This document shows, one piece after another, positions 1 to 64,000 of a DNA stretch of 64,000 bases. A model generated the notes under the pieces. It was not told the DNA's origin, did not search any database, and saw only the letters and a list, made by a program, of their open reading frames with translations. The position numbers and the translations under genes were made by a program. The first letter of the stretch is position 1. Every line of letters begins with the position of its first letter. The stretch comes from an uncultured Bacteroidales bacterium (GTDB lineage Bacteria; Bacteroidota; Bacteroidia; Bacteroidales; UBA932). The DNA lies in NCBI GenBank assembly GCA_944323785.1, contig CALUTU010000011.1:1-64000 (forward strand), read 5' to 3'.

Positions 1-2
1 AG

Positions 3-27
3 CAATGCAAGTTTACTTGCAATTGCC
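3..27. repeat. Short inverted repeat at the left edge
   Basis: The arms TGCAAGT and ACTTGCA face each other across TT. The flanking bases extend the symmetry imperfectly (GCAAT on the left, ATTGC on the right). It lies at the window edge beyond the tRNA-Leu terminator, so it cannot be tied to a gene here. Bases 28-100 show no gene I can support. Confidence 0.4.
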
Positions 28-103
28 GAGGCGCCCCAGTATATGTGGACGAAGTCCAAATTGCGCAGAAGCCGAGAAATCCAGCCGCCATGGGGTACAC
101 AAA

Positions 104-135
104 AAAAAGTCTGAATCAGCCAATTCAGACTTTTT
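104..135 (-). terminator. Rho-independent terminator after tRNA-Leu
   Basis: A perfect 13-bp hairpin (arm GTCTGAAT plus A/T tract, 6-base loop) lies just downstream of tRNA-Leu on the minus strand. Read on the minus strand the stem runs into a block of T residues. The A/T tracts on both sides would let it work in either direction. Confidence 0.85.
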
Positions 136-136
136 G

Positions 137-221
137 TGCCCAGAACAAGACTCGAACTTGCACGCCTTAAACAGGCACTACCCCCTCAAAGTAGCGTGTC
201 TACCAATTTCACCATCTGGGC
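137..221 (-). tRNA. tRNA-Leu(GAG)
   Basis: On the minus strand the 7-bp acceptor stem GCCCAGA/TCTGGGC closes an 85-nt cloverleaf with a long variable arm, as expected for leucine tRNA. The anticodon stem CTACT/GGTAG encloses loop TTGAGGG, giving anticodon GAG, which reads CUC and CUU. The T-loop is GTTCGAGTC. CCA is not encoded; the discriminator base is A. Confidence 0.95.
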
Positions 222-233
222 TCATTGGGGCTG

Positions 234-241
234 CAAATATA
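234..241 (-). promoter_or_regulatory. -7 box of the tRNA-Leu promoter
   Basis: TATATTTG on the minus strand matches the Bacteroidetes -7 consensus TAnnTTTG exactly. It lies 12 bp before the mature tRNA 5' end, so a start a few bases upstream of the tRNA is expected. Confidence 0.6.
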
Positions 242-320
242 CGATGTTTTTTGGAAAAAGAAATTTTTTTTTAGAAATTTTCTTAAATTTACATCAAATT
301 TTGATAAAAAACGTCGGACC

Positions 321-731
321 ATGAAAGAGATTAAGAGTAGTTTTGTTAAGAAGGGCGATACGTTATACCTTATAACGTCTTCTGAAGCAGTGGATTATCT
401 CAATACAAGCATTGATGCCGGCTTCATATCCTCCCTTCACAGGATATCCGGCAAGGGTATATTTCACTCATTGGTCGAATGCTGCAGGGCCAATGCGCTC
501 GGTTTTGATATTACGGGAGACTCGGATCTTAGTGACGATGAGTTTCTTTATGGCAACACCAAATACCTGGCGATAGTCTCTGTCAATAATGAACAGGAGG
601 AGGATTTCGTGAACTTCATGTTCAATCACGGGATAGATGCTACGCTTCTCGGCCATGTGACGAAGGGTGAACTCAGAATGGACGACCGTTCTTTCGGTTT
701 TATCTCAGACTATGCCGGCAAGACAGCTTAA
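321..731 (+). CDS. AIRS_C-like (AIR synthase-related C-terminal domain) small protein
   Basis: This 136-residue soluble protein looks like a stand-alone copy of the C-terminal domain of the AIR synthase/FGAM synthase (PurM/PurL) superfamily. A helix with GKGIFHSLVECCRAN is followed by GFDIT, an acidic patch (DSDLSDDEFLYGN), YLAIVSVN and GHVTKG near the end, which resembles that fold. There is no N-terminal ATP-binding AIRS domain, so it cannot be a full synthase. The ATG at 321 follows an AT-rich leader; the longer frame from 225 overlaps the tRNA promoter and is unlikely. It overlaps the start of ubiE by 20 bp, so the two are probably co-transcribed. Function unknown. Confidence 0.7.
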   Translation: MKEIKSSFVKKGDTLYLITSSEAVDYLNTSIDAGFISSLHRISGKGIFHSLVECCRANALGFDITGDSDLSDDEFLYGNTKYLAIVSVNNEQEEDFVNFMFNHGIDATLLGHVTKGELRMDDRSFGFISDYAGKTA

Positions 732-1413
732 GAAAGACCAGGAGACCATCTCGTCGATGTTCGACTCGATTGCGCCGACTTACGACAGGCTCAATCATCT
801 CCTCTCCTTTGGAATAGACCGTTCCTGGCGTAGAAGGCTGGTCAGGAGGGTCGTGGAGTCGGTACCCGCCGGAGCTCAGGCAAAGGTTCTTGACGTGGCC
901 TGTGGAACGGGGGATGTCTCGATAGCACTTAAAAGACAAGGCCTTGATGTGACCGGCGCCGATATCTCAGAACAAATGCTGGCCATCGCCCGGACAAAGG
1001 CCGGTGATATAGAATTCATATACGGCAATGCGGCCGGACTTCCTTTCGGTGACGGTGCATTTGACTGTGTCACCATAGCTTTCGGTATCCGTAATTTCGA
1101 CATAAGAGCCCGGTGTATAACGGAACTCAGACGTGTCCTGAAAGACGGCGGCATACTGGCCATAGTGGAGTTCTCGATACCGCGAAACAGGCTGTGGCGC
1201 GGACTTTATACCATGTATTTCAAGCATGTGCTTCCGACTATAGGACGGCTGATATCCAGACAGGCGTATGCTTATACCTATCTGCCCGAGTCCTCATTTG
1301 ATTTTCCGGCTCCGGCGATGTTCTGCAGGGAACTGGAGGAGGGAGGCTTCCGGGAAGTCACTGCGGAGTCCATGACCGGCGGAGTCGCTTATCTGTATAC
1401 TGGGAGGAAATAG
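712..1413 (+). CDS. ubiE: Demethylmenaquinone methyltransferase
   Basis: This class I SAM-dependent methyltransferase of the UbiE/MenG family performs the last step of menaquinone synthesis, C-methylation of demethylmenaquinone at the membrane. The SAM-binding motif is DVACGTGD near residue 60. FDSIAPTYDRLNHLLSFG near the N-terminus and the later AFGIRNF stretch are family signatures. At 233 residues it is normal length. The ATG at 712 was chosen over one at 667 because the family starts close to the FDSIAPTYD motif and a 20-bp overlap with the previous gene is plausible. Menaquinone is the expected quinone in Bacteroidales. It may be co-transcribed with cls, which starts 3 bp after the stop codon. 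Confidence 0.93.
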   Translation: MPARQLKKDQETISSMFDSIAPTYDRLNHLLSFGIDRSWRRRLVRRVVESVPAGAQAKVLDVACGTGDVSIALKRQGLDVTGADISEQMLAIARTKAGDIEFIYGNAAGLPFGDGAFDCVTIAFGIRNFDIRARCITELRRVLKDGGILAIVEFSIPRNRLWRGLYTMYFKHVLPTIGRLISRQAYAYTYLPESSFDFPAPAMFCRELEEGGFREVTAESMTGGVAYLYTGRK

Positions 1414-1416
1414 CCT

Positions 1417-2910
1417 ATGTGGTTCCTGAATTTCTGGCCGATATTCACATCTCTGCTGTATGCGCTGAACATAGCGATTGCCGTATATTCGTCGATAAAG
1501 CTGATTTCCAGCAAGAGGGACCCGGTGAAGACTCTCTCGTGGGTTCTGGTGATGATGCTTCTGCCTTATATCGGTATCCTGCTGTATTTCTTCTTTGGCC
1601 GCAACTTCCGGAAAGACAAGATGTTCAGCCGTAAGGGAGCACGTGATCTGGGGCTGAGGAAGGAGCTGTGCAAGGAGATGCTGGTACGGTTTGAGGACCG
1701 CAACAATATTCCTCAGGAAGTAAGGAGGTGCCATAAAATCATAGTCCAGAACCTCAGAAGCGCGTACAGTCTGCTGTCGGCCAATGACAAGGTGGATATC
1801 TTCTTTTCCGGCAAGGAGGCTCTTTCGGCAATGCTTGACGCGATGCGGAGTGCCAGGACACATATACACCTGCAGTCGTTCATAATCGAGGATGACCGTG
1901 TGGGCAATGCTTTCAAGGAGGTACTGATGGCGAAGGCAAGGGAGGGAGTTGAGGTCAGGATGATGTACGACGGATTCGGGGGGCGCCATCTTGGAAAGAC
2001 CTTTCTGAAGGAGCTGCAGGATGCCGGGGTGGAGATTCTAAATTTCTCGCCGTTTCACCTGCTTTTCCTGCCTCCGATAGTCAATTACCGCAATCACAGG
2101 AAGATTCTGGTGGTGGACGGTAAAGTCGGTTTTCTGGGAGGAGTGAATATTGCGGACCGCTACTATGACGGCGGGGATTTTCCGGAGTGGAGGGACACCC
2201 ATGTCCGCATAGAGGGCCTGTCGGTGATGTCCCTGCAGGCTATATTCCTGCTGGACCGATATTTTATCCTGAATAAGAATGTCAGAAGACGGAAGATGTA
2301 TTTTCCGATGGTCAACTTGAAGGACAAGGAGATGCTGACTACCGGTACGGCAGGCGGCAACAGATATTATGCCCAGATACTTTCCTCCGGTCCGGACAGC
2401 GACTGGGCGGCCATCATGCAGTGCTACTTCACGGCCATAACCAAGGCCAGGGACCATATCTACATCATTACGCCCTACTTTATACCTTCTGAGACGATAC
2501 TCAACGCCATAAAGATTACGGCCTTGTCGGATGTAAAGGTGTCGCTGATGATCCCGGAGCGGTCGGACACATGGCTGACCAACTGGGGCACGATGTCATA
2601 TATCTCCGAACTGATAGACGCAGGGGTCAAGGTGTACCTGTTCAAGCGCGGTTTCAATCACTCCAAGGTGCTGAGTATTGACGGAGAATACTGTATCATC
2701 GGCTCGGCCAATATGGACAACCGCAGTTTCGAGCATCATTTTGAGGTCACGTCGGTTATCTACGACCCGGAGTGTGCAAAGATTATAGAAGACCGTTTCC
2801 ACAAGGATCTTTCCCGCTGTACTTTGGTGTCCAAGGCGAAATGGAACAAGCGTCCGCTGCGCAACAAGTTCTACGAATCGGTAGCCCGTCTGGTAAGTCC
2901 TCTGCTATAG
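1417..2910 (+). CDS. cls: Cardiolipin synthase (two-HKD phospholipase D family)
   Basis: The enzyme joins two phosphatidylglycerol molecules to make cardiolipin and glycerol at the inner membrane. Two hydrophobic segments in the first 60 residues anchor it. The two catalytic HxK...D motifs are visible: NHRKILVVDG near residue 226 and NHSKVLSIDGE near residue 413, each followed by a GGVN or GSAN stretch. At 497 residues it has the usual length for bacterial Cls with both domains and membrane helices. It starts 3 bp after ubiE and its stop overlaps the convergent AraC gene by 6 bp. Confidence 0.93.
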   Translation: MWFLNFWPIFTSLLYALNIAIAVYSSIKLISSKRDPVKTLSWVLVMMLLPYIGILLYFFFGRNFRKDKMFSRKGARDLGLRKELCKEMLVRFEDRNNIPQEVRRCHKIIVQNLRSAYSLLSANDKVDIFFSGKEALSAMLDAMRSARTHIHLQSFIIEDDRVGNAFKEVLMAKAREGVEVRMMYDGFGGRHLGKTFLKELQDAGVEILNFSPFHLLFLPPIVNYRNHRKILVVDGKVGFLGGVNIADRYYDGGDFPEWRDTHVRIEGLSVMSLQAIFLLDRYFILNKNVRRRKMYFPMVNLKDKEMLTTGTAGGNRYYAQILSSGPDSDWAAIMQCYFTAITKARDHIYIITPYFIPSETILNAIKITALSDVKVSLMIPERSDTWLTNWGTMSYISELIDAGVKVYLFKRGFNHSKVLSIDGEYCIIGSANMDNRSFEHHFEVTSVIYDPECAKIIEDRFHKDLSRCTLVSKAKWNKRPLRNKFYESVARLVSPLL

Positions 2911-3663
2911 CTGCTTGCGGTACTGCAGCGGGGTGGTGCCGGTGTGGTGGCGGAAGAACTGCACGAATACCGAAGGACTGGAGAAACCCAGTTCCTCCGA
3001 TATCTCCAGTATGGTCATGTCTGTGGTCTGGAGCAGCAGCTTGCTGTCGCTCAGCAGCATGGTGGCTATCCAGTCGGATACGGAGCGTCCGCTGATGCGG
3101 CGTATGGCCTCGGAAAAATATTTCGGGGTGCGGTTGAGCCGGCCTGCATAGAAGGCTACGTTGTGCTCGCTGCGGTAGTGGGCGGTCAGCAGCTTGAAGA
3201 AGTCGTCGGTCAGCTGTTCCTGGCGGGGCTTGGTCACCTCGCTCCGGTCTCCGGAAATACTGCGGTAGATGTCGCTGATCTCCAGCATGAGTGCATAGAG
3301 GAGTGTCTTGGATATTTCTTCGTGATAGGCGTTTCCGGTATCATTGTTCCGTTTTTCAATGAAATCGTAGTATCCCAGAAGGCGGGCCGCCCTGTCCTCC
3401 AGGAGCTGGATTACAGGGTGCAGGAAGGTGATGTTGAGGATGTTGATGTCCACCGGGCTGGGATGCTCCAGGATGGCTTCAAGAGAGGCACTGAGGGTCC
3501 TGGCGCTGAAGTCTTTGGAACAGGATATGTCCTCCGTGAACTGCTGTGGAATCAGGATGAAGAGGCAGCCTGGAACTATCTCCCAGCTCCGTCCGCTGAT
3601 GCGCAGTTCCCGCTTTCCGGCGGTGCACAGTCCTATGGTAAAGCCATTTTGCTCCGAATTCAT
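2905..3663 (-). CDS. AraC-family transcriptional regulator
   Basis: This 252-residue protein carries a C-terminal AraC/XylS double helix-turn-helix (about residues 155-250). The second helix pair follows the family pattern in ISEELGFSSPSVFVQFFRHH and GTTPLQYRK. The N-terminal 140 residues look like a cupin-type sensing domain but no ligand can be inferred. The stop codon lies inside the last codons of cls (6-bp tail-to-tail overlap). It is divergent from the calcium P-ATPase, with 97 bp between start codons, so that pump is one possible target; this is inference only. Confidence 0.9.
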   Translation of the reverse strand: MNSEQNGFTIGLCTAGKRELRISGRSWEIVPGCLFILIPQQFTEDISCSKDFSARTLSASLEAILEHPSPVDINILNITFLHPVIQLLEDRAARLLGYYDFIEKRNNDTGNAYHEEISKTLLYALMLEISDIYRSISGDRSEVTKPRQEQLTDDFFKLLTAHYRSEHNVAFYAGRLNRTPKYFSEAIRRISGRSVSDWIATMLLSDSKLLLQTTDMTILEISEELGFSSPSVFVQFFRHHTGTTPLQYRKQL

Positions 3664-3698
3664 ATTGAAATCCGACTTTTTCTACATTTTTTCTGCAG

Positions 3699-3706
3699 CA
3701 AACATA
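3699..3706 (-). promoter_or_regulatory. -7 box for the AraC regulator
   Basis: TATGTTTG on the minus strand is a perfect TAnnTTTG match, 35 bp upstream of the regulator's start codon. A TTGG lies about 22 bp further upstream and could serve as a -33 element. The divergent P-ATPase gene has only a one-mismatch box (CAATTTTG) on the plus strand. Confidence 0.5.
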
Positions 3707-3760
3707 ACAATTTATACGGAATGAAGTGCCAATTTTGCAGCCGATTTTAATTCTTACGAT

Positions 3761-6370
3761 ATGAAGCAATACTACAACCATTCCATCGAGGAGGTATCGA
3801 AGGAGTTTCAGACCGATGCGGAGCAGGGATTGAGTCCCGACGGGATAGCCGCACGGATTGAGAAGTACGGCAAGAACACTCTGGTGCAGAAGAAGGGACG
3901 TCCGTTCATCGTGATGTTCCTCGAGCAGTTCAAGAGTTTTCTCATCATTCTGCTGATCATAGCCGCCGTGATTTCTGGCGTCATGGGTGTCAGGACGGGC
4001 GAGGGCCTGCTGGATACCTATATTATAATGGGCATCCTGCTGCTCAATGCCTTTATCGGTGCCTACCAGGAATTCCAGGCCCAGAAGTCCATGGATGCCC
4101 TCAAGAAGATGGCGGCTCCCATGGCCAAGGTCATCCGCGGCGGGGAGTCCTACATCGTCAATGTGGAGGACGTGGTGCCCGGCGATATCGTAGTCCTTGA
4201 GGTGGGCGACATCGTGCCGGCCGATATCAGGATTACCGAGTCGGTGAACATGAGCATACAGGAGTCGTCCATGACCGGTGAATCCGTGCCTGTGGAGAAG
4301 TCTCCCGAGACCATCGCGGAGACGGAAGTGCCTCTGGGAGACCGGAAGAATATGGCGTTCTCCAGCGGAGTGGTGACATTTGGCCGCGGCAAGGGTATCG
4401 TAGTCGGTACCGGTATGAATACCGAGATAGGCAAGATCGCCAATATGCTCAACCGTGACTCCGAGACCCAGACTCCGATGCAGGTGCGTCTGGAGAAGCT
4501 CGGCAAGGTGATAGGCATCGCCTCCATCGTAATCTGCGCTGTGATATTCCTTATCGGCGTGCTCTACGGCCGTCCGGTCATCAGCATGTTTATGGTGGCT
4601 ATTTCCCTGGCAGTTGCGGCCATCCCCGAGGGACTGCCGGCCATCTCGACCATTATCCTGTCGATGGGTGTGCGCCGCATGGCCAGGCACAACGCCATCA
4701 TCCGCAAGCTGCCCTCGGTGGAAACCCTCGGCTGTACGACCGTTATCTGCTCCGACAAGACAGGTACGCTTACCAAGAATCAGATGACGGTGGTGGAGGA
4801 TTATGCGGTCAGCGGCAATATCGACCGTCTGGTGTCGATAGCCGTGCTCTGCTGCGACGCCAAGTTGGTCAAGAACAGCGACGGCACCACTACCAAGGTG
4901 GGAGACCCTACCGAGATAGCCCTTATAGACCTCGGTGCTAAGCAGGGTGTGGTAAAGGACGCGCTTGAAGTCAGTTGCCCGAGGGTAGGAGAGGTGGCCT
5001 TTGACTCTTCCCGCAAGAGGATGACGACCATCAACCGCATGGAAGACGGCACGCTCAGGGCCAATGTCAAGGGCGGTCTGGACGAGATACTCTCAGCCTG
5101 CGACCGGATAGAGACTGCTGACGGGGTGCGTGAGATAACTACATCCGATATAGTGGACCTGCAGAAGCGCAACGAGACTATGGCCGAGTCGGCCCTCAGG
5201 GTGCTGGCAATGGCGTACAGGCCCATGGATGAGGTCTCGTCTGAGATGGAGGTGGTCGAGCGTAATCTGATATTCGTAGGCATGGTCGGAATGATAGACC
5301 CCGAGCGCGAGGAGGTCATCGGCGCCATTGCAGAGTGCCGCAGCGCCGGTATCCGTCCGGTGATGATTACCGGTGACCACAAAGTGACGGCTCTGGCCAT
5401 AGCCAAGAAGATCGGCATCTTCCAGGAGGGCGACCTGGCCATTACAGGTACTGACCTTGAGAAGCTCGACGATGCGTATTTCGACGCCAATGTGGACAAA
5501 TATTCGGTCTACGCCCGTATCGCTCCCGAGCAGAAGGAGCGGATCGTGACGGCATGGCAGAAGAGAGGTGAGATAGTGGCCATGACGGGTGACGGTGTCA
5601 ATGACGCCCCGGCCCTCAAGAAGGCCGACATCGGAGTATCTATGGGTATCACCGGTACGGAAGTGGCCAAGGACGCCTCTGACATGGTGCTTCAGGACGA
5701 TAACTTCGTGACCATCGTCTCCGCCGTCTCAGAAGGCCGCCGTATCTACGACAACATCCTAAAGACCATCCTTTTCCTGCTGTCTACGAACCTCGGAGAG
5801 GTGGTTCTGCTCTTCATTACATCGATATTCAACATGGGTATTCCCCTGCTGCCTATACACATTCTGTGGATCAACCTCGTCAGCGAGACCTTCCCGGCCC
5901 TGGCCCTAAGTCTCGACCCCGCAGCCAAGGACGTGATGAGCAAGAGCCCCCGCGGCAAGGGCAAGCAGTTCATGGACCGCGGCATGATCTGGCGTATCAG
6001 CTACCAGGGTCTTATGGTGACGGCCATTACCCTCACTGCCTTTATCATAGGTAAGAACCAGGGCGGCGAGGCCCTCGGTCAGACCATGGCCTTCGCATCG
6101 CTGATCATGGCCAAGCTCGTACACGCCGGCAACCTGCACTCCAACACGGAGTCCCGCTTCAAGTTCAACATCCTGAACAACAAGCCGCTGATCTTCGCCC
6201 TGCTGATGTCCCTCGTGCTGACCCTAGCGGTGCTGCTGATCGCGCCTCTGATGAGTGCCTTCGAGTTCGTCTCCATGTCTCCCAACCAGTGGGGTATCAT
6301 TGTTCTCCTGGCTTTCGTTCCTCTCGTAGTTGTAGAGCTCTTCAAGGCCCTCAAGTGGAACGGCAGGTAG
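3761..6370 (+). CDS. Calcium-translocating P-type ATPase (P2-type)
   Basis: This 869-residue inner-membrane cation pump has the layout of P2-type Ca2+ ATPases. An N-terminal cation ATPase domain is followed by the A-domain motif TGES near residue 172, the phosphorylated Asp in CSDKTGTLTKNQ (D332), the hinge motif TGDGVNDAP near residue 609, and a C-terminal block of hydrophobic helices. The helix-4 stretch AVAAIPEGLPA holds the PEGL ion-site motif typical of Ca2+ (SERCA/PMCA-like) pumps. Calcium export is the likely role; other P2 substrates cannot be excluded from sequence alone. Its stop lies 2 bp before the stop of the convergent glycosyltransferase. Confidence 0.92.
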   Translation: MKQYYNHSIEEVSKEFQTDAEQGLSPDGIAARIEKYGKNTLVQKKGRPFIVMFLEQFKSFLIILLIIAAVISGVMGVRTGEGLLDTYIIMGILLLNAFIGAYQEFQAQKSMDALKKMAAPMAKVIRGGESYIVNVEDVVPGDIVVLEVGDIVPADIRITESVNMSIQESSMTGESVPVEKSPETIAETEVPLGDRKNMAFSSGVVTFGRGKGIVVGTGMNTEIGKIANMLNRDSETQTPMQVRLEKLGKVIGIASIVICAVIFLIGVLYGRPVISMFMVAISLAVAAIPEGLPAISTIILSMGVRRMARHNAIIRKLPSVETLGCTTVICSDKTGTLTKNQMTVVEDYAVSGNIDRLVSIAVLCCDAKLVKNSDGTTTKVGDPTEIALIDLGAKQGVVKDALEVSCPRVGEVAFDSSRKRMTTINRMEDGTLRANVKGGLDEILSACDRIETADGVREITTSDIVDLQKRNETMAESALRVLAMAYRPMDEVSSEMEVVERNLIFVGMVGMIDPEREEVIGAIAECRSAGIRPVMITGDHKVTALAIAKKIGIFQEGDLAITGTDLEKLDDAYFDANVDKYSVYARIAPEQKERIVTAWQKRGEIVAMTGDGVNDAPALKKADIGVSMGITGTEVAKDASDMVLQDDNFVTIVSAVSEGRRIYDNILKTILFLLSTNLGEVVLLFITSIFNMGIPLLPIHILWINLVSETFPALALSLDPAAKDVMSKSPRGKGKQFMDRGMIWRISYQGLMVTAITLTAFIIGKNQGGEALGQTMAFASLIMAKLVHAGNLHSNTESRFKFNILNNKPLIFALLMSLVLTLAVLLIAPLMSAFEFVSMSPNQWGIIVLLAFVPLVVVELFKALKWNGR

Positions 6371-6372
6371 TG

Positions 6373-7500
6373 TTATCTGAGTAGATTGAAGATCTGCTCT
6401 GAAGTATCGGGGAAGGTGTTGGCTGCCTGAGCGGTGGTCATGCTTTCCCTGAATTTTTTATCGGTGCAGAGGAGGCGGGCGACGGCGACCTGCTGGGCGG
6501 TATCGGTGGTGCTGTAGGACATGCCGTGGTAGTGGAAGAAGCGGGCGTTGTCGGTCTCGCAGCCGGGGATGGGAGTCGTGTGGATCAGGGGAATGCGCTT
6601 GGCAGCGGCTTCTGTGCTGGACAGACCGCCCGGTTTGGTGAACAGCACGTCACAGGCGTCCATAAGCAGTGGAACGCGGTCTGTGAAGCCGATGGGGTGG
6701 ACATTGGTTTCTTCACCGAAATCCTTGCAGAGGCGGTTGCGGAGCTTGGTGTTGCTGCCGCAGACAGCGAGGATTTCTACTCCTCGGCCCTCGGCCTCCA
6801 GTATTGTCCTGATGAGTTCCCCGGTCTTGCCGAATCCCATGCTGCCGGACATTATCAGATACCAGCGGGCACTGCTGTCAATATGGCCGCTGCCGGAGAA
6901 GAGGCCGGTACATTCTTCCCTAGCTGTGTTTTTGTCCACGTGTCTCCAGCATTCCTCACTGACCGGGATCCCGAACGGATACAGCAGCTCCCGGCGGGCT
7001 CCGATGGCCACGCATTCCTCTATAAGGTGGGGGTGGGGGATGACGATGCCGTCCACCTCGAGGTCCTTCATCAGTGTCAGTGCGTCGTAGTCGGTCTGGA
7101 CGAAGACGGTTCTGAGGCCGGAGGGCAGCAGACCGGCGCGGCGCAGGGCGGTCATGGCCTCGGCCGGGAAGACGTGAGTACAGATGACGGAGGTGAAGCC
7201 GCCTGCAAGGATGTGGTCGCAGAGACGCTTGCAGTAGATCTTATTTGCCACGTAAACGGGGGACTTGACTCTGCGCGAGCGGGGCACGATCTCGCCTGTC
7301 CTGTAGATGACCTTTATCAGATTGCTTTTGGTGGTGAAGATGTACAGGTCCGACATCGTCCTGGAAAAGTCGGTGCTGATGAACGAGAGGGTGTCGGCTG
7401 TCTCGCATTCTATCCCGTTGCGTCCGCCCCATTGGGCCAGGGCCTTGGCCGCGGAGTTATGTCCTCCGCCCATGTCGCATGAGAGTATCAGTGTCTTCAT
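6373..7500 (-). CDS. MGDG-synthase-like glycosyltransferase (GT28)
   Basis: This 375-residue enzyme resembles monogalactosyldiacylglycerol synthases and processive diacylglycerol glucosyltransferases, which add a hexose from a UDP-sugar to diacylglycerol. The N-terminal motif MGGGHNSAAKAL matches the family GGGHxxAA signature. The C-terminal half has the GT28 sugar-nucleotide pattern SGSMGFGK and TKPGGLSSTEAAA. The ATG at 7500 was chosen over one at 7521 because it starts MKTLILSCDMGGGH, the expected N-terminus. A glycolipid product fits the other lipid genes nearby, but neither the sugar nor the acceptor can be told from sequence. Confidence 0.82.
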   Translation of the reverse strand: MKTLILSCDMGGGHNSAAKALAQWGGRNGIECETADTLSFISTDFSRTMSDLYIFTTKSNLIKVIYRTGEIVPRSRRVKSPVYVANKIYCKRLCDHILAGGFTSVICTHVFPAEAMTALRRAGLLPSGLRTVFVQTDYDALTLMKDLEVDGIVIPHPHLIEECVAIGARRELLYPFGIPVSEECWRHVDKNTAREECTGLFSGSGHIDSSARWYLIMSGSMGFGKTGELIRTILEAEGRGVEILAVCGSNTKLRNRLCKDFGEETNVHPIGFTDRVPLLMDACDVLFTKPGGLSSTEAAAKRIPLIHTTPIPGCETDNARFFHYHGMSYSTTDTAQQVAVARLLCTDKKFRESMTTAQAANTFPDTSEQIFNLLR

Positions 7501-7518
7501 GTATGCAGTATTTTTAAA

Positions 7519-7526
7519 CAAAAGTA
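7519..7526 (-). promoter_or_regulatory. -7 box for the MGDG-like glycosyltransferase
   Basis: TACTTTTG on the minus strand matches TAnnTTTG exactly, 18 bp before the start codon at 7500. Confidence 0.5.
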
Positions 7527-7567
7527 GAATATTTTTTAAATTTGCTGAAAATTAAAAATACGTTTGT

Positions 7568-8506
7568 ATGAAGATAGTTTTTCTGGATGCCGCGACTGTC
7601 GGCAAGGATGTGTCTTTGGATGGACTTAAGCAGTTCGGTGAGACGGTGTTTTATGACGCGACCAGGCAGGATGAGACTGCCTCCAGGGTGGCTGACTGCG
7701 ATATAATCATAACCAACAAGGTGAAGGTCTACAGAGATGAGATCGATGCGGCCCGCAACCTGAAGCTGATATGCGTGGCGGCTACCGGTGTCAACTGCGT
7801 GGATGTGGACTATGCAGCCTCTAGGGGCATACCGGTCAGGAATGTGCCGGCGTACTCGACCGAGAGCGTGGCCCAGGTGTGCTTCATGCACATCCTCAAT
7901 CTGGTGGGCCACGGGATGTATTTCAATGAGATCTGTCACGACGGACGCTATTCCCGCAGCGGGATGTTCTCCGACGTACTCAATCCTTTCTGGGAACTCA
8001 AGGGCAAGAAGATGGGTATCATCGGTATGGGTAATATCGGCTCGCGTGTGGCGGAGCTGGCGACGGTCTTCGGGATGGAGGTCTCCTATTACTCGACTTC
8101 CGGTACGGGACACTGCAGGACTTATCCCTGTGTGAGTCTGGAGGAACTGCTGTGCGGAAGCGATGTAGTGTCGGTAAACTGTCCTCTTAGTCCTAAGACA
8201 AAGGACCTTATCACATACGTGGAACTGGGCCGGATGAAGCAGGGTGCCTATATCGTCAACTGTTCCCGAGGCGGCATCATCAACGAGCACGATCTGGTAC
8301 GAGCCCTCAACGACGGCCTGATAGCCGGAGCTGCGGTCGATACATTTGAAACTGAGCCGCTGCCGATAGACCATCCCTACATAGCCGGAGTAAAGGACCC
8401 TTCCAGGCTGATTCTCTCGCCGCACATAGGCTGGACCAGCATCGAGGCCCGTATCCGCTTAGTGGAAGTCCTCGAGGAGAATATCCGTACATTTCTGAAC
8501 AAATAA
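7568..8506 (+). CDS. D-2-hydroxyacid dehydrogenase (NAD-dependent)
   Basis: This 312-residue cytosolic oxidoreductase interconverts a 2-hydroxyacid and a 2-oxoacid using NAD(P)H. The Rossmann motif is GMGNIGSRVAE near residue 153; VNCPLSPKTKDLI and VNCSRGGIINEHDLVRAL carry the substrate-binding Arg region; and the catalytic His is in SPHIGWTS near the C-terminus. Overall it resembles glycerate/hydroxypyruvate reductases, but the exact substrate cannot be fixed. It is divergent from the glycosyltransferase and 9 bp upstream of the AsmA-like gene. Confidence 0.88.
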   Translation: MKIVFLDAATVGKDVSLDGLKQFGETVFYDATRQDETASRVADCDIIITNKVKVYRDEIDAARNLKLICVAATGVNCVDVDYAASRGIPVRNVPAYSTESVAQVCFMHILNLVGHGMYFNEICHDGRYSRSGMFSDVLNPFWELKGKKMGIIGMGNIGSRVAELATVFGMEVSYYSTSGTGHCRTYPCVSLEELLCGSDVVSVNCPLSPKTKDLITYVELGRMKQGAYIVNCSRGGIINEHDLVRALNDGLIAGAAVDTFETEPLPIDHPYIAGVKDPSRLILSPHIGWTSIEARIRLVEVLEENIRTFLNK

Positions 8507-8515
8507 AAGCGAACA

Positions 8516-11500
8516 ATGAAACCTGGGTTGAAAAAGACGCTGAAGGTCAGTCTGATCTCGTTGGGGTCACTGCTGGGACTGTGTATCGTGGCCGTAGCTG
8601 CGGTGCTGTGGCTGGTGCTGACTCCGTCCAGGCTTACGCCCATGGTGGAGAAGGCGGCCAACACTTATCTCGATGCAGACGTGAGAGTGGGCAAGGTGGA
8701 CGTGACGTTTTTCTCGACCTTTCCGCGTTTCACGCTTAAGATAGATGACGGCGAGCTGGTCAGGCATATGACCGGGGCCGACAGTATGTCCTCATCCCGT
8801 CCGTACAGGGATTCCCTGCTGCGGTTCGCACGCTGCCTTGTGGCGTTCAACCCGATACCTCTGCTCAAGGACAACCGCATAGTGATAGGCCGGGTGCTGC
8901 TGGACAGTGCCAGGGTATATGCGTGGAGAGACTCTTCCGGCAATGCCAACTGGAATGTCATGTCGGCAGCCGGTGACGCCGACGCGGTGGAGGACACTTC
9001 CGCCACCGGCGGTTTCAGACCGAAATCCATAGTGTTGCGCTCATTGAGGATAAAGGATGCCGATATCGTGTTCAATGACCGTTCGACAGATGTCTATGCC
9101 ATGGTGAGGGACGTGAACAGCCGGATAAGGTTAGGTGCCGGGGTGCGCGGGGCTGCGGCTGCTGTGGAACTCTCGTGCGGCAATCTGTTCTTCATGCAGC
9201 AGAGGAATGTCCTGGTGAGGCGGACGGCGTTGTCCCTGAACACTGATGTCGGTTTCAATGCCGACAGCATGAAGGTGGTGCTGCGCAATGCGGATCTGGG
9301 AATCAATGATATCAGTCTGTCTCTTAACGGTACGTTGCGGGGAGACTCTGCCCGCAGGGCGGTGGACGTGGATCTGGCGTTCGGGGCAGTGGCTCCGTCT
9401 GTCGAGAAGGCTCTCAATCTGATTCCGGAGTCGGTGGTAAGGCATCAGGACCTGACGGCGGACGGAACAGTCATGCTGGAAGGGACAGTGAGGGGCTCCT
9501 ATGGCAACGGTCTGATGCCGACGGTAAGCCTGTGTCTGAAGATAGATGATGCCTCGGCTCACTATGAGGGGCTGCCGTATGGCATTGACAGTCTGACGGC
9601 TGATTTTGATGCATTCGTGGATCTGGCCAGGGAACAGGAGTCCTATCTGGACCTGAAGATATTCAAGTTGCGCGGCAATGACATAGACGTGCTGGCTGAT
9701 GCTAAGGTGACGGAACTTTTCGAGGATCCTCTGATAGCCCTGAATATGAGGGCAGGGATAGATCTGGGCAGCATAGCCAAGACTTTTCCTTTGCAGGAAG
9801 GCATAGAACTTTCCGGAGTGATTGACGCGGATCTGAAGGTGCGCACGCGGCTGTCTACGGTTAAGAACCAGGATTTCGGACGGATATTCGCAGCCGGTAA
9901 GCTGGAGATGAACAGGGTGTCGGTCAAGGATACGGGCAGAGGCCTGGATGCCGTGGGTGACATAGACTTGAAGTTTTTCGGAGGCAAGGCTCTGGGACTG
10001 AGCGGAGACGTGTCTGAACTGCATCTGAAGAGTCCTTGGGCTAATGCCGTGGCGGACAGTCTGCAGTTAAAGGTCATCTCGACCCGTCCAAGGGATACGA
10101 CTCAGGTATTCCGGATAAAGGCGGATTTCCGTATGAACAGGGTAGGTGCGGCTGTGGGAGATTCGCTGAAAGTGTTCTGCGGCCGTGGAGAGGCAGCTGC
10201 CTCGCTCGGCCCTCAGCCTGATGTTCCTGAGCGTCCCAGAGCCTCGCTGGAGGTGGAGACGGATACGCTGTTTTTCAAATACGGAGATATAAGAGGCGGA
10301 TTCAGTAAGGGTACCGTCAAACTCAGTGCGGACAAGGTCAGAGATTCGCTCTGGCGTCCGGACGTATCTGTGGAGTTCAGCCGTCTGCGTGGCGGAATGG
10401 GAGATTCTCTGGGGGTATTCTGCCTTAAGGGAGAACTTGCCGCGTCCGTAAAGCCGCAGAAGAAAAATCCGGAACTTCCGAGGCTGACAGTTAAGGTGGA
10501 GACGGACTCGATATTCGCCAAGGCCGGAGATATCACCGGGGGTATGAAGAAAGGAGTGATTAAGGTCAGTGCGGACAAGGTGCGTGACTCTCTCTGGCTG
10601 CCTTCCGGTTCGGTGAGGTTCAACCGTCTGGTGGCGGAAGTGCCGCAGTGTGCCCTTCCCGTGCGTTTCAACAGGACGGTGATCAATTTCGGAGACAGAC
10701 AGATAACTTTGAAGAAAGCCGCTATAAGGGTAGGCCGTTCCAATGTGGTGCTTTCCGGAACAGTGCATGATCTGTACGGTGCTCTGAGGCGTGGTCACAT
10801 GCTGCGGGCCAATCTGGATATAAGCTCCAGAAATCTCAATCTTAATCAGCTGATGAGGGCATTTGCATCGCCGGAAGCCTCCGAGAAGGAGATAGAGGCC
10901 GATACCTTGTCATCTGCCTCCATGCGGCTGTTTGAGGTTCCCCGTAATGTCGATTTTGAACTGACTACGGATATAGACAGGATGCGCTTCGGGAAATATG
11001 TCTTCCGGAACATAGACGGCAGGGCAGAGGTAAGGGACAGCCATGTGTATCTGGAGAATCTTAGCATCAATGCTTTTGACAGTGCCAGTCTGAAAGCGTC
11101 GCTGATATACAAGGCAGCCTCGTCGAAGTTCGGATATGCCGGATTTGACATAAAGGTGCAGGATATAGACATTGCTTCTCTGGTGGACGCTACGCCATCG
11201 GTGGATTCTCTGGTGCCGATGCTTCAGTCATTCAAGGGAAAAGTACAGGTGGATGTGGCTGCAGAGGGTGTCCTTGACTCCACCCTGAACATCATGATAC
11301 CTTCTCTCCGTTCGGCAATGTACATCCGTGGCGACTCCCTGGTGCTGATGGACGGCGAGACATTTGCGGAGATATCCAAGAAACTGATGTTCAAGAACAA
11401 GGAGGAGAATCTCATCGACAGTATATCGGTCAATATAACCGTGGAGGACGGTGCGGTGAACATCTATCCGTTCCTGGTGGAGATAGACCGCTACAAGGCA

Positions 11501-11905
11501 GCTGTCGGAGGCGTGCAGAATCTGGATATGAGTTTTGACTATCATATCTCGATACTCAGGTCTCCGTTGCCGTTCAAGGCCGGGCTCAATATCCGGGGTA
11601 CTTTGGATGATATGCGTTTCGGCATAGGCCGGGCGAAATACAAGAATGCCGTAACCCCGGTGGAAACCCGCAGGATAGATTCCCTCCGGCTCAATCTCAG
11701 TGATGAGATTACCCGCCGTTTCAGAAGCGCAAGCGAGCGTAACCGTTGGGGAGACAGGGCGGCGGCCCGTACACGCATCGACTGGAACCATCGCCGGGAT
11801 TCTGTCCGCAGGCACCACCGTATCCGGTTTGACGGGGATTCGATACAATGGGAGAAGATTCCTCTCCGCCATAAGGAAGACACAACCACTGAAGCTAATA
11901 ATTAA
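8516..11905 (+). CDS. AsmA-like protein (TamB/YhdP-type bridge superfamily)
   Basis: This 1129-residue protein has one N-terminal transmembrane helix (about residues 11-35, rich in Leu, Val and Ala) followed by a long beta-rich periplasmic region. The start of the AsmA domain is visible as YLDADVRVGKVDVTFFSTFPRF. AsmA-like proteins are associated with outer-membrane biogenesis and, as long bridges, with phospholipid transfer between membranes; that role is inferred from the family. A tandem duplication of about 82 residues lies at roughly residues 548-710: SADKVRDSLW and VETD recur in both copies. It is followed 10 bp later by rfbA, suggesting an envelope operon. Confidence 0.85.
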   Translation: MKPGLKKTLKVSLISLGSLLGLCIVAVAAVLWLVLTPSRLTPMVEKAANTYLDADVRVGKVDVTFFSTFPRFTLKIDDGELVRHMTGADSMSSSRPYRDSLLRFARCLVAFNPIPLLKDNRIVIGRVLLDSARVYAWRDSSGNANWNVMSAAGDADAVEDTSATGGFRPKSIVLRSLRIKDADIVFNDRSTDVYAMVRDVNSRIRLGAGVRGAAAAVELSCGNLFFMQQRNVLVRRTALSLNTDVGFNADSMKVVLRNADLGINDISLSLNGTLRGDSARRAVDVDLAFGAVAPSVEKALNLIPESVVRHQDLTADGTVMLEGTVRGSYGNGLMPTVSLCLKIDDASAHYEGLPYGIDSLTADFDAFVDLAREQESYLDLKIFKLRGNDIDVLADAKVTELFEDPLIALNMRAGIDLGSIAKTFPLQEGIELSGVIDADLKVRTRLSTVKNQDFGRIFAAGKLEMNRVSVKDTGRGLDAVGDIDLKFFGGKALGLSGDVSELHLKSPWANAVADSLQLKVISTRPRDTTQVFRIKADFRMNRVGAAVGDSLKVFCGRGEAAASLGPQPDVPERPRASLEVETDTLFFKYGDIRGGFSKGTVKLSADKVRDSLWRPDVSVEFSRLRGGMGDSLGVFCLKGELAASVKPQKKNPELPRLTVKVETDSIFAKAGDITGGMKKGVIKVSADKVRDSLWLPSGSVRFNRLVAEVPQCALPVRFNRTVINFGDRQITLKKAAIRVGRSNVVLSGTVHDLYGALRRGHMLRANLDISSRNLNLNQLMRAFASPEASEKEIEADTLSSASMRLFEVPRNVDFELTTDIDRMRFGKYVFRNIDGRAEVRDSHVYLENLSINAFDSASLKASLIYKAASSKFGYAGFDIKVQDIDIASLVDATPSVDSLVPMLQSFKGKVQVDVAAEGVLDSTLNIMIPSLRSAMYIRGDSLVLMDGETFAEISKKLMFKNKEENLIDSISVNITVEDGAVNIYPFLVEIDRYKAAVGGVQNLDMSFDYHISILRSPLPFKAGLNIRGTLDDMRFGIGRAKYKNAVTPVETRRIDSLRLNLSDEITRRFRSASERNRWGDRAAARTRIDWNHRRDSVRRHHRIRFDGDSIQWEKIPLRHKEDTTTEANN

Positions 11906-11915
11906 ATAGATAGAA

Positions 11916-12809
11916 ATGAAAGGAATAGTACTTGCCGGAGGTTCCGGTACCAGACTTTATCCCATTACGAAGGGTGTCAGCAAGCAGTTGCTGCCCATAT
12001 ATGACAAGCCGATGGTGTATTATCCCATATCGGTGCTGATGCTTGCCGGCATCAGGGATATACTCATAATATCCACGCCTCAGGACCTGCCAGGGTTCCG
12101 CCGTCTGCTGGGAGACGGTCAGGATATAGGCGTGCGTTTCGAGTATGCGGAGCAGCCTTCTCCGGACGGACTGGCCCAGGCCTTTATCATAGGCAGGGAG
12201 TTTATCGGAGGCGATGCGGCATGTCTGATACTGGGAGACAATATATTTTACGGCAGCCATTTCACAGGGATGCTGGCAAGGGCTGTGGAAAGGGCTGAGA
12301 AGGACAGCATTGCGACGGTCTTCGGCTATTGGGTGGCGGATCCTGAACGGTATGGTGTGGCGGAGATGGACTCTGACGGCAATGTACTCAGTATAGAGGA
12401 AAAGCCGGCCTGTCCCAAGTCCAACTATGCGGTTACAGGTCTGTATTTCTATCCGAACGAGGTGGTGGAGGTGGCTGCCGGAGTCAGACCCTCGGCGAGA
12501 GGTGAACTGGAGATTACGTCAGTCAATCAGGAGTTCCTGAACCGCGGACGCTTGAAGCTGGAGACACTGGGCCGTGGATTCGCATGGCTGGATACCGGCA
12601 CTCACGATTCGCTGGCGGAGGCTTCCACATTTATCGAAGTGATAGAGAAGAGGCAGGGGCTGAAGATTGCCTGTCTGGAGGGTATCGCTCTGGAACAGGG
12701 ATGGATAACCCCGGACAGGATGAGGCAGCTTGCGGCTCCGATGCTTAAGAATCAGTATGGACAGTATCTGCTTCAGCTTGCAGCTGATGCGGAGAAACCG
12801 GCAAGATAA
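11916..12809 (+). CDS. rfbA: Glucose-1-phosphate thymidylyltransferase
   Basis: RmlA/RfbA makes dTDP-glucose from dTTP and glucose-1-phosphate, the first step of dTDP-sugar synthesis in the cytosol. The nucleotidyltransferase signature [13 protein letters not shown] begins at residue 8, followed by [24 protein letters not shown] and the [12 protein letters not shown] stretch. Its 297 residues are the usual length. It heads rfbA-rfbC-rfbB, with 4 bp to rfbC. Confidence 0.97.
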
Positions 12810-12813
12810 TGCT

Positions 12814-13383
12814 ATGGAAGTAATAAAGACAGCTATAGAAGGGGTAGTCATTATCGAACCCCGTCTGTTCAAGGATGCCAGGGGCTATTTCTTCGAATCA
12901 TTCAATCAGAAGGAGTTTGAGCAGAAAGTACGTCCGGTCAAGTTTGTGCAGGACAATGAGTCGTATTCCTCATACGGAGTGCTGCGGGGGCTGCACTTTC
13001 AGAAACCTCCTTTTGCCCAGAGCAAACTGGTGAGGGTAGTGCAGGGAACAGTCCTGGACGTGGCCGTGGATATCCGCCGCGGTTCTCCGACATTCGGCAG
13101 ACACGTGGCAGTCGAGCTGTCGGGAGACAATCACCGTCAGTTTTTCATCCCCAGAGGATTCGCGCACGGTTTTTGTGTACTGAGTCAGACAGCATTGTTC
13201 CAGTATAAGTGCGACAATTTCTATGCTCCGCAGAGCGAGGGGGCCGTGGCGTGGAATGACCCGGAGTTGGGCATAGACTGGAAGGTGAGCCCGCAGGATG
13301 TTATTTTATCGGAAAAGGATGCCCGGCATCCGCTCCTGAAGGACGTTTCCGAACTGTTTGATTACCATGACAACTTGTATTAA
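12814..13383 (+). CDS. rfbC: dTDP-4-dehydrorhamnose 3,5-epimerase
   Basis: RmlC/RfbC epimerises dTDP-4-keto-6-deoxyglucose at C3 and C5. The cupin fold is marked by FKDARGYFFESF, GVLRGLHFQ with the catalytic His, and IPRGFAHGFCVLS. At 189 residues it has the normal size. The ATG at 12814 follows rfbA by 4 bp and gives the family N-terminus; an upstream start at 12730 would lie inside rfbA. rfbB starts 2 bp after its stop. Confidence 0.97.
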   Translation: MEVIKTAIEGVVIIEPRLFKDARGYFFESFNQKEFEQKVRPVKFVQDNESYSSYGVLRGLHFQKPPFAQSKLVRVVQGTVLDVAVDIRRGSPTFGRHVAVELSGDNHRQFFIPRGFAHGFCVLSQTALFQYKCDNFYAPQSEGAVAWNDPELGIDWKVSPQDVILSEKDARHPLLKDVSELFDYHDNLY

Positions 13384-13385
13384 TT

Positions 13386-14498
13386 ATGAATTATAAGCGC
13401 AATATACTGATAACCGGCGGAGCCGGTTTCATAGGCAGCCACGTGGTTCGCCTGTTCGTCAACAAGTACCCCGAGTACCGCATAGTGAATCTGGACAAGC
13501 TGACGTACGCCGGCAACCTGGCCAACCTCAAGGACATCGTGAATGCCCCTAATTACGAGTTCGTCAAGGCCGACATTTGCGACTTCGAGACAGTCTGCGG
13601 TATTTTTCAGAAGTACGGGATAGACGGAGTCATCCATCTGGCGGCTGAGAGCCATGTGGACCGCTCCATCAAGGACCCGTTCACTTTCGCCAGGACCAAT
13701 GTGCTCGGTACGCTGTCCATGCTTCAGGCCGCCAAGCACAGTTGGGACGGCGACTGGGAAGGAAAACGTTTCTACCACATCTCCACTGACGAGGTGTACG
13801 GAGCACTGGAGCTGACCCGTCCCGAAGGAGTGCCTTCGGACATAAGCGCGCACATGGTCTACGGGGACGAGTTCTTCCGTGAGACTACCCGTTACAGTCC
13901 TCACAGCCCGTACAGTGCGTCCAAGGCCTCCTCGGACCATTTCGTAAGGGCGTTCCATGACACTTACGGTATGCCTGTGATAGTGACCAACTGTTCCAAC
14001 AACTACGGTCCCTATCAGTTTCCCGAGAAGTTGATACCCCTGTTCATCAACAATATCCGTCACCGCAAGCCTCTGCCCGTGTACGGCAGGGGGGAGAATG
14101 TCCGCGACTGGCTCTACGTGGAGGATCACGCCAGGGCCATCGACCTGATATTTCATGAGGGGAAGGTAGCCGACACCTACAATATCGGCGGCTTCAACGA
14201 GTGGAAGAACATCGACCTTATCAAGGTCATCATCAAGACCACGGACCGCATCCTCGGTAATCCGGAAGGTTATTCGGACGGTCTTATAACATTTGTCACT
14301 GACCGTGCCGGCCATGACCTGCGTTATGCGATAGATGCGACGAAGCTGCACCGTGAGCTTGGCTGGTCTCCCAGCCTTCAGTTCGAGGAGGGCATAGACA
14401 AGACTGTCAGATGGTATCTTGACAACCAGGAGTGGATGGACAACATCACCTCGGGAGCTTACGAGAAGTATTACGAGGATATGTACGGCAACCGTTAG
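13386..14498 (+). CDS. rfbB: dTDP-glucose 4,6-dehydratase
   Basis: This extended short-chain dehydrogenase converts dTDP-glucose to dTDP-4-keto-6-deoxyglucose. The NAD-binding motif is GGAGFIGSHVVR; HLAAESHVDRSI and STDEVYGAL precede the catalytic YSASK. At 370 residues it is typical. The fourth gene of the dTDP-rhamnose pathway, rfbD, is not present next to it or elsewhere in the window, so the final sugar could be rhamnose made with an unlinked rfbD or another dTDP-deoxysugar. Confidence 0.97.
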   Translation: MNYKRNILITGGAGFIGSHVVRLFVNKYPEYRIVNLDKLTYAGNLANLKDIVNAPNYEFVKADICDFETVCGIFQKYGIDGVIHLAAESHVDRSIKDPFTFARTNVLGTLSMLQAAKHSWDGDWEGKRFYHISTDEVYGALELTRPEGVPSDISAHMVYGDEFFRETTRYSPHSPYSASKASSDHFVRAFHDTYGMPVIVTNCSNNYGPYQFPEKLIPLFINNIRHRKPLPVYGRGENVRDWLYVEDHARAIDLIFHEGKVADTYNIGGFNEWKNIDLIKVIIKTTDRILGNPEGYSDGLITFVTDRAGHDLRYAIDATKLHRELGWSPSLQFEEGIDKTVRWYLDNQEWMDNITSGAYEKYYEDMYGNR

Positions 14499-14500
14499 AG

Positions 14501-16309
14501 ATGAGCAGTTATCTGGAAGTAGTCAATGTCTCCAAGTCTTACGGCCCGAGAGTGCTGTTTGACCACATATCGTTTCATATAGACGAGGGGGACAAGATAG
14601 CCCTGGTGGCTCCCAACGGTACCGGCAAGACATCACTGCTGAGTATTATCGCCGGCAAGGACTCTTCGGACGGCGAGGGCGAGGTGCGTTTTCTAAAGGA
14701 TATTACTGTCGCATTCCTGGAGCAGGACCAGCATTATGCCCCGGACAGGACCATTGCGGATATCGTACTGGAAGGAGCCGGTAACAAGGCTCATGACGTG
14801 CAGGACTATGAGGTGGCGGCCATCCTCTCGCAGCTGCATCTGGATGACCCTTCCCGTAAGGCCGGTACGCTCAGCGGAGGCGAGTCCAAGCGCACTGCTA
14901 TAGCAGCCGCCCTTATCCGCAAGCCGGACTTTCTGGTGCTGGACGAGCCGACCAACCACCTGGATGTGGACAGTATAGAGTTTTTGGAAGACTATCTGAC
15001 CCGCTCGCGCTGCACCCTGCTCATGGTGACTCACGACCGGTATTTTCTCGACAGAGTATGCAATCAGATTCTGGAGCTGGACGGCGGGCAGCTCTACCGC
15101 TACAACGGCAATTATGAGTATTTTCTGCAGAAGCGGCAGGAGCGTATCGAGAATTTCAACGCCGCCACCGACCGGGCCCGCAACCTGCTTCGGACCGAGC
15201 TGGACTGGATGCGGCGCATGCCCTGTGCCAGGGGAACCAAGGCCAAATACCGCAAGGACGCATTCTACGACCTGAAGGACAGGGCGGAGCAGCGGAGGGA
15301 TGACCGTCAGATGGAAATCAAAGCCGGCATGGCCCGTCTCGGCAGGAAGATAATCAACTGCAAGGGGTTGTGCTACAGCTGGGGAGATGTCCCGATAGTG
15401 GACAATTTCACCTACAACTTCGCCCCTGGGGAGAAGATTGCCATTGTCGGGCCCAACGGAGTGGGCAAGAGTACATTCCTGGACCTGCTGTACGGGACTC
15501 TGGAGCCGTCTTCAGGCACCATAGACAGGGGAGAGACCCTGCGAATAGGCTATTATCGTCAGGAAGGCATAAAGTTCGACAATGAGAAGACCGTCATCGA
15601 CACGGTGTCGGAGATAGCCGATGTGGTGACCATCGGCAATGGTGAGAAAGTCTCTGCCATGACATTTCTTAACTATTTTATGTTTCCGCCGTCCATGCAC
15701 CGCAACAGGGTCGGAAGGCTCAGCGGAGGGGAACGGCGCAGGCTTTATCTGCTGACCGTGCTGATGCGCAGTCCCAATTTCCTGATTCTTGACGAGCCTA
15801 CCAATGACCTGGACCTGATGACCCTCAATGTCCTGGAGGAGTATCTGGCCGGCTTTACCGGCTCACTGCTGATTGTCTCTCATGACCGTTTCTTTGTGGA
15901 CAAGCTGGCCGACCATCTCTTTATCTTCGAGGGCGGCGGTATGGTCAAGGACTTTGTCGGCAGCTATTCCGGCTATAGGCAGTACCTCAAGGACAGGGAA
16001 GAGGAGCGTCGGGCCGAGGCCAAAAATGCCGCCAAGGGTGCTGTGTCTGCTACAGGTGTGGCTTCTCCGGCCAACTCATGGAAAGGAGAGCGGAAACCTA
16101 AGCTGTCCTATAAGGAGAAGATGGAGAAGGAGCAGCTGGAGAAGGACATCGCGGCCCTGGAGGAGGAGAAGAAGGCTCTCGAGGCCCGTCTGTGCTCCGG
16201 CACTCTGCCCTCCGACCAGCTCACCTCTGACTCCGTCCGTATCGGGGAGGTCACCCGCCTCCTGGACGAAAAAGAGCTCCGCTGGCTGGAACTCGACGAG
16301 ATCGGGTAG
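14501..16309 (+). CDS. ABC-F family ATPase
   Basis: This 602-residue soluble protein has two ABC ATPase domains and no membrane segment, the hallmark of ABC-F proteins, which act on ribosomes. Walker A motifs are APNGTGKTSL and GPNGVGKSTFL; signature motifs are LSGGESKR and LSGGERRR; Walker B motifs are FLVLDEPTNHLDV and FLILDEPTNDLDL. The linker has the charged pattern of ABC-F, and the C-terminal 90 residues form a Lys/Glu-rich coiled coil (KEKMEKEQLEKDIAALEEE), as in Uup. The ATG at 14501, 2 bp after rfbB, gives the family N-terminus; the upstream in-frame start lies inside rfbB. Confidence 0.93.
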   Translation: MSSYLEVVNVSKSYGPRVLFDHISFHIDEGDKIALVAPNGTGKTSLLSIIAGKDSSDGEGEVRFLKDITVAFLEQDQHYAPDRTIADIVLEGAGNKAHDVQDYEVAAILSQLHLDDPSRKAGTLSGGESKRTAIAAALIRKPDFLVLDEPTNHLDVDSIEFLEDYLTRSRCTLLMVTHDRYFLDRVCNQILELDGGQLYRYNGNYEYFLQKRQERIENFNAATDRARNLLRTELDWMRRMPCARGTKAKYRKDAFYDLKDRAEQRRDDRQMEIKAGMARLGRKIINCKGLCYSWGDVPIVDNFTYNFAPGEKIAIVGPNGVGKSTFLDLLYGTLEPSSGTIDRGETLRIGYYRQEGIKFDNEKTVIDTVSEIADVVTIGNGEKVSAMTFLNYFMFPPSMHRNRVGRLSGGERRRLYLLTVLMRSPNFLILDEPTNDLDLMTLNVLEEYLAGFTGSLLIVSHDRFFVDKLADHLFIFEGGGMVKDFVGSYSGYRQYLKDREEERRAEAKNAAKGAVSATGVASPANSWKGERKPKLSYKEKMEKEQLEKDIAALEEEKKALEARLCSGTLPSDQLTSDSVRIGEVTRLLDEKELRWLELDEIG

Positions 16310-16323
16310 CGGCTGGCAGACGG

Positions 16324-16410
16324 CTTTTGGAAGCAGCGGTGCGGTGTATAAAAGAGAGTGTCTGATAGTCAGACATACAATTAATCAGGGTGCACCGGCA
16401 CTTCCAAAAG
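16324..16410. repeat. Imperfect inverted repeat with a nested palindrome upstream of the Wadjet operon
   Basis: Arms at 16324-16342 and 16392-16410 share CTTTTGGAAG and GGTGC, with three mismatches between them. The 49 bases between hold a perfect palindrome (GTCTGA, TAG, TCAGAC) at 16360-16374. The element is in the 195-bp gap between the ABC-F gene and jetA. It could be a terminator for the first, a regulatory site for the second, or a boundary of the acquired segment. Confidence 0.6.
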
Positions 16411-16504
16411 GTCTCAGTTTCAGGATAACAGTAGAATCTCACTGAGTGATGTTTCCGGTGTCTTTCTTGCGCATTAATAAAAAATTTAATAACTTGGCGT
16501 TGCA

Positions 16505-17701
16505 ATGCCTACGTATAACTCGATAAAAGAACTGACAAGAGGACTTCAGCAAGGAGCCAGGCTGCTGAACGACATGTTCATCAAGAGGAAGACAGTGTCT
16601 ATAAAGTACGATGATGCTGTTGAGACTCTTGACGGTGATGAGAACAAGGTAAGGCATCTCATAGATTTCGGAGTTATAGTCCGCTCAGGGGATACACTTG
16701 AACTGGACGATGCTTACCAGCGTTTTTTTGAAGAGGTGCTGGCGGTCAATGAGGATATAAACATTGCTTCTGTGCAGACCTATATCTCAAAGTTGAAGTT
16801 GGGGATACATTCTTTTCTGGCGACTGATAATCCTGCCAGACGGTCTCAGTATCTTAGAGAGATACGCCATACTTTCAAAAGTATTGAGAATGCCACTATG
16901 AGGAATGTCGTTGACCTTAAGCGGAATGTGGAGCAGACATACAAGCAGGAGCCTAATTTCAGGATAAAGGAATTTCGGTTGCGGGATTTTGATGAAAAGG
17001 CCGGACTGATATCAGAGTTGGTCAGGCAGACCGAGAAAGTCATGGACGAGCAGACTGTGTTTTTTGCCAATGCAGCAGCGGATGTCGGACTTAAGCAGAC
17101 TGTAAGCGAGGTAAGGGAAGGCCTGCACGAGTCGTCCCATGCCCTTATCTCGATATCGGCTCAGATTATAGATTATCTGAATCGGATAGAGTATCAGAGC
17201 AAGTTGGTTAAGAAAATCCGGCAGTTGAAATACATGAAGGATCAGCTGATGGTTGAGGAATGTACGGATATAAGGAGCGTGCTCGGCAAGACAAATGACC
17301 TGTGGATGGAAAAACAGCCAAAATACATTACCCGTGTTTCATTGGATTTTCTTAGGAATGATGATTCTGCATTGGAAATACTCAACAGCATAAGGCGCAG
17401 GCTGTCCAGGAAAACTACTGTCAAGTCCCGTTTGGCAGGCAGGATAGATGATGAGTATCTTTTTGAGAACCAGGAAATCAGCCGGATGTTCGACCATGCG
17501 GCAATCATGAACGGTTTCATGGCACAGGGAAGGGATCTGTTCAGCTATGTATGGAATTATGAGTTTGAGACACCGGCAGATGAGGAGATGCGCCTTGTAC
17601 TGTTTCTGCAGTTGGCCTCACAGTACGACGGACGGTTGAGATATTTGTCTGAGACCAGAACCGTCAAGAATATTGAATACCCTCTAATCTATTCAAAATG
17701 A
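16505..17701 (+). CDS. jetA: Wadjet JetA / MksF-like kleisin
   Basis: This 398-residue, mainly helical, charged protein is the first of four overlapping or nearly adjacent genes that together match the Wadjet (MksBEFG, JetABCD) anti-plasmid system. Its role there is the kleisin that links the SMC ATPase heads. The N-terminal 90 residues look like a winged-helix region; the middle has long helices (residues about 110-260) as in MukF and MksF. It has no enzymatic motif. Assignment rests on gene order and size, because kleisins diverge strongly. Its stop overlaps the jetB start in ATGA. Base composition is more AT-rich than that of the ABC-F gene before it. Confidence 0.78.
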   Translation: MPTYNSIKELTRGLQQGARLLNDMFIKRKTVSIKYDDAVETLDGDENKVRHLIDFGVIVRSGDTLELDDAYQRFFEEVLAVNEDINIASVQTYISKLKLGIHSFLATDNPARRSQYLREIRHTFKSIENATMRNVVDLKRNVEQTYKQEPNFRIKEFRLRDFDEKAGLISELVRQTEKVMDEQTVFFANAAADVGLKQTVSEVREGLHESSHALISISAQIIDYLNRIEYQSKLVKKIRQLKYMKDQLMVEECTDIRSVLGKTNDLWMEKQPKYITRVSLDFLRNDDSALEILNSIRRRLSRKTTVKSRLAGRIDDEYLFENQEISRMFDHAAIMNGFMAQGRDLFSYVWNYEFETPADEEMRLVLFLQLASQYDGRLRYLSETRTVKNIEYPLIYSK

Positions 17702-18249
17702 AATATACCCGTGAAGTTTTCCAAAGACTGTCCAGAGGACAGTTCATTTCAGGGAACAGCGTAGATCCTGAAACCAGAGCCATTTACAATGATATCGAGG
17801 AGTGTCAGGCGGAGTATGAGGATTATTTCCGCAAGATAGACTTTCATCTGTCTGCGGGAGACGGTTTTTATTATTTCAGCAGAAAAGAACCGAGGGTGAA
17901 TATTGAGAATAAACTGCAGTCTCTCTTTTCCTGGATTGACTATCTGGATTTTCTGAAGACTTATGACACCACTTTTGATGCCGGGACTCAGTTCTCGTTG
18001 GCGCAGATGGAGATAAGACTTTCGTCTGATCTTGAGTTGAAGGAAAAGCTGTCAAGGCTGTTTCAGGACAAACTGTCCAATCGGGATAAGCTCGAGGCTC
18101 TCGCAAATACATTGGTGAGCATGGGGTTTGCAGAACAGACGAACGAGACGGAGGAACGGTATCAGGTGACATCTGCATTTCATTATATCGAGCAGATTAT
18201 TTCCTGCATAAACATTGATGAGGAGGTGAGAGATGAGATACCTGAATAA
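17698..18249 (+). CDS. jetB: Wadjet JetB / MksE-like subunit
   Basis: This 183-residue protein occupies the MukE/MksE (JetB) position between kleisin and SMC genes. In the family this subunit is a dimeric winged-helix protein that binds the kleisin and helps hold DNA. The C-terminal part has a plausible winged helix (FAEQTNETEERYQVTSAF is a wing-like hairpin). It overlaps jetA by 4 bp (ATGA) and jetC by 17 bp, so the three proteins are probably translationally coupled. Assignment is by context and size. Confidence 0.78.
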   Translation: MKYTREVFQRLSRGQFISGNSVDPETRAIYNDIEECQAEYEDYFRKIDFHLSAGDGFYYFSRKEPRVNIENKLQSLFSWIDYLDFLKTYDTTFDAGTQFSLAQMEIRLSSDLELKEKLSRLFQDKLSNRDKLEALANTLVSMGFAEQTNETEERYQVTSAFHYIEQIISCINIDEEVRDEIPE

Positions 18250-21200
18250 GATAGTGTTCATAAACAGCGCGCACATCCCCTATGCGGAAATCAAGCTTGA
18301 CGGGAATGTACATTTCATAGGTACGCAGGGAGTCGGGAAGTCAACACTGCTCCGTGCCATATTGTTCTTCTACAATGTGGACAAAAGCAAGTTGGGCATA
18401 CGGACCCAGGATAAGCAGAAAAGTTATGACGAATTTTACTTTCCTTACCCGAACTCCTATATTATATATGAGGTTTGCAGGGAAAACGGACATTTCTTCG
18501 TAATGACCTTTTTGTCGAGTGGGAGGGTTGCCTTTCGTATTGTGGACTGTCCTTACGAGAAGCACTTTTTTGTGGAAGAGGACAATAGCGTAAGGTATGA
18601 GTGGGGTCGGATAAGCGAGCGGATCGGGACGAAAGTCTACCGCAGCAACATCATACGGAGTTACGAGGAATTCCGGGATATAATCTATGGAAACGTTCAG
18701 AATGTCTCCAAGGATCTGCGCAGATTCAACCTGATGGAAAGTTCGCGGTACCAGAATGTGCCCAGGACTATTCAGAATATTTTCCTGAATCAGAGTCTGG
18801 AGTCGCGTGTCATTAAGGACACCATTATCAGCTCAATGGATTTTGCGGGAGACAGCATAGATTTGAATTTCTACAGAGAGTATGTGAAAGATTTCCGCCA
18901 GCAGTATGAGGATATATGGAAATGGTATAAAAAGGATAAGAACGGTAAGGTAAAAGTAAAGGCAGAAGCAGACAAGGTCATTGCAGATTATTCTCTATAC
19001 GAGGTGGTTGGGAAAAGCATAAGAGAATTGTGCGCAAAACTCAACTATGCAATGGAGCGTGATATGGGCAGATTGCCTTTGTTGGAGGAGGATATCGCTG
19101 CTCAATCCCGGGAACTGGCCCGCCTGAAAAGGCTGTTGAGCGAAGAACATGACAAATATAACAAGGAAAGGGATGCCCTGAAAGAGGAAGAAGGTATTCT
19201 GAAAAACTTTTTCAAAGAGGTGAGGGCCAGAATGCAGCATTATTCTGATATAGGGATAGATGCGTTAATCGCTAAAATGGCGCAGGAGCAGGAGCTGGGT
19301 ATCCGCAGAAAATCGTTGCTAAGTCAGGAGAATGTCCTTACGGATAAGAGCCAGAGTGTCAGAATGCGGTATGAGGCTCTGAGACAGGAACTGGACAACA
19401 GTCTTAAGGAGTTCCGCCTGCAGGCCGGACAGCAGATCAATGAAATAGAACGTGTGAAAACGGAAGATGTCGCAAAAGCTCAGTCCGGGTATGCCTCAAA
19501 ACTGAGTGGCCTGAATACTCTCTATCAACAGAAACAGGATGATATACAGGAGAATATAGATGGACTTACGCACGACAAGACAGAATTGAGACTAAAGGAA
19601 CAGAAAATCCGTCAGTTAAATCCTTATCAGAAGGAAACAGAAGACTTGGCGGAGCGGATTCGTGGACTGGAGGCGAAAAGTCATGCCTTAACCGTGGAAC
19701 TTAATCAAAAGCAGCGGGAAATAGAACGGATAACAAATGATACGGCATCCAGGCGTAAAGAGCTTGAGAATGCATGCGAGAAAGACCTTCTTGCTATAAG
19801 TCATGCCAAAGAGAAGCTGGAGCAGGAAATAGCCAGGCTCGATGAGCTCTTAGCCGGGCAGAAAGGCTCTTTCATAGAGTGGTTGGAGGATAATGCCGCC
19901 GGATGGAAGGACAACATAGGCAAGGTGGCGAATGATACCCTGCTTTACAGTACTTCTCTCGAGCCGTGCAAAGCCGGAAACTCGGACACGCTGTATGGAA
20001 TCCGCATTGAACTGCAGAATGTGGACAGGACTGTAAATACTCCTGAGGAAATACGCTCAAAGATAGATGAATATAAGCAGCAAATCAACGCACTTGACAA
20101 TAAGGCGGCAGAGAGGCAGCAGAAGCTCGATGGCGATATTGAAGAACTGGAACGTCAGCCGTCGGTGAAATTAAAGAGTCTCCGCAAGGAGAGAATCAAC
20201 ATGGAAGCGGAGTTAGGGCAGATTCCGGCACATATAGGACATTGCAAGAAAGAGATGGGCGTATATCAGGAAAAACTCAAAGAATGGAGAGACAGAGAGT
20301 TGAATGATATAAGAGGACAGTCAGGGAAGATAGAGGAACAGCTGGCCAGGCAAAGAACGTTAAAGCAGCAGACTGGCGCTCAGAAGCGGAAGGAGGAAGA
20401 AGAGTTGCGCAAATCTGTGGAGCGCAGGAAAAGGGATATTGATACTTTTGCAAGGCAGAAAAAAGAAGATGTCAATGCAGCACTCAAGCGGCATGAGGCT
20501 GACATCGCAGTGCGCAGACGGGAACTTGAGGCGCAGGAGGATGCGGAGCTTAAAGGACACGGCGTGGATGTAAACAGACTGGCGGAGATAAAGGTGGAGC
20601 TGCAACAGGTCAACGACGCTCTGGATTATATTGAGAATCATAAACAAGATTATTACGCCTGGCAGAAAGACAAGAAGGAGTATTTTGATCTGGAACAGTC
20701 CAAGAAAGAGGAACGGAAACGGCTGCAGGAGAAGATGAGTGAGCTGCAGCATAAATTTGACCTCAGAAGAGAGAAAAAAGAGGCGGAAATCCGCACGGTC
20801 TCCGGGGAAGTCCAGTCCCTGCAGAGTGAGAAGGCGAGGCTTGAAGAAGCCATTGACAGAGTCAATCAGTTTTTAAACAATCCCACATGCCCCTCCGATA
20901 TTGCCGGGGCCGGGACTCAGGAGACTCAGGAACAACTGTCTTCTATCCTGGACAACTTAAGGGACAACATCAGCGGCTTGCAGCAGAGGATGGAGGAATT
21001 CAAAAAAGCTGTTACTGTATTCAAGAGCAATTTCTCACCTCAGAATACATTCCATTTCCGAACAGAATTCAATACCGAAGCGGATTACGTGGAATTTGCG
21101 TCAGAACTGCACGAATTCATATCCAACAACAAGATAGAGGAGTACCGTACCCGTACAAGCGGTCTGTATGCCGACATAATCAAGCGGATTGCCAGGGAAG

Positions 21201-21889
21201 TAGGAGATCTTGACAGGCACGGCGCCGAGATTAGAGCCACCATAAACGAGATAAACCGGGACTTCAGGGAAAACAATTTCGCAGGTGTAATCAAGGAAAT
21301 AGAGCTTCGTGCAGTGGAAAGCAGCGACAGGCTTATGCAGCAGCTTATCAATATCAAGAAATTTGATGAGGAATATGGCTTTGATATTGGAAATCTGAAC
21401 CTGTTTTCGACAGAAGAGTCCCAAAGCAAGACTAACGAGCAGGCTGTAAAGCTGTTGGTGAACCTGATAGAGATGATGGACTTAGACCGCAAACGTGAGA
21501 GGATAACCCTGTCTGATACATTCAAACTGGAGTTCAAGGTCATGGAGAATGACAACGACACCAACTGGGTGGAAAAACTCTCCAATGTCGGCTCGGACGG
21601 AACGGACATATTGGTGAAATCGATGGTGAACATCATGCTTATCAATGTGTTCAAGAGGAAGATATCCAAGCATTTCGGGGATTTCAGGCTGCACTGCATG
21701 ATGGATGAGATAGGCAAACTGCATCCTGATAATGTGGAAGGTATATTGAAGTTTGCCAACGTGAGGAATATTTTCCTGATAAACAGTTCTCCGACAACGT
21801 ACAATGCTCAGGTCTACAAGTACACATATTCTCTGAGCAAGGATGACAGGAACAATACTGTAGTAAAAACATTGCTGACTATAAGATAA
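18233..21889 (+). CDS. jetC: Wadjet JetC / MksB-like SMC ATPase
   Basis: This 1218-residue SMC-like ATPase is the motor of the complex, which extrudes DNA loops and recognises small circular DNA. The N-terminal Walker A GTQGVGKS is at residues 30-37. Two long coiled-coil arms follow, rich in Glu, Lys and Gln, between about residues 265 and 890, with a non-coil segment near residues 540-620 (FIEWLEDNAAGWK) as hinge candidate. The C-terminal head has a signature-like GSDGTDILVKSM near residue 1121 and the Walker B LHCMMDEIGKL near residue 1155. These features mark the MukB/MksB class rather than Smc. Confidence 0.9.
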   Translation: MRYLNKIVFINSAHIPYAEIKLDGNVHFIGTQGVGKSTLLRAILFFYNVDKSKLGIRTQDKQKSYDEFYFPYPNSYIIYEVCRENGHFFVMTFLSSGRVAFRIVDCPYEKHFFVEEDNSVRYEWGRISERIGTKVYRSNIIRSYEEFRDIIYGNVQNVSKDLRRFNLMESSRYQNVPRTIQNIFLNQSLESRVIKDTIISSMDFAGDSIDLNFYREYVKDFRQQYEDIWKWYKKDKNGKVKVKAEADKVIADYSLYEVVGKSIRELCAKLNYAMERDMGRLPLLEEDIAAQSRELARLKRLLSEEHDKYNKERDALKEEEGILKNFFKEVRARMQHYSDIGIDALIAKMAQEQELGIRRKSLLSQENVLTDKSQSVRMRYEALRQELDNSLKEFRLQAGQQINEIERVKTEDVAKAQSGYASKLSGLNTLYQQKQDDIQENIDGLTHDKTELRLKEQKIRQLNPYQKETEDLAERIRGLEAKSHALTVELNQKQREIERITNDTASRRKELENACEKDLLAISHAKEKLEQEIARLDELLAGQKGSFIEWLEDNAAGWKDNIGKVANDTLLYSTSLEPCKAGNSDTLYGIRIELQNVDRTVNTPEEIRSKIDEYKQQINALDNKAAERQQKLDGDIEELERQPSVKLKSLRKERINMEAELGQIPAHIGHCKKEMGVYQEKLKEWRDRELNDIRGQSGKIEEQLARQRTLKQQTGAQKRKEEEELRKSVERRKRDIDTFARQKKEDVNAALKRHEADIAVRRRELEAQEDAELKGHGVDVNRLAEIKVELQQVNDALDYIENHKQDYYAWQKDKKEYFDLEQSKKEERKRLQEKMSELQHKFDLRREKKEAEIRTVSGEVQSLQSEKARLEEAIDRVNQFLNNPTCPSDIAGAGTQETQEQLSSILDNLRDNISGLQQRMEEFKKAVTVFKSNFSPQNTFHFRTEFNTEADYVEFASELHEFISNNKIEEYRTRTSGLYADIIKRIAREVGDLDRHGAEIRATINEINRDFRENNFAGVIKEIELRAVESSDRLMQQLINIKKFDEEYGFDIGNLNLFSTEESQSKTNEQAVKLLVNLIEMMDLDRKRERITLSDTFKLEFKVMENDNDTNWVEKLSNVGSDGTDILVKSMVNIMLINVFKRKISKHFGDFRLHCMMDEIGKLHPDNVEGILKFANVRNIFLINSSPTTYNAQVYKYTYSLSKDDRNNTVVKTLLTIR

Positions 21890-21897
21890 ATTTGAGG

Positions 21898-22764
21898 ATG
21901 GGAATAACAGTTGCACAGACGGAAAAACTGCTGAGGCTGGCAAAAGGAGATACGTTGCCGTCGAGTATACTTAAAGGAGAACTGTTCGAATGGATGGTTT
22001 CGGACGGAATACTTGTTGCCGTCACCCGAGGCAGCAGGAAGAGTTATCGTGCAAGGGACGGGCGGTCTCTGAGAGATTATATTGCTGCTCATTTTGATAT
22101 CAGAGATCTTGAGAAGTATTGTAAACTGTTACAGGAAGGAGGTGCGTCCCGTGCTGAGCAGGTGAGGATGACCGGGAATTCCAAGACTATAGCGCGCCGT
22201 ACCTTCTACGGCTTTATGGTCAATTGTTATGAGCCGATACCTGTTATGTTGGCGGGAAAGTCTTTCAACCTGTTGCCTGAGGAAGGGACATTCGCATTCA
22301 TCTATGATTTTAATACATTCTCAATTCCGGGAGACACCGTAGTTGTAGGCATTGAGAATGCCGAGAATTTCAGATACATCAGAGAGCAACGGCCGCTGTT
22401 TGAGTCCATATCTCCAAAAGAATCCAGGTTGTTGTTTGTCTCCAGATATCCTCAGGAGCAGAGTCGTGACCTTATGCAATGGCTTATTTCAATCCCCAAC
22501 CGGTATGTCCATTTCGGAGATTTGGACTTGGCAGGAATCCATATTTACCAGAGTGAGTACTACAGACGTCTCGGGGAAAGGTCCTCTTTCCTGATTCCGC
22601 AAGATTATGAGTACAGAATATCAACAGGCAGCAGTGAAAGATATGACAATCAGTACAGTAGATTCGGCAAAATGAAGATTACAGATTCCCGTGTGGCCTC
22701 TCTTGTGGAGTGCATTCACAGATACCATAAAGGCTACGATCAGGAAGGGTTTATTGGCAGTTGA
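21898..22764 (+). CDS. jetD: Wadjet JetD / MksG-like Toprim nuclease
   Basis: This 288-residue protein is the nuclease subunit that cleaves circular DNA once it is fully extruded. The C-terminal half has the Toprim signatures: an acidic GIENAEN with E153, and HFGDLDLAGIHIY with D208 and D210. A winged-helix-like N-terminal region (residues about 1-110) precedes it. It is shorter than the roughly 380-400 residues usual for JetD, the shortfall being N-terminal. The ATG at 21898 lies 8 bp after jetC; a TTG at 21892 would add only two residues. Its stop is 22 bp before the helicase gene. Confidence 0.85.
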   Translation: MGITVAQTEKLLRLAKGDTLPSSILKGELFEWMVSDGILVAVTRGSRKSYRARDGRSLRDYIAAHFDIRDLEKYCKLLQEGGASRAEQVRMTGNSKTIARRTFYGFMVNCYEPIPVMLAGKSFNLLPEEGTFAFIYDFNTFSIPGDTVVVGIENAENFRYIREQRPLFESISPKESRLLFVSRYPQEQSRDLMQWLISIPNRYVHFGDLDLAGIHIYQSEYYRRLGERSSFLIPQDYEYRISTGSSERYDNQYSRFGKMKITDSRVASLVECIHRYHKGYDQEGFIGS

Positions 22765-22786
22765 ACATTGTGTGTCACTTACTGTT

Positions 22787-25498
22787 ATGGATGCAAGGCT
22801 GTACATGATTGTGGATTTGGAAAGGCGAGGAGATAAGCGGATGTTCATCACGGAGCAAGTCGTCTCGATAAGTGAGAGCGGCAGCGGTCTTTGGACGGTG
22901 CGGTTCTCTTCGTCTCCGCGAGTGTTCAATTATAATCATGCGAGACTGTTGTGTCTTTCGCATCCAGAGACTGTGGACCTTCAGGATAAAGGACTGTATG
23001 TCAACAATCGTCATATAACGAATGTCAAAGAACTCCTCCGCTTCACGGATGGGCGGCATACATTTTATCATGTGACTTATAACAACGGTTATTATGAGAA
23101 TCTTGAAAGTACGGAAGTATATGTCTCCCGCACACGTCTGGATAAAGATGGAGGCTCTGTCTGGGATTACTTGCGTAAATTGGCCGAAGAGACAAGTCTG
23201 ATTACGGAAGAAGATGACAGTATTCTTTCTAAGCAATATGATTTGGTGGATGTTATGCGGGATAATGTTCCATTGGTGCAGTATCTTGGCAACGGAGCCC
23301 GGTTGGCCTCATATAACTGTCCGGAGCAGATATACTATCCGTTCGGATGCAATGCAAGCCAGAAGGCTGCTGTGGAAGCCGCATTGATACATCAGGTAAG
23401 TATCATTCAAGGTCCTCCTGGGACAGGCAAGACACAGACCATCTTGAATATCATCGCCAATCTGCTTATGGCGGATAAAACGGTGCTGGTTGTGTCGAAC
23501 AACAATTCTGCCGTCGATAATGTGGCGGAAAAGCTTGAGAAAGAATGTCTTGGTTTTATTGTGGCCAAATTAGGCAGTGCTCAGAATAAGAAGGCATTCG
23601 TTGCCAATCAACCCGATTATCCGGATATGAGCGGTTGGACGATAGAGGAAGTCCCGGCAAAACTATGTGCGCGGGATTCGTTGCTTGCTGTGACTAAGGG
23701 ATTTGAGGCACAGATACGTCAATCTGGGCTCAAATCTGAGTACGATGCCTTACTGAAAGAGATGAAATACGAGAATATGGCCCGACGGGAGCAATCGTGC
23801 GATGAAAAATTAGGCGGGATGAGCTCAGCCGTGCTTATGAGGCTGCTTAATCTGTATCAGATGAAGATCAGGGCGAGCGGGCGCAAGCCGGGTCTGTGGT
23901 CCAGGTTAAAGTGGACTTGTGCATTCGGTATGAGAATGTTCCGGTTTCTCAGCAGCGCTCCGTCTTATGTGACACGTTCATTGGAGGCTGCGTATTATTC
24001 TTCGCGCAAGACTGAAATAGAAGAGGAACTATGCTCAATCGCTGCGATGCTGCAATCTATGGATCTCGATGAGCGGACAAAAGATTTGCGCTCGACTTCA
24101 CTTGCAGTGTTGAAGAGCAGGATGGCTGATCGTTATGGCACAGGAGAAAGGCAAAAGTTTGAAGTCAGAGAGATAAAACCGAAGACTGCGGCATTCCTGA
24201 AGGAGTATCCGGTCGTGCTGAGTACAACCTATTCTGCCAAGAGCTGTATCAGTAAGGATATGGTCTTTGACTACGTGATTATGGATGAGGCGTCACAAGT
24301 TGATATAAAGACAGGTGCGCTGGCCTTGTCCTGTGCCGTGAATGCCGTAATTGTAGGCGATGACAAGCAGCTCCCCAATGTGGTCAGCAGGGAGGAGGCA
24401 CAGGCATTGAACGCTATCCAATCAGAGTACAATGTGGATGACAGATACAATGCCGCCACGCACAGCTTCCTGCAGTCTTGTGTGGAAGTCTTCAAGGATG
24501 CGCCGGTGACATTGCTCCGTGAGCATTATCGCTGCCATCCCAAAATAATCGGATTCTGCAATAAACGGTTCTATGACGGCGAATTGGTGGCCATGACCAC
24601 AGATATGGGCGAGGATAAGGTCTTGCAGGTTGTACGGACTGTCAAGGGAAATCATGCCCGCGGGCATTTCAACCAGCGTGAGATTGATGTGGTAACGCAG
24701 GAAGTGATGCCGGAATATGCGGATGTTGGTAGTGTGGGCATCATTACTCCCTATCGGTTGCAGGCGGAGGAAATCAATAAGGCGATAGGGACAGATATTG
24801 CCAGTACGGTACACAAGTATCAGGGACGTGAGTGTGATACCATCATCATGAGTACGGTTGATAATGTGCCGACGGAGTTCTCAGATGACCCCAATCTGCT
24901 CAACGTGGCAATATCACGTGCCAAGACACATCTGTGCATAGTCACCAATGGCAATGATATGCCGCAGAGCTCTAATTTGGCCCAGCTTATCGCTTATGTC
25001 CAGTACAACAACTTTGAAGTGAAGGAGAGTAAGCTTCATTCAGTGTTTGATTTGTTGTATAAGCAGTATACGGCGGAACGGTTGGCGTATGAGCAGGCTC
25101 ACTCGGTCGGTGCTGGGTATCTCTCTGAAAACCTTGTGTATGACATGCTGATTAAAGGAATAGCCAAGTCGGGATTGGCAAATACAGGTGTCCTGTGCCA
25201 TTATCCTCTGTCAAGATTGATTGCTGACTGGGATATGCTGGATGAGCGGGAGAAAGCGTTTGCAGAAAGCCCTCTTGCGCATGTGGACTTTTTGATTTAT
25301 AATTCTCTTACCAAGAGGCCGCTTCAGACCATCGAAGTGGACGGTTGGCATTTTCATAAAAACAGCGAAGCCCAGCAGTCACGTGATGCCCTAAAGAACC
25401 AAATACTCACTAAGTTCGGATTGTGTCCGCATCGTATTTCCACAACAGCGACCGTAACCGAGGAAACGATTGTGAGCCTTCTCAATCAGGATAAATGA
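22787..25498 (+). CDS. SF1 helicase with C-terminal PD-(D/E)XK-like nuclease domain
   Basis: This 903-residue protein has all SF1 helicase motifs: Walker A GPPGTGKT (209-216), DEASQVD near residue 500, VGDDKQLPNVV, REHYRCHPKIIGFCN, VHKYQGRECDTIIMST and LLNVAISRAKTHLCI. The C-terminal 120 residues have a nuclease-like pattern, VDFLIYN followed by TIEVDGWHFH and RDALKNQIL, matching DUF2726/REase-type domains fused to defence helicases. The ATG at 22787 was chosen because the earlier in-frame start lies inside jetD. It is 22 bp downstream of jetD on the same strand with similar AT-rich composition, so it is probably part of the Wadjet operon. Its target is unknown. Confidence 0.88.
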   Translation: MDARLYMIVDLERRGDKRMFITEQVVSISESGSGLWTVRFSSSPRVFNYNHARLLCLSHPETVDLQDKGLYVNNRHITNVKELLRFTDGRHTFYHVTYNNGYYENLESTEVYVSRTRLDKDGGSVWDYLRKLAEETSLITEEDDSILSKQYDLVDVMRDNVPLVQYLGNGARLASYNCPEQIYYPFGCNASQKAAVEAALIHQVSIIQGPPGTGKTQTILNIIANLLMADKTVLVVSNNNSAVDNVAEKLEKECLGFIVAKLGSAQNKKAFVANQPDYPDMSGWTIEEVPAKLCARDSLLAVTKGFEAQIRQSGLKSEYDALLKEMKYENMARREQSCDEKLGGMSSAVLMRLLNLYQMKIRASGRKPGLWSRLKWTCAFGMRMFRFLSSAPSYVTRSLEAAYYSSRKTEIEEELCSIAAMLQSMDLDERTKDLRSTSLAVLKSRMADRYGTGERQKFEVREIKPKTAAFLKEYPVVLSTTYSAKSCISKDMVFDYVIMDEASQVDIKTGALALSCAVNAVIVGDDKQLPNVVSREEAQALNAIQSEYNVDDRYNAATHSFLQSCVEVFKDAPVTLLREHYRCHPKIIGFCNKRFYDGELVAMTTDMGEDKVLQVVRTVKGNHARGHFNQREIDVVTQEVMPEYADVGSVGIITPYRLQAEEINKAIGTDIASTVHKYQGRECDTIIMSTVDNVPTEFSDDPNLLNVAISRAKTHLCIVTNGNDMPQSSNLAQLIAYVQYNNFEVKESKLHSVFDLLYKQYTAERLAYEQAHSVGAGYLSENLVYDMLIKGIAKSGLANTGVLCHYPLSRLIADWDMLDEREKAFAESPLAHVDFLIYNSLTKRPLQTIEVDGWHFHKNSEAQQSRDALKNQILTKFGLCPHRISTTATVTEETIVSLLNQDK

Positions 25499-25551
25499 AG
25501 AATACTGTATTTTTATTCATTTTAATTGAAATTGTTTCATAACAATAATTA

Positions 25552-25575
25552 AATTTGTATTGCTGAATACAAATT
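25552..25575. repeat. Perfect AT-rich hairpin after the defence island
   Basis: Arms AATTTGTATT and AATACAAATT are perfect reverse complements around the loop GCTG. It lies in the 133-bp AT-rich gap between the helicase and the convergent Crp-like gene. It may act as a weak bidirectional terminator; no long T run follows on the plus strand. Confidence 0.55.
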
Positions 25576-25631
25576 AATATAGTTGAATATTAAGTGTTGT
25601 CCGAAAATAATGATAAGGTCCTTGGAATTTC

Positions 25632-26243
25632 TCAGGTGAGGACGTAGCCGTCGGTGGTTTTGCGGAGGGTGCCCTGGGAGACGAGCTGGGAGACGGCGCG
25701 GGAGAGGGACGGGCGGGCGACGCCGAGGATGAAGGCGGTCTCCTGCAGGTTGGATATCGGGCCGTTGTTCTCAATGTAGCTTACGATGCGCGATGAGAGA
25801 GTCTGGAGGGCAAACTCCACGAGGCGGTTGCTCAGGAACATACTGTGGTCGGAGATGACTCTGAGGTAGTTCTGCATGACGGTCTGGTCGGCTTTCAGGA
25901 TACGCAGCATGGCTTCCCGGCTGATGAGCCAGATGCTGCAGTCGGAGGCGGCGATGATGGTTACGGGAAAGATGCCGTCTGTACTGAAGATAAATGACGA
26001 GGCCAGCACTTCAGGGGCGCTCAGTGTGTCCAATGTGAATTCCCTGCCCTCCTCGCTTACCATTCTGGCGTACGCGCTCCCGCTGCACAGCAGGTACAGT
26101 TGCTTGCAGACATAGCCCTGAAGGGCGATGATATCCCCTTTGGCGTACAGCCTGTGTCTTGCGGGATTCTCCTGCAGGATGTTGTCAATGAGTTCTTTAT
26201 TGCCGCCAGAAAATAGCGGGAGGCTGTAAATGTCGCAATCCAT
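25632..26243 (-). CDS. Crp/Fnr-family transcriptional regulator
   Basis: This 203-residue regulator has an N-terminal cyclic-nucleotide-binding-like beta-barrel (about residues 10-125; YAKGDIIALQGYVCKQLYLL is the usual start) and a C-terminal Crp-type winged helix, where LQETAFILGVARPSLSRAVS forms the DNA-reading helices. No N-terminal cysteine cluster of the Fnr type is seen. The ATG at 26243 (MDCDIYSL) was preferred to a TTG at 26279. It is divergent from the metzincin lipoprotein operon across an 81-bp region that holds a 14-bp palindrome. It probably regulates itself and that operon. Confidence 0.9.
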   Translation of the reverse strand: MDCDIYSLPLFSGGNKELIDNILQENPARHRLYAKGDIIALQGYVCKQLYLLCSGSAYARMVSEEGREFTLDTLSAPEVLASSFIFSTDGIFPVTIIAASDCSIWLISREAMLRILKADQTVMQNYLRVISDHSMFLSNRLVEFALQTLSSRIVSYIENNGPISNLQETAFILGVARPSLSRAVSQLVSQGTLRKTTDGYVLT

Positions 26244-26272
26244 GTCAAGTTTCAGTTTGTTTCGCAGCGGGT

Positions 26273-26286
26273 GTAACAATTGTTAC
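26273..26286. promoter_or_regulatory. Candidate Crp/Fnr operator palindrome
   Basis: GTAACAATTGTTAC is a perfect 14-bp palindrome in the spacer between the Crp-like gene and the lipoprotein operon. Its centre (26279.5) is about 41 bp upstream of the start predicted from the -7 box at 26309-26316, the classic class II activator position. On the other strand it lies 30 bp before the regulator's start codon, where it could give autorepression. Confidence 0.65.
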
Positions 26287-26308
26287 GGAAAATGGCCGCA
26301 GGCCGGAA

Positions 26309-26316
26309 TACTTTTG
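26309..26316 (+). promoter_or_regulatory. -7 box for the metzincin lipoprotein operon
   Basis: TACTTTTG is an exact TAnnTTTG match 8 bp upstream of the ATG at 26325. No well-placed TTTG -33 element is visible, which fits a promoter that depends on the upstream palindrome. The leader would be only about 4-5 nt. Confidence 0.6.
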
Positions 26317-26324
26317 CACCCGTT

Positions 26325-28187
26325 ATGAAAAATTACACAAATATACTAATTATTCCGGCTATTGTGACTCTGCTGGCTTCCTGTTCTCTGGAAGAGAGAC
26401 CGGCGTGTCCTTCAACAGGGACAGAAGGAGACCGTATCACCGCAGGACTTCAGTATTACGGTTTTGATGGAGGTGAGCCCATGACACGTGCTGCTTCATC
26501 GGCAGATTATGATCGGGTAGAGCTGCTGGTTGCGGATGACGTCGGTTCTATAGTCCGCAATGTAAAGGTGGGCTATGAGCCGCACACTGCTCTCGTATAT
26601 ATCGAGGGACTTCAGCCTGGCGGATACCGTCTTATGGTGGCAGGAGTGAAGGGGGATGCGGATAAGGACGGAGTTAGGTTCGCTTCTGTCGACAATGCCT
26701 CTGAGACGTGGATAAGTTTTCCGGAGTCAGGAGTTGTCGGGTCGGAGTATTTTTATTCGTCAACGGCCTTTTCGGTCTGGCCGGAGGACGGTCCGGGCGG
26801 AATGGTCTTAGTGTCCGACATGCCGGAGACTATTGTGCAGGAGCGCATAATAGGCCGCTTGGATGTGGCTCTCAATTTCCGTAATCAGTATATCGAGGGT
26901 GCATTGAAGTCTGCTGTGGTCGGGTTGAGCTCTCCGGTATTCTATTCAGGACTAACGGCTGACGGAAATTTTGCCGGTACTGCGGACAGGGCGGATATGA
27001 CATTGGACCTGATGGAGGACAGAAGCTTTTTCCTGATTCCGACTGTGCCGGACGGCGGCTCTGGCGGCATGGTGGAAATAGTATCGCGCACATATACCGG
27101 CGAGACTGTCCGGAGGGAATATGCCGTTTCGCTGGAGGCCGTCGTTGCCAATCGGGTAACCTCGGTGTCCGTCGAGCCAGTCCATCCGGATGACGGGAGC
27201 GGAACCATGTTTATCACGGACAGGACATATGCGGCAGGCAATCATGGCCGGATCCTTCAGGATGACGAGCCGCATGCTGTCTATACTGACAAGACATTGC
27301 GTAATTTCAATACGGCCAGACCGTTGCAGATATCCGTGACCGGCGAGGGGCTGTTGAGTGTCCGATTTTATTCTCCCAAGCCCCTGAAGGACGTACTGAT
27401 ACGGGCGCGTATCCCTTCGGTGGGGAAAGAATATGTGGACCTGGCCTATTTTGACAGTATACCTGCCTTTGCGGATTTTTACGGTGAGATACCGGCTCTG
27501 TCCGCATCGCTGCTCTACCGTACCGGGTCGGGCAGGATAGTGGAGCTGCCGCAGTTGACGGCTGAGCAGATGGCTGAGGCTGACTACAGTATAGTCTCAT
27601 CTGATACCTACTGGAGCAAGCTTCAGAAGATACGGCACGGCTGGAATGTCCGATTTGACCTTTACGGTGGCGATCCTGACAAACCGGACGGAGGCCCTCA
27701 GGGCAACTGGATGGGCATCAGACCGGTACACTGTCGCGAAGCCGTGGCGTTCTTTCTCAATTTCACCTATATGATAGATATGCCGGAGCATGAGGAGATA
27801 TTGTGGGCCAATCAGGACCGTCTTTATGGCAATGGCGGAGTGGACGACAAGGTGTCGGTAGAGACAATACTCTCTCAGATGAGGCAGGACAGGACGGTCA
27901 ATGTCGGCCTTGTCTACACTGGAAATTATGTCTATGGTCTTGGCGGCGGCAGTGTTTTCGGCGCATGGCAGGGAGGCTGGCTGGACCACTATACCTCTGA
28001 ATATGCGTGTGAGGTCATGTTTCACGAGCTTGGTCACGTGATGGGCTACAGTCACAACAGTTCCTTTACTTACGGACCGTGGGCTCAAGAGCTAATGAAC
28101 AGATTTTATGTCAATAACATCTCGGAGATGCCGGTCGAGTCTTCCCATTGGCTTGACAGCAGGGCCAATCCGAACATATACAAGTAA
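26325..28187 (+). CDS. Lipoprotein with fimbrillin-like N-terminus and metzincin-type zinc protease site
   Basis: This 620-residue lipoprotein has a signal peptide ending in LLASCS, with the lipobox Cys near residue 20. Residues about 30-310 are beta-rich and resemble Bacteroidetes fimbrillin/Mfa-like domains (VYIEGLQPGGYRLMVAG). The C-terminus carries HELGHVMGYSH near residue 570, the complete HExxHxxGxxH metzincin zinc motif; NSSFTYG follows, where a Met-turn is not obvious. It is therefore a putative surface or periplasmic metalloprotease. The ATG at 26325 gives a clean signal peptide; the earlier in-frame start lies upstream of the -7 box. Its stop overlaps the next gene by 1 bp. Confidence 0.8.
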   Translation: MKNYTNILIIPAIVTLLASCSLEERPACPSTGTEGDRITAGLQYYGFDGGEPMTRAASSADYDRVELLVADDVGSIVRNVKVGYEPHTALVYIEGLQPGGYRLMVAGVKGDADKDGVRFASVDNASETWISFPESGVVGSEYFYSSTAFSVWPEDGPGGMVLVSDMPETIVQERIIGRLDVALNFRNQYIEGALKSAVVGLSSPVFYSGLTADGNFAGTADRADMTLDLMEDRSFFLIPTVPDGGSGGMVEIVSRTYTGETVRREYAVSLEAVVANRVTSVSVEPVHPDDGSGTMFITDRTYAAGNHGRILQDDEPHAVYTDKTLRNFNTARPLQISVTGEGLLSVRFYSPKPLKDVLIRARIPSVGKEYVDLAYFDSIPAFADFYGEIPALSASLLYRTGSGRIVELPQLTAEQMAEADYSIVSSDTYWSKLQKIRHGWNVRFDLYGGDPDKPDGGPQGNWMGIRPVHCREAVAFFLNFTYMIDMPEHEEILWANQDRLYGNGGVDDKVSVETILSQMRQDRTVNVGLVYTGNYVYGLGGGSVFGAWQGGWLDHYTSEYACEVMFHELGHVMGYSHNSSFTYGPWAQELMNRFYVNNISEMPVESSHWLDSRANPNIYK

Positions 28188-30367
28188 TGATGAAAAAGTA
28201 TTTGAGACCAATATTGCTTATGGCGGTGCTTATCTCCGGATGCTCGCCGTCAGATGAGAGGCCGCAGGCTGATTTGCATGAGGCATTGACGGTCAAGATG
28301 GATGTAGATGGTCAGGATGTGTATGATGTGTCTGCGCTCAGGTTTGAAAGCGGAGTGCTTCGGGAAGTGCTGCCCTTGGAGAAAAGTTACGGAGATAATA
28401 TTTATATCCTGGAGCCATCAGAGATATCTGGCAGGCTTTATCTGCTGGCCAATTCTTCGGCATTGGCGGCTGTGGACGGTTTTATCCCCGGGGATGTCAC
28501 GGAGGAGGAACTTATGGGACTCACGGCTCCTGTGGAGGAGATGACCGGGCAGGGCCTGCTGATGACCGGTTCTTTAGAACTGCGTGACAATGTGGCGGGC
28601 ACTCTGCCGGTGAGTATGCGCCGGACTGTGGCACGTATGGATGTCGCTGTTGCCGAAGCCGGGATAGAGGTGCTGTCTGTGGAGGTGACAGGACTGTATG
28701 GAGAAGGATATGTGATGCCTCGTGCGGAGGATGTGTCAGTGCCGGAGACAGCCGGGCAGATGAGGATTGTCCGGGACTATGGGGAGACTCCGCTCACAGG
28801 CGGGAGAGATGTCCTGGCGTATGTGCCGGAGCAGTCGTGTACTGATGCTGCTGTGGAGGTGGCGGCCAGACTGGAAGGTGCTCTGCACCGTTTGCGGGTC
28901 ACTCTGCCCGGTGTATTGGAACGCAATAATGTCTATACGGTGCAGGTGAGTGGAAACGGGGCCGGACTTTCGGCTCTGGTGCTCTATGACAATTGGGGTC
29001 TGGGACCGTCTTCGGGTTCGGAGTATGTCCCTGCCGTAGCGGTGGATGTTGACAATTCGGTACTGGGTAGTGGCGTAAGGGTAAATGACATGGGTGACAG
29101 TGTCTTTGTGGCCTATACAGGAGGCTCGTATACTTTGGTGCTGTCTGCGGCGCGGGATGCGGAAATCGCGGTAGAGGGCTTTTCTGCGGATGCCGAGGTA
29201 GTGCCTGGGGATGATGGAATACGGGTGACGAGCGTGTCCAGGAAGCCGGGCAGCAAGACTGAGAGATTGTATCTCAATGTGCGTCAGGGAGAATTGTCAA
29301 TAGGAAGAGTCGTGATAGTTTTAGAGGCAAGTCCGATAAAGTTGGGAGGAATGCTTGCATTGGACAGCAGTGGAGTCTGCGATTTCGGCCGGTATGTGGA
29401 CGGAGTGTTGGGAACGGTGAGTGTCCCGGCCGGAAAGATTGTGACCGTGGAAGTTCCGCATGATGCGCCGTGGATGAAGGCCGAGCTTCAGGCTGAGGAT
29501 GACGGAGGCCGTGTGTATAGGATATTGGGAGGATGGCGGCCCAATGATCCGACAGCTGACGGCCGGACACAGGAGGGGCTGCTGGTCATATCCGATGATG
29601 ACGGCGGCAACCGTGAGGCATATGCGGTAAGGCGGCTCAACTGGGGACTGCCGGTGGCAAGGATAGGTGAAACGTGGTGGGCTGTCTTCAATCTCCGTGG
29701 CAATGCGCGTAGTTTTGAGGACCAGATTACCGGCGGGCCGTATGTGGTAGAGGATGATCTTATGAGCTTCCTGCAGACTATGCCGGACGACAGCCTGCTT
29801 GCACTGATGGGAGACCAGTATCAGGCCGGCAATCCGGACGGGCTCGTGCTCAGTCACAATGGAAGCGCATATTATTACGAGGGCATGAAGGCCTACGGAG
29901 GGGATTTCGGTCTGCTGGATCCTGCGGCCATGGCTCCGGACGGCTATCAGATACCGTCTTACGATGACTTCGCCTATCTGGCGGCGAGTGATGACTACAA
30001 TCTCGGCGGGGTGGGTACCAGGACATTCACCAACCGTAAAGGAAAGATGATTACAGTCACCATTGCTGAGCGGCAGGCGGAATTTCTCGGACAGGATTAC
30101 GGAACAGTGTCCTTTTACGAGTTTGAGTCTGACGGTAACCGTTGGGTGCTCTTCGGTCTTGGCCATCAGTGGAGTACCGCGGCCGGAGATGTGGCCCGCA
30201 TGAACATCCTGCTGGCTACATACGGCAGCAGCGGACGAAGCTGGGGACTTGAGGGATATGCCTCCTCCGACCGTCCCGGACAGAACTGGCTGAAGTTCGT
30301 GGCGCACAACAATACCAAGACCAGGACTATAAGGTGTGTCAAGACACCCGTAGAGTATATTTATTAA
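28187..30367 (+). CDS. Fimbrillin-like lipoprotein with FISUMP-type C-terminus
   Basis: This 726-residue protein starts with a lipoprotein signal (LLMAVLISGCS). The N-terminal 270 residues resemble FimB/Mfa2-type fimbrial anchor proteins: the VSMRRTVARMDVAV stretch is characteristic. The middle has immunoglobulin-like beta repeats. The C-terminal 200 residues look like the FISUMP (Fibrobacter major paralogous) domain, with GYQIPSYDDFAYLA and a final TRTIRCVKTPVEYIY. It starts 1 bp inside the stop of the metzincin gene, so translation is coupled. It is a paralogue of the next gene: both share GGWRPNDPTA and end in VEYIY. A cell-surface structural or adhesive role is likely. Confidence 0.75.
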   Translation: MMKKYLRPILLMAVLISGCSPSDERPQADLHEALTVKMDVDGQDVYDVSALRFESGVLREVLPLEKSYGDNIYILEPSEISGRLYLLANSSALAAVDGFIPGDVTEEELMGLTAPVEEMTGQGLLMTGSLELRDNVAGTLPVSMRRTVARMDVAVAEAGIEVLSVEVTGLYGEGYVMPRAEDVSVPETAGQMRIVRDYGETPLTGGRDVLAYVPEQSCTDAAVEVAARLEGALHRLRVTLPGVLERNNVYTVQVSGNGAGLSALVLYDNWGLGPSSGSEYVPAVAVDVDNSVLGSGVRVNDMGDSVFVAYTGGSYTLVLSAARDAEIAVEGFSADAEVVPGDDGIRVTSVSRKPGSKTERLYLNVRQGELSIGRVVIVLEASPIKLGGMLALDSSGVCDFGRYVDGVLGTVSVPAGKIVTVEVPHDAPWMKAELQAEDDGGRVYRILGGWRPNDPTADGRTQEGLLVISDDDGGNREAYAVRRLNWGLPVARIGETWWAVFNLRGNARSFEDQITGGPYVVEDDLMSFLQTMPDDSLLALMGDQYQAGNPDGLVLSHNGSAYYYEGMKAYGGDFGLLDPAAMAPDGYQIPSYDDFAYLAASDDYNLGGVGTRTFTNRKGKMITVTIAERQAEFLGQDYGTVSFYEFESDGNRWVLFGLGHQWSTAAGDVARMNILLATYGSSGRSWGLEGYASSDRPGQNWLKFVAHNNTKTRTIRCVKTPVEYIY

Positions 30368-30400
30368 AAACATTTTACTAACCATTTAAATTTAAAAAAG

Positions 30401-32659
30401 ATGAAAAAGAATTGGACAACTGTGCTGATGATGTCGCTGATGCTGGCATCCGCATGTAACGTAGAGGAAAGACCTTCTCCGGTACCTGGAGGAGAGAGGA
30501 TAGTAAGGGCCGCTGTCTCCGGGTATGAGGGTTCTGGCCTGTCGCTCGACGGAGAGAATACTGTCGATGACCTGCAGGCCTGTATATTTGACAAGGGACG
30601 CATGACGGCCGTATTCGAGAATATACCCGTTTCCGGCAATGCTTATGAGATAAAGGTGACCGGCTATTCCGGCAATATGTATGTGCTGGCTAATACTGCG
30701 GGTCTTGTAGACCTTACTGCGCTGCAGTCTGGAAATATTACCGAGGAGGAGTGGCTGCGTCTGGGACTGGCTACCAACCGTGACGGCCCGGCACATTTTT
30801 TCAGCGGCAGTGTAAGCCTGGACGGTGTGAGTCCATCGCAGACTGAGCTGCCAGTAACTCTCCGCCGTGGAGTGGCACGTTTTGACCTTCAGATAAGGAC
30901 AGCAGGGGTTGCGTCCGTGACGGGGATAGAATTCCGCAATGTGGCGCAGTCTGCCTATGTCTTCCCGGTGGACGGAGAGTATTCTCCTGCGGATGTGTCA
31001 AGGGATGTGGCAAAAGTCACTTTCGACGAGCCTGTAACATCTGATACTCAGGCGGTGATGTATCTTTATGAGCAGGCCAATGATGGTATAGAAGTGAAGG
31101 TTGAGGCGGTGCTGGACGGTAAGAGCTATACCTTGACCAAGACTCTTTCAGGAGATGTTCTCCGAAATACTGTCTATACCCTTACCGTACGGAAGGACAA
31201 CATAGATGTTACACTGGATATTACCTTCGAGGACTGGGGCTCAGGTGGTGACACGGAGCTGACACCGGACAGAAGCAAGGCCGTTGCCGTGGATGTACAC
31301 GGCAGTGGCCTGCCCTACGGGGTTGAGGCGTTGGACGGAGGCAGGACATTGGTTCTGCCTCATTTTGCATCTGATTTTATCATATCCGTGGACAGTGACG
31401 AGGAACTGGAACTGGTCTCTGCAGAGGGTTATCTGCTTTCTGTGGATGCCATTCCTTATTCCGGAGCTGACGACATGAACCGTTTCAGGATAAGCAAGGC
31501 CCTGTACGCTCCCGGTGTTCAAGGAGGGGAGACTGTATTGCAGTTCCGCCGCAAAGGACTGGAGCGGGTCTATCCTGAAGACCGTATTGTCCTGAAACTG
31601 TCTTCCAATCCGGCGTATATAGAGGGTGAAATGGATTTTGACTCAGAAGGCTATGCCTATGACTTCGGCCGTTATGTGGACAATGAGCTTGGGGTGCTGA
31701 CTCTCCCGGAAGGCAGTACTGTGTCGGTCAGATTTGCGTCAGGAGAGGACCCGTGGGTCAGACTGGATGCCGCAGGCAATAACCGCTGGCGGATAGTAGG
31801 CGGCTGGAGACCCAATGACCCGACAGCCAATGGCCGCCGGCAGTCGGCTGTAGTTGTCATATCAAATGGCGTGATAGAAGAGGAATATACTGTGACACGT
31901 CGCAATTACGGACTGCCCGTCACCTGGCTTCACGGGATATGGTGGTGCAAGTACAATGCAATGGGCAATTCCCGCAGCTTTGACGACCAGATACTCTCAT
32001 CTGAGGATCCTGCAGTGGCGGCGGGTATGAGTCTGTTCGATTATCTTGCGGTGTGCAGTGCGGATGAATACCGCAGTCTGTGGCAGTGGGCTTATCAGGG
32101 CGCCAGCGGCCATGGCATGAAGGTTGTCGACAACAACGGCGTGCTGGTGATGGATGGATTCAGCATGAATGTACCGGCGCATATCAACAAACTGCCGGCC
32201 GACTCCCTGTCTCCGGACGGTTACGAACTGCCATCCATGGAGGATTTCAACCGTATATTCGATGCAACGGATTATGTATGGATGATGTGGAACGGTACGC
32301 ACCGGCTGAAGACACCGTGGGAAGGCCATGACATTATCAAGCGGGTACAGAAACGGAAGGACAATGTGACTGTAGGAAGCCAGACAATATCCAATCTCTA
32401 TTATGCGGCCATGTCCTCACCGGACTATCCTGAGCATGAGCCTGTGGTGTGGTACGGCCCCGGAGCCCAGTGGAACGATGACGGTATACAGCATGCGAAT
32501 CATTACAACAACATACTCTTCGGAGTGTACTCTCCGAAAGGGGAAGGATGGTACATCGCCGGCAATATGGATGCATTCTATCTACACAAGAATGGGGCGG
32601 GAACGCGCGACACCCGTATCCTACGCTTTAAAAAGTCCGATGTGGAGTACATTTACTAG
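30401..32659 (+). CDS. Fimbrillin-like lipoprotein with FISUMP-type C-terminus (second paralogue)
   Basis: This 752-residue lipoprotein (signal ending LMLASACN) repeats the layout of the gene before it: an Mfa2-like N-terminal part with VTLRRGVARFDLQI, middle beta domains, then GRYVDNELGVLTLPEG, GGWRPNDPTANGR, YELPSMEDFNRIF and a C-terminus TRILRFKKSDVEYIY. The two arose by tandem duplication and have since diverged. A 33-bp AT-rich gap separates it from the preceding gene. It is the last gene of the operon; the next gene is convergent. Confidence 0.75.
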   Translation: MKKNWTTVLMMSLMLASACNVEERPSPVPGGERIVRAAVSGYEGSGLSLDGENTVDDLQACIFDKGRMTAVFENIPVSGNAYEIKVTGYSGNMYVLANTAGLVDLTALQSGNITEEEWLRLGLATNRDGPAHFFSGSVSLDGVSPSQTELPVTLRRGVARFDLQIRTAGVASVTGIEFRNVAQSAYVFPVDGEYSPADVSRDVAKVTFDEPVTSDTQAVMYLYEQANDGIEVKVEAVLDGKSYTLTKTLSGDVLRNTVYTLTVRKDNIDVTLDITFEDWGSGGDTELTPDRSKAVAVDVHGSGLPYGVEALDGGRTLVLPHFASDFIISVDSDEELELVSAEGYLLSVDAIPYSGADDMNRFRISKALYAPGVQGGETVLQFRRKGLERVYPEDRIVLKLSSNPAYIEGEMDFDSEGYAYDFGRYVDNELGVLTLPEGSTVSVRFASGEDPWVRLDAAGNNRWRIVGGWRPNDPTANGRRQSAVVVISNGVIEEEYTVTRRNYGLPVTWLHGIWWCKYNAMGNSRSFDDQILSSEDPAVAAGMSLFDYLAVCSADEYRSLWQWAYQGASGHGMKVVDNNGVLVMDGFSMNVPAHINKLPADSLSPDGYELPSMEDFNRIFDATDYVWMMWNGTHRLKTPWEGHDIIKRVQKRKDNVTVGSQTISNLYYAAMSSPDYPEHEPVVWYGPGAQWNDDGIQHANHYNNILFGVYSPKGEGWYIAGNMDAFYLHKNGAGTRDTRILRFKKSDVEYIY

Positions 32660-32677
32660 AATCTCCGGGCAGTCGCA

Positions 32678-33322
32678 TTATCTGTATTGCAGCCGTCTGA
32701 CACACCGGTATGACAGTATCCATATCAGTACCGGCAGTGCGTAGGAGTACAGTATCGCCGGAAGTACTCCGCCGGTTTTGTCAAGGTGCAGTACTCCGAT
32801 GCAGAATCCGTGCAGGAAAAGCATTGCCAGTAAGGTCAGAGCCACCTTGTGTTTTTTCAGCAGCAGATTGCCCAATACGAACACCGACTGATACAGGCAT
32901 ATTTTCCCGAAATCATACCAGAATCCTCCGAAGCTTATGCCGCTTTCCGTGCTCCATATCATGCCGGAGAATCCTTTGCCGCCACTGACCGCCGTCAACA
33001 GGCAGTCCATGGCATACAGTCCGATGTAGAAGACCAGCGGAATGGCGATGACGGAGACCAGCATCATGGCCGCGAATTTCACCCAGGTCCGGACGGGCAG
33101 CATCGCATAGCCTATGCCGTCGGATGGATTGTTGACGTACCCGTATACTGCAGCCGGTACGCAGAACGCGAAGAACTGTGCCGCGATGTACAGTACCGGT
33201 ATGCGGTCTTCGGGTGTGGCGCCGGCGCCGGTCAGCAGCATTACCGTCCAGTAGGCCAGATACAGCCCGGCCATCACGGCACCGGCAGGCCATACCTTGC
33301 CGGCCCCATACCTCAGATCCAT
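32678..33322 (-). CDS. Membrane subunit of an ABC transporter
   Basis: This 214-residue protein has about six hydrophobic segments and no enzymatic motif. It is directly downstream of an ABC ATPase gene on the same strand, so it is the likely permease partner (ABC-2-like export systems in Bacteroidetes have this two-gene layout). The ATG at 33322 was chosen because AGGAGG lies 8 bp upstream; a longer start at 33370 would overlap the ATPase stop. Substrate unknown. Confidence 0.7.
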   Translation of the reverse strand: MDLRYGAGKVWPAGAVMAGLYLAYWTVMLLTGAGATPEDRIPVLYIAAQFFAFCVPAAVYGYVNNPSDGIGYAMLPVRTWVKFAAMMLVSVIAIPLVFYIGLYAMDCLLTAVSGGKGFSGMIWSTESGISFGGFWYDFGKICLYQSVFVLGNLLLKKHKVALTLLAMLFLHGFCIGVLHLDKTGGVLPAILYSYALPVLIWILSYRCVRRLQYR

Positions 33323-33359
33323 TATTGTCAGCCTCCTTATATTCTGTATATTGCTTGAT

Positions 33360-34235
33360 TTACAGCACATAATCCACCTCCTTCCGGTCTCCGCCGGATG
33401 CTGCCGTCAAATATTGAATAAAACTTCTGCCGCCTATAGTACATGCGTCAAACAGGACCTCCATATCCAGATTACCTGTATTGTAGCCAGGCGTGTCCTC
33501 GCATTTCAGTATGTTGATGTAGCCTCCTGTCACCTTCTCGCTGAACAGCGTATCGGCCATGATGCGGTCGGACCGCACGAATGCTACCGTGCTTTCGAGC
33601 TCGCTTACAGAGGTGTTGAGCATCAGCCGGCCGTTGTCGATGACCGTGATATGGTCCACGATGTCCTCGATGTCCCGGACCTGATGCGTGGACAGGATTA
33701 CGGTCCTTTCCGGATGGGCATACTGAGACAGCAGGCGTCTCAGGCACAACTTGGACGGGATGTCCAGTCCGTTGCCCGGCTCATCCAGAAGCAGCACTTT
33801 CGCATTGAGGGACAGGGCGAAGGCTATGAGTGCCTTTTTGCGCTGCCCGAAAGAGAGCCTGTTTAGTCTCCCGTGCGGATCCACCTCGAATTCTTCCAGG
33901 TACTTCAGCAGAGCCTCCCCGTTGTAGCCCGAGTAGAACTTTCCGTATCCTGCCGCATAATCGATTACCGGCATGTCCGGGGCGTTCATGCTCTCCGGAA
34001 CGAAATACAGTCTGTCCAGAAACTCCGGCTTCCGTCTGTAGGGTTCGCAGCCGTTGATCTCAATCTTTCCTCCGCCGCACTCCATCAGTCCGGCCATCAG
34101 GCGGAGCAGCGTCGTCTTGCCTGCCCCGTTCTTGCCCAGGAGACCGTAGACAGCGCCTTTGTCAAAGTGTGTGCTCAGACCGTCATACACACGACGTCCC
34201 CCGTAGCTGAATGTAAGTTCATCTATCCGTATCAT
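33360..34235 (-). CDS. ABC transporter ATP-binding protein
   Basis: This 291-residue ATPase has Walker A LLGKNGAGKTTLL near residue 34, the signature LSFGQRKK, Walker B VLLLDEPGNGLDI and the H-loop His in LSTHQVRDIE. The layout matches drug or antibiotic-type export ATPases with an extra C-terminal region of about 80 residues of unknown role. It is transcribed before the adjacent membrane gene; together they form a simple transporter. Confidence 0.9.
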   Translation of the reverse strand: MIRIDELTFSYGGRRVYDGLSTHFDKGAVYGLLGKNGAGKTTLLRLMAGLMECGGGKIEINGCEPYRRKPEFLDRLYFVPESMNAPDMPVIDYAAGYGKFYSGYNGEALLKYLEEFEVDPHGRLNRLSFGQRKKALIAFALSLNAKVLLLDEPGNGLDIPSKLCLRRLLSQYAHPERTVILSTHQVRDIEDIVDHITVIDNGRLMLNTSVSELESTVAFVRSDRIMADTLFSEKVTGGYINILKCEDTPGYNTGNLDMEVLFDACTIGGRSFIQYLTAASGGDRKEVDYVL

Positions 34236-34240
34236 AAAAC

Positions 34241-34248
34241 CAAAGTTA
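34241..34248 (-). promoter_or_regulatory. -7 box for the ABC transporter pair
   Basis: TAACTTTG on the minus strand is a perfect TAnnTTTG match only 5 bp from the start codon. The expected transcript would have almost no 5' leader. Confidence 0.5.
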
Positions 34249-34373
34249 AAATGTTACTGTGCTGTCGGGCTGCCGCGGGACGTTACGGCACCTCTTCTTC
34301 TGCAAATATGGATGATTATTTTCACATTGCAAAATTCCGTATGAAAGTTTTGATGAAATTGGAAATTTGCAGT

Positions 34374-34381
34374 TATATTTG
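34374..34381 (+). promoter_or_regulatory. Promoter of tRNA-Ser
   Basis: TATATTTG at 34374-34381 matches the -7 consensus and is preceded by TTTG at 34349-34352 with a 21-bp spacer, close to the Bacteroidetes -33/-7 arrangement. The tRNA begins 17 bp downstream. Confidence 0.65.
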
Positions 34382-34397
34382 CATCTAGAATCGAAAA

Positions 34398-34485
34398 GGA
34401 GAGATGCCGGAGTGGTCGAACGGGGCAGTCTCGAAAACTGTTGAACTCCTTGTGGGTTCCGGGGGTTCGAATCCCCCTCTCTCCG
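34398..34485 (+). tRNA. tRNA-Ser(CGA)
   Basis: An 88-nt serine tRNA with acceptor stem GGAGAGA/TCTCTCC, discriminator G and the long variable arm of class II tRNAs. The anticodon stem GCAGT/ACTGT encloses loop CTCGAAA, giving anticodon CGA, which reads UCG. CCA is not encoded. Confidence 0.95.
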
Positions 34486-34500
34486 CAAAAGGGAACGAAG

Positions 34501-34531
34501 ATGCCGCAGAGCTTGCTCTAGCGGCATTTTT
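34501..34531 (+). terminator. Terminator of tRNA-Ser
   Basis: Arms ATGCCGC (34501-34507) and GCGGCAT (34521-34527) flank a short AGAGC/GCTCT inner hairpin and are followed by T residues. A wider pair of arms, GCAAAAGGGAAC and GTTCCCTTTTGC (34485-34496 and 34532-34543), extends the stem. Confidence 0.8.
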
Positions 34532-34550
34532 GTTCCCTTTTGCAATGCCC

Positions 34551-34684
34551 GCCGCAGGCGGCAGGGGAAATGCGACCGCAGGGAGCAAATCCCCTGAGAG
34601 AGGGGGCTTCGCAGTCCATTTGGTCCCGCCGCAGGCGTCAGGGGAAATGCGACCGCAGGGAGCAAATCCCCTGAGAGAGGGCTT
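34551..34684. repeat. Two direct copies of a hairpin-forming repeat after tRNA-Ser
   Basis: Two near-identical units of about 55 bp start at 34551 and 34628. Each contains CAGGGGA and TCCCCTG, which can pair across GACCGCAGGGAG. They differ by one base in the first 15 positions and by two G residues near the end. They lie in the 213-bp gap between tRNA-Ser and the hydrolase gene. Confidence 0.75.
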
Positions 34685-34698
34685 CTGAATTAGAATAG

Positions 34699-35667
34699 TT
34701 ACTGCATAGGGCAGGTGTGCCTGACGTCATCGGCAATCCGGGAGCAGAATGAGAGAATGTCGTTCCAGACGGCTTTCTTGCCGTTTTCGTTGAGGATTTC
34801 GTGGCGCATGTTCGGGTAGAGCCGGGACTGTACGTTGCTGTAGCCGACGCGGCGCATGGCCCTGACGGCGTGGTCGAATCTGCGTTGGTCTATAAGGCAA
34901 GGGTCGTCCTCGCCGGAGATGAAAAGCACCGGCATGTCCGGCCTGCGCGGATGCCATCCCGAGATGCTGTAGGCATCCTGCATCAGCGAGAACAGGTTGA
35001 TAAAACCGTTTGCGGTGAACTGAAAATTGCATAGCGGGTCTTTGTCGTAGTTCCTGACGATTTCAGGGTCGGAACAGACCCAGGCGTTGGGTGAGCCTTC
35101 GTGGCGGAAACGCCGGTTGAATGAGCCGAATGCCAGACGCTGGATGAGCCGGGGACGGCATTTCTTCCCGGCAAGGAGGGCGTAAAGCCGCGCAATCAGC
35201 CTGCCTACCGGTGCTCCGCTGTTGCGGCTCGGACTGCCGCAGACGATGAGGCCTGAGAGCATGTCATCGTAACGCTTTGCGAAAGAGCGCACCGCCATTG
35301 AACCCATGCTGTGGCCTATGAGTATGAGCGGCAGGTCTGGATGCTCCATCCTTACTCGTTCTGTCACGGCCTTGATGTCATCGATCATGGCAGTGAAGCC
35401 TCCCTCGTAGAAGTATCCGAGGTCTTCGGCTGACCGTACCGATTCCCCGTGTCCCCGGTGGTCGTGGATGACACTTGCGAATCCGTTGGCTGCCAGAAAT
35501 TCCATGAACGGGATGTACCGCTCCTTGTGCTCGCACATTCCGTGTACTATCTGCACGATGCCTTTTGGCGCGGTCATCGGTTCGCAGATTATGATGCTGA
35601 GTGCCAGTCCGTCCGACGGAGAGGCAATCTTTTCTCTCTTAAAAGTGGCTTGTTTGGTATATGTCAT
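34699..35667 (-). CDS. Alpha/beta hydrolase (monoacylglycerol-lipase-like)
   Basis: This 322-residue serine hydrolase has the nucleophile elbow GHSMGS near residue 117 and an oxyanion-type HGMCEHKERY near residue 41. HDHRGHGES is the typical strand-4 motif of the lysophospholipase/monoglyceride lipase group. The catalytic Asp is probably in SGEDDPCL and the His in NMRHEILNE. No signal peptide is seen, so it should be cytosolic. The substrate is likely a lipid ester, but this is inference from the subfamily. Confidence 0.85.
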   Translation of the reverse strand: MTYTKQATFKREKIASPSDGLALSIIICEPMTAPKGIVQIVHGMCEHKERYIPFMEFLAANGFASVIHDHRGHGESVRSAEDLGYFYEGGFTAMIDDIKAVTERVRMEHPDLPLILIGHSMGSMAVRSFAKRYDDMLSGLIVCGSPSRNSGAPVGRLIARLYALLAGKKCRPRLIQRLAFGSFNRRFRHEGSPNAWVCSDPEIVRNYDKDPLCNFQFTANGFINLFSLMQDAYSISGWHPRRPDMPVLFISGEDDPCLIDQRRFDHAVRAMRRVGYSNVQSRLYPNMRHEILNENGKKAVWNDILSFCSRIADDVRHTCPMQ

Positions 35668-35758
35668 GATTTTCAGGCATCACCAAAAGTGTGCCATCTG
35701 CATCTTCAATCGCCATATTACCAACAAATGAGGATATTCCGGTGGAGTTTGCTGGAAA

Positions 35759-35775
35759 TTCGCTATATTAGCGAA
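35759..35775. promoter_or_regulatory. Inverted repeat upstream of the beta-barrel gene
   Basis: Arms TTCGCTA and TAGCGAA are perfect across TAT, centred 22 bp before the ATG at 35789. A one-mismatch -7 box (TATATTAG) overlaps it. A regulator-binding site or an mRNA leader hairpin would fit. Confidence 0.45.
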
Positions 35776-35788
35776 AAAATTATTGGTT

Positions 35789-36325
35789 ATGATAAACTCT
35801 GTGAAATCTATCATTATCGCGGCATCGGCTTTGGCGATGTCTGTGTTTGCGGCAATGCCGTCGTCCGCTCAGGAAAAAGTTGTCAGATATGAGGGCAGCG
35901 TGTCGGTCGGAGCTGGATATTTTGAATATAGGGAAGTGGGCGGAGTCCTGCATACCTCGCACGGTATCCGTTTCAATAGGGAAGGGGTGCGTTTCTTGTA
36001 TCTGGGACTGAGCCTTGAAGAGCAGTTGTATCTGGGAGGCAGACCATATATCCCGTCGTATACTTTTCTAAGTGTGCATGCGAAGACTTATTTCCCGGTC
36101 GGGGCAAGGGTTCAGGCGACAGCCGGACTGGAACTGGGTGCAATGCGTCTTGCGGCCGGCAGTGTGATGTGGTCGCCTAACCTGACTCCATCAATAGGAG
36201 TGGAGTTCCTGACTAAGGGCAAGCAGGCGGTTATGATAACTGCTCGGACATATATCAACAAGGATTCGGTTACAGGAGAACAGCCCGATCCCGGAGTGAC
36301 GCTGATGGTCGGTTATCGTTTCTGA
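35789..36325 (+). CDS. Small outer-membrane beta-barrel-like protein
   Basis: This 178-residue protein has an N-terminal signal peptide (IIIAASALAMSVFAAMPSSAQ), probably cleaved after SAQ, then alternating hydrophobic strands. It ends in GVTLMVGYRF, with the terminal Phe typical of outer-membrane barrels. An eight-stranded OmpA/OmpW-like barrel is likely; no further function can be given. The ATG at 35789 was used rather than a TTG two codons upstream. It ends 2 bp before the dehydrogenase gene, so the pair may be co-transcribed. Confidence 0.7.
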   Translation: MINSVKSIIIAASALAMSVFAAMPSSAQEKVVRYEGSVSVGAGYFEYREVGGVLHTSHGIRFNREGVRFLYLGLSLEEQLYLGGRPYIPSYTFLSVHAKTYFPVGARVQATAGLELGAMRLAAGSVMWSPNLTPSIGVEFLTKGKQAVMITARTYINKDSVTGEQPDPGVTLMVGYRF

Positions 36326-36327
36326 GG

Positions 36328-37365
36328 ATGAAGGCTTATACGTATCTTGGACAAGGAAAGGCGGCCCTGCTCGACAAACCGGAGCCGCAGCTGCAGGGGC
36401 CGCGCGATGCCTTAGTGCGGGTGACTCTCGGGAGCATCTGCACGAGTGACCTGCATATCCTGCACGGGAGCGTGCCCAGGGCTGTGCCCGGCATCACCCT
36501 CGGACACGAGATGGTCGGGGTGGTGGAGGCTGTGGGTTCTGCCGTGGACAATGTCCGTCCGGGCGACCGGGTAGCGGTCAATGTTGAGACATTCTGCGGA
36601 GAATGCTTCTTCTGCCGTCACGGCTATGTGAACAACTGCAGCGACCCGCTCGGAGGCTGGGCCCTCGGCTGCCGTATAGACGGAGGTCAGGCCGAGTATG
36701 TCCGGGTGCCTTATGCGGATCAGGGACTGACCCGCATTCCGGACGGGGTGAGTGATGCTCAGGCGCTGTTTACCGGAGACCTGCTGGCTACCGGGTTCTG
36801 GGCTGCCCGCATTTCTGAAATCGTTCCTGAGGAGGACACCGTCCTTATCATCGGGGCCGGTCCTACCGGTATCTGCACCCTGCTCTGCGCGATGCTGCGC
36901 AGACCCCGCCGCATCATCGTGTGCGAGAAATCCCCCGAGCGCAGGTGTTTTGTCCTGGAGCATTATCCCGAAGTGACGGTAACGGATCCGGAGCATTGCC
37001 TGCAGACGGTCCGGAGTCTGAGTGCCCATGGAGGAGCCGATGCCGTCCTGGAAGTGGCCGGTACGGAGGAGACTTTCCGCATGGCCTGGGAGTGTGCCCG
37101 TCCCAATGCCGTAGTGACCATTGTCGCCATGTATGACCGTCCCCAAGTCCTTCCACTGCCCGACATGTATGGCAAGAACCTGATATTCAAGACAGGCGGG
37201 GTGGACGGCTGCGACTGCCCCGAGATACTCCGTCTCATAGCTGAGGGCCGTATCGATGCCACGCCCCTCATCACCCACCGTTTCCCGCTCACCCGCATAG
37301 AGGAGGCCTACAGCCTGTTCGCCTCGCACGCCGACGGAGTCATCAAGGTCGCTGTCGAGCCATAG
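36328..37365 (+). CDS. Zinc-dependent alcohol dehydrogenase family protein
   Basis: This 345-residue medium-chain dehydrogenase has the catalytic zinc motif GHEMVGVVEAVG near residue 56 and the four-Cys structural zinc site CGECFFCRHGYVNNC near residue 90. The Rossmann GAGPTGICTLLC follows near residue 174. Overall it resembles isopropanol/2,3-butanediol dehydrogenases, but the substrate cannot be read from sequence. It follows the beta-barrel gene by 2 bp. Confidence 0.88.
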   Translation: MKAYTYLGQGKAALLDKPEPQLQGPRDALVRVTLGSICTSDLHILHGSVPRAVPGITLGHEMVGVVEAVGSAVDNVRPGDRVAVNVETFCGECFFCRHGYVNNCSDPLGGWALGCRIDGGQAEYVRVPYADQGLTRIPDGVSDAQALFTGDLLATGFWAARISEIVPEEDTVLIIGAGPTGICTLLCAMLRRPRRIIVCEKSPERRCFVLEHYPEVTVTDPEHCLQTVRSLSAHGGADAVLEVAGTEETFRMAWECARPNAVVTIVAMYDRPQVLPLPDMYGKNLIFKTGGVDGCDCPEILRLIAEGRIDATPLITHRFPLTRIEEAYSLFASHADGVIKVAVEP

Positions 37366-37527
37366 CGCAGCCCTTCAGCAGTGACGTTTTGCTTTACTGT
37401 CAGTCGTTTGTATTGTGGCTTGGCATCCCAACGCTTCATTTTCTTTCGAGTAGGTGCAGAAAAAAGTGGTGTGACCCGTCACCTTCTGGATTTCGTCGCC
37501 GGATATTTTGTATTTTGCTAAAAATAA

Positions 37528-37559
37528 TTTGCATGTATGTAAAATATACTTTACATTTG
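37528..37559 (+). promoter_or_regulatory. Promoter of the membrane protein/XRE/ABC operon
   Basis: TTTG at 37528-37531 and TACATTTG at 37552-37559 are separated by 20 bp, an exact match to the Bacteroidetes -33/-7 promoter. The expected start is about 28 bp before the ATG at 37591. Confidence 0.75.
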
Positions 37560-37577
37560 CACAAGTAAAATTTACAT
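37537..37577. promoter_or_regulatory. Paired GTAAA/TTTAC inverted repeats over the promoter
   Basis: ATGTAAA (37537-37543) and TTTACAT (37550-37556) form one inverted repeat across the -7 box. GTAAA (37565-37569) and TTTAC (37571-37575) form a second just after the expected start. This is a plausible operator for the XRE protein encoded by the second gene of the operon. Confidence 0.6.
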
Positions 37578-37590
37578 AAATAAAACAGAT

Positions 37591-38055
37591 ATGAAAACTA
37601 AACATTATCTTCTTTCCTACAAATGGCAGACGGCAGGATGGATACTCCTGGCTGTTGCCTTAATGGTGACTTGTCTAATTGTTGGTGTAGGACTTTACAT
37701 GACGATGAGCGAGGCTGTTACGAAACTATTTGTCGCGGCTGTTTATGTCGTGACCGCTGTTTCACTGCTGCTGATAGCATTTTCGGAGGAGAGGCAGGAG
37801 GACGAATTCATTAAGTCGCTGCGGGGAAGGTCGCTGGCTGCTGCGGCTTGCGTGGCATTTGTGCTGTCCATAATCTGGTTCTGCGTGAGCAATGTAGGCC
37901 AGATGTATCTCCCTTTGCAGAAGGGTGACGATCTGTGGTGGAAATTCAGCTTAGTGGATAATTATCTGTCAATTATCCCGATGTTTTTCCTTTACATCGT
38001 TATTTTCAAAGCGAGTCTGTGGGTCTATAGATGGAGGAGCCGCCATGAAGAATAA
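37591..38055 (+). CDS. Four-helix membrane protein
   Basis: This 154-residue protein has about four transmembrane helices (residues about 15-36, 45-65, 82-102, 123-145) and a charged EERQEDEF loop. In size and pattern it resembles the DUF2178-type membrane proteins paired with small XRE regulators. It overlaps the XRE gene by 11 bp. No function can be assigned. Confidence 0.65.
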   Translation: MKTKHYLLSYKWQTAGWILLAVALMVTCLIVGVGLYMTMSEAVTKLFVAAVYVVTAVSLLLIAFSEERQEDEFIKSLRGRSLAAAACVAFVLSIIWFCVSNVGQMYLPLQKGDDLWWKFSLVDNYLSIIPMFFLYIVIFKASLWVYRWRSRHEE

Positions 38056-38236
38056 CATCCGCGTCGAGAGGGCTGTCCTGCGCATATCTCAGCAGCAGCT
38101 GGCCGAGGCCGTCGGAGTCTCCCGCCAGACCATTTACGCCATCGAGAACGGGAAGTTCATTCCCTCCACCGAGCTGGCACTGAAACTTTCGGCCTATTTC
38201 GAGAAGACAGTCAATGAGCTTTTTCAGCTGGATTGA
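38045..38236 (+). CDS. Small XRE-family repressor
   Basis: At 63 residues this is a minimal Cro/CI-type helix-turn-helix: SQQQLAEAVGVSRQTIYAIE holds the two DNA-reading helices and GKFIPSTELALKLSAYF the rest of the fold. It belongs to the group of XRE proteins ending in a TVNELF-type tail. It overlaps the membrane gene upstream and is 2 bp from the next gene, so it probably controls its own operon through the repeats at 37537-37577. Confidence 0.9.
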   Translation: MKNNIRVERAVLRISQQQLAEAVGVSRQTIYAIENGKFIPSTELALKLSAYFEKTVNELFQLD

Positions 38237-38238
38237 TC

Positions 38239-38598
38239 ATGCGGCTGGGATTGAGCATTAAGCAGAGGGCGAGTCTGACGGCTATGTACGCCAGAAATTT
38301 CCTGATGGTCTCGGGGATATGCAGCTTGTCTGCGTTCATTGCTCTGGCGGCGATGGACGCGGATAGGGCCGGACTCGCAGCGATGGCCGGGATGCTGTCG
38401 CTGATGAAGCTGTTCCTGACCGGGATACTGGTGCTGCTTAGAATGTTGGACCGCGGCCGGGGCGACCGGGAGTTTTTCTATATCAATCTCGGGCTCTATC
38501 CGCACCGGATGACGGCTGCGGCTGTGATTCTCGACCTTGCGGTATATGCTGTGGGACTGACCGTTATAATCTTGATTAAAAATGCCCTGCAGTACTGA
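38239..38598 (+). CDS. Small membrane protein
   Basis: This 119-residue protein has about three hydrophobic segments. The ATG at 38239 lies 2 bp after the XRE stop; a TTG at 38233 would add two residues. It overlaps the ABC ATPase gene by 17 bp and may be the membrane partner of that ATPase, though it is short for a full permease. Confidence 0.6.
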   Translation: MRLGLSIKQRASLTAMYARNFLMVSGICSLSAFIALAAMDADRAGLAAMAGMLSLMKLFLTGILVLLRMLDRGRGDREFFYINLGLYPHRMTAAAVILDLAVYAVGLTVIILIKNALQY

Positions 38599-39319
38599 GA
38601 CACATAAAGTGCATACGCTGCTCGCCGACAGCATAACCCTCTCGTTCGGACGGCAGAATGTCCTGAACGGAGCCTGGCTGCGGTCTCAGACCGGCATGGT
38701 CACGGGGCTGCTGGGCCGCAACGGAAGCGGCAAGTCCTCGATGTTCCGTGCGGTGATGGGGCAGCTTAGGACTCAGAATTGCTTTGTGCGGGTGGACGAC
38801 GAAACCGTCTCGGATGCCTTGCAAGGCGGCAGCACTTCATGGCTGCCGTGGTCCGTGACCGGAGGCCTCTTCCGGAACAGCTCCGTGGCCCGCTGTCTCA
38901 AGTACCTGCCTCAAGGCAACTTCCTGCCGCCGAAGATGACCTTGCACCGGATATTCGAATATTACGCGATGGACTACGGAGAACTAGCCGAGACATTTCC
39001 CCAATTCGCACAATATCAGGATGCCCAGGTGCGGGAACTGTCCTCGGGAGAAGTGCGCATCGCCGGGATATGGCTGGTGCTGTGCTCCCCGGCTCCGTTC
39101 TGCATCCTCGACGAGCCGTTTTCCTTCCTCGCCCCGGTGGCGGTGGAACGGATTCAGGACCTCATCCGCCGCCAGAAGTCCTCCAAAGGCATCATCCTCT
39201 CCGATCACAACTACAACGCCCTCCTCGAAGTCTCCGACGAAGTCCTCCTGCTCTCCGACGGTTATGTCCATCAGGTCCGGGACCGCAGCGACTTGGTGCG
39301 GTACGGCTACTGCCGTTAA
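38582..39319 (+). CDS. ABC transporter ATP-binding protein
   Basis: This 245-residue ATPase has Walker A GLLGRNGSGKSS near residue 45, the signature LSSGEVR, Walker B FCILDEPFSFLA and the H-loop in LSDHNYN. No full-length permease is encoded beside it, so the two small membrane proteins of this operon may fill that role. Its stop overlaps the convergent XRE gene by 4 bp. Confidence 0.85.
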   Translation: MPCSTETHKVHTLLADSITLSFGRQNVLNGAWLRSQTGMVTGLLGRNGSGKSSMFRAVMGQLRTQNCFVRVDDETVSDALQGGSTSWLPWSVTGGLFRNSSVARCLKYLPQGNFLPPKMTLHRIFEYYAMDYGELAETFPQFAQYQDAQVRELSSGEVRIAGIWLVLCSPAPFCILDEPFSFLAPVAVERIQDLIRRQKSSKGIILSDHNYNALLEVSDEVLLLSDGYVHQVRDRSDLVRYGYCR

Positions 39320-39528
39320 TGGCTGTCCTCGCGGTATTCGAGGATGTCGCCGGGCTGGCAGTCGAGGGCGCGGCAGAGGGCCTCGAGGGTGGTGAAGCGG
39401 ATGGCCCGGGCCTTGCCGGTCTTGAGTATCGAGAGGTTTGCGGGGGTGATGCCGACTTTTGCGGCCAGCTCGCCGGAGGACATCTTGCGGCGGGCGAGCA
39501 TTATGTCTATGTTTACGATTATTGCCAT
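39316..39528 (-). CDS. Small XRE-family regulator (HTH_26 type)
   Basis: This 70-residue regulator starts MAIIVNIDIMLARRKMSS and has the helix-turn-helix GELAAKVGITPANLSILKTG, then ALCRALDCQPGDILEY, the pattern of the HTH_26 group. The ATG at 39528 was chosen over an ATG 17 codons upstream, which would overlap the preceding gene. It lies 10 bp after a DUF2975-like membrane gene, its usual partner. Confidence 0.88.
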   Translation of the reverse strand: MAIIVNIDIMLARRKMSSGELAAKVGITPANLSILKTGKARAIRFTTLEALCRALDCQPGDILEYREDSH

Positions 39529-39538
39529 GGCTGTTTGT

Positions 39539-40051
39539 TTAGATGGTGAGTCTGTTTTCTTCGCTGACTCTGACCGCAAGGCCGTAGATGAGGGAGAAGG
39601 CGAAGAGTATCAGCGGAGTCAGAAGCATAGCATCAGTGATGTTTTTGTATGTGTCGTAGATTAGAATACGGATATTCTCATTGCAGAAATTGTACAGTAG
39701 GTTGCATACTGCGGCGGATATCAGTATGTAAGTGTTTGATTTAAGAAAAAATGCTCCTGATTTGAGGGCAAGAATGGACTTGATCATGAACAGGAGCAGC
39801 AGAGCGTCGAAAGCGATGCCGAAGAGCAGGCGCCCATAAAATATAAAGTATTGCCAGCCGAGGACATCGTTGCGCCATACGATTTTGCTGCCGTTCTCAG
39901 CGGCGCCGTCTCCGTAGACAATATTCCTGTAGTCTGTAAACCATCCGGCTACGCTTCCGCTTTGCACGATAAGCCATACGGCATTTACAATGCAGATGAT
40001 GCCGACTATTGCTGTTACGGCAATCAGTAGATTTTTAGTGTTTCTTTTCAT
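39539..40051 (-). CDS. DUF2975-like membrane protein
   Basis: This 170-residue protein has four predicted transmembrane helices (residues about 8-30, 70-92, 108-122, 140-160). The pairing with a downstream HTH_26 regulator is the usual arrangement for DUF2975 proteins. The ATG at 40051 (MKRNTKNLL) is preferred to 40111, which would run across the -7 box. Function unknown. Confidence 0.75.
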   Translation of the reverse strand: MKRNTKNLLIAVTAIVGIICIVNAVWLIVQSGSVAGWFTDYRNIVYGDGAAENGSKIVWRNDVLGWQYFIFYGRLLFGIAFDALLLLFMIKSILALKSGAFFLKSNTYILISAAVCNLLYNFCNENIRILIYDTYKNITDAMLLTPLILFAFSLIYGLAVRVSEENRLTI

Positions 40052-40066
40052 AATTCGGTAAATTTT

Positions 40067-40113
40067 TATTGTTAATCGATATGCAAATATAGTGATTTTA
40101 TCGAAAAACAATA
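40067..40113. promoter_or_regulatory. Inverted repeat flanking the DUF2975 promoter
   Basis: Arms at 40067-40080 and 40100-40113 share TATTGTT and TCGAT with only two central mismatches. The minus-strand -7 box TATATTTG (40084-40091) sits between them. A dimer bound at both arms would cover the promoter, so it is a candidate operator for the HTH_26 regulator of this operon. Confidence 0.6.
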
Positions 40114-40211
40114 AATAATCTGAAATTTTTCTGAATGTTATGTCTTTTTGCTGTCACAGAGCACAATCCGTGTATGCGGTGCGGACCCTCGCCGTTTTTG
40201 AACGCGTACAT

Positions 40212-40246
40212 TTTTGCGGTAAAAGTTTTACTTTTGCGGTAAAAGT
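40212..40246. repeat. Two 15-bp direct repeats upstream of the retropepsin-like gene
   Basis: TTTTGCGGTAAAAGT occurs at 40212-40226 and again at 40232-40246, a 20-bp period (two helical turns). An exact -7 box, TACTTTTG at 40229-40236, overlaps the second copy. The first copy is preceded by TACATT and may hold a second, weaker box. Confidence 0.75.
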
Positions 40247-40256
40247 ATCCACAATC

Positions 40257-41624
40257 ATGGCAAAAAGATTTCTCACTATCCTTCTTCTGAGCACGGCAGC
40301 AATGCTGGCATCTCAGGCGCAGAATGCTGACGGGCGCATCGGGACGTGCATGAACGAAGGCCGTTGGTTCGACCTGGCACACGAGCTGAATGTTACTCCG
40401 GCGGATTCCGTCAACCCTATTTTGTATAAGATGGCAGTGGCAATGACGCACCACTATTTCAACCGACCTGACTCGGCGTGCACAGTGCTGGGAGATCTGC
40501 TGAACAATCATCAGGAGGAGTTGGGCGACAATACTTTAAGCATGGCGGTGCTGCTGGGAATGAACCTGGCGCGTACCGACCGCTATGCGGAAGCGGCAGA
40601 TCTGATGCATAGCCTGTGCGGCCAGCTGGAAGCAATGGGTGCGGACAGTACGCAGACCGCAGGGCTGAGTATCATGGCGCGGCAGTACCGCGTTTTCGCC
40701 GAAAACGGCCCTGTCTGCCGGCCTCTGCATCCCGCAGGCACTTACCGCGTTCCGATGAAGATTGATAATGCGATGCATACGGTCAGGGATAAAGCGTCCG
40801 AAGGGCATTTTATAGCAATGGACGGGCGCATCAACGGGAGGGAAAGTCCTCTGGTATTCGATACCGGTGCCGGTGTCAATATCATATCTTCCAGGCAGGC
40901 ATACGAAAGCGGCTTGCGTCTTCTGGATGCAGTCATACCGATGGCGGGGATCGGTATGCAGCAGGGACATCTTGCAATGGCGGATACACTGCGTATTGGT
41001 GACATGGTGTGGGCCAATGTCCCGTTCCTTATCGTAGACATCCGGACGGGTAATGCGGAAGTGGACAGTACTGGTATGCTGCTGCCTCCGGTCATCGGTC
41101 TGCCCCTCATGCTCCGTATGCAGGAAGTGCAGCTGGATTTTGAGCACCGCCAGTTCATCATCCCGGCAGTGCCTTCTTCAAATCCGCTGGGGGAGAGCAA
41201 TATGCTGAGGACGGACAGTGAGGTCCTGCACGTGGCTGCTGCAGACGGAGACGGGCGGCCTCTGTATCTGCATTTTGATACAGGTGGATACGGGACAACG
41301 CTTCTTCCGCATTGGTACCTGCAGCACAAGGAGGAGGTTGTGGCTGCGGGAACACCGGATTCCCTGAGGGTTGCCGGTGTGGGCGGTGTCAACAGTACCC
41401 GCGCTTACCGTCTGCCGTATAAAGAGTTTCGCATAGGAAACGGTGAGGCTGTCCTCGATTCGGTGACAGTGGATACAGGAGTCGGCTTGCATACAGGCGG
41501 TGAGGAAAATCCTCAATATCTGGGAGGAGAAGAGGACGGTACTTTGGGGCTGGACCTTCTGGAGCAATTCAGGACGGTGATACTGAACTTGGAGGAAATG
41601 TATCTGAACGGGATACCGTATTAG
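40257..41624 (+). CDS. Secreted retropepsin-like aspartic protease with two DTG motifs
   Basis: This 455-residue protein has a signal peptide (FLTILLLSTAAMLASQAQ) and helical repeat-like residues 25-150. Two aspartic-protease domains follow: VFDTGAGVNIIS near residue 200 and HFDTGGYGTTLLP near residue 340. Both carry DTG, so the pair could form a complete pepsin-like active site in one chain. Proteins of this layout (Asp_protease_2 type) are common in Bacteroidales. Export to the periplasm or surface is expected. The ATG at 40257 gives the signal peptide. Confidence 0.82.
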   Translation: MAKRFLTILLLSTAAMLASQAQNADGRIGTCMNEGRWFDLAHELNVTPADSVNPILYKMAVAMTHHYFNRPDSACTVLGDLLNNHQEELGDNTLSMAVLLGMNLARTDRYAEAADLMHSLCGQLEAMGADSTQTAGLSIMARQYRVFAENGPVCRPLHPAGTYRVPMKIDNAMHTVRDKASEGHFIAMDGRINGRESPLVFDTGAGVNIISSRQAYESGLRLLDAVIPMAGIGMQQGHLAMADTLRIGDMVWANVPFLIVDIRTGNAEVDSTGMLLPPVIGLPLMLRMQEVQLDFEHRQFIIPAVPSSNPLGESNMLRTDSEVLHVAAADGDGRPLYLHFDTGGYGTTLLPHWYLQHKEEVVAAGTPDSLRVAGVGGVNSTRAYRLPYKEFRIGNGEAVLDSVTVDTGVGLHTGGEENPQYLGGEEDGTLGLDLLEQFRTVILNLEEMYLNGIPY

Positions 41625-41742
41625 CTCGATAGCAGACAATGCAGGCCAATCTTCACGTTGCTTTTTAGTTGTAACGGATGTGGTTAAAAATTAAGATGTT
41701 AGCAAAATCACAGAATTTAATTGCTGCACTTGAAAATATCTG

Positions 41743-41891
41743 TACCGCAACGTCACCGAATCGTGGGATTTGCTGCCGTTGTGGCAGGGGCACGGCGGGT
41801 CGATGCTGTCTATAATGCCTGTGGCAACGGTTGTGTAGAAAAGACATTACCGCAACGTCACCGAATCGTGGGATTTGCTGCCGTTGTGGCA
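41743..41891. repeat. Two direct copies of a 44-bp repeat, 105 bp apart
   Basis: Exact 44-bp copies start at 41743 and 41848 (from TACCGCAACG to CGTTGTGGCA). Similarity continues for about 30 more bases with changes. Inside each copy CCGCAACG and CGTTGTGG can pair, so the RNA would form a hairpin. Confidence 0.85.
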
Positions 41892-41980
41892 AGGGAGCGG
41901 GGAGGCGATGCCGTCCAGAGTGAAAGTACACCGTAGGGCCGGCAATGTGTCCGGATTTAAGGTAAAGGGGCAGGCTTGCG

Positions 41981-41999
41981 GATAATGATAATCATTAAA
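41981..41999. promoter_or_regulatory. Fur box
   Basis: The first 17 of 19 bases match the classical Fur consensus (GATAATGATAATCATTATC). It lies directly upstream of the -7 box at 42004-42011, at about -34 to -16 relative to the expected start, the position of a repressor. Confidence 0.75.
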
Positions 42000-42003
42000 T
42001 CTG

Positions 42004-42011
42004 TATATTTG
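42004..42011 (+). promoter_or_regulatory. -7 box of the Fur-box gene
   Basis: TATATTTG is an exact TAnnTTTG match, 29 bp before the ATG at 42041 and 4 bp after the Fur box. Confidence 0.65.
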
Positions 42012-42040
42012 CAGAATATCGATATAAACAGAAACTGACG

Positions 42041-43054
42041 ATGGAGAACGGACGCAAGTATTTTTTCAACTATTTTACATCTTTGATTGATGTCTGTAAG
42101 GACGGGCATGAGCCTGTGCTGGATATGAAATACAAGAGTTTTTTGTGGGATGAGGACGTCAAAGGCATAACCTTGCAGCAGGAGGTACACAGCATCGGAA
42201 ATCCGGATGAGGCCAGGACCGTCAGGATAAGGCTGGCAATCATCAAGGACGAGGACTGCCGGGCCTTTATGGAGGTGATGAACAGGTATAATCAATGGGA
42301 GTTCGCCAAGGGCCAGGTCTCGTCGTCCATAAAGGTGGACGGTCAGTCGTATCGGAAGATACTGGACTACTACGGCAAGGATTGCCGGAAGGCAGAGGAG
42401 GAAATCCTCGGTAAGATCGTCAGCATGACCGAGGTGGAATATTCCATGCCTGTGGGACAGATTGAGGACACTCTGACGCTGACCCTTCCTGTCAGCTGCG
42501 ATATGCTGGAGGCGAATACCGTCTACTGTATCGGCACATTTGAATGCGGCGGACTTCCCATGTACTGTCGTGAGTGGGCCAGGTTTGAGTTCATCCGTCC
42601 TGCGGCGCCTGTAAAGGAGATGTTCGTCCCTTATTCGGCCTATCTGAAGGTCAGGAAGCCGGTCGGCCGGTATCTGTATTTCGACAAGTCGGTCGATTAT
42701 CGTCATTACACCGGATTCCATTCGGACATACATTACGATAAATTATGCGATGAGGTGGAGGTCAATCCGGCTCTTGTGTGCTTTGAGATGGAGGTGAGAT
42801 GCGATATAAAGGACCTTCCGATATTCAGCATGGAGATCGGTTCCGGGGATAAGGTGCTCCGCAGGTTCTACTGTCAGTTGCTGGAGGCAGGGAACAAAAA
42901 CTGTATAGTCGCCTTCTGTCCGCTGTCGGTCGAGGACATTCCGGTGGCGAGTTACCGGGAGCTTACGGCCTCTCTTCGGGTATTTGACCGCACAATCGCC
43001 ACATTCCGGTTCTTTACGGATAGAAAGGAGGAGGGCAGACTCAGGCTAAAGTAG
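42041..43054 (+). CDS. Protein of unknown function behind a Fur box
   Basis: I do not recognise this 337-residue protein. It has no signal peptide and no transmembrane segment. It is rich in Tyr, Phe and charged residues, with beta-type stretches at YRKILDYYGKDC, RYLYFDKSVDYRHYTG and LRVFDRTIATFRFFT. Cysteines occur at several places (for example near residues 19, 76, 111, 153 and 263) without an obvious metal-binding pattern. Its promoter carries a near-perfect Fur box, so expression probably rises when iron is scarce. It is a single-gene unit, with the convergent trmD 47 bp downstream. Confidence 0.75.
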   Translation: MENGRKYFFNYFTSLIDVCKDGHEPVLDMKYKSFLWDEDVKGITLQQEVHSIGNPDEARTVRIRLAIIKDEDCRAFMEVMNRYNQWEFAKGQVSSSIKVDGQSYRKILDYYGKDCRKAEEEILGKIVSMTEVEYSMPVGQIEDTLTLTLPVSCDMLEANTVYCIGTFECGGLPMYCREWARFEFIRPAAPVKEMFVPYSAYLKVRKPVGRYLYFDKSVDYRHYTGFHSDIHYDKLCDEVEVNPALVCFEMEVRCDIKDLPIFSMEIGSGDKVLRRFYCQLLEAGNKNCIVAFCPLSVEDIPVASYRELTASLRVFDRTIATFRFFTDRKEEGRLRLK

Positions 43055-43101
43055 TGATGCCCCCGGTAGTGTGGATGAATCAATGAAGATGAATCAGTGA
43101 A

Positions 43102-43794
43102 TCAGTCGGTCTGGTCGGTACCGGCGAGGAGGTCGGGACGGAGGCGGCGGGTGCGCTCCAAGGCCTGCTCTTCCTGCCATTGCTGTATAAGTTTCGGGTT
43201 GCCGGACAGAAGCACGTCAGGCACTTTCCAGCCCATGAAGTCGGCCGGGCGGGTGTAGATGGGCGGGGCCAGCAGCCCGTCCTGGAAGGAGTCGGACAGG
43301 GCCGAGGTCTCGTCTGTCAGGGCTCCGGGGATGAGGCGGATGATTGAGTCGCAGATGACGCAGGCGGCCAGCTCTCCTCCGCTGAGCACATAGCTGCCTA
43401 TGGAGATTTCCTTGGTGATGAGATGCTCCCTTATGCGGTGGTCGATACCTTTGTAGTGGCCGCAGAGGATGATGATGTTGTCGCAGGTGGACAGGCTGTT
43501 GCACATACTCTGGTCAAGTGTCTCGCCGTCGGGAGAGGTGTAGATGACATGGTCGTAGTCGCGCTGGGAGGTCAGGTCGGTGATGGCCCTGTACAGAGGC
43601 TCCGGCTTGATGACCATCCCAGCGTCACCGCCGAATCCGTAGTCGTCGATCTGCTTGTAATTGCCTTTGCCATAGTCGTGCAGGTTGACGATATGTATCT
43701 CCACCAGACCCTTTTCCCTGGCCCGTCTGATGATGGAGTGGTTGAGCGGACTTTCGAGCAGGTCCGGCACTGCGCTGATAATGTCTATCCTCAT
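43102..43794 (-). CDS. trmD: tRNA (guanine-N1)-methyltransferase TrmD
   Basis: TrmD methylates G37 next to the anticodon in tRNAs. This SPOUT-fold enzyme of 230 residues has [16 protein letters not shown], the SAM-binding knot region [14 protein letters not shown] and [12 protein letters not shown], and a C-terminal helix-rich domain. The ATG at 43794 starts [12 protein letters not shown], the family N-terminus; the upstream open frame overlaps the promoter of the next gene and is not coding. Confidence 0.96.
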
Positions 43795-43802
43795 AACGGC
43801 TG

Positions 43803-43810
43803 CAAATTTA
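43803..43810 (-). promoter_or_regulatory. -7 box for trmD
   Basis: TAAATTTG on the minus strand is an exact match and ends 8 bp before the trmD start codon, so the leader is only about 4-5 nt. Confidence 0.55.
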
Positions 43811-43841
43811 CTTAAAACAGCGGTTCTTTTAAAAAATAATG

Positions 43842-43849
43842 TATATTTG
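43842..43849 (+). promoter_or_regulatory. -7 box for the DUF349 gene
   Basis: TATATTTG matches the consensus and lies 24 bp before the ATG at 43874. Confidence 0.6.
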
Positions 43850-43873
43850 CGAGTTGATTTTAATATATTGAAT

Positions 43874-45940
43874 ATGATTGACGAGACCTTGAATCCTTCT
43901 GTAGAGAAGAGTACTGCTGAAAATTCCGTAGAGAATTCTGAAACACTGAATGTTAACCCTACCGAGAACGCTCCTGTCGCGGAGGAGACCACGGCTGCCG
44001 GTGCATCTGCCGAGGCTGCCGGAGAGATTGCGGATGCCGCTGCTTCCGTGGCGGCTGAGACTCCCGTGGCTGCTGAGACAGAGGCGGAGACTGCCGTTGA
44101 GGAGATGCGCGGAGCGGTCATCAGTGATGAGGAACTTAAGAAACTGTCCTCAAAGAGCCTGAAAGAGATAGTGGAGACATTCCGCAATCTCGTGGAGAAC
44201 GGGGACATCATGGAGTTGAACAGGCAGGCTGAGTATATCAAGGCCACTTTCTATAAAGTTCTGAAAGAGGAGAAGATCGCTTCGGGATATCATGCACTTC
44301 CCGGTTCGGCCGACTATGTGGAGATGCCGGAGAACGAGACTGATGCGGAGCCCGCACCGGAGGCTGCTTCTTCCGAGCCCGAAGAGGCTGCCGGAGAGCC
44401 GGAAGCCGCTCCTGCAAAAGAAGACGAGGAGGTGTCAGTCAATCCTTTCGTAGAGATAGAGCGTGCGTTCAAAGACCTGTACGCCAATTATAAAGCCCGT
44501 CGCGCAGTGTATTTCCAGAATCTGGAGCGCGAGAAACAGCTCAATCTGGAGAAGAAGCTGGAAGTCATAGAGGAACTGAAGAAGCTGCTGGAGAGTACGG
44601 AGGACATCAATAAGATCTTCCCCGAATTCAGGGCCCTCCAGACAAGGTGGCGTGAGATAGGCCCGGTGCCCCAGGCCAGAATCAAGGACGTGTACGACAC
44701 CTATCAGCACAATGTCGAGAATTTCTACGACCTGGTCAAGATAAACAATGAGCTCCGCGATCTGGATTTCAAGAAGAATCTGGAACTGAAGACCGAGCTT
44801 TGCGAGCGTGCAGAGGCTCTGGAGAACAATCCGAATGTAGTCGAGGCGTTCAACCTGCTTCAGAAACTGCATGAGGAGTGGAAGGAGTGCGGCCCTGTGG
44901 CCAAGGAGTTCCGCGAGGAGATATGGGAGAGATTCCGCGCCGCCACTTCCCGTATCAATAAGATGCACCAGGCTTACTTCGAGGGGCTGAAGGTGCAGCA
45001 GAAGGAGAACCTGGCGGCCAAGACCGTTCTCTGCGAGAAGGCAGAGGCTCTGGCTGACAAGGATATCAAGGATTCCAACGGTTGGAATTCAGTGACCAAG
45101 GAGTTCGAGGAGATACAGAAGGAGTGGAGGAAGATCGGTTTCGCCTCCAAGAAGGACAATCAGAAGATATACGACCGTTTCAGGGCTGCCTGCGATAAGT
45201 TCTATAACCGCAAGAGGGAGTTCTATGCGGAGTTCAAGGAGCAGATGAGCGGCAATATGGAGAAGAAGATCGCTCTTTGCGAGCAGGCTGAGGCAGTACA
45301 GGACAGTACTGACTGGAAGAAGACTACCGACTATCTGATCTCGCTTCAGAAACAGTGGAAGGAGGTAGGCCCTGTATCCCGCAAGAAGTCCGACCAGATC
45401 TGGGCAAGGTTCCGTGCGGCCTGCGATCATTTCTTCGACAACAAGGAGAAGAATTACGGCGGTGTGGATCCTCAGTATGTGGACAATCTGAGGGCAAAGC
45501 AGGCGATCATAGAGGAGATAGGCGCTTATGTGTCTACAGGCGACATCAATGCTGACAATAGGGCGGCCAGGGAGTTCTCCGAGAGATGGAATGCGGTAGG
45601 TTTCGTGCCTTTCAAGGAGAAGGAGAGGATTGCGGAACAGTACCGTGCGGCCATGTCCGACAAGTTCCCTGATTTCAGAGTTGCAGGAGGCAGAGGCCGT
45701 ATGCAGAGGTCCCGCGGCAGGGTGGAGGTGAGTCCGGCCCGTCAGGAAAGGGAGCGTCTGCTGCAGAAGTTCCGCAAGCTGGAAAGCGAGATTGCCACAT
45801 ACGAGAACAATATCGGATTCTTCGCAAGTTCCAAGAAGGCCGAGTCGCTGGTAAGGGAATTCCAGAAGAAGATTGACGCGGCAAAGAGTGAACTTGCTGA
45901 ACTTGAAGAGAAAATACACAATCTGGACGCTCAGGAATAA
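43874..45940 (+). CDS. DUF349 repeat protein
   Basis: This 688-residue acidic protein has a Glu/Ala/Pro-rich disordered N-terminal 100 residues, then several DUF349 repeats (about residues 200-610), each with the pattern seen in [20 protein letters not shown] and [22 protein letters not shown]-terminal coiled coil ([18 protein letters not shown]) ends the protein. DUF349 proteins are found across Bacteroidetes and their role is not established. The ATG at 43874 follows a good -7 box. Confidence 0.85.
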
Positions 45941-45943
45941 GGC

Positions 45944-47839
45944 ATGAACAAGAATACTGTTATCGGCATCACGCTGATAGGACTCCTGCTTATAGGCTTT
46001 TCGGTTTTCAATGCAAGGATGGCCAGGGAGCAGGCCGAGGTTAAGAGAGTACAGGACTCGATAGCTGCCGCAAAGGCATTTGAGTACGCAGAGCAGATGG
46101 CTCAGGCGCAGACAGACAGCACTGGGGCTCCCGTTGCGGACCAGGATGGTCAGCAGACATACCGGAGCACGTATGCCAATCCTTTCATCGAGGCGGCTTA
46201 CAACGGCGGTGAGGAGTTCTACTATCTGGAAAACAATAAACTGAAGATCAGATATACGACCAAGGGCGGTCAGGCCGAGAACGTGCTGATCAAGGATTAC
46301 TACACCAGTGACAGCACCGACCTGTATCTGATGAAGGACGGATACAGCGACTTCGGTCTGCAGCTGTACACCAGTCAGTATATCAACACCGGCGACCTTA
46401 CCTACGAAAAGGTGGTCAGCACGGACTCCACCCTCGTCATGAGGCTGTATTTCGCCGAGGACTCATACATAGAGCACAGATATTATCTGCCTGCGGACAG
46501 TTATATGGTGGACTTTGACGTACACATGGTCAATATGGACGCCCATATTCCCCGCAACGCATCCCAGTTCGAGATAGCCTGGAACATGGATGTGCCCCGT
46601 CTGGAGAGGGGGTACAAGAACGAGCAGATGTACTCCACCGTTGATTACAAGTATCCCGGAAAGGTGAAGAAGGTGGAGAATCTGGGCATGATGCGCGGAG
46701 CCCGTTCCGGCGGTCAGCATAAGGAAGTGACTACCCGTATCGAGTGGCTGGCCTTCCAGCAGCAGTACTTCTCGGCCATACTCAGGGCAAAGGATAATTT
46801 CGAGTCGGGCAACCTCTCGCTGAATTTCTATCCTGAGACCGATCCGGACCGCCGCCTGATGAACTGCTCGGCGCTGGCCCTCGTGCAGTACGACCCGGGT
46901 GCCGATGTCACCGTGCCCTTCGAGTTCTACTACGGTCCCAACCATTTCCGTACCCTCAAGAGCTACGATTACGATTTTGAGAAGATAGTGCCCCTCGGAG
47001 GCTGGCTCGTAAGATGGATCAACAGGGGTGTCATCATCCCCGTATTTGACCTCTTCGGCCGCTTCATCAGCAACTACGGTATCATCATCCTGCTGCTGAC
47101 CCTGCTTATCAAGCTGGTCATCTCGCCGCTGACTCTCAAATCCTATATGTCCTCGGCCAAGATGAATGTCCTCAGGCCCGAGCTGGATAAGATCAACGCC
47201 AAGTATCCGCGTCAGGAAGATGCCCTGAAGAAACAGCAGGAGACCATGGACCTGTACCGCAAGGCCGGTGTGAGCATGTTCGGAGGCTGTCTCCCCATGC
47301 TGCTCCAGTTCCCGGTGCTCTTCGCGATGTTCCGTTTCTTCCCGGCCTCGTTCGAGCTCCGTCAGAAAGGCTTCCTGTGGGCGGATGACCTGAGTACCTA
47401 CGACTCGATTCTCGATTTCGGATTCAATATACCGCTGTACGGTGACCACGTCAGTCTCTTCGCCATCCTCTGCGCCCTGAGTATGTATTTCTCGGCCAGG
47501 ATGACTCAGGGCAGCAGCGCGGACAACAATCCCCAGATGAAGAGTATGCGCAACATGACCCTCTACTTCATGCCCATCTTCATGCTGTTCATCTGCAACA
47601 ACCTCTCCAGCGGTCTGACATACTACTATCTGCTCTCCAACCTCATAATGATGCTTCAGACCTGGATCATCCGCCGTTTCTTCGTGGATGAGGAGAAGAT
47701 CATGGCCAGGGTGCGCGCCGCATCCGTAAAAGGTGCGGCCAAGCCCAAGTCCAAGTTCCAGCAGCGTCTTGAGGCCATCCAGAAGGCCCAGCAGGAGGCC
47801 ATCCGCGAGCAGCAGAGGCAGCAGCAAAGACGAAGATAA
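45944..47839 (+). CDS. yidC: Membrane protein insertase YidC
   Basis: YidC (Oxa1 family) inserts and folds inner-membrane proteins, with or without Sec. This 631-residue protein has an N-terminal transmembrane helix (GITLIGLLLIGFSVF), a large periplasmic domain (about residues 80-350) and the conserved membrane core with FGRFISNYGIIILLLTLLIK and SAKMNVLRPELDKINAKYP. The C-terminal tail is rich in Gln and Arg. It follows DUF349 by 3 bp and precedes yggS, so these genes form one unit. Confidence 0.97.
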   Translation: MNKNTVIGITLIGLLLIGFSVFNARMAREQAEVKRVQDSIAAAKAFEYAEQMAQAQTDSTGAPVADQDGQQTYRSTYANPFIEAAYNGGEEFYYLENNKLKIRYTTKGGQAENVLIKDYYTSDSTDLYLMKDGYSDFGLQLYTSQYINTGDLTYEKVVSTDSTLVMRLYFAEDSYIEHRYYLPADSYMVDFDVHMVNMDAHIPRNASQFEIAWNMDVPRLERGYKNEQMYSTVDYKYPGKVKKVENLGMMRGARSGGQHKEVTTRIEWLAFQQQYFSAILRAKDNFESGNLSLNFYPETDPDRRLMNCSALALVQYDPGADVTVPFEFYYGPNHFRTLKSYDYDFEKIVPLGGWLVRWINRGVIIPVFDLFGRFISNYGIIILLLTLLIKLVISPLTLKSYMSSAKMNVLRPELDKINAKYPRQEDALKKQQETMDLYRKAGVSMFGGCLPMLLQFPVLFAMFRFFPASFELRQKGFLWADDLSTYDSILDFGFNIPLYGDHVSLFAILCALSMYFSARMTQGSSADNNPQMKSMRNMTLYFMPIFMLFICNNLSSGLTYYYLLSNLIMMLQTWIIRRFFVDEEKIMARVRAASVKGAAKPKSKFQQRLEAIQKAQQEAIREQQRQQQRRR

Positions 47840-47858
47840 TATATAAGGAGGAAATATA

Positions 47859-48563
47859 ATGGGACACATAAGTGAGAATATCCTGTCGCTGAGGCAGGAA
47901 CTGCCCTCCGGGGTCGAGCTCGTGGCAGTGTCCAAATTCAAGTCGGGAGAGGAGATCCTCGAGGCCTATGAAGCGGGCCAGCGGGTCTTCGGCGAGAGCC
48001 GTCCCCAGGAACTCAAGGAGAAGGCCCTCTCCCTGCCCAAGGATATAGAGTGGCATTTCATAGGTCATTTGCAGAGCAACAAGATAAAGATGACCGTGCC
48101 GTATGTCAGGCTGATTCATTCGGTGGATACCCCGAAGCTCTTCTTCGAGATTGAACGTTGGTGCCGCCAGAACGGCTATAGCGTGGATGTGCTCCTCGAG
48201 ATGCACATAGCCTCGGAGGAGAGCAAGCAGGGCTTCTCCGATGAGGAGGTGATGGATTTCCTTGCAGGGATAGAGCAGGCCCGTCAGTCCGGGGACAATG
48301 AGAAATATCCCTCTCAGGTCCGCATCCGCGGGGTCATGGGCATGGCCTCCCTCACGGAGGACGAGGAACTTATCCGCAGGGAGTTCGCTCATCTGAACTC
48401 AGTGTTCGACAGCATCAAGGCTCTTGATTATCCTTTCCTGGGACAGTTTGACCTGAAGTCGTTCGGGATGACGCACGACTATCATATCGCGGTGGAGATG
48501 GGCAGCAATATGGTTCGCGTCGGCACTAAAATTTTCGGTCCCCGGGGAGTCCGTTTATCATAG
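47859..48563 (+). CDS. yggS: PLP homeostasis protein (YggS family)
   Basis: This 234-residue cytosolic protein has a single alanine-racemase-like barrel that binds pyridoxal phosphate. The PLP-binding Lys is in LVAVSKFKS near residue 26. HFIGHLQSNKI and VRIRGVMGMASL are family signatures, and GSNMVRVGTKIFG ends the fold. It buffers PLP and amino or keto acid pools. Its tail overlaps an inverted repeat that may end transcription. Confidence 0.95.
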   Translation: MGHISENILSLRQELPSGVELVAVSKFKSGEEILEAYEAGQRVFGESRPQELKEKALSLPKDIEWHFIGHLQSNKIKMTVPYVRLIHSVDTPKLFFEIERWCRQNGYSVDVLLEMHIASEESKQGFSDEEVMDFLAGIEQARQSGDNEKYPSQVRIRGVMGMASLTEDEELIRREFAHLNSVFDSIKALDYPFLGQFDLKSFGMTHDYHIAVEMGSNMVRVGTKIFGPRGVRLS

Positions 48564-48613
48564 CAGGCGAACTGCTGTGTTATGCCTTGCATTTCACCCG
48601 CTCTGATAAACGG
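48551..48613. repeat. Inverted repeat between convergent yggS and dapF
   Basis: Arms CCGTTTATCA (48551-48560) and TGATAAACGG (48604-48613) are perfect over 10 bp, separated by 43 bp. The left arm covers the yggS stop. It could act as a two-way stop for transcription, though the loop is long. Confidence 0.5.
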
Positions 48614-48617
48614 AAGG

Positions 48618-49436
48618 TTAGAGGTGTGCCTGAAAGACCAGTTCTACGGGTCCGGTTAGTTCGACGTTTGAGAATATTCCGCTCCGATGGCTGAACGACA
48701 CCGTGAAGGTGTCCGAGGTTGACCGGAGCGTGTATTTTTCCCGGCGGTCGCCTTTCATCCATGCCGCGACGGCCGAGGCTATGATGCCGGTGCCGCAGGA
48801 CAGCGTCTCGTATTCCACTCCCTTTTCGTATGTACGTACTCTCAGAGCCTCCTCCTGGCCGGAATATTGTACGAAGTTGACATTTACGCCTTTGGGTGCG
48901 AACCGGCTGTCGTATCTCCATCTGCGGCCCTCTTTCAGGACATCCAGAATGTTCAGGTCATTCCTGAACATTACCAGATGATCTGTACCGGTGTTCATCC
49001 GCCAAGCCTTGCTGTACTGACCCTCCGTCTCCGGCAGCTCTACGGGCTCAACGGAAGTGATGTCGTTCATGCTCAGACAGACGATGCTCTTATTGCCCTC
49101 GGAGGCGACAATCCTGCCGCGGTGAATGCCGTCCGGGGCTTCGAAGACCCAGCTGCCGTCCTTTCCCGAAGCCGGTATGCCGGTACGCCCGGCCAGATCC
49201 ACTATGCAGCGGCCTCCGTTGCCGCACATCATGCCGCCCGAGCCGTCATTGTTGAAGAACCGCATGGCGAAGTCATAGTCCATGCTGCCTTCCAGGATGA
49301 TGAGCCCGTCGGCTCCGATGCCGTAACGCCGGTCGCAAAGTCTGATTACCTCATCTGTGGAAATATCCGCCCTGCTTTCCAGGGAAGTTACCAGCACGAA
49401 GTCGTTGCCGGCCGCCTGATATTTGTAGAAGTCCAT
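48618..49436 (-). CDS. dapF: Diaminopimelate epimerase
   Basis: DapF interconverts LL- and meso-diaminopimelate, for lysine and peptidoglycan. The two catalytic cysteines are in GMMCGNGGRC (near residue 72) and SCGTGIIAS (near residue 216). YQAAGNDFVLV opens the protein as expected. At 272 residues it has normal length. It is 2 bp downstream of lpxB in a surE-lpxB-dapF run. Confidence 0.96.
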   Translation of the reverse strand: MDFYKYQAAGNDFVLVTSLESRADISTDEVIRLCDRRYGIGADGLIILEGSMDYDFAMRFFNNDGSGGMMCGNGGRCIVDLAGRTGIPASGKDGSWVFEAPDGIHRGRIVASEGNKSIVCLSMNDITSVEPVELPETEGQYSKAWRMNTGTDHLVMFRNDLNILDVLKEGRRWRYDSRFAPKGVNVNFVQYSGQEEALRVRTYEKGVEYETLSCGTGIIASAVAAWMKGDRREKYTLRSTSDTFTVSFSHRSGIFSNVELTGPVELVFQAHL

Positions 49437-49438
49437 GA

Positions 49439-50584
49439 TCAGAGTCCTTTTATAAGCTGTTCGATATCGGCTGCGGTGCGCTCGGCGGAGCCTCTTTCCC
49501 CTAGCATAGCCCGCATGTCGTCGTAGTCCTTTATCATGCGGCTGCGGTATGCCCTGTCATCCGTCATGCGGAGCACCTCGTCCGCGATATGCTCCGGAGT
49601 GCAGTCGCCCTGCAGCAGTTCCCTGAAAATATGCCTGCCTAGAATCATGTTGGCCAGCGAGATGGTGTCCAGCCTGACCACCAGCCTGGCCAGGAAATAG
49701 GTTATGGGATTCATCCCGTAGCAGACTACCTGGGGCGTACCTATAATCGCGGCCTCCAGGCTTGCCGTGCCTGAGGAGATCACGGCCGCCTCGGAATGGC
49801 TCAGGACTCCGTAGGTGTCGTTCTGTATGATCTCGATGCCGCTGTCTCCTATGTATTTGCCGTAGTATTCCGGATCTATGGACGGGGCTGCCGCCAGCAG
49901 AAAGCGGAATCTGCCGCCAGTTCTTTCCTTCAGTATGGCGGCGGTGCGGACGATTCTGGGCATAAGGTAGTCCACTTCCATCCTGCGGCTGCCGGCCAGA
50001 AATGCCAGCAGCGGCCGCCCGTCGTCCGTCAGGGAGTGGGTGCGGAGGAAGTCTTCCCGTGACAGGTGTACTGACGGAGTGCTGCCGATGTTGTCCACCA
50101 GCGGATTGCCGTTGTAGACGGCATCCACGCCTTTTGCCTTGAAATACCCCACTTCGAACGGGAAGATTATGAAGACTTTGTCCACGTACTTTTTCAGCAG
50201 TCTGATCCTGGACTCTCCTCGGGCCCATGCCTTCGGAGGGATGTAGTAGAAGACCTTGAATCCTCTTTCATGGGCGAAGCGGGCTATCTTGAGATTGAAT
50301 CCCGGATAGTCAATCAGAATCACCGCGTCCGGCCTGTACTGCAGGATGTCCTCCTTGCAGAAGCGGAGATTGCGCAGGATGCTGCCCAGGTGGCTGAGCA
50401 CCTCCACGAAGCCCATGACGGCATTGTCCCGGTAGTCCTTGACTAGAGTGCCGCCGACGACCGCCATTTTCCCTCCGCCCCAGAACCTTATGTCGCAGGA
50501 CGGGTCGTGCCGCAGCAGGCCTTTCATCAGGTTGGCCCCGTGCAGGTCGCCTGATGCCTCGCCGGCTATGATGTAGTATCTCAT
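49439..50584 (-). CDS. lpxB: Lipid-A-disaccharide synthase
   Basis: LpxB joins UDP-diacylglucosamine and lipid X to form the disaccharide of lipid A at the inner membrane face. The N-terminal GEASGDLHGANLMKGL and the middle IDYPGFNLKIARFA are family motifs; the C-terminal GTASLEAAIIGTPQVVCYG binds the UDP-sugar. At 381 residues it is typical. It lies 3 bp after surE and 2 bp before dapF. Confidence 0.97.
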   Translation of the reverse strand: MRYYIIAGEASGDLHGANLMKGLLRHDPSCDIRFWGGGKMAVVGGTLVKDYRDNAVMGFVEVLSHLGSILRNLRFCKEDILQYRPDAVILIDYPGFNLKIARFAHERGFKVFYYIPPKAWARGESRIRLLKKYVDKVFIIFPFEVGYFKAKGVDAVYNGNPLVDNIGSTPSVHLSREDFLRTHSLTDDGRPLLAFLAGSRRMEVDYLMPRIVRTAAILKERTGGRFRFLLAAAPSIDPEYYGKYIGDSGIEIIQNDTYGVLSHSEAAVISSGTASLEAAIIGTPQVVCYGMNPITYFLARLVVRLDTISLANMILGRHIFRELLQGDCTPEHIADEVLRMTDDRAYRSRMIKDYDDMRAMLGERGSAERTAADIEQLIKGL

Positions 50585-50587
50585 GGC

Positions 50588-51367
50588 TTACAGATTCCAG
50601 GCCCGGCCCAGCCGCTCCATCTCCGCATAGTCCGTAGTATCCACGCGGTGCGGAACGACAGTGATGTATTTATGGTATACCAGCCAGTGGTCTCCGTCCG
50701 AGCCCTCTTTCTCATGATTCTCGAAGTGTCCGGCCATCATGAAATACTTGCCTCCGTTCTCATCGTAATGGGTGTCGAACTCTTCTACCCAGCGTCCACG
50801 GCCTCTGCGGGCCATGCGTATGCCGAGAATCTCGTCCGCCGGGATGGCCGGGAAGTTGACATTGAGATAGGTGTCCTTGTCAGGAGGAAACTCCAGGAAC
50901 TTCTCGATGATGGTGCCGGCGTACCTGAGTACCGGGCTGAAGTCCGGGTGTGGCTTGTGTGTACACAGGGAAAATCCTATCGAAGGTATCTCATAGACGG
51001 TTCCTTCTATGCAGGCTCCGAGGGTGCCGGAATACAGGGAGGCCACTGAGCAGTTGGCTCCGTGGTTGATGCCCGAGACGACTATGTCGGGAAGCTCGCC
51101 TTTTGGGAAGCACTCGTTGATGCCTATCTTGACGCAGTCCACCGGTGTGCCGTTGAATGTGTATTCACGAAGGCCCGGCTCGTCCTTGACCTGCTTCAGG
51201 TACAGGGGGGTGTCCATGGACAGGGCAGCGGACTTTCCGGACTGCGGGTGCAGGGGCGCCACGACCGTGACATTGCCGTATCCGGCCATGATTCCGGCCA
51301 GTACGTGGATGCCCTCAGCGTCTATTCCGTCGTCGTTTGTGATTAGGATTTCTCTGGTAGATCTCAT
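50588..51367 (-). CDS. surE: 5'/3'-nucleotidase SurE
   Basis: SurE is a metal-dependent phosphatase of nucleoside monophosphates. The metal site is in ITNDDGIDAEGI near residue 10, with a second part in VVSGINHGANC near residue 98. At 259 residues it has the usual length. The ATG at 51367 was taken over one seven codons upstream because the Asp-Asp motif should sit close to the N-terminus. It heads the surE-lpxB-dapF operon. Confidence 0.95.
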   Translation of the reverse strand: MRSTREILITNDDGIDAEGIHVLAGIMAGYGNVTVVAPLHPQSGKSAALSMDTPLYLKQVKDEPGLREYTFNGTPVDCVKIGINECFPKGELPDIVVSGINHGANCSVASLYSGTLGACIEGTVYEIPSIGFSLCTHKPHPDFSPVLRYAGTIIEKFLEFPPDKDTYLNVNFPAIPADEILGIRMARRGRGRWVEEFDTHYDENGGKYFMMAGHFENHEKEGSDGDHWLVYHKYITVVPHRVDTTDYAEMERLGRAWNL

Positions 51368-51385
51368 ATTGTAAAATATTGTCCG

Positions 51386-51393
51386 CAAATATA
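51386..51393 (-). promoter_or_regulatory. -7 box for surE-lpxB-dapF
   Basis: TATATTTG on the minus strand matches the consensus, 18 bp upstream of the surE start codon. Confidence 0.6.
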
Positions 51394-51414
51394 GGTTATT
51401 TCTGCCGGAAATGA

Positions 51415-52458
<1,044 letters not shown>

Positions 52459-52482
52459 ACGGCAGATAAAGTATTTATAGTA

Positions 52483-52510
52483 AGCCATCAGATTTTCTGG
52501 TGGCTTTTTT
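52483..52510 (+). terminator. gapA terminator
   Basis: Arms AGCCATCAG and CTGGTGGCT pair fully with one G-U wobble, loop ATTTT, followed by a T6 run. It separates gapA from the TPR regulator gene, whose -7 box follows directly. Confidence 0.9.
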
Positions 52511-52511
52511 G

Positions 52512-52519
52512 TACATTTG
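52512..52519 (+). promoter_or_regulatory. -7 box for the TPR/HTH gene
   Basis: TACATTTG is an exact TAnnTTTG match 22 bp before the ATG at 52542, immediately after the gapA terminator. Confidence 0.6.
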
Positions 52520-52541
52520 TCCGCACAAAGGAACTTGCCTT

Positions 52542-54194
52542 ATGAGATATCTGCGTTTGTGTCTGTTTGTTGTCCTGTCATTTCTGTCCGTAACGGTGAA
52601 AGTCTCAGCTGAAAGCCAGGATTCGGTATTGCTGGGTCTGTACGGGGACTCCATGGAGAAAGGGGATGTCCCCGACGCTATGGATGCTGCGGCCGTAATT
52701 CTATCCAGAATAGATTCTGCCTCGGTGGATGTGCAGACAGCCGTGATGGCGGAAGACCTGGCGGAGTATCTGGACAAGGCCTTCCGTTATTCCGAGGCGC
52801 TCAGATGGCGGAGCCTGGCTTCTGCCGGATATGGCAAGAGTCCGGAACACAGGCAGGATTATGCCAGGAATGAACTGGAGCTAGCCAAACTGTATTACAG
52901 GACAGGCACGTTTCACAAGGCATTCGTGCATGTCAACAATGCTATGGACGTATACTCGGAGGGAAGGGAAAATAAGGAGCATCTTGAGTGTGTGAACCTG
53001 CTTGGAGCTCTTTATTATGCGTGTCGGGACTATGACAGGTCCAGTGACTATTTCAGGCAATGTGCAAAAGGAGCTGAGTCTATAAGAGATACCTCCATGC
53101 TGTTACTGGCCCTTAATAACATGGCGGTATATATTTACAGCCAGTCAGACTCGGTCGAGACCAAAAAACTGCTGTTGGAATGTGCGGAATTGTGTCGGCA
53201 GTCAGGCAATACCTCCTTTTTGTCAAAGGTCTACATTAACATAAGCCTTATGTCGATCAGGTCGAAAGACTTTGATGCCGCACGCAGGTATCTTGATGCA
53301 GCAAGACCGATATTGACGGATGTGGGAGAGAATGGGCAGTATTATTACTATTCCGCGATAATAGACTATAGGCAGGGAGATCTTGATGCTGCAATAGTCT
53401 CATTGCATAAGGCCGTGGACTTGTATAGTCTGGGCGAATTCGGGGAGAGAAGGCAGGCGTGCCTGGAGCTGCTGCAGGAGATTTACGCTGTCAGGGGGGA
53501 TTATGAGAATGCTTATAACACGCTATTCAATTATTATACGGCTTCAAAGCAATACGACAGGGAGGGGGCCGTCATAGAGCTCTTCAAAGTCCAGAATGAA
53601 AAATTGCTCAATGAACAGAGAGAAGAGGAGCTATCCAGAAAAAGGGCTCTGGCAGTCTGGTTGTCAGTGAGCGTCTTCCTGCTTGTCTTGATATCGGCTC
53701 TGGCAGTTATGATGTACAAGCGTCGTGAGTATGAGATAAGGCGCAGGGAACAGGAACTTGCTGCAAGAAAGGAAATCGAGGAACTGAAGCAGATGCAGCA
53801 GTATAAGACAGACTGTCTCGTAAATGACACTATAGAAAATCTCAACAGGCTTGGGGCGAGGATGAAGGATGAGGAACTGCAAAAAGAACTGGCGCGAATA
53901 TGCGGTGACCTTAAGGATGCTAAAAAGAGGGATGAGTGGATGGAGATAAAGTCTTTCGTTCCTAAGTTTGACTCGGATTTCTACCGTAATCTGATACAGG
54001 CGTATCCTTCGCTCACTCTTAACGAGAGGAGGCTCTGCGTCTTTCTCAATATGAGCCTTACGACGAAAGAAATATCCGATATCACCCGCCAGTCGGTGCA
54101 GAGTATCAATACCGCACGAGGGAGACTGCGCAGGAAACTGGGTATAAACGGAGACAATGTCTCGATGCAGGAATTTCTGTCAAAGTTCAACTAG
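52542..54194 (+). CDS. Membrane TPR protein with C-terminal helix-turn-helix
   Basis: This 550-residue protein has a signal peptide or anchor (LCLFVVLSFLSVTVKVSA), about 320 residues of tetratricopeptide-like helices, one transmembrane helix near residue 375 (ALAVWLSVSVFLLVLISALAV), a basic coiled coil, and a C-terminal LuxR-like helix-turn-helix (LTTKEISDITRQSVQSINTA). This layout, with sensing outside and DNA binding inside, is widespread in Bacteroidetes; targets and signals are unknown. It is a single-gene unit with its own promoter. Confidence 0.82.
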   Translation: MRYLRLCLFVVLSFLSVTVKVSAESQDSVLLGLYGDSMEKGDVPDAMDAAAVILSRIDSASVDVQTAVMAEDLAEYLDKAFRYSEALRWRSLASAGYGKSPEHRQDYARNELELAKLYYRTGTFHKAFVHVNNAMDVYSEGRENKEHLECVNLLGALYYACRDYDRSSDYFRQCAKGAESIRDTSMLLLALNNMAVYIYSQSDSVETKKLLLECAELCRQSGNTSFLSKVYINISLMSIRSKDFDAARRYLDAARPILTDVGENGQYYYYSAIIDYRQGDLDAAIVSLHKAVDLYSLGEFGERRQACLELLQEIYAVRGDYENAYNTLFNYYTASKQYDREGAVIELFKVQNEKLLNEQREEELSRKRALAVWLSVSVFLLVLISALAVMMYKRREYEIRRREQELAARKEIEELKQMQQYKTDCLVNDTIENLNRLGARMKDEELQKELARICGDLKDAKKRDEWMEIKSFVPKFDSDFYRNLIQAYPSLTLNERRLCVFLNMSLTTKEISDITRQSVQSINTARGRLRRKLGINGDNVSMQEFLSKFN

Positions 54195-54296
54195 AGGCCC
54201 TATAAAAGGCTTTTGTACAACAATTGATATATGTCATGGCTGTGTTTGTACAAATAATGTGTATGTGATTTTCTTCGAGGAAAAGCAATCAAGACG

Positions 54297-54304
54297 TATT
54301 TTTG
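54297..54304 (+). promoter_or_regulatory. -7 box of the candidate RNA gene
   Basis: TATTTTTG is an exact TAnnTTTG match with no open reading frame downstream before the terminator at 54459. Confidence 0.55.
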
Positions 54305-54307
54305 CTA

Positions 54308-54496
54308 TGTGAATTAATGAATATGTCCCTCGTAAGGAACAGGTGCGGCAAAAAAGTTGTTTCATAAGAGTTGGGGGCCATATGCCGCGGATAGATTGAA
54401 AAGGTGCAGTTTGTCCACGCTGTATTATTAGGGTTCTATACGGCGATTTACCTGTTTGAAAGGAAGGAACGGAGTCTTCTGTTCTTTCCTTTTTTT
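54308..54496 (+). ncRNA. Candidate structured non-coding RNA, about 185 nt
   Basis: A predicted start near 54308 leads to a transcript ending at the terminator at 54459-54496. AACAGGT (54338-54344) pairs with ACCTGTT (54450-54456) and encloses two further hairpins: GCGGCA/TGCCGC (54345-54350, 54383-54388) and CGCTGTAT/ATACGGCG (54418-54425, 54438-54445, one G-U pair). This is a three-way junction plus terminator. It could be a small RNA, a 6S-type RNA, or a leader element that ends before the next gene, which has its own -7 box. Confidence 0.55.
54459..54496 (+). terminator. Strong rho-independent terminator
   Basis: A stem of about 15 pairs (left arm starting AAAGGAAGGAAC, right arm ending GTTCTTTCCTTT, GTCT tetraloop, two wobble pairs) is followed by at least six T residues. 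It ends the candidate RNA. Confidence 0.85.
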
Positions 54497-54527
54497 AGTT
54501 TCTCAATCCGTATTTGAATAGATTGAC

Positions 54528-54535
54528 TATCTTTG
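54528..54535 (+). promoter_or_regulatory. -7 box for the sensor-trkH operon
   Basis: TATCTTTG is an exact consensus match 23 bp upstream of the ATG at 54559, downstream of the RNA terminator. Confidence 0.55.
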
Positions 54536-54558
54536 TCCGATAAAGTGTTATTTGCTGT

Positions 54559-55356
54559 ATGTCAATGTTCGGAAAAGTCAAGCTGGGTATCAGGAGCAAG
54601 ATATATGTGGCGTCTCTGGTCATCGTGATGATGCTTCTGCTTTCGGGGGTCATGGCCTTCTTTGAATTCGGCCGTATGAGCCGTTATATCTCCAATCTTA
54701 TATCAAGCAGCATAATGACGGTGGACTTGACCCGGAACCTTTTGAATACCTGCGACAGATACCATTCTGATCTTTTCCGCCAGATAGGGGACGACGGACT
54801 TCTGGCCCAGCCGGAGACTATCCCCACTGATGAATTCGAGTCCAGTATCGACAGGCTTTATACGGTGATGAGGTCAGCGGAGGAGAGGCAGATGACAGAT
54901 TCTGTTCGATATGCCTATTCGGCCTATATGCAGGTATCCCGTGAGATAGAGTCAGTCTGGCTTAGACCTCAGGAAGAACGCACTGACTGGTATTTCAACC
55001 GTCTGCAGGTGGTGTACGAGAAGTTCCGCAATTATCTCCAGCGGCTGTCCGACAGCTCGCAGACCATACTGACAGACAACTACAACAGTCTTCAGGACAG
55101 TTATTATCGCTCCATCATGCCCGGAGTGGTGGCCAATGCAGCAAGTATTATCCTCATAATCCTGTTTGTCTATCTCCTCGGCCTGTATGTCATCAAGCCG
55201 GTGGTCAAGATGTCCAGAGGCCTGAGGGACTACAGGCAGTCCGGCAAGAGCTACAATGTCACTTTCGATTATGGAGGGGACCAGATTCAGTCCATGAATG
55301 AGGAGATCAAGGAGATAATAGACGAGAACAAATCTCTCAAGAACAGGAAGTCATGA
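54559..55356 (+). CDS. Orphan HAMP-containing sensor protein
   Basis: This 265-residue protein has two transmembrane helices (residues about 14-36 and 190-215) flanking a helical periplasmic domain of about 150 residues, as in chemoreceptor or histidine-kinase sensors. A HAMP-like region follows the second helix (KPVVKMSRGLRDY), and the protein ends soon after with a short coiled coil. There is no kinase, cyclase or methyl-accepting output domain. It overlaps trkH by 4 bp (ATGA), so it may control or sense for that channel; this is inference. Confidence 0.75.
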   Translation: MSMFGKVKLGIRSKIYVASLVIVMMLLLSGVMAFFEFGRMSRYISNLISSSIMTVDLTRNLLNTCDRYHSDLFRQIGDDGLLAQPETIPTDEFESSIDRLYTVMRSAEERQMTDSVRYAYSAYMQVSREIESVWLRPQEERTDWYFNRLQVVYEKFRNYLQRLSDSSQTILTDNYNSLQDSYYRSIMPGVVANAASIILIILFVYLLGLYVIKPVVKMSRGLRDYRQSGKSYNVTFDYGGDQIQSMNEEIKEIIDENKSLKNRKS

Positions 55357-56798
55357 ACATCAAACTGGTTGCTCGCTATATCGGTATAGCGTTGGTCTTC
55401 AACGCTATCTTCATGTTCATCTCCTTGGCAGTGTCAGCTGTGAACGGGTTCGATTCATCGTTCTCTCCGTTGCTTCTGAGTGCATTGATTACGGCCATGG
55501 TGGGCTGTTTTCCCCTTATATTTGTGAGGGGACAGGACAATGTTAATCTCCGCGAGGGTTTTGCCATCACGATCTTCTCCTGGTTCCTGAGTTGTATCTT
55601 CGGGATGTTGCCTTATGTGCTATGGGGAGGGGAGTTCACTCTGTCCAATGCCTGGTACGAGTCTGTCTCCGGCTATACTACTACCGGAGGGACTGTGCTG
55701 ACGGATGTGGAGGCCCTGCCTAAGGGGCTGCTCTTCTGGCGCTCCTCCACGCATTTCATAGGCGGTATGGGAGTCATGGTCTTCATGCTCCTGGTGCTTC
55801 CCTCCATGAGCATGTTCCGCATGAGAATATCCAGGATAGAGATATCATCCCTGTCCAAGGACAATTACCGTCTGCGCTCAAAGGAGACGGTGAGGGTCAT
55901 TGCGGCCACGTATGTCGGGATAACGGTATTCACGACAGCGGCCCTTATGGTTGCTGGCATGTCGTTTTTCGATGCGGTTAATCATGCGATGAGCATTGTG
56001 TCGACTGGCGGCTTCAGTACCAGAAACCTTTCTATCATGTATTATGACTCTCTTGCCATAGAGATCGTATGCATAGTCACCATGTACATTTCCACACTTC
56101 ATTTCGGGATGGTGTACGCGCTGTTCGTAAAGCGTTCTACGGCACTGCTCAAGTCGCCTGTGTTCAAGTACTTCATGGTATTCTGCCTGTTGATGTCCAT
56201 CATCATCGGTCTTGATCTGAAGGTCAACGGAGATGCTGAGACATACGGCGAGGCCATGCGTCTGTCGTTTTTCCAGTTCTCATCCATAATAAGTTCTACG
56301 GGCTTCGCCACTGCGGATACGTCTGTATGGCCACTGCTCTCCATTTTCCTGCTTCTGTTCGCCATGTACCATGGCGGCTGCAGCGGCTCCACTTGCGGAG
56401 GCATCAAGGCCGACAGAATCTGGATATTCTACAAGGTGCTGAAGTCCAATGTATATAAGCAGCTGCATCCCAATGCCGTGATACCGGTCAAGGTCGGGGA
56501 CAATGTCATAGACCCCTCAATAATCCGCTCGGCGGTCATGTACATCGTGGCGTTTACATTTATCTTTATACTTGGAGCCATGCTGATAGGTATTACAGGC
56601 CCTACGTTTGAGGAGGCGATATCGGCCTCAATGACTTCTTTGGGCAATGTCGGTCCCGGTTTCGGCTCATGCGGCTCGATGGGCAATTTCTCTCATTTTA
56701 CGCCTTTCGCCAAGTTTGTCATGACGGTGGAGATGCTGCTCGGCCGTCTGGAGATATACACTCTGCTGATGCTGTTCTTCATATTCAAGAAAGTGTGA
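55353..56798 (+). CDS. trkH: Potassium uptake protein TrkH/KtrB
   Basis: This 481-residue protein is the ion-conducting subunit of a Trk/Ktr potassium uptake system. Four selectivity-filter repeats are visible; the first is in SVSGYTTTGGTVL and others near SIVSTGGFSTR, SIISSTGFATAD and SLGNVGPGFGS. Ten or more transmembrane helices are present. Its NAD-binding partner TrkA/KtrA is not in this window, so it must be encoded elsewhere. The ATGA overlap links it to the sensor gene. Confidence 0.95.
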   Translation: MNIKLVARYIGIALVFNAIFMFISLAVSAVNGFDSSFSPLLLSALITAMVGCFPLIFVRGQDNVNLREGFAITIFSWFLSCIFGMLPYVLWGGEFTLSNAWYESVSGYTTTGGTVLTDVEALPKGLLFWRSSTHFIGGMGVMVFMLLVLPSMSMFRMRISRIEISSLSKDNYRLRSKETVRVIAATYVGITVFTTAALMVAGMSFFDAVNHAMSIVSTGGFSTRNLSIMYYDSLAIEIVCIVTMYISTLHFGMVYALFVKRSTALLKSPVFKYFMVFCLLMSIIIGLDLKVNGDAETYGEAMRLSFFQFSSIISSTGFATADTSVWPLLSIFLLLFAMYHGGCSGSTCGGIKADRIWIFYKVLKSNVYKQLHPNAVIPVKVGDNVIDPSIIRSAVMYIVAFTFIFILGAMLIGITGPTFEEAISASMTSLGNVGPGFGSCGSMGNFSHFTPFAKFVMTVEMLLGRLEIYTLLMLFFIFKKV

Positions 56799-56802
56799 TG
56801 TC

Positions 56803-58209
56803 ATGGCGGTGCGGGAGTTTCTGTTGCAGAGGATACTGGATGACTTTCCATTTGAACCCACTGAATGTCAGAGACGTCTTTTCGGGATGTTCTCCGACTT
56901 TGTCTGCGGTGACGGTGCGATAATGATAGTAAACGGTTATGCCGGTACGGGCAAGACCGAGGCTGTCGGTGCGGTTGTGCGGGCCATGAAGTCATGTGGG
57001 ATGCGTTACCGTCTCATGGCTCCGACAGGCAGGGCGGCCAAGGTGCTGTCAGGCTATACCGGCGAGAAAGCCACCACGATACACAAGCAGATATACAGGC
57101 AGAAATCGATGGATGCCGGTGGCGGCAAGTTTGTCCTGGACCTGAATAAGGACAGGAGAACATGCTACTTCGTGGACGAGGCCTCGCTTATAACCGTTAT
57201 GTCGGACAACTCCATGTTCGGCAGCGGCAATCTGCTGGAGGACCTTATTGACTATATCCGGCAGGGCGAAGGCAACAGGCTGGTGCTGATAGGGGACAGG
57301 GCTCAGTTGCCTCCGGTCTCTCTGGACACCAGTCCGGCTCTGGATCCCGATTATGTCGGTATGTATGCCCGTGTGGATTATGCGGAGCTGGACCAGGTGG
57401 TGCGTCAGGCCGACTCGTCCGGAATACTCTTCAATGCTACTCAGGTGCGTCAGGCGATAGTCGCAGGAGACTGCACGCAATATCCGCATCTGGTCACCCG
57501 GGGCTTTGACGATGTGGACAGTATCGGCGGGGGGGACTTGATAGAGGCGCTGGATGATGCCATTAGCCGTTACGGTATAGAGGAGACGGTGGTGCTCTGC
57601 CGTTCCAACAAGCGGGCCAACCGATACAATCAGGGTATCCGCGGTTCCGTGCTTTCCCGCGAGGAGACTCTTTCCAGAGGCGACCGGCTGATGGTGGTCA
57701 AGAACTGCTATCAGTTTCTGGACAAGATAGAGGAACTGGACTTTATAGCCAACGGAGATATAGCCGAGCTGATCAGAATATCGCATTACGAGGAGCGTTA
57801 CGGCCTGCAGTTCGCCGAGGCGGTGCTGGCCTTTCCGGATTACGGCGACGTGGAGATTACGGCCAAGGTCATCCTGGACACACTTGCATCCGAGACAGCC
57901 TCGCTTCCGGCTGACAAGCAGACGCTTCTGTATGAAGGGGTGTATGCCGATTACGACAATATCTCCCAGAAGCGCAAGCGCAATGCCGCCGTGCGCGAGG
58001 ATCCGTATTACAATGCCCTGCAGATAAAGTACTCCACTGCCATCACCTGCCACAAGTCCCAGGGCGGCCAGTGGAAGTGCGTCTTCGTGGACAACGCTTT
58101 CTGGCAGGACACTCTCTCGCTCGAAGACCTCAAGTGGCTCTACACGGCCCTCACCCGCGCCACCGAAAAGCTCTACCTGGTCAACTTCAACAAGAGATTC
58201 TTTCAGTAA
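56803..58209 (+). CDS. SF1 RecD-like/Dda-type ATP-dependent helicase
   Basis: This 468-residue helicase of the RecD2/Dda type has Walker A NGYAGTGKTEA near residue 44, YFVDEASLI (motif II), LIGDRAQLPPV (motif III), and C-terminal TAITCHKSQGGQWKCVFVD and YTALTRATEKLYLV motifs of the UvrD_C_2 group. The role is DNA unwinding in repair or replication; the exact pathway is not known. It starts 4 bp after trkH, although no functional link is obvious. Confidence 0.9.
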   Translation: MAVREFLLQRILDDFPFEPTECQRRLFGMFSDFVCGDGAIMIVNGYAGTGKTEAVGAVVRAMKSCGMRYRLMAPTGRAAKVLSGYTGEKATTIHKQIYRQKSMDAGGGKFVLDLNKDRRTCYFVDEASLITVMSDNSMFGSGNLLEDLIDYIRQGEGNRLVLIGDRAQLPPVSLDTSPALDPDYVGMYARVDYAELDQVVRQADSSGILFNATQVRQAIVAGDCTQYPHLVTRGFDDVDSIGGGDLIEALDDAISRYGIEETVVLCRSNKRANRYNQGIRGSVLSREETLSRGDRLMVVKNCYQFLDKIEELDFIANGDIAELIRISHYEERYGLQFAEAVLAFPDYGDVEITAKVILDTLASETASLPADKQTLLYEGVYADYDNISQKRKRNAAVREDPYYNALQIKYSTAITCHKSQGGQWKCVFVDNAFWQDTLSLEDLKWLYTALTRATEKLYLVNFNKRFFQ

Positions 58210-58265
58210 CAGTCAAGGCCGGAATCACTATCTTTTTCGCCCGGCTACTGCTGTCTGCCCTGCGA

Positions 58266-58404
58266 GAGTGTACCGTTTTTATCGTTATGCAGTACACCCT
58301 CCATGCAGGCGTTTTGCAACACCTCCCCTACAGCGCATTCTTATAGGTTTTGAGGCTCTTCACTTTTTGAGGGTGTACCGAGTATGCAGATTTTTCGTAC
58401 ACCC
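58266..58404. repeat. Pair of related 36-bp elements in inverted orientation
   Basis: Element A (58266-58301) and element B (58369-58404) are about 36 bp. Each has inverted ends: GAGTGTAC to GTACACCCTC in A, GAGGGTGTAC to GTACACCC in B. Element A reverse-complemented lines up with B. A 67-bp unique stretch lies between. They are in the 203-bp gap between the helicase and the convergent methyltransferase. Confidence 0.7.
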
Positions 58405-58412
58405 TTGCAGTA

Positions 58413-59621
58413 TTAAATTGTGGTGATGATGAGGAGGCGGGAGCTGTCGGAGGCGGTGGTGGCCAGGACGCGGAGGATGTCGCTCTCAGAGGTGCCGAGG
58501 CGGCGGCGCAACTCCTCGGAGGTCATCGGAAAGTTGCGGGCGGTGACGGAGCAGGACGGGTATTTCTTCCGGAAATCGCGGATGGCGGCTTTGTTGAACG
58601 GCAGTACCTCCACGATGCGGCGTATCTTACCAGGGAAATCCTTATAAACAGAGTTTCCGACATAGAAGTGGGTGGAGGCGGAGATTTTCCGCAGACCGAA
58701 GCGGACGGCAGGAAGTTTGAATGCTCCGCTTTTGAGCAGGGCGGGGGACGGCTCGTAAAGGAAGCCGGTGATTTCCGATGGGGCAGCAAGTTCTGCAACA
58801 GCCTCCGTTTCTTCTCGGAGGGAGAAATGGAATACTGCTGTCTGCGAGGCACTGTCATCGAGGATTTCCACTGCCGTAATAGGAATGTCCTCCGGAGAGG
58901 CGCTATGACCCCGTTGCATCAGGAGCAGGACCTCCTTGCATTCATTGTTGTGGGAGACAATGCGCACTTCTGCGGCCTCGGGCAGTTCCGACAGCAGGAC
59001 ACGGATGTCGGCCATGGGAGAGGCTTTGAGCAGGATGCGGGGGGCGATGCGCAGCAGCTCGGGGCATAGGGCGGTGATGTCCGGTTCGCAGTCCCTGAGG
59101 GAATATACCCTGCCGCCGTCCTTGCCCCTGCGGGCCGGGTCGAGGTAGATGAGGCTATATGAGTCGGACGGGATGTTGCCGAGCATTTCCGGGGTCGTCT
59201 CTGCGTGGCAGACCGTGATATTGCTCCTGCCGAGTGCGGAGAAGTTGTGCCGGGCACAGGCGCAGAGTTCTTCCGAACGCTCGAAGTAGTCTACGGATGC
59301 GGCTGCCTGCGAGAGGCTCCACGAATCCACGCCGAGGCCTCCGGTGAGGTCGGCCACCCTGTCCCCGCTGCTCACGAAACGCTGCTTGTAGAGGGCGGTG
59401 GCCTGCGAGCTGCACTGTTCCAGGGGCAGGGACTGCGGATAGAGAAGTCCGGGCTCGGCGTACCATAGTGGCAGCTTGCTCCGGGCCTTTACCCGTCCCT
59501 GGATGCACTTGACCGCCTCCGTCATGTCAATGTCCGGCCACCTCTCCCGGTGCAGCATCAGCTCCGCCGGACTGTCTGCCTCATGCGCAATGATAAATTC
59601 TGTGAATTTCTGGTATGCCAT
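58413..59621 (-). CDS. SAM-dependent methyltransferase with DPAR motif and THUMP-like domain
   Basis: This 402-residue protein has motif I ADLTGGLGVDSWSLS near residue 92 and the motif IV sequence YLDPARRGKDGGR near residue 160, typical of a Bacteroidetes and Firmicutes methyltransferase group with a C-terminal THUMP-like domain (last 70 residues, SVTARNFPMTSEEL). An RNA substrate is plausible but not shown. It is a single gene with its own promoter. Confidence 0.82.
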   Translation of the reverse strand: MAYQKFTEFIIAHEADSPAELMLHRERWPDIDMTEAVKCIQGRVKARSKLPLWYAEPGLLYPQSLPLEQCSSQATALYKQRFVSSGDRVADLTGGLGVDSWSLSQAAASVDYFERSEELCACARHNFSALGRSNITVCHAETTPEMLGNIPSDSYSLIYLDPARRGKDGGRVYSLRDCEPDITALCPELLRIAPRILLKASPMADIRVLLSELPEAAEVRIVSHNNECKEVLLLMQRGHSASPEDIPITAVEILDDSASQTAVFHFSLREETEAVAELAAPSEITGFLYEPSPALLKSGAFKLPAVRFGLRKISASTHFYVGNSVYKDFPGKIRRIVEVLPFNKAAIRDFRKKYPSCSVTARNFPMTSEELRRRLGTSESDILRVLATTASDSSRLLIITTI

Positions 59622-59625
59622 ATTG

Positions 59626-59633
59626 CAAAATTA
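59626..59633 (-). promoter_or_regulatory. -7 box for the DPAR methyltransferase
   Basis: TAATTTTG on the minus strand is an exact consensus match only 4 bp from the start codon, so the transcript would be close to leaderless. Confidence 0.5.
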
Positions 59634-59708
59634 AGCCGAAGAGGGGAATTATTTGTGGATTTGTTCTGGAAATTTTGTAAATTGCAACGATGAATCGAAA
59701 ATGAGACT

Positions 59709-60773
59709 ATGAGAAGAATTATTTGCGCGGCTGTCGTGGCGGCAATTCTACTGTCAGGATGCGGAAACAGCAGTACCCTGGAAACAGAATTGTCTCCCGA
59801 AGTTCTGACGGAAGCTCAGGCAATAGCTCCGGATAAGGTTTACGATCTGCCGGAACTGTTTTTCGCAGGTTCAGCTCTTGTGTATGGAGATCGGTATGCG
59901 GTGTGCGAGATGGAGACCCAGGAATTTGCGGCGGAAGTGTATGACCTGAAGGAAGGGAATGTGGTCGGGAAACTGCTGCACTACGGCAACGGTCCGCAGG
60001 AAGTGTTAGTCCCGATTTTCAATATGTTCGGAGATACGCTGCAGGTGGTGGATATACAGAAGAACAGGCTGTTCATGATTCCGTGCGCAGACTTTCCTGA
60101 TGCCGGAATCGCCAGAGAGATAAAATACGATTTCATTACCTTGTCCCTGGTTTCGTGCGGGGACAGCCTGCTGGCCCTCAACCCGTTTTATTTCGAGAAC
60201 GATGACCTGGACATACACAACGGCGAACCCCTGTTTTTCTATACCGACGGCGGGAAGGCTCCGTACGACGCATCGAAGATCATGACGGCCGGAGTGGTGC
60301 AGGGGCCGGTGGCCGTGCATCCCGAGAGCGGAAGGGTGGTTTTCGCCAACAGTGTGGAATCTGAGATATTTATCCTGAATAAGGACCTTTCCGTGAACCG
60401 TAGGATTACCGGACCGCGTCATGAAAGTACGGACTATGCGGTGGCGGAAGGCCAGCTGCTGTTTTCCGGAAATATAGCCAATACATATCTGTCCGCCTGC
60501 TCCGACCGAGAGTATGTCTATCTTATCTACGACGGCAGGTATTACGATCTGTATGAGGATAATGTAGACGGGGCGAATACCGACCACGACCTGTATCTTT
60601 TCCAGATGGACTGGGACGGACGGTTGGTCGGAAGTTATGTCCTGGAGGGAGTCAGGTATGTCGGCTCGAGACTGAGCTGCGGTTCACAGCCGGGGACGGT
60701 GTATGTCTCCGCCATTTCGCCCGACGAGGGGAATCTTCAGATATTTTACTATGATCTCAGAAAGTACAACTAA
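59709..60773 (+). CDS. Six-bladed beta-propeller lipoprotein (BF3164/TolB_like)
   Basis: This 354-residue protein has a lipoprotein signal (VVAAILLSGCG) and repeating beta blades, including FAGSALVYGDRYAV, YGNGPQEVLVPIFN and ITGPRHESTDYAV. YGNGPQE and the overall pattern are those of Bacteroidetes TolB_like lipoproteins, whose function is not established. It should sit at the outer membrane or face the periplasm. It is 12 bp upstream of the phosphomutase gene. Confidence 0.8.
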   Translation: MRRIICAAVVAAILLSGCGNSSTLETELSPEVLTEAQAIAPDKVYDLPELFFAGSALVYGDRYAVCEMETQEFAAEVYDLKEGNVVGKLLHYGNGPQEVLVPIFNMFGDTLQVVDIQKNRLFMIPCADFPDAGIAREIKYDFITLSLVSCGDSLLALNPFYFENDDLDIHNGEPLFFYTDGGKAPYDASKIMTAGVVQGPVAVHPESGRVVFANSVESEIFILNKDLSVNRRITGPRHESTDYAVAEGQLLFSGNIANTYLSACSDREYVYLIYDGRYYDLYEDNVDGANTDHDLYLFQMDWDGRLVGSYVLEGVRYVGSRLSCGSQPGTVYVSAISPDEGNLQIFYYDLRKYN

Positions 60774-60785
60774 TCCTTAAAAGAT

Positions 60786-62441
60786 ATGAATTACAGAGAA
60801 GTCGCAATGCAGTGGACAGGTCCGGCTTATGACGAGGAGACCAGGGCCGGGGTCAATGCTCTCCTTCACGGAGACGAGAAAGAACTGGAAGATGCCTTTT
60901 ACCGCAATCTGGAGTTCGGTACGGGCGGACTGCGCGGTATAATGGGCGTGGGAACCAACCGCATGAACAAGTACACTGTGGGTATGGCCACTCAGGGATT
61001 CGCCAATTACATTGCCAAGGCTTTCCCCGGGGAGGAGATCAGGGTGGCCGTCTCCTATGACTCAAGGAACAACAGCCGCGATTTCGCCAGGATTACCGCC
61101 GAGGTATTCGCCAACAACGGCTTCCTCGTATATCTGTTCGACAATATCCGGCCTACCCCTGAGCTCAGCTTCGCCATACGTCACTATCACTGCCATGCAG
61201 GCGTGATGATCACGGCCTCGCACAATCCCAAGGAGTACAACGGCTACAAGGCGTACTGGCAGGACGGTGCCCAGCTTACTGCGCCTCACGATACCGCAGT
61301 GATAGATGAGGTTAATAAGATAGCGGATCCTTCTATGGTCAGGTTCGGGGAGGAGGGTGCCTCAAGGATTCAGATGATGGGAGAGGAGACCGACAAGGTG
61401 TATCTGGATTCGGTGCTGTCGCTGATGCTCTCGCCTGAGTCCATCGCACGTCACAAGGATATCAAGCTCGTCTATACTCCTCTGCACGGTACCGGTGTGC
61501 GTCTGGTGCCCAGAGCCTTGAGGCAGATAGGCTTTACAGAGGTGTTCCCTGTGGCGGACCAGATGGTAAGCGACGGCAATTTCCCGACGGTCGTCTCGCC
61601 CAATCCCGAGGAGCCTTCGGCCCTGAAGATGGCCGTAGAGCTGGCTGAGGCCAAGGGTGCCGACATAGTGCTGGCTACCGACCCTGACGCTGACCGCGTG
61701 GGTGTGGCCGTCCGTGACGACAAGGGTAAGATGGTGCTGCTGACCGGCAATCAGACCGCCGCGGTGCTTACCTATTATATACTGACCCGCTGGAAAGAAC
61801 TTGGAAAGCTTAACAAGGATACGTATTGTGTAAAGACCATCGTGACCACAGAGCTGCTGACAGCCATCGCCGACAAGTTTGGAGTACAGATGTACGACGT
61901 GCTTACGGGCTTCAAGTATATCGCCCAGATAGTCCGTGAGAACGAGGGCCGCAGGACTTTCATCTGCGGAGGCGAGGAAAGCTACGGCTTCAATGTGGGC
62001 GAGTTCGTCCGGGACAAGGATGCCGTGATTACCTGCTCGTTCGTAGCCGAGTGCGCCGCCTGGGCTGCGGATCAGGGCCTGACACTGTACGGCCTGCTGC
62101 AGAAGATATACGCTGAGTTCGGTATCTACCGTGAGAAGCTGGTGTCGCTGACCAAGAAAGGCATAGACGGTACGCAGCAGATAGCGGCCATGATGAGACG
62201 CTACCGGGACAATCCGCCTTCGCACCTGGGAGAGTCGCCGGTGCTCAAGGTCATAGACTATACCGAGCCCGATAAGACAGGTCTGCCCAAGTCCAACGTG
62301 CTCAGGTTCTTCTCCGAGGACGGTTCAGTGGTGACAGTGCGTCCCTCGGGTACGGAGCCGAAGATAAAGTTCTATTTCGGAGCGAAGGGAGACAGTGCTG
62401 ACAGGACGATAGAGTTACTTGTCAGACAGTTTTCGGAATAA
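60786..62441 (+). CDS. Phosphohexomutase (phosphoglucomutase/phosphomannomutase)
   Basis: This 551-residue alpha-D-phosphohexomutase moves phosphate between C1 and C6 of hexose phosphates. The catalytic Ser is in TASHNPKEYNG near residue 143, the Mg loop DPDADRVGVA near residue 300, the sugar loop GGEESYGF and the phosphate loop RPSGTEPKIKFYF near the end. It matches the long form used as phosphoglucomutase in many bacteria, so supply of glucose-1-phosphate (for example for rfbA) is plausible. Its end overlaps pssA by 27 bp in convergent orientation. Confidence 0.93.
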   Translation: MNYREVAMQWTGPAYDEETRAGVNALLHGDEKELEDAFYRNLEFGTGGLRGIMGVGTNRMNKYTVGMATQGFANYIAKAFPGEEIRVAVSYDSRNNSRDFARITAEVFANNGFLVYLFDNIRPTPELSFAIRHYHCHAGVMITASHNPKEYNGYKAYWQDGAQLTAPHDTAVIDEVNKIADPSMVRFGEEGASRIQMMGEETDKVYLDSVLSLMLSPESIARHKDIKLVYTPLHGTGVRLVPRALRQIGFTEVFPVADQMVSDGNFPTVVSPNPEEPSALKMAVELAEAKGADIVLATDPDADRVGVAVRDDKGKMVLLTGNQTAAVLTYYILTRWKELGKLNKDTYCVKTIVTTELLTAIADKFGVQMYDVLTGFKYIAQIVRENEGRRTFICGGEESYGFNVGEFVRDKDAVITCSFVAECAAWAADQGLTLYGLLQKIYAEFGIYREKLVSLTKKGIDGTQQIAAMMRRYRDNPPSHLGESPVLKVIDYTEPDKTGLPKSNVLRFFSEDGSVVTVRPSGTEPKIKFYFGAKGDSADRTIELLVRQFSE

Positions 62442-63143
62442 TGCCGCTGCCGCGTTCCAGATGATGTAGAACGCGAAGATGAAGAATACGATGCCCGTCC
62501 AGTGAATCTTCAGGACAAGAAGAACGGCTGCGGCGGGTATTGTTATGCACAGGAATGTGTACCGCTGTGCATTGGCCTTCCATTTCAGGGATTTGAATTT
62601 CAGGGAGAACATGGGAATCTCGCTGATCATCAGGAAGGACAGTATGAGGGTGATGGCCGGGATGGCGAAATTGTTGGCCAGGAAAGTATTGGCGGTCTGC
62701 TCGTAGTGGGCGGCAAAGGCGGCCAGGGATGCGGCGCAGAGCCCGGAAGCCGGTACCGGCAGACCGAGGAAGCTCTCGCTCTGGCGGGTGTCCAGATTGA
62801 ACTTGGCCAGCCTGAGGGCGGAGAATGCCGCGAGTATAAGAGGAAAATAGCAGATATATGGATGTATTCCGGCAGTGAAGCCGTTAAGATAGTTGTAAAG
62901 TATAAGGGAAGGAGCCAGTCCGAAACTCACGGTGTCCGAGAGGGAGTCCAGCTCCTTTCCTATGTCGGAGTAAGCATTGAGGGCACGGGCTGTCAGACCG
63001 TCCAGAAAATCAAATACGGCGGCCAGGATTACAAATCCCAGGGCCGTGTCCAGTCTGTCCTGAAAGGCCATGATAACCGCCACCGCCCCGGATATGAGGT
63101 TGAGGCAGGTGACGGTATTCGGTATGTGTTTCCTGAAGCCCAT
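62415..63143 (-). CDS. pssA: CDP-diacylglycerol-serine O-phosphatidyltransferase
   Basis: PssA makes phosphatidylserine, the precursor of phosphatidylethanolamine. The CDP-alcohol transferase motif spans DFLDGLTAR and GKELDSLSD near residues 45-68, with all five key acidic residues present. About six membrane helices follow. At 242 residues it is the normal Bacteroidetes size. The ATG at 63143 was used rather than a TTG two codons upstream. Confidence 0.95.
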   Translation of the reverse strand: MGFRKHIPNTVTCLNLISGAVAVIMAFQDRLDTALGFVILAAVFDFLDGLTARALNAYSDIGKELDSLSDTVSFGLAPSLILYNYLNGFTAGIHPYICYFPLILAAFSALRLAKFNLDTRQSESFLGLPVPASGLCAASLAAFAAHYEQTANTFLANNFAIPAITLILSFLMISEIPMFSLKFKSLKWKANAQRYTFLCITIPAAAVLLVLKIHWTGIVFFIFAFYIIWNAAAALFRKLSDK

Positions 63144-63158
63144 GCTCAAAGCAGATGC

Positions 63159-64000
63159 TTAGAGGTTCATCTTGGCTCTGATCTCCTCGGGGATGGCGTT
63201 CTTGTTGACCAGTACGTCCATGGTCTTGTACCTTACGAAAGCCTCGGATACGTACCAGATGCCGTCATACTTTCCGGCATCGCCCCATGAGTTCTTCACC
63301 ATGTAGTATTTCTTGCCGGTCTGGTCCTTGGCGATACCGAAGATCTGCATACCGTGGTCATCGGTGGTCTGATAGTTGTCGTAGCCTTCCTGACGCATCT
63401 CCTGGGTAATCTCCAGTTCGGGGCAGGGAGCCTCGAACGCCTTCTTGTAGAGGTCGTTCTTTGAACTTCCGATCCAGCGGGCCTGGTCGGTGCCGGTCTC
63501 CTTCAGCTCTACCTCCATCTTGTCGTAGTCGGGTACGATGCCGAGTCCGTCGCGGGTGAAGCCTCTCTCGCTTACGTCAGAGGCCCATGCTACGGTGTAG
63601 CCGTTCTCAAGAGCGTTGTCGATGATAGCGATCAGATCGTCAAGAGGAACGTTCATGGATGACTCCCAGAGCCAGTTGTCGGGCACTTCGATGACCATGT
63701 TCTCGTAGAACGGCCTGTGTGTCCAGGATGTGAGGTCAACGTAGTCGTCGAGGTCGATGCCGAGGGACTCCATGTAGGTGTGGGGATTGTACTCCTTGCC
63801 GTTTACTGTGAAAGTCTCGGGGCACTCACCCAGATATGCGTCCAGGATACCTTTGAAACCTTCTTTCCAGGCGGTGGAGAGAGTACCGTTGGGATTCTTT
63901 ACGATTACATCGAGATAAGCCCTGAGCACTCCGTCAAGCTCGTTGTGGCGGTGCTCGTCAGTGCCGTAGTTGAGGCCCTTCATCTCCCACTCGGGCACGA
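63159..64000 (-). CDS. C1B peptidase (aminopeptidase C / bleomycin hydrolase-like), C-terminal part
   Basis: The gene runs off the right edge of the window on the minus strand, so only the last 280 or so residues are seen. The active-site His is in TTDDHGMQIFGIA and the Asn in MVKNSWGDAGKYDG, both typical of the bleomycin hydrolase branch of papain-like enzymes. The catalytic Cys must lie beyond the window. The C-terminus (EIRAKMNL) is complete. It lies 15 bp upstream of pssA on the same strand. Confidence 0.9.
   Translation of the reverse strand, partial: VPEWEMKGLNYGTDEHRHNELDGVLRAYLDVIVKNPNGTLSTAWKEGFKGILDAYLGECPETFTVNGKEYNPHTYMESLGIDLDDYVDLTSWTHRPFYENMVIEVPDNWLWESSMNVPLDDLIAIIDNALENGYTVAWASDVSERGFTRDGLGIVPDYDKMEVELKETGTDQARWIGSSKNDLYKKAFEAPCPELEITQEMRQEGYDNYQTTDDHGMQIFGIAKDQTGKKYYMVKNSWGDAGKYDGIWYVSEAFVRYKTMDVLVNKNAIPEEIRAKMNL

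Follow-up and report, generated by a model that had tools for sequence, protein, structure and literature searches.

The MksBEFG system of Corynebacterium glutamicum and the type I Wadjet system JetABCD each consist of four genes that end in a TOPRIM nuclease. E236, D279 and E349/E351 are described as acidic residues of the nuclease MksG (PMC10123090). Fusions of helicases and nucleases are described in other prokaryotic defense settings: in CnuH of type III-B CoCoNuT, a Vsr-like nuclease is joined to a UPF1-like helicase (PMC11090510), and a review gives PLD or NERD as the domains of Mokosh (PMC10952713). Single modules can also join several systems, as reported for pairs of an MBL-like nuclease and a trypsin-like protease, which unrelated immune systems have taken up again and again (Tuck et al., 2025, PMC12799240).

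Here we analyze a stretch of 64,000 nucleotides from an uncultured Bacteroidales bacterium (the window), in which a four-gene operon resembling MksBEFG/Wadjet is followed by a helicase-nuclease gene. We consider it likely that these genes are two units in one horizontally acquired cassette, a four-gene MksBEFG/Wadjet-like machine and an autonomous helicase-nuclease. We found no description of such a pairing in the article listings and passages searched, a scope that excluded bioRxiv and most subscription papers.

A low-GC cassette between uup and crp

The five genes lie on the plus strand between a uup-like ABC-F ATPase gene (14432..16309, plus strand) and a crp-like regulator gene (25632..26279, minus strand), the left and right edges of the insertion site. 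jetA (16505..17701, 398 aa), jetB (17698..18249, 183 aa), jetC (18233..21889, 1218 aa) and jetD (21898..22764, 288 aa) are followed by the helicase gene (22787..25498, 903 aa). jetA and jetB overlap by 4 bp and jetB and jetC by 17 bp; gaps of 8 bp and 22 bp separate jetC from jetD and jetD from the helicase gene. The start taken for jetD is the ATG at 21898, and the ORF list begins it at the TTG at 21892. The gene order and the junctions of 4-22 bp given in a first-pass annotation were confirmed on re-checking, as was the similar base composition that it saw in the helicase and jet genes: the five genes have a GC content of 0.44-0.48 and a GC3 of 0.50-0.56, versus 0.50-0.57 and 0.60-0.78 in ten other genes of the window. 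Codon-usage distances were 0.39 between helicase and jet genes, 0.58 between helicase and host, and 0.46 between jet genes and host. The five genes are a low-GC, foreign-looking block. They are perhaps carried on one transcript; promoter and terminator scans (20 hits vs 13.5 expected and 14 vs 6.6 expected, respectively) gave no convincing signal upstream of the helicase gene.

The block may also have been transferred jointly. In the sister genome G185, positions 16362-25560 are 99.7% identical to the window and positions 15000-16371 about 99%, versus a difference of roughly 9-19% per 500 bp at 11568-15000; high identity begins within the uup-like gene, at about 15000. The site is empty, reduced to a short junction, in two relatives (G141 and G098), and in a third (G087) it holds an nSTAND/TIR-type cassette made of nSTAND1-WD40, SIR2-like/TIR and a third gene. 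A MITE-like element with terminal inverted repeats (16324..16410, no strand assigned) sits between uup and jetA. A repeat search found no att-like repeats at the cassette edges, and it is a weak test because the MITE ends escaped it too.

A predicted short-JetD relative of MksBEFG and Wadjet

From its sequence, jetABCD is a predicted divergent, short-JetD relative of MksBEFG/Wadjet, with motifs intact and outside the canonical Wadjet profiles. In Pfam, JetB, a KITE-type subunit, matches MksE (PF21980, 2e-40), and JetC, an SMC-type ATPase with intact Walker A and Walker B motifs, matches DUF3584 (2e-64). The predicted TOPRIM-type nuclease JetD matches DUF7281 (1e-6, 28.9 bits vs a cut-off of 27), its match to JetD_C (0.078) being below cut-off. 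The jetA product fell below every Pfam cut-off and had no match in PADLOC or NCBIfam up to E 0.1; because it lacks any profile match, it is named by its position in a recurring operon and presumed to be kleisin/MksF-like. With jetA as the presumed kleisin, the window has the four-gene order kleisin-KITE-SMC-TOPRIM. Of the 22 family loci that were fetched, 16 have all four genes, recognized by similarity to those of the window, in this order; the other six are cut, partial, broken or lack jetA.

Unlike in MksBEFG and type I Wadjet, PADLOC matches are weak, from 1e-4 to 3e-6 (JetB 9.8e-5, JetC 3e-6, JetD 3e-6; none for jetA), which places the operon outside the canonical Jet profiles. Profile-profile comparison with the canonical proteins supported JetB (E 5e-6), matched JetC weakly and at its ATPase end only (E 8e-4), matched JetD weakly around GDxDxxG (E 0.009, probability 4.5%) and produced no alignment between JetA and canonical JetA. 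Searches of solved structures with the jetA, jetC and jetD profiles returned chance or coiled-coil matches only.

As the first-pass annotation had remarked, JetD is about 100 residues shorter than usual (288 aa vs 346-409 positions in five matched PADLOC JetD profiles). Lengths run from 269 to 302 aa across a 22-row alignment that includes the window, and the short form is therefore the rule in its clade. Because it occurs clade-wide, we rejected a Wadjet subtype defined by a short JetD plus the helicase. With residue 1 at the TTG (21892), the acidic, putatively metal-binding TOPRIM residues E155, D210, D212 and E285 are candidate catalytic residues; they are invariant in all 22 JetD sequences and, by order and spacing, are candidate equivalents of MksG E236, D279 and E349/E351. 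A single-sequence fold of JetD had a pLDDT of 42, too low to be read for an N-terminal CAP-like domain, and was discarded.

We sampled 398 genomes of the family and 393 of the order and found jetD in 23 and 21 of them, respectively, counts that include the genome of the window itself. Scans of viral contigs detected no jetD relative and a single jetC relative (L291), where no jetD-like or helicase-like ORF of at least 90 aa was seen by eye in bases 1-9000.

A predicted UPF1-like helicase with a nuclease tail

The last gene encodes a predicted SF1B helicase of the UPF1/SMUBP2/DNA2 type with a C-terminal PD-(D/E)XK nuclease; Pfam matches AAA_11/AAA_12 and DUF2726 (2.7e-9). The protein (structural model with a pLDDT of 88) has the SF1 motifs, long stalk-like helices and the UPF1-clade fold, and the best solved relatives are SMUBP-2 (Ighmbp2), UPF1, SETX and DNA2. 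K215, D500/E501 and R711 of the helicase are invariant in 39/39, as are D834, E850 and D852 of the tail (39/39), which make up the conserved acidic core of the nuclease and would be catalytic.

The best PADLOC matches of the helicase are Mokosh MkoA and MkoC (2.4e-60 and 2.1e-51), with the MkoA match spanning residues 129-723 only. A Mokosh helicase comes with PLD or NERD; Pfam matched neither domain in the window helicase, which carries the DUF2726 tail instead and so lies outside that definition. At one of the 16 places with close helicases described below (L073), a PLD gene lies nearby, divergently placed. CnuH (PMC11090510) is also comparable: there, too, a nuclease of the PD-(D/E)xK type is joined to a UPF1-like SF1 helicase, and the setting is prokaryotic defense. 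In contrast to CnuH, the nuclease model here is DUF2726 and the partners vary, and a reading of the listed neighbors, made without profiles, showed neither McrB nor McrC as a partner.

The helicase is rarely found with jet genes

Outside the window, 43 loci had a jetD-like ORF (20 family, 20 order and 3 plasmid records). Nine with less than 1 kb after jetD were dropped (3/20, 6/20 and 0/3, respectively), and the remaining 34 together with G185 make 35; in three of these (L024, L069 and L269) jetD is partial or has no further jet gene beside it, and G256 (L025), which had no ORF-level match, stands outside the count. The helicase directly follows jetD in one of the 35, and that one is the 99.7%-identical copy in G185. 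Conversely, the jetA, jetC and jetD profiles had no match in 80 GTDB helicase loci. In the family sample, the helicase lies beside jet genes in 2 of 25 other helicase genomes, G185 and G082 (22 loci were fetched; the unfetched G042, G019 and G265 lack any jetD match). In the order sample this holds for none of 13 others, among which only G719 has jetD, on a separate contig.

In G082, a family helicase of 39% identity is placed after the jetC tail and ahead of jetD, in an operon whose jetA and jetC are broken; this is a second, independent association of the helicase family with a jet operon. Family genomes with both jetD and the helicase number 5 vs 1.5 expected (p 0.012), and 3 vs 1.3 expected once G000 and G185 are removed (p 0.13). 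Selection for the pair may have acted in the G000/G185 lineage, because both genomes have all five genes.

The helicase follows many unrelated genes

Close helicases (at least 60% identity) occur at 16 places, in 8 of which they start within 60 bp after a same-strand gene; the other 8 have no tight upstream neighbor. No two of the eight tight upstream genes or operons are alike: jetABCD; PDC-S02; an ATPase_2 gene; Fic PDC-S72; AAA_15 PDC-M29A with a 197-aa gene; SNF2, N6-methylase and bSEFIR genes (a plasmid record of Parabacteroides); a DrmMI/Eco57I-like protein with a 694-aa gene; and a dehydrogenase-like fragment, named by reading. Two loci that share an mnmE-like flank have the helicase behind different partners (Fic in L077, AAA_15 and the 197-aa gene in L091). 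Since several of the tight partners are of defense type, a place behind defense genes appears to be favored.

A PADLOC match at E<1e-50 was found in 5 of 7 scanned partner operons vs 2 of 9 random same-locus genes (p 0.07), and two further control genes matched at 1e-22 to 1e-23. This Fisher test covered seven of the eight tight partners, the L074 fragment being unscanned; the jet operon scored negative in it, as did the L075 ATPase, and L172 and L285 were positive through an earlier gene, the one adjoining the helicase being negative. Strong matches were found for 1 of 7 downstream genes (PDC-S10). The defense character of the helicase partners is thus weakly above control. Some distant helicases sit behind SLFN-g3/PDC-S41, GmrSD or type III restriction genes; among eight distant-group partners picked by eye for scanning, L105 and L118 had no PADLOC or Pfam match.

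Discussion

Most occurrences of the helicase are at other places, where it stands alone or follows quite different genes; it therefore looks like a roaming add-on rather than a fifth part. In the two-unit arrangement, small DNA circles would be extruded by the JetABC SMC motor and cut by JetD, the short TOPRIM protein; plasmids would in this way be restricted. Acting independently, the helicase-nuclease would use its UPF1-like SF1B motor to move along single-stranded nucleic acid and its PD-(D/E)XK tail to cut it. The helicase family would move between genomes, often settling last behind unrelated, often defense-type, operons. A tempting five-gene Wadjet subtype is in this way corrected to two units, and two observations reach beyond the window: Bacteroidales harbor an Mks-like clade with a short JetD, to which PADLOC gives weak matches, and their helicase-nuclease turns up behind unrelated, often defense-type, genes. 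If the partner pattern holds at scale, it would add to the cases in which many immune systems share a single effector, and the partners listed here provide testable pairs. The likeness to the nuclease-protease pairs of Tuck et al. (2025, PMC12799240) is that one module joins several unrelated defense systems, whereas the helicase-nuclease differs from the pairs described there in type and also occurs alone.

A more general role is conceivable, if rather unlikely. The helicase-nuclease might be a general post-cleavage effector that is time and again recruited as last gene by unrelated DNA-cutting defense systems (Wadjet-like, type III, GmrSD, DrmMI/type IIG-like): the upstream system would mark and cut invader DNA, which the helicase-nuclease would unwind and destroy. 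In the window, this would turn a linearizing Wadjet-like system into a degrading one.

We regard as unlikely the lineage-specific five-part system, in which JetD would linearize the plasmid and the helicase-nuclease degrade its ends, blocking repair of the cut circle. Tight spacing, similar composition, the near-identity of the whole block in G000 and G185, the second helicase within the broken G082 operon and the presumed DNA cutters among other partners (type III restriction, GmrSD, the DrmMI/Eco57I-like protein) all speak for it. However, 34 of the 35 other loci lack a helicase after jetD, the helicase is mostly solitary or has non-jet partners, and identities are unmatched in genomes holding both: in G173, JetA-D are 38-49% identical on one contig and the helicase 68% on another. 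G191 has JetA-D at 77-91% identity and no helicase match. The first-pass annotation had raised a five-part system with matching histories, expecting it to fail if the helicase occurred mostly without Wadjet or if short-JetD operons mostly lacked the helicase; both proved to be the case, histories being compared by identity only. As the adjacency is not kept across the clade, we rejected a conserved five-part system. Another option that the annotation named, a separate defense unit, perhaps in the same transcript, fits best.

It is improbable that the neighbors met purely by chance at a gene-collecting site, the helicase having no functional or regulatory tie to jetD. The differing content of the uup-crp site among related genomes, the eight close helicases without a tight upstream neighbor and the weak PADLOC contrast with control genes would fit such an origin, but not the eight of 16 close copies that start within 60 bp of a same-strand gene, several of defense type, a fraction read without a genome-wide null. 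Finally, jetABCD is very improbably a chromosome-organizing MksBEF condensin with a TOPRIM helper: JetB does match the MksE family, and MksBEF is described as involved in Pseudomonas chromosome segregation (PMC7485682), but the scattered occurrence (23 of the 398 genomes in the family sample), the low GC and near-identity across species and the site shared with another defense-type cassette fit defense, and JetD keeps its invariant acidic residues.

A helicase-nuclease gene downstream of a Wadjet-like operon

The best reading of this locus is a roaming helicase-nuclease parked behind a divergent Wadjet-like operon. The five genes jetA-jetB-jetC-jetD-helicase occupy positions 16505-25498 of the forward strand, as judged from ORFs and domains, and re-reading of the sequence confirmed the overlaps and gaps described in the first-pass annotation, whose five-gene observation is sound. 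Profile searches matched jetB to MksE (2e-40), jetC to DUF3584 (2e-64) and jetD to DUF7281 (1e-6), and found AAA_11/AAA_12 helicase domains and a C-terminal DUF2726 nuclease in the fifth gene. No profile matched jetA over the cut-off; similar genes occupy its place in most loci fetched from the family (UBA932). The GC content of all five genes is below that of ten other genes of the window.

The solved proteins nearest to the helicase by profile search are SMUBP-2, DNA2 and UPF1, and a structure model built from 39 sequences (pLDDT 88) resembles Ighmbp2 (SMUBP-2), UPF1, SETX and DNA2. The residues of the motor and of the nuclease do not vary across all 39 rows. Judging by record titles, many of them of MAGs, the helicase family spans Bacteroidota, Bacillota, spirochaetes and Campylobacterales.

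The helicase is not a conserved partner of jetD

The evidence does not support the previously proposed five-part Wadjet system, helicase included, as a conserved one. Of the jetD loci outside the window, 35 extend 1 kb or more past jetD (18 from the family, 14 from Bacteroidales and 3 plasmid records), and the helicase follows jetD in one of them, that of the sister genome G185. Profiles of jetA, jetC and jetD had no match in the best 80 of 466 GTDB helicase relatives, with flanks from almost none to 8 kb per side. The expected agreement in identity between jet genes and helicase also failed: genome G191 has JetA-D at 77-91% identity and no helicase match, and G173 has JetA-D at 38-49% versus a helicase at 68%.

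In the family, jetD relatives (E<=1e-5) occur in 23/398 genomes and helicase relatives (E<=1e-40) in 26/398. Five genomes hold both, with 1.5 expected (p 0.012); without the window's genome and G185, three are observed and 1.3 expected (p 0.13). These three are G173 and G356, with the genes on separate contigs, and G082, where a 39%-identical helicase sits between the jetC tail and jetD. Across the order sample, 21/393 genomes carry jetD (E<=1e-10) and 14/386 the helicase; apart from the window's genome, both occur only in G719, on separate contigs. The G082 operon (locus L056, 8558-16633) has genes that read as UvrD-like and RNase H-like in place of the jetC middle, an arrangement that may reflect decay or misassembly.

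Turnover and a probable transfer at the uup-crp junction

The block lies at an insertion site between uup-like and crp-like genes (16303-25637; see also loci L213 and L215). In G141 and G098 the matching uup and crp sides are separated by only 33 and 40 bp, which marks the entire block as inserted with respect to these genomes. At the same site G087 carries three opposite-strand genes, encoding an nSTAND1-WD40 protein, a SIR2-like/TIR protein and a third that reads as membrane-bound, with weak or no matches to the defence-gene profile set PADLOC. Similar-looking genes come after uup in G046, where a search for the crp side found none.

In comparison with G185, each 500 bp of the window from 11568 to about 15000 shows roughly 9-19% difference; identity is about 99% from 15000 (within uup) to 16371 and 99.7% from 16362 to 25560, past which the two diverge again and G185 has an extra small gene. 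This pattern suggests a single recent transfer of all five genes, probably by homologous recombination, with chimeric assembly a possible alternative.

A MITE-like element with inverted ends lies between uup and jetA (16324-16410); G185 has a longer copy with an inner hairpin. Its end motif recurs, with at most one mismatch, in 8/19 genomes of the genus (reversed-pattern control, 3/19). Right of the crp-like gene, three large lipoprotein-like genes, fimbrillin-like by reading, run from 26280 to 32659.

The helicase has varied neighbours

Of 16 helicase places at 60% identity or more, eight begin within 60 bp of an upstream same-strand gene and eight lack one. The tight neighbours are jetD; PDC-S02; an ATPase_2 gene; the Fic gene PDC-S72; a 197-aa gene preceded by AAA_15 PDC-M29A; a 218-aa gene that closes, on a Parabacteroides plasmid record, a run of SNF2, methylase and bSEFIR genes; a 694-aa gene downstream of one for a DrmMI/Eco57I-like protein; and a fragment resembling a dehydrogenase. 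Loci L077 and L091 share an mnmE-like flank, by sequence reading, with different genes ahead of the helicase. By simple ORF picking without a gene caller, the nearest upstream ORF is same-strand in 53/75 GTDB loci with at least 300 bp upstream, and within 60 bp in 28/75. Eight distant-group partners, picked by eye, gave matches to SLFN-g3/PDC-S41, GmrSD, type III restriction, PDC-S01, DUF2130 and, weakly, PDC-M03A; two had no profile match.

The link between helicase and defence is suggestive only: strong PADLOC matches (E<1e-50) occur in 5/7 close-group partner operons scanned and 2/9 random same-locus genes (p 0.07), in 1/7 downstream genes (PDC-S10), and some PADLOC candidate models look generic. 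On a Parabacteroides distasonis plasmid record (L172, 1-11709), SNF2, N6-methylase, bSEFIR (TIR) and a 78%-identical helicase form a single run.

jetABCD resembles Wadjet in layout

Canonical JetA (DUF3375) is present in 6/159 genomes of the order and canonical JetD_C in 3/159, one weak and with a stop. In profile-profile comparison with four canonical Wadjet loci (two for JetD), JetB matched at 86% probability (E 5e-6), JetC at 25% (E 8e-4) and JetD at 4.5% (E 0.009), around a common GDxDxxG; JetA gave no match to JetA of the four loci (0.1%). Read strictly, this does not place jetABCD in the canonical family. Its layout and motifs suggest that jetABCD operates as Wadjet does, and the invariant acidic residues of JetD have an order and spacing similar to those named for MksG (PMC10123090).

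Gene order, domains, motifs, site turnover, near-identity to G185 and partner variety can be read from the sequences themselves. Following the Wadjet literature (PMC10586767, section 7, and PMC12287153), JetABC would extrude circles and JetD would cut them. The helicase-nuclease, perhaps on a common transcript with the other four genes, would act independently upon invader nucleic acid, which may be DNA or RNA because helicases of the UPF1 type work on both RNA and ssDNA (PMC11090510).

The two Wadjet-like types can share a genome: a canonical DUF3375 JetA accompanies a short-JetD clade member in three genomes of the order (G412, G425 and G453). Spacing varies, with a jetC-jetD gap of about 890 bp in G425 (L257, 9595-15027) against the usual tight spacing; jetA and jetB lie about 180 bp apart in L065 and about 860 bp apart in L066. 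Short-JetD operons also occur on circular records listed as plasmids (L173, L174 and L175; 65, 157 and 76 kb) from Phocaeicola and Persicobacter; there, what appears to be a system against plasmids is borne by plasmid-like records.
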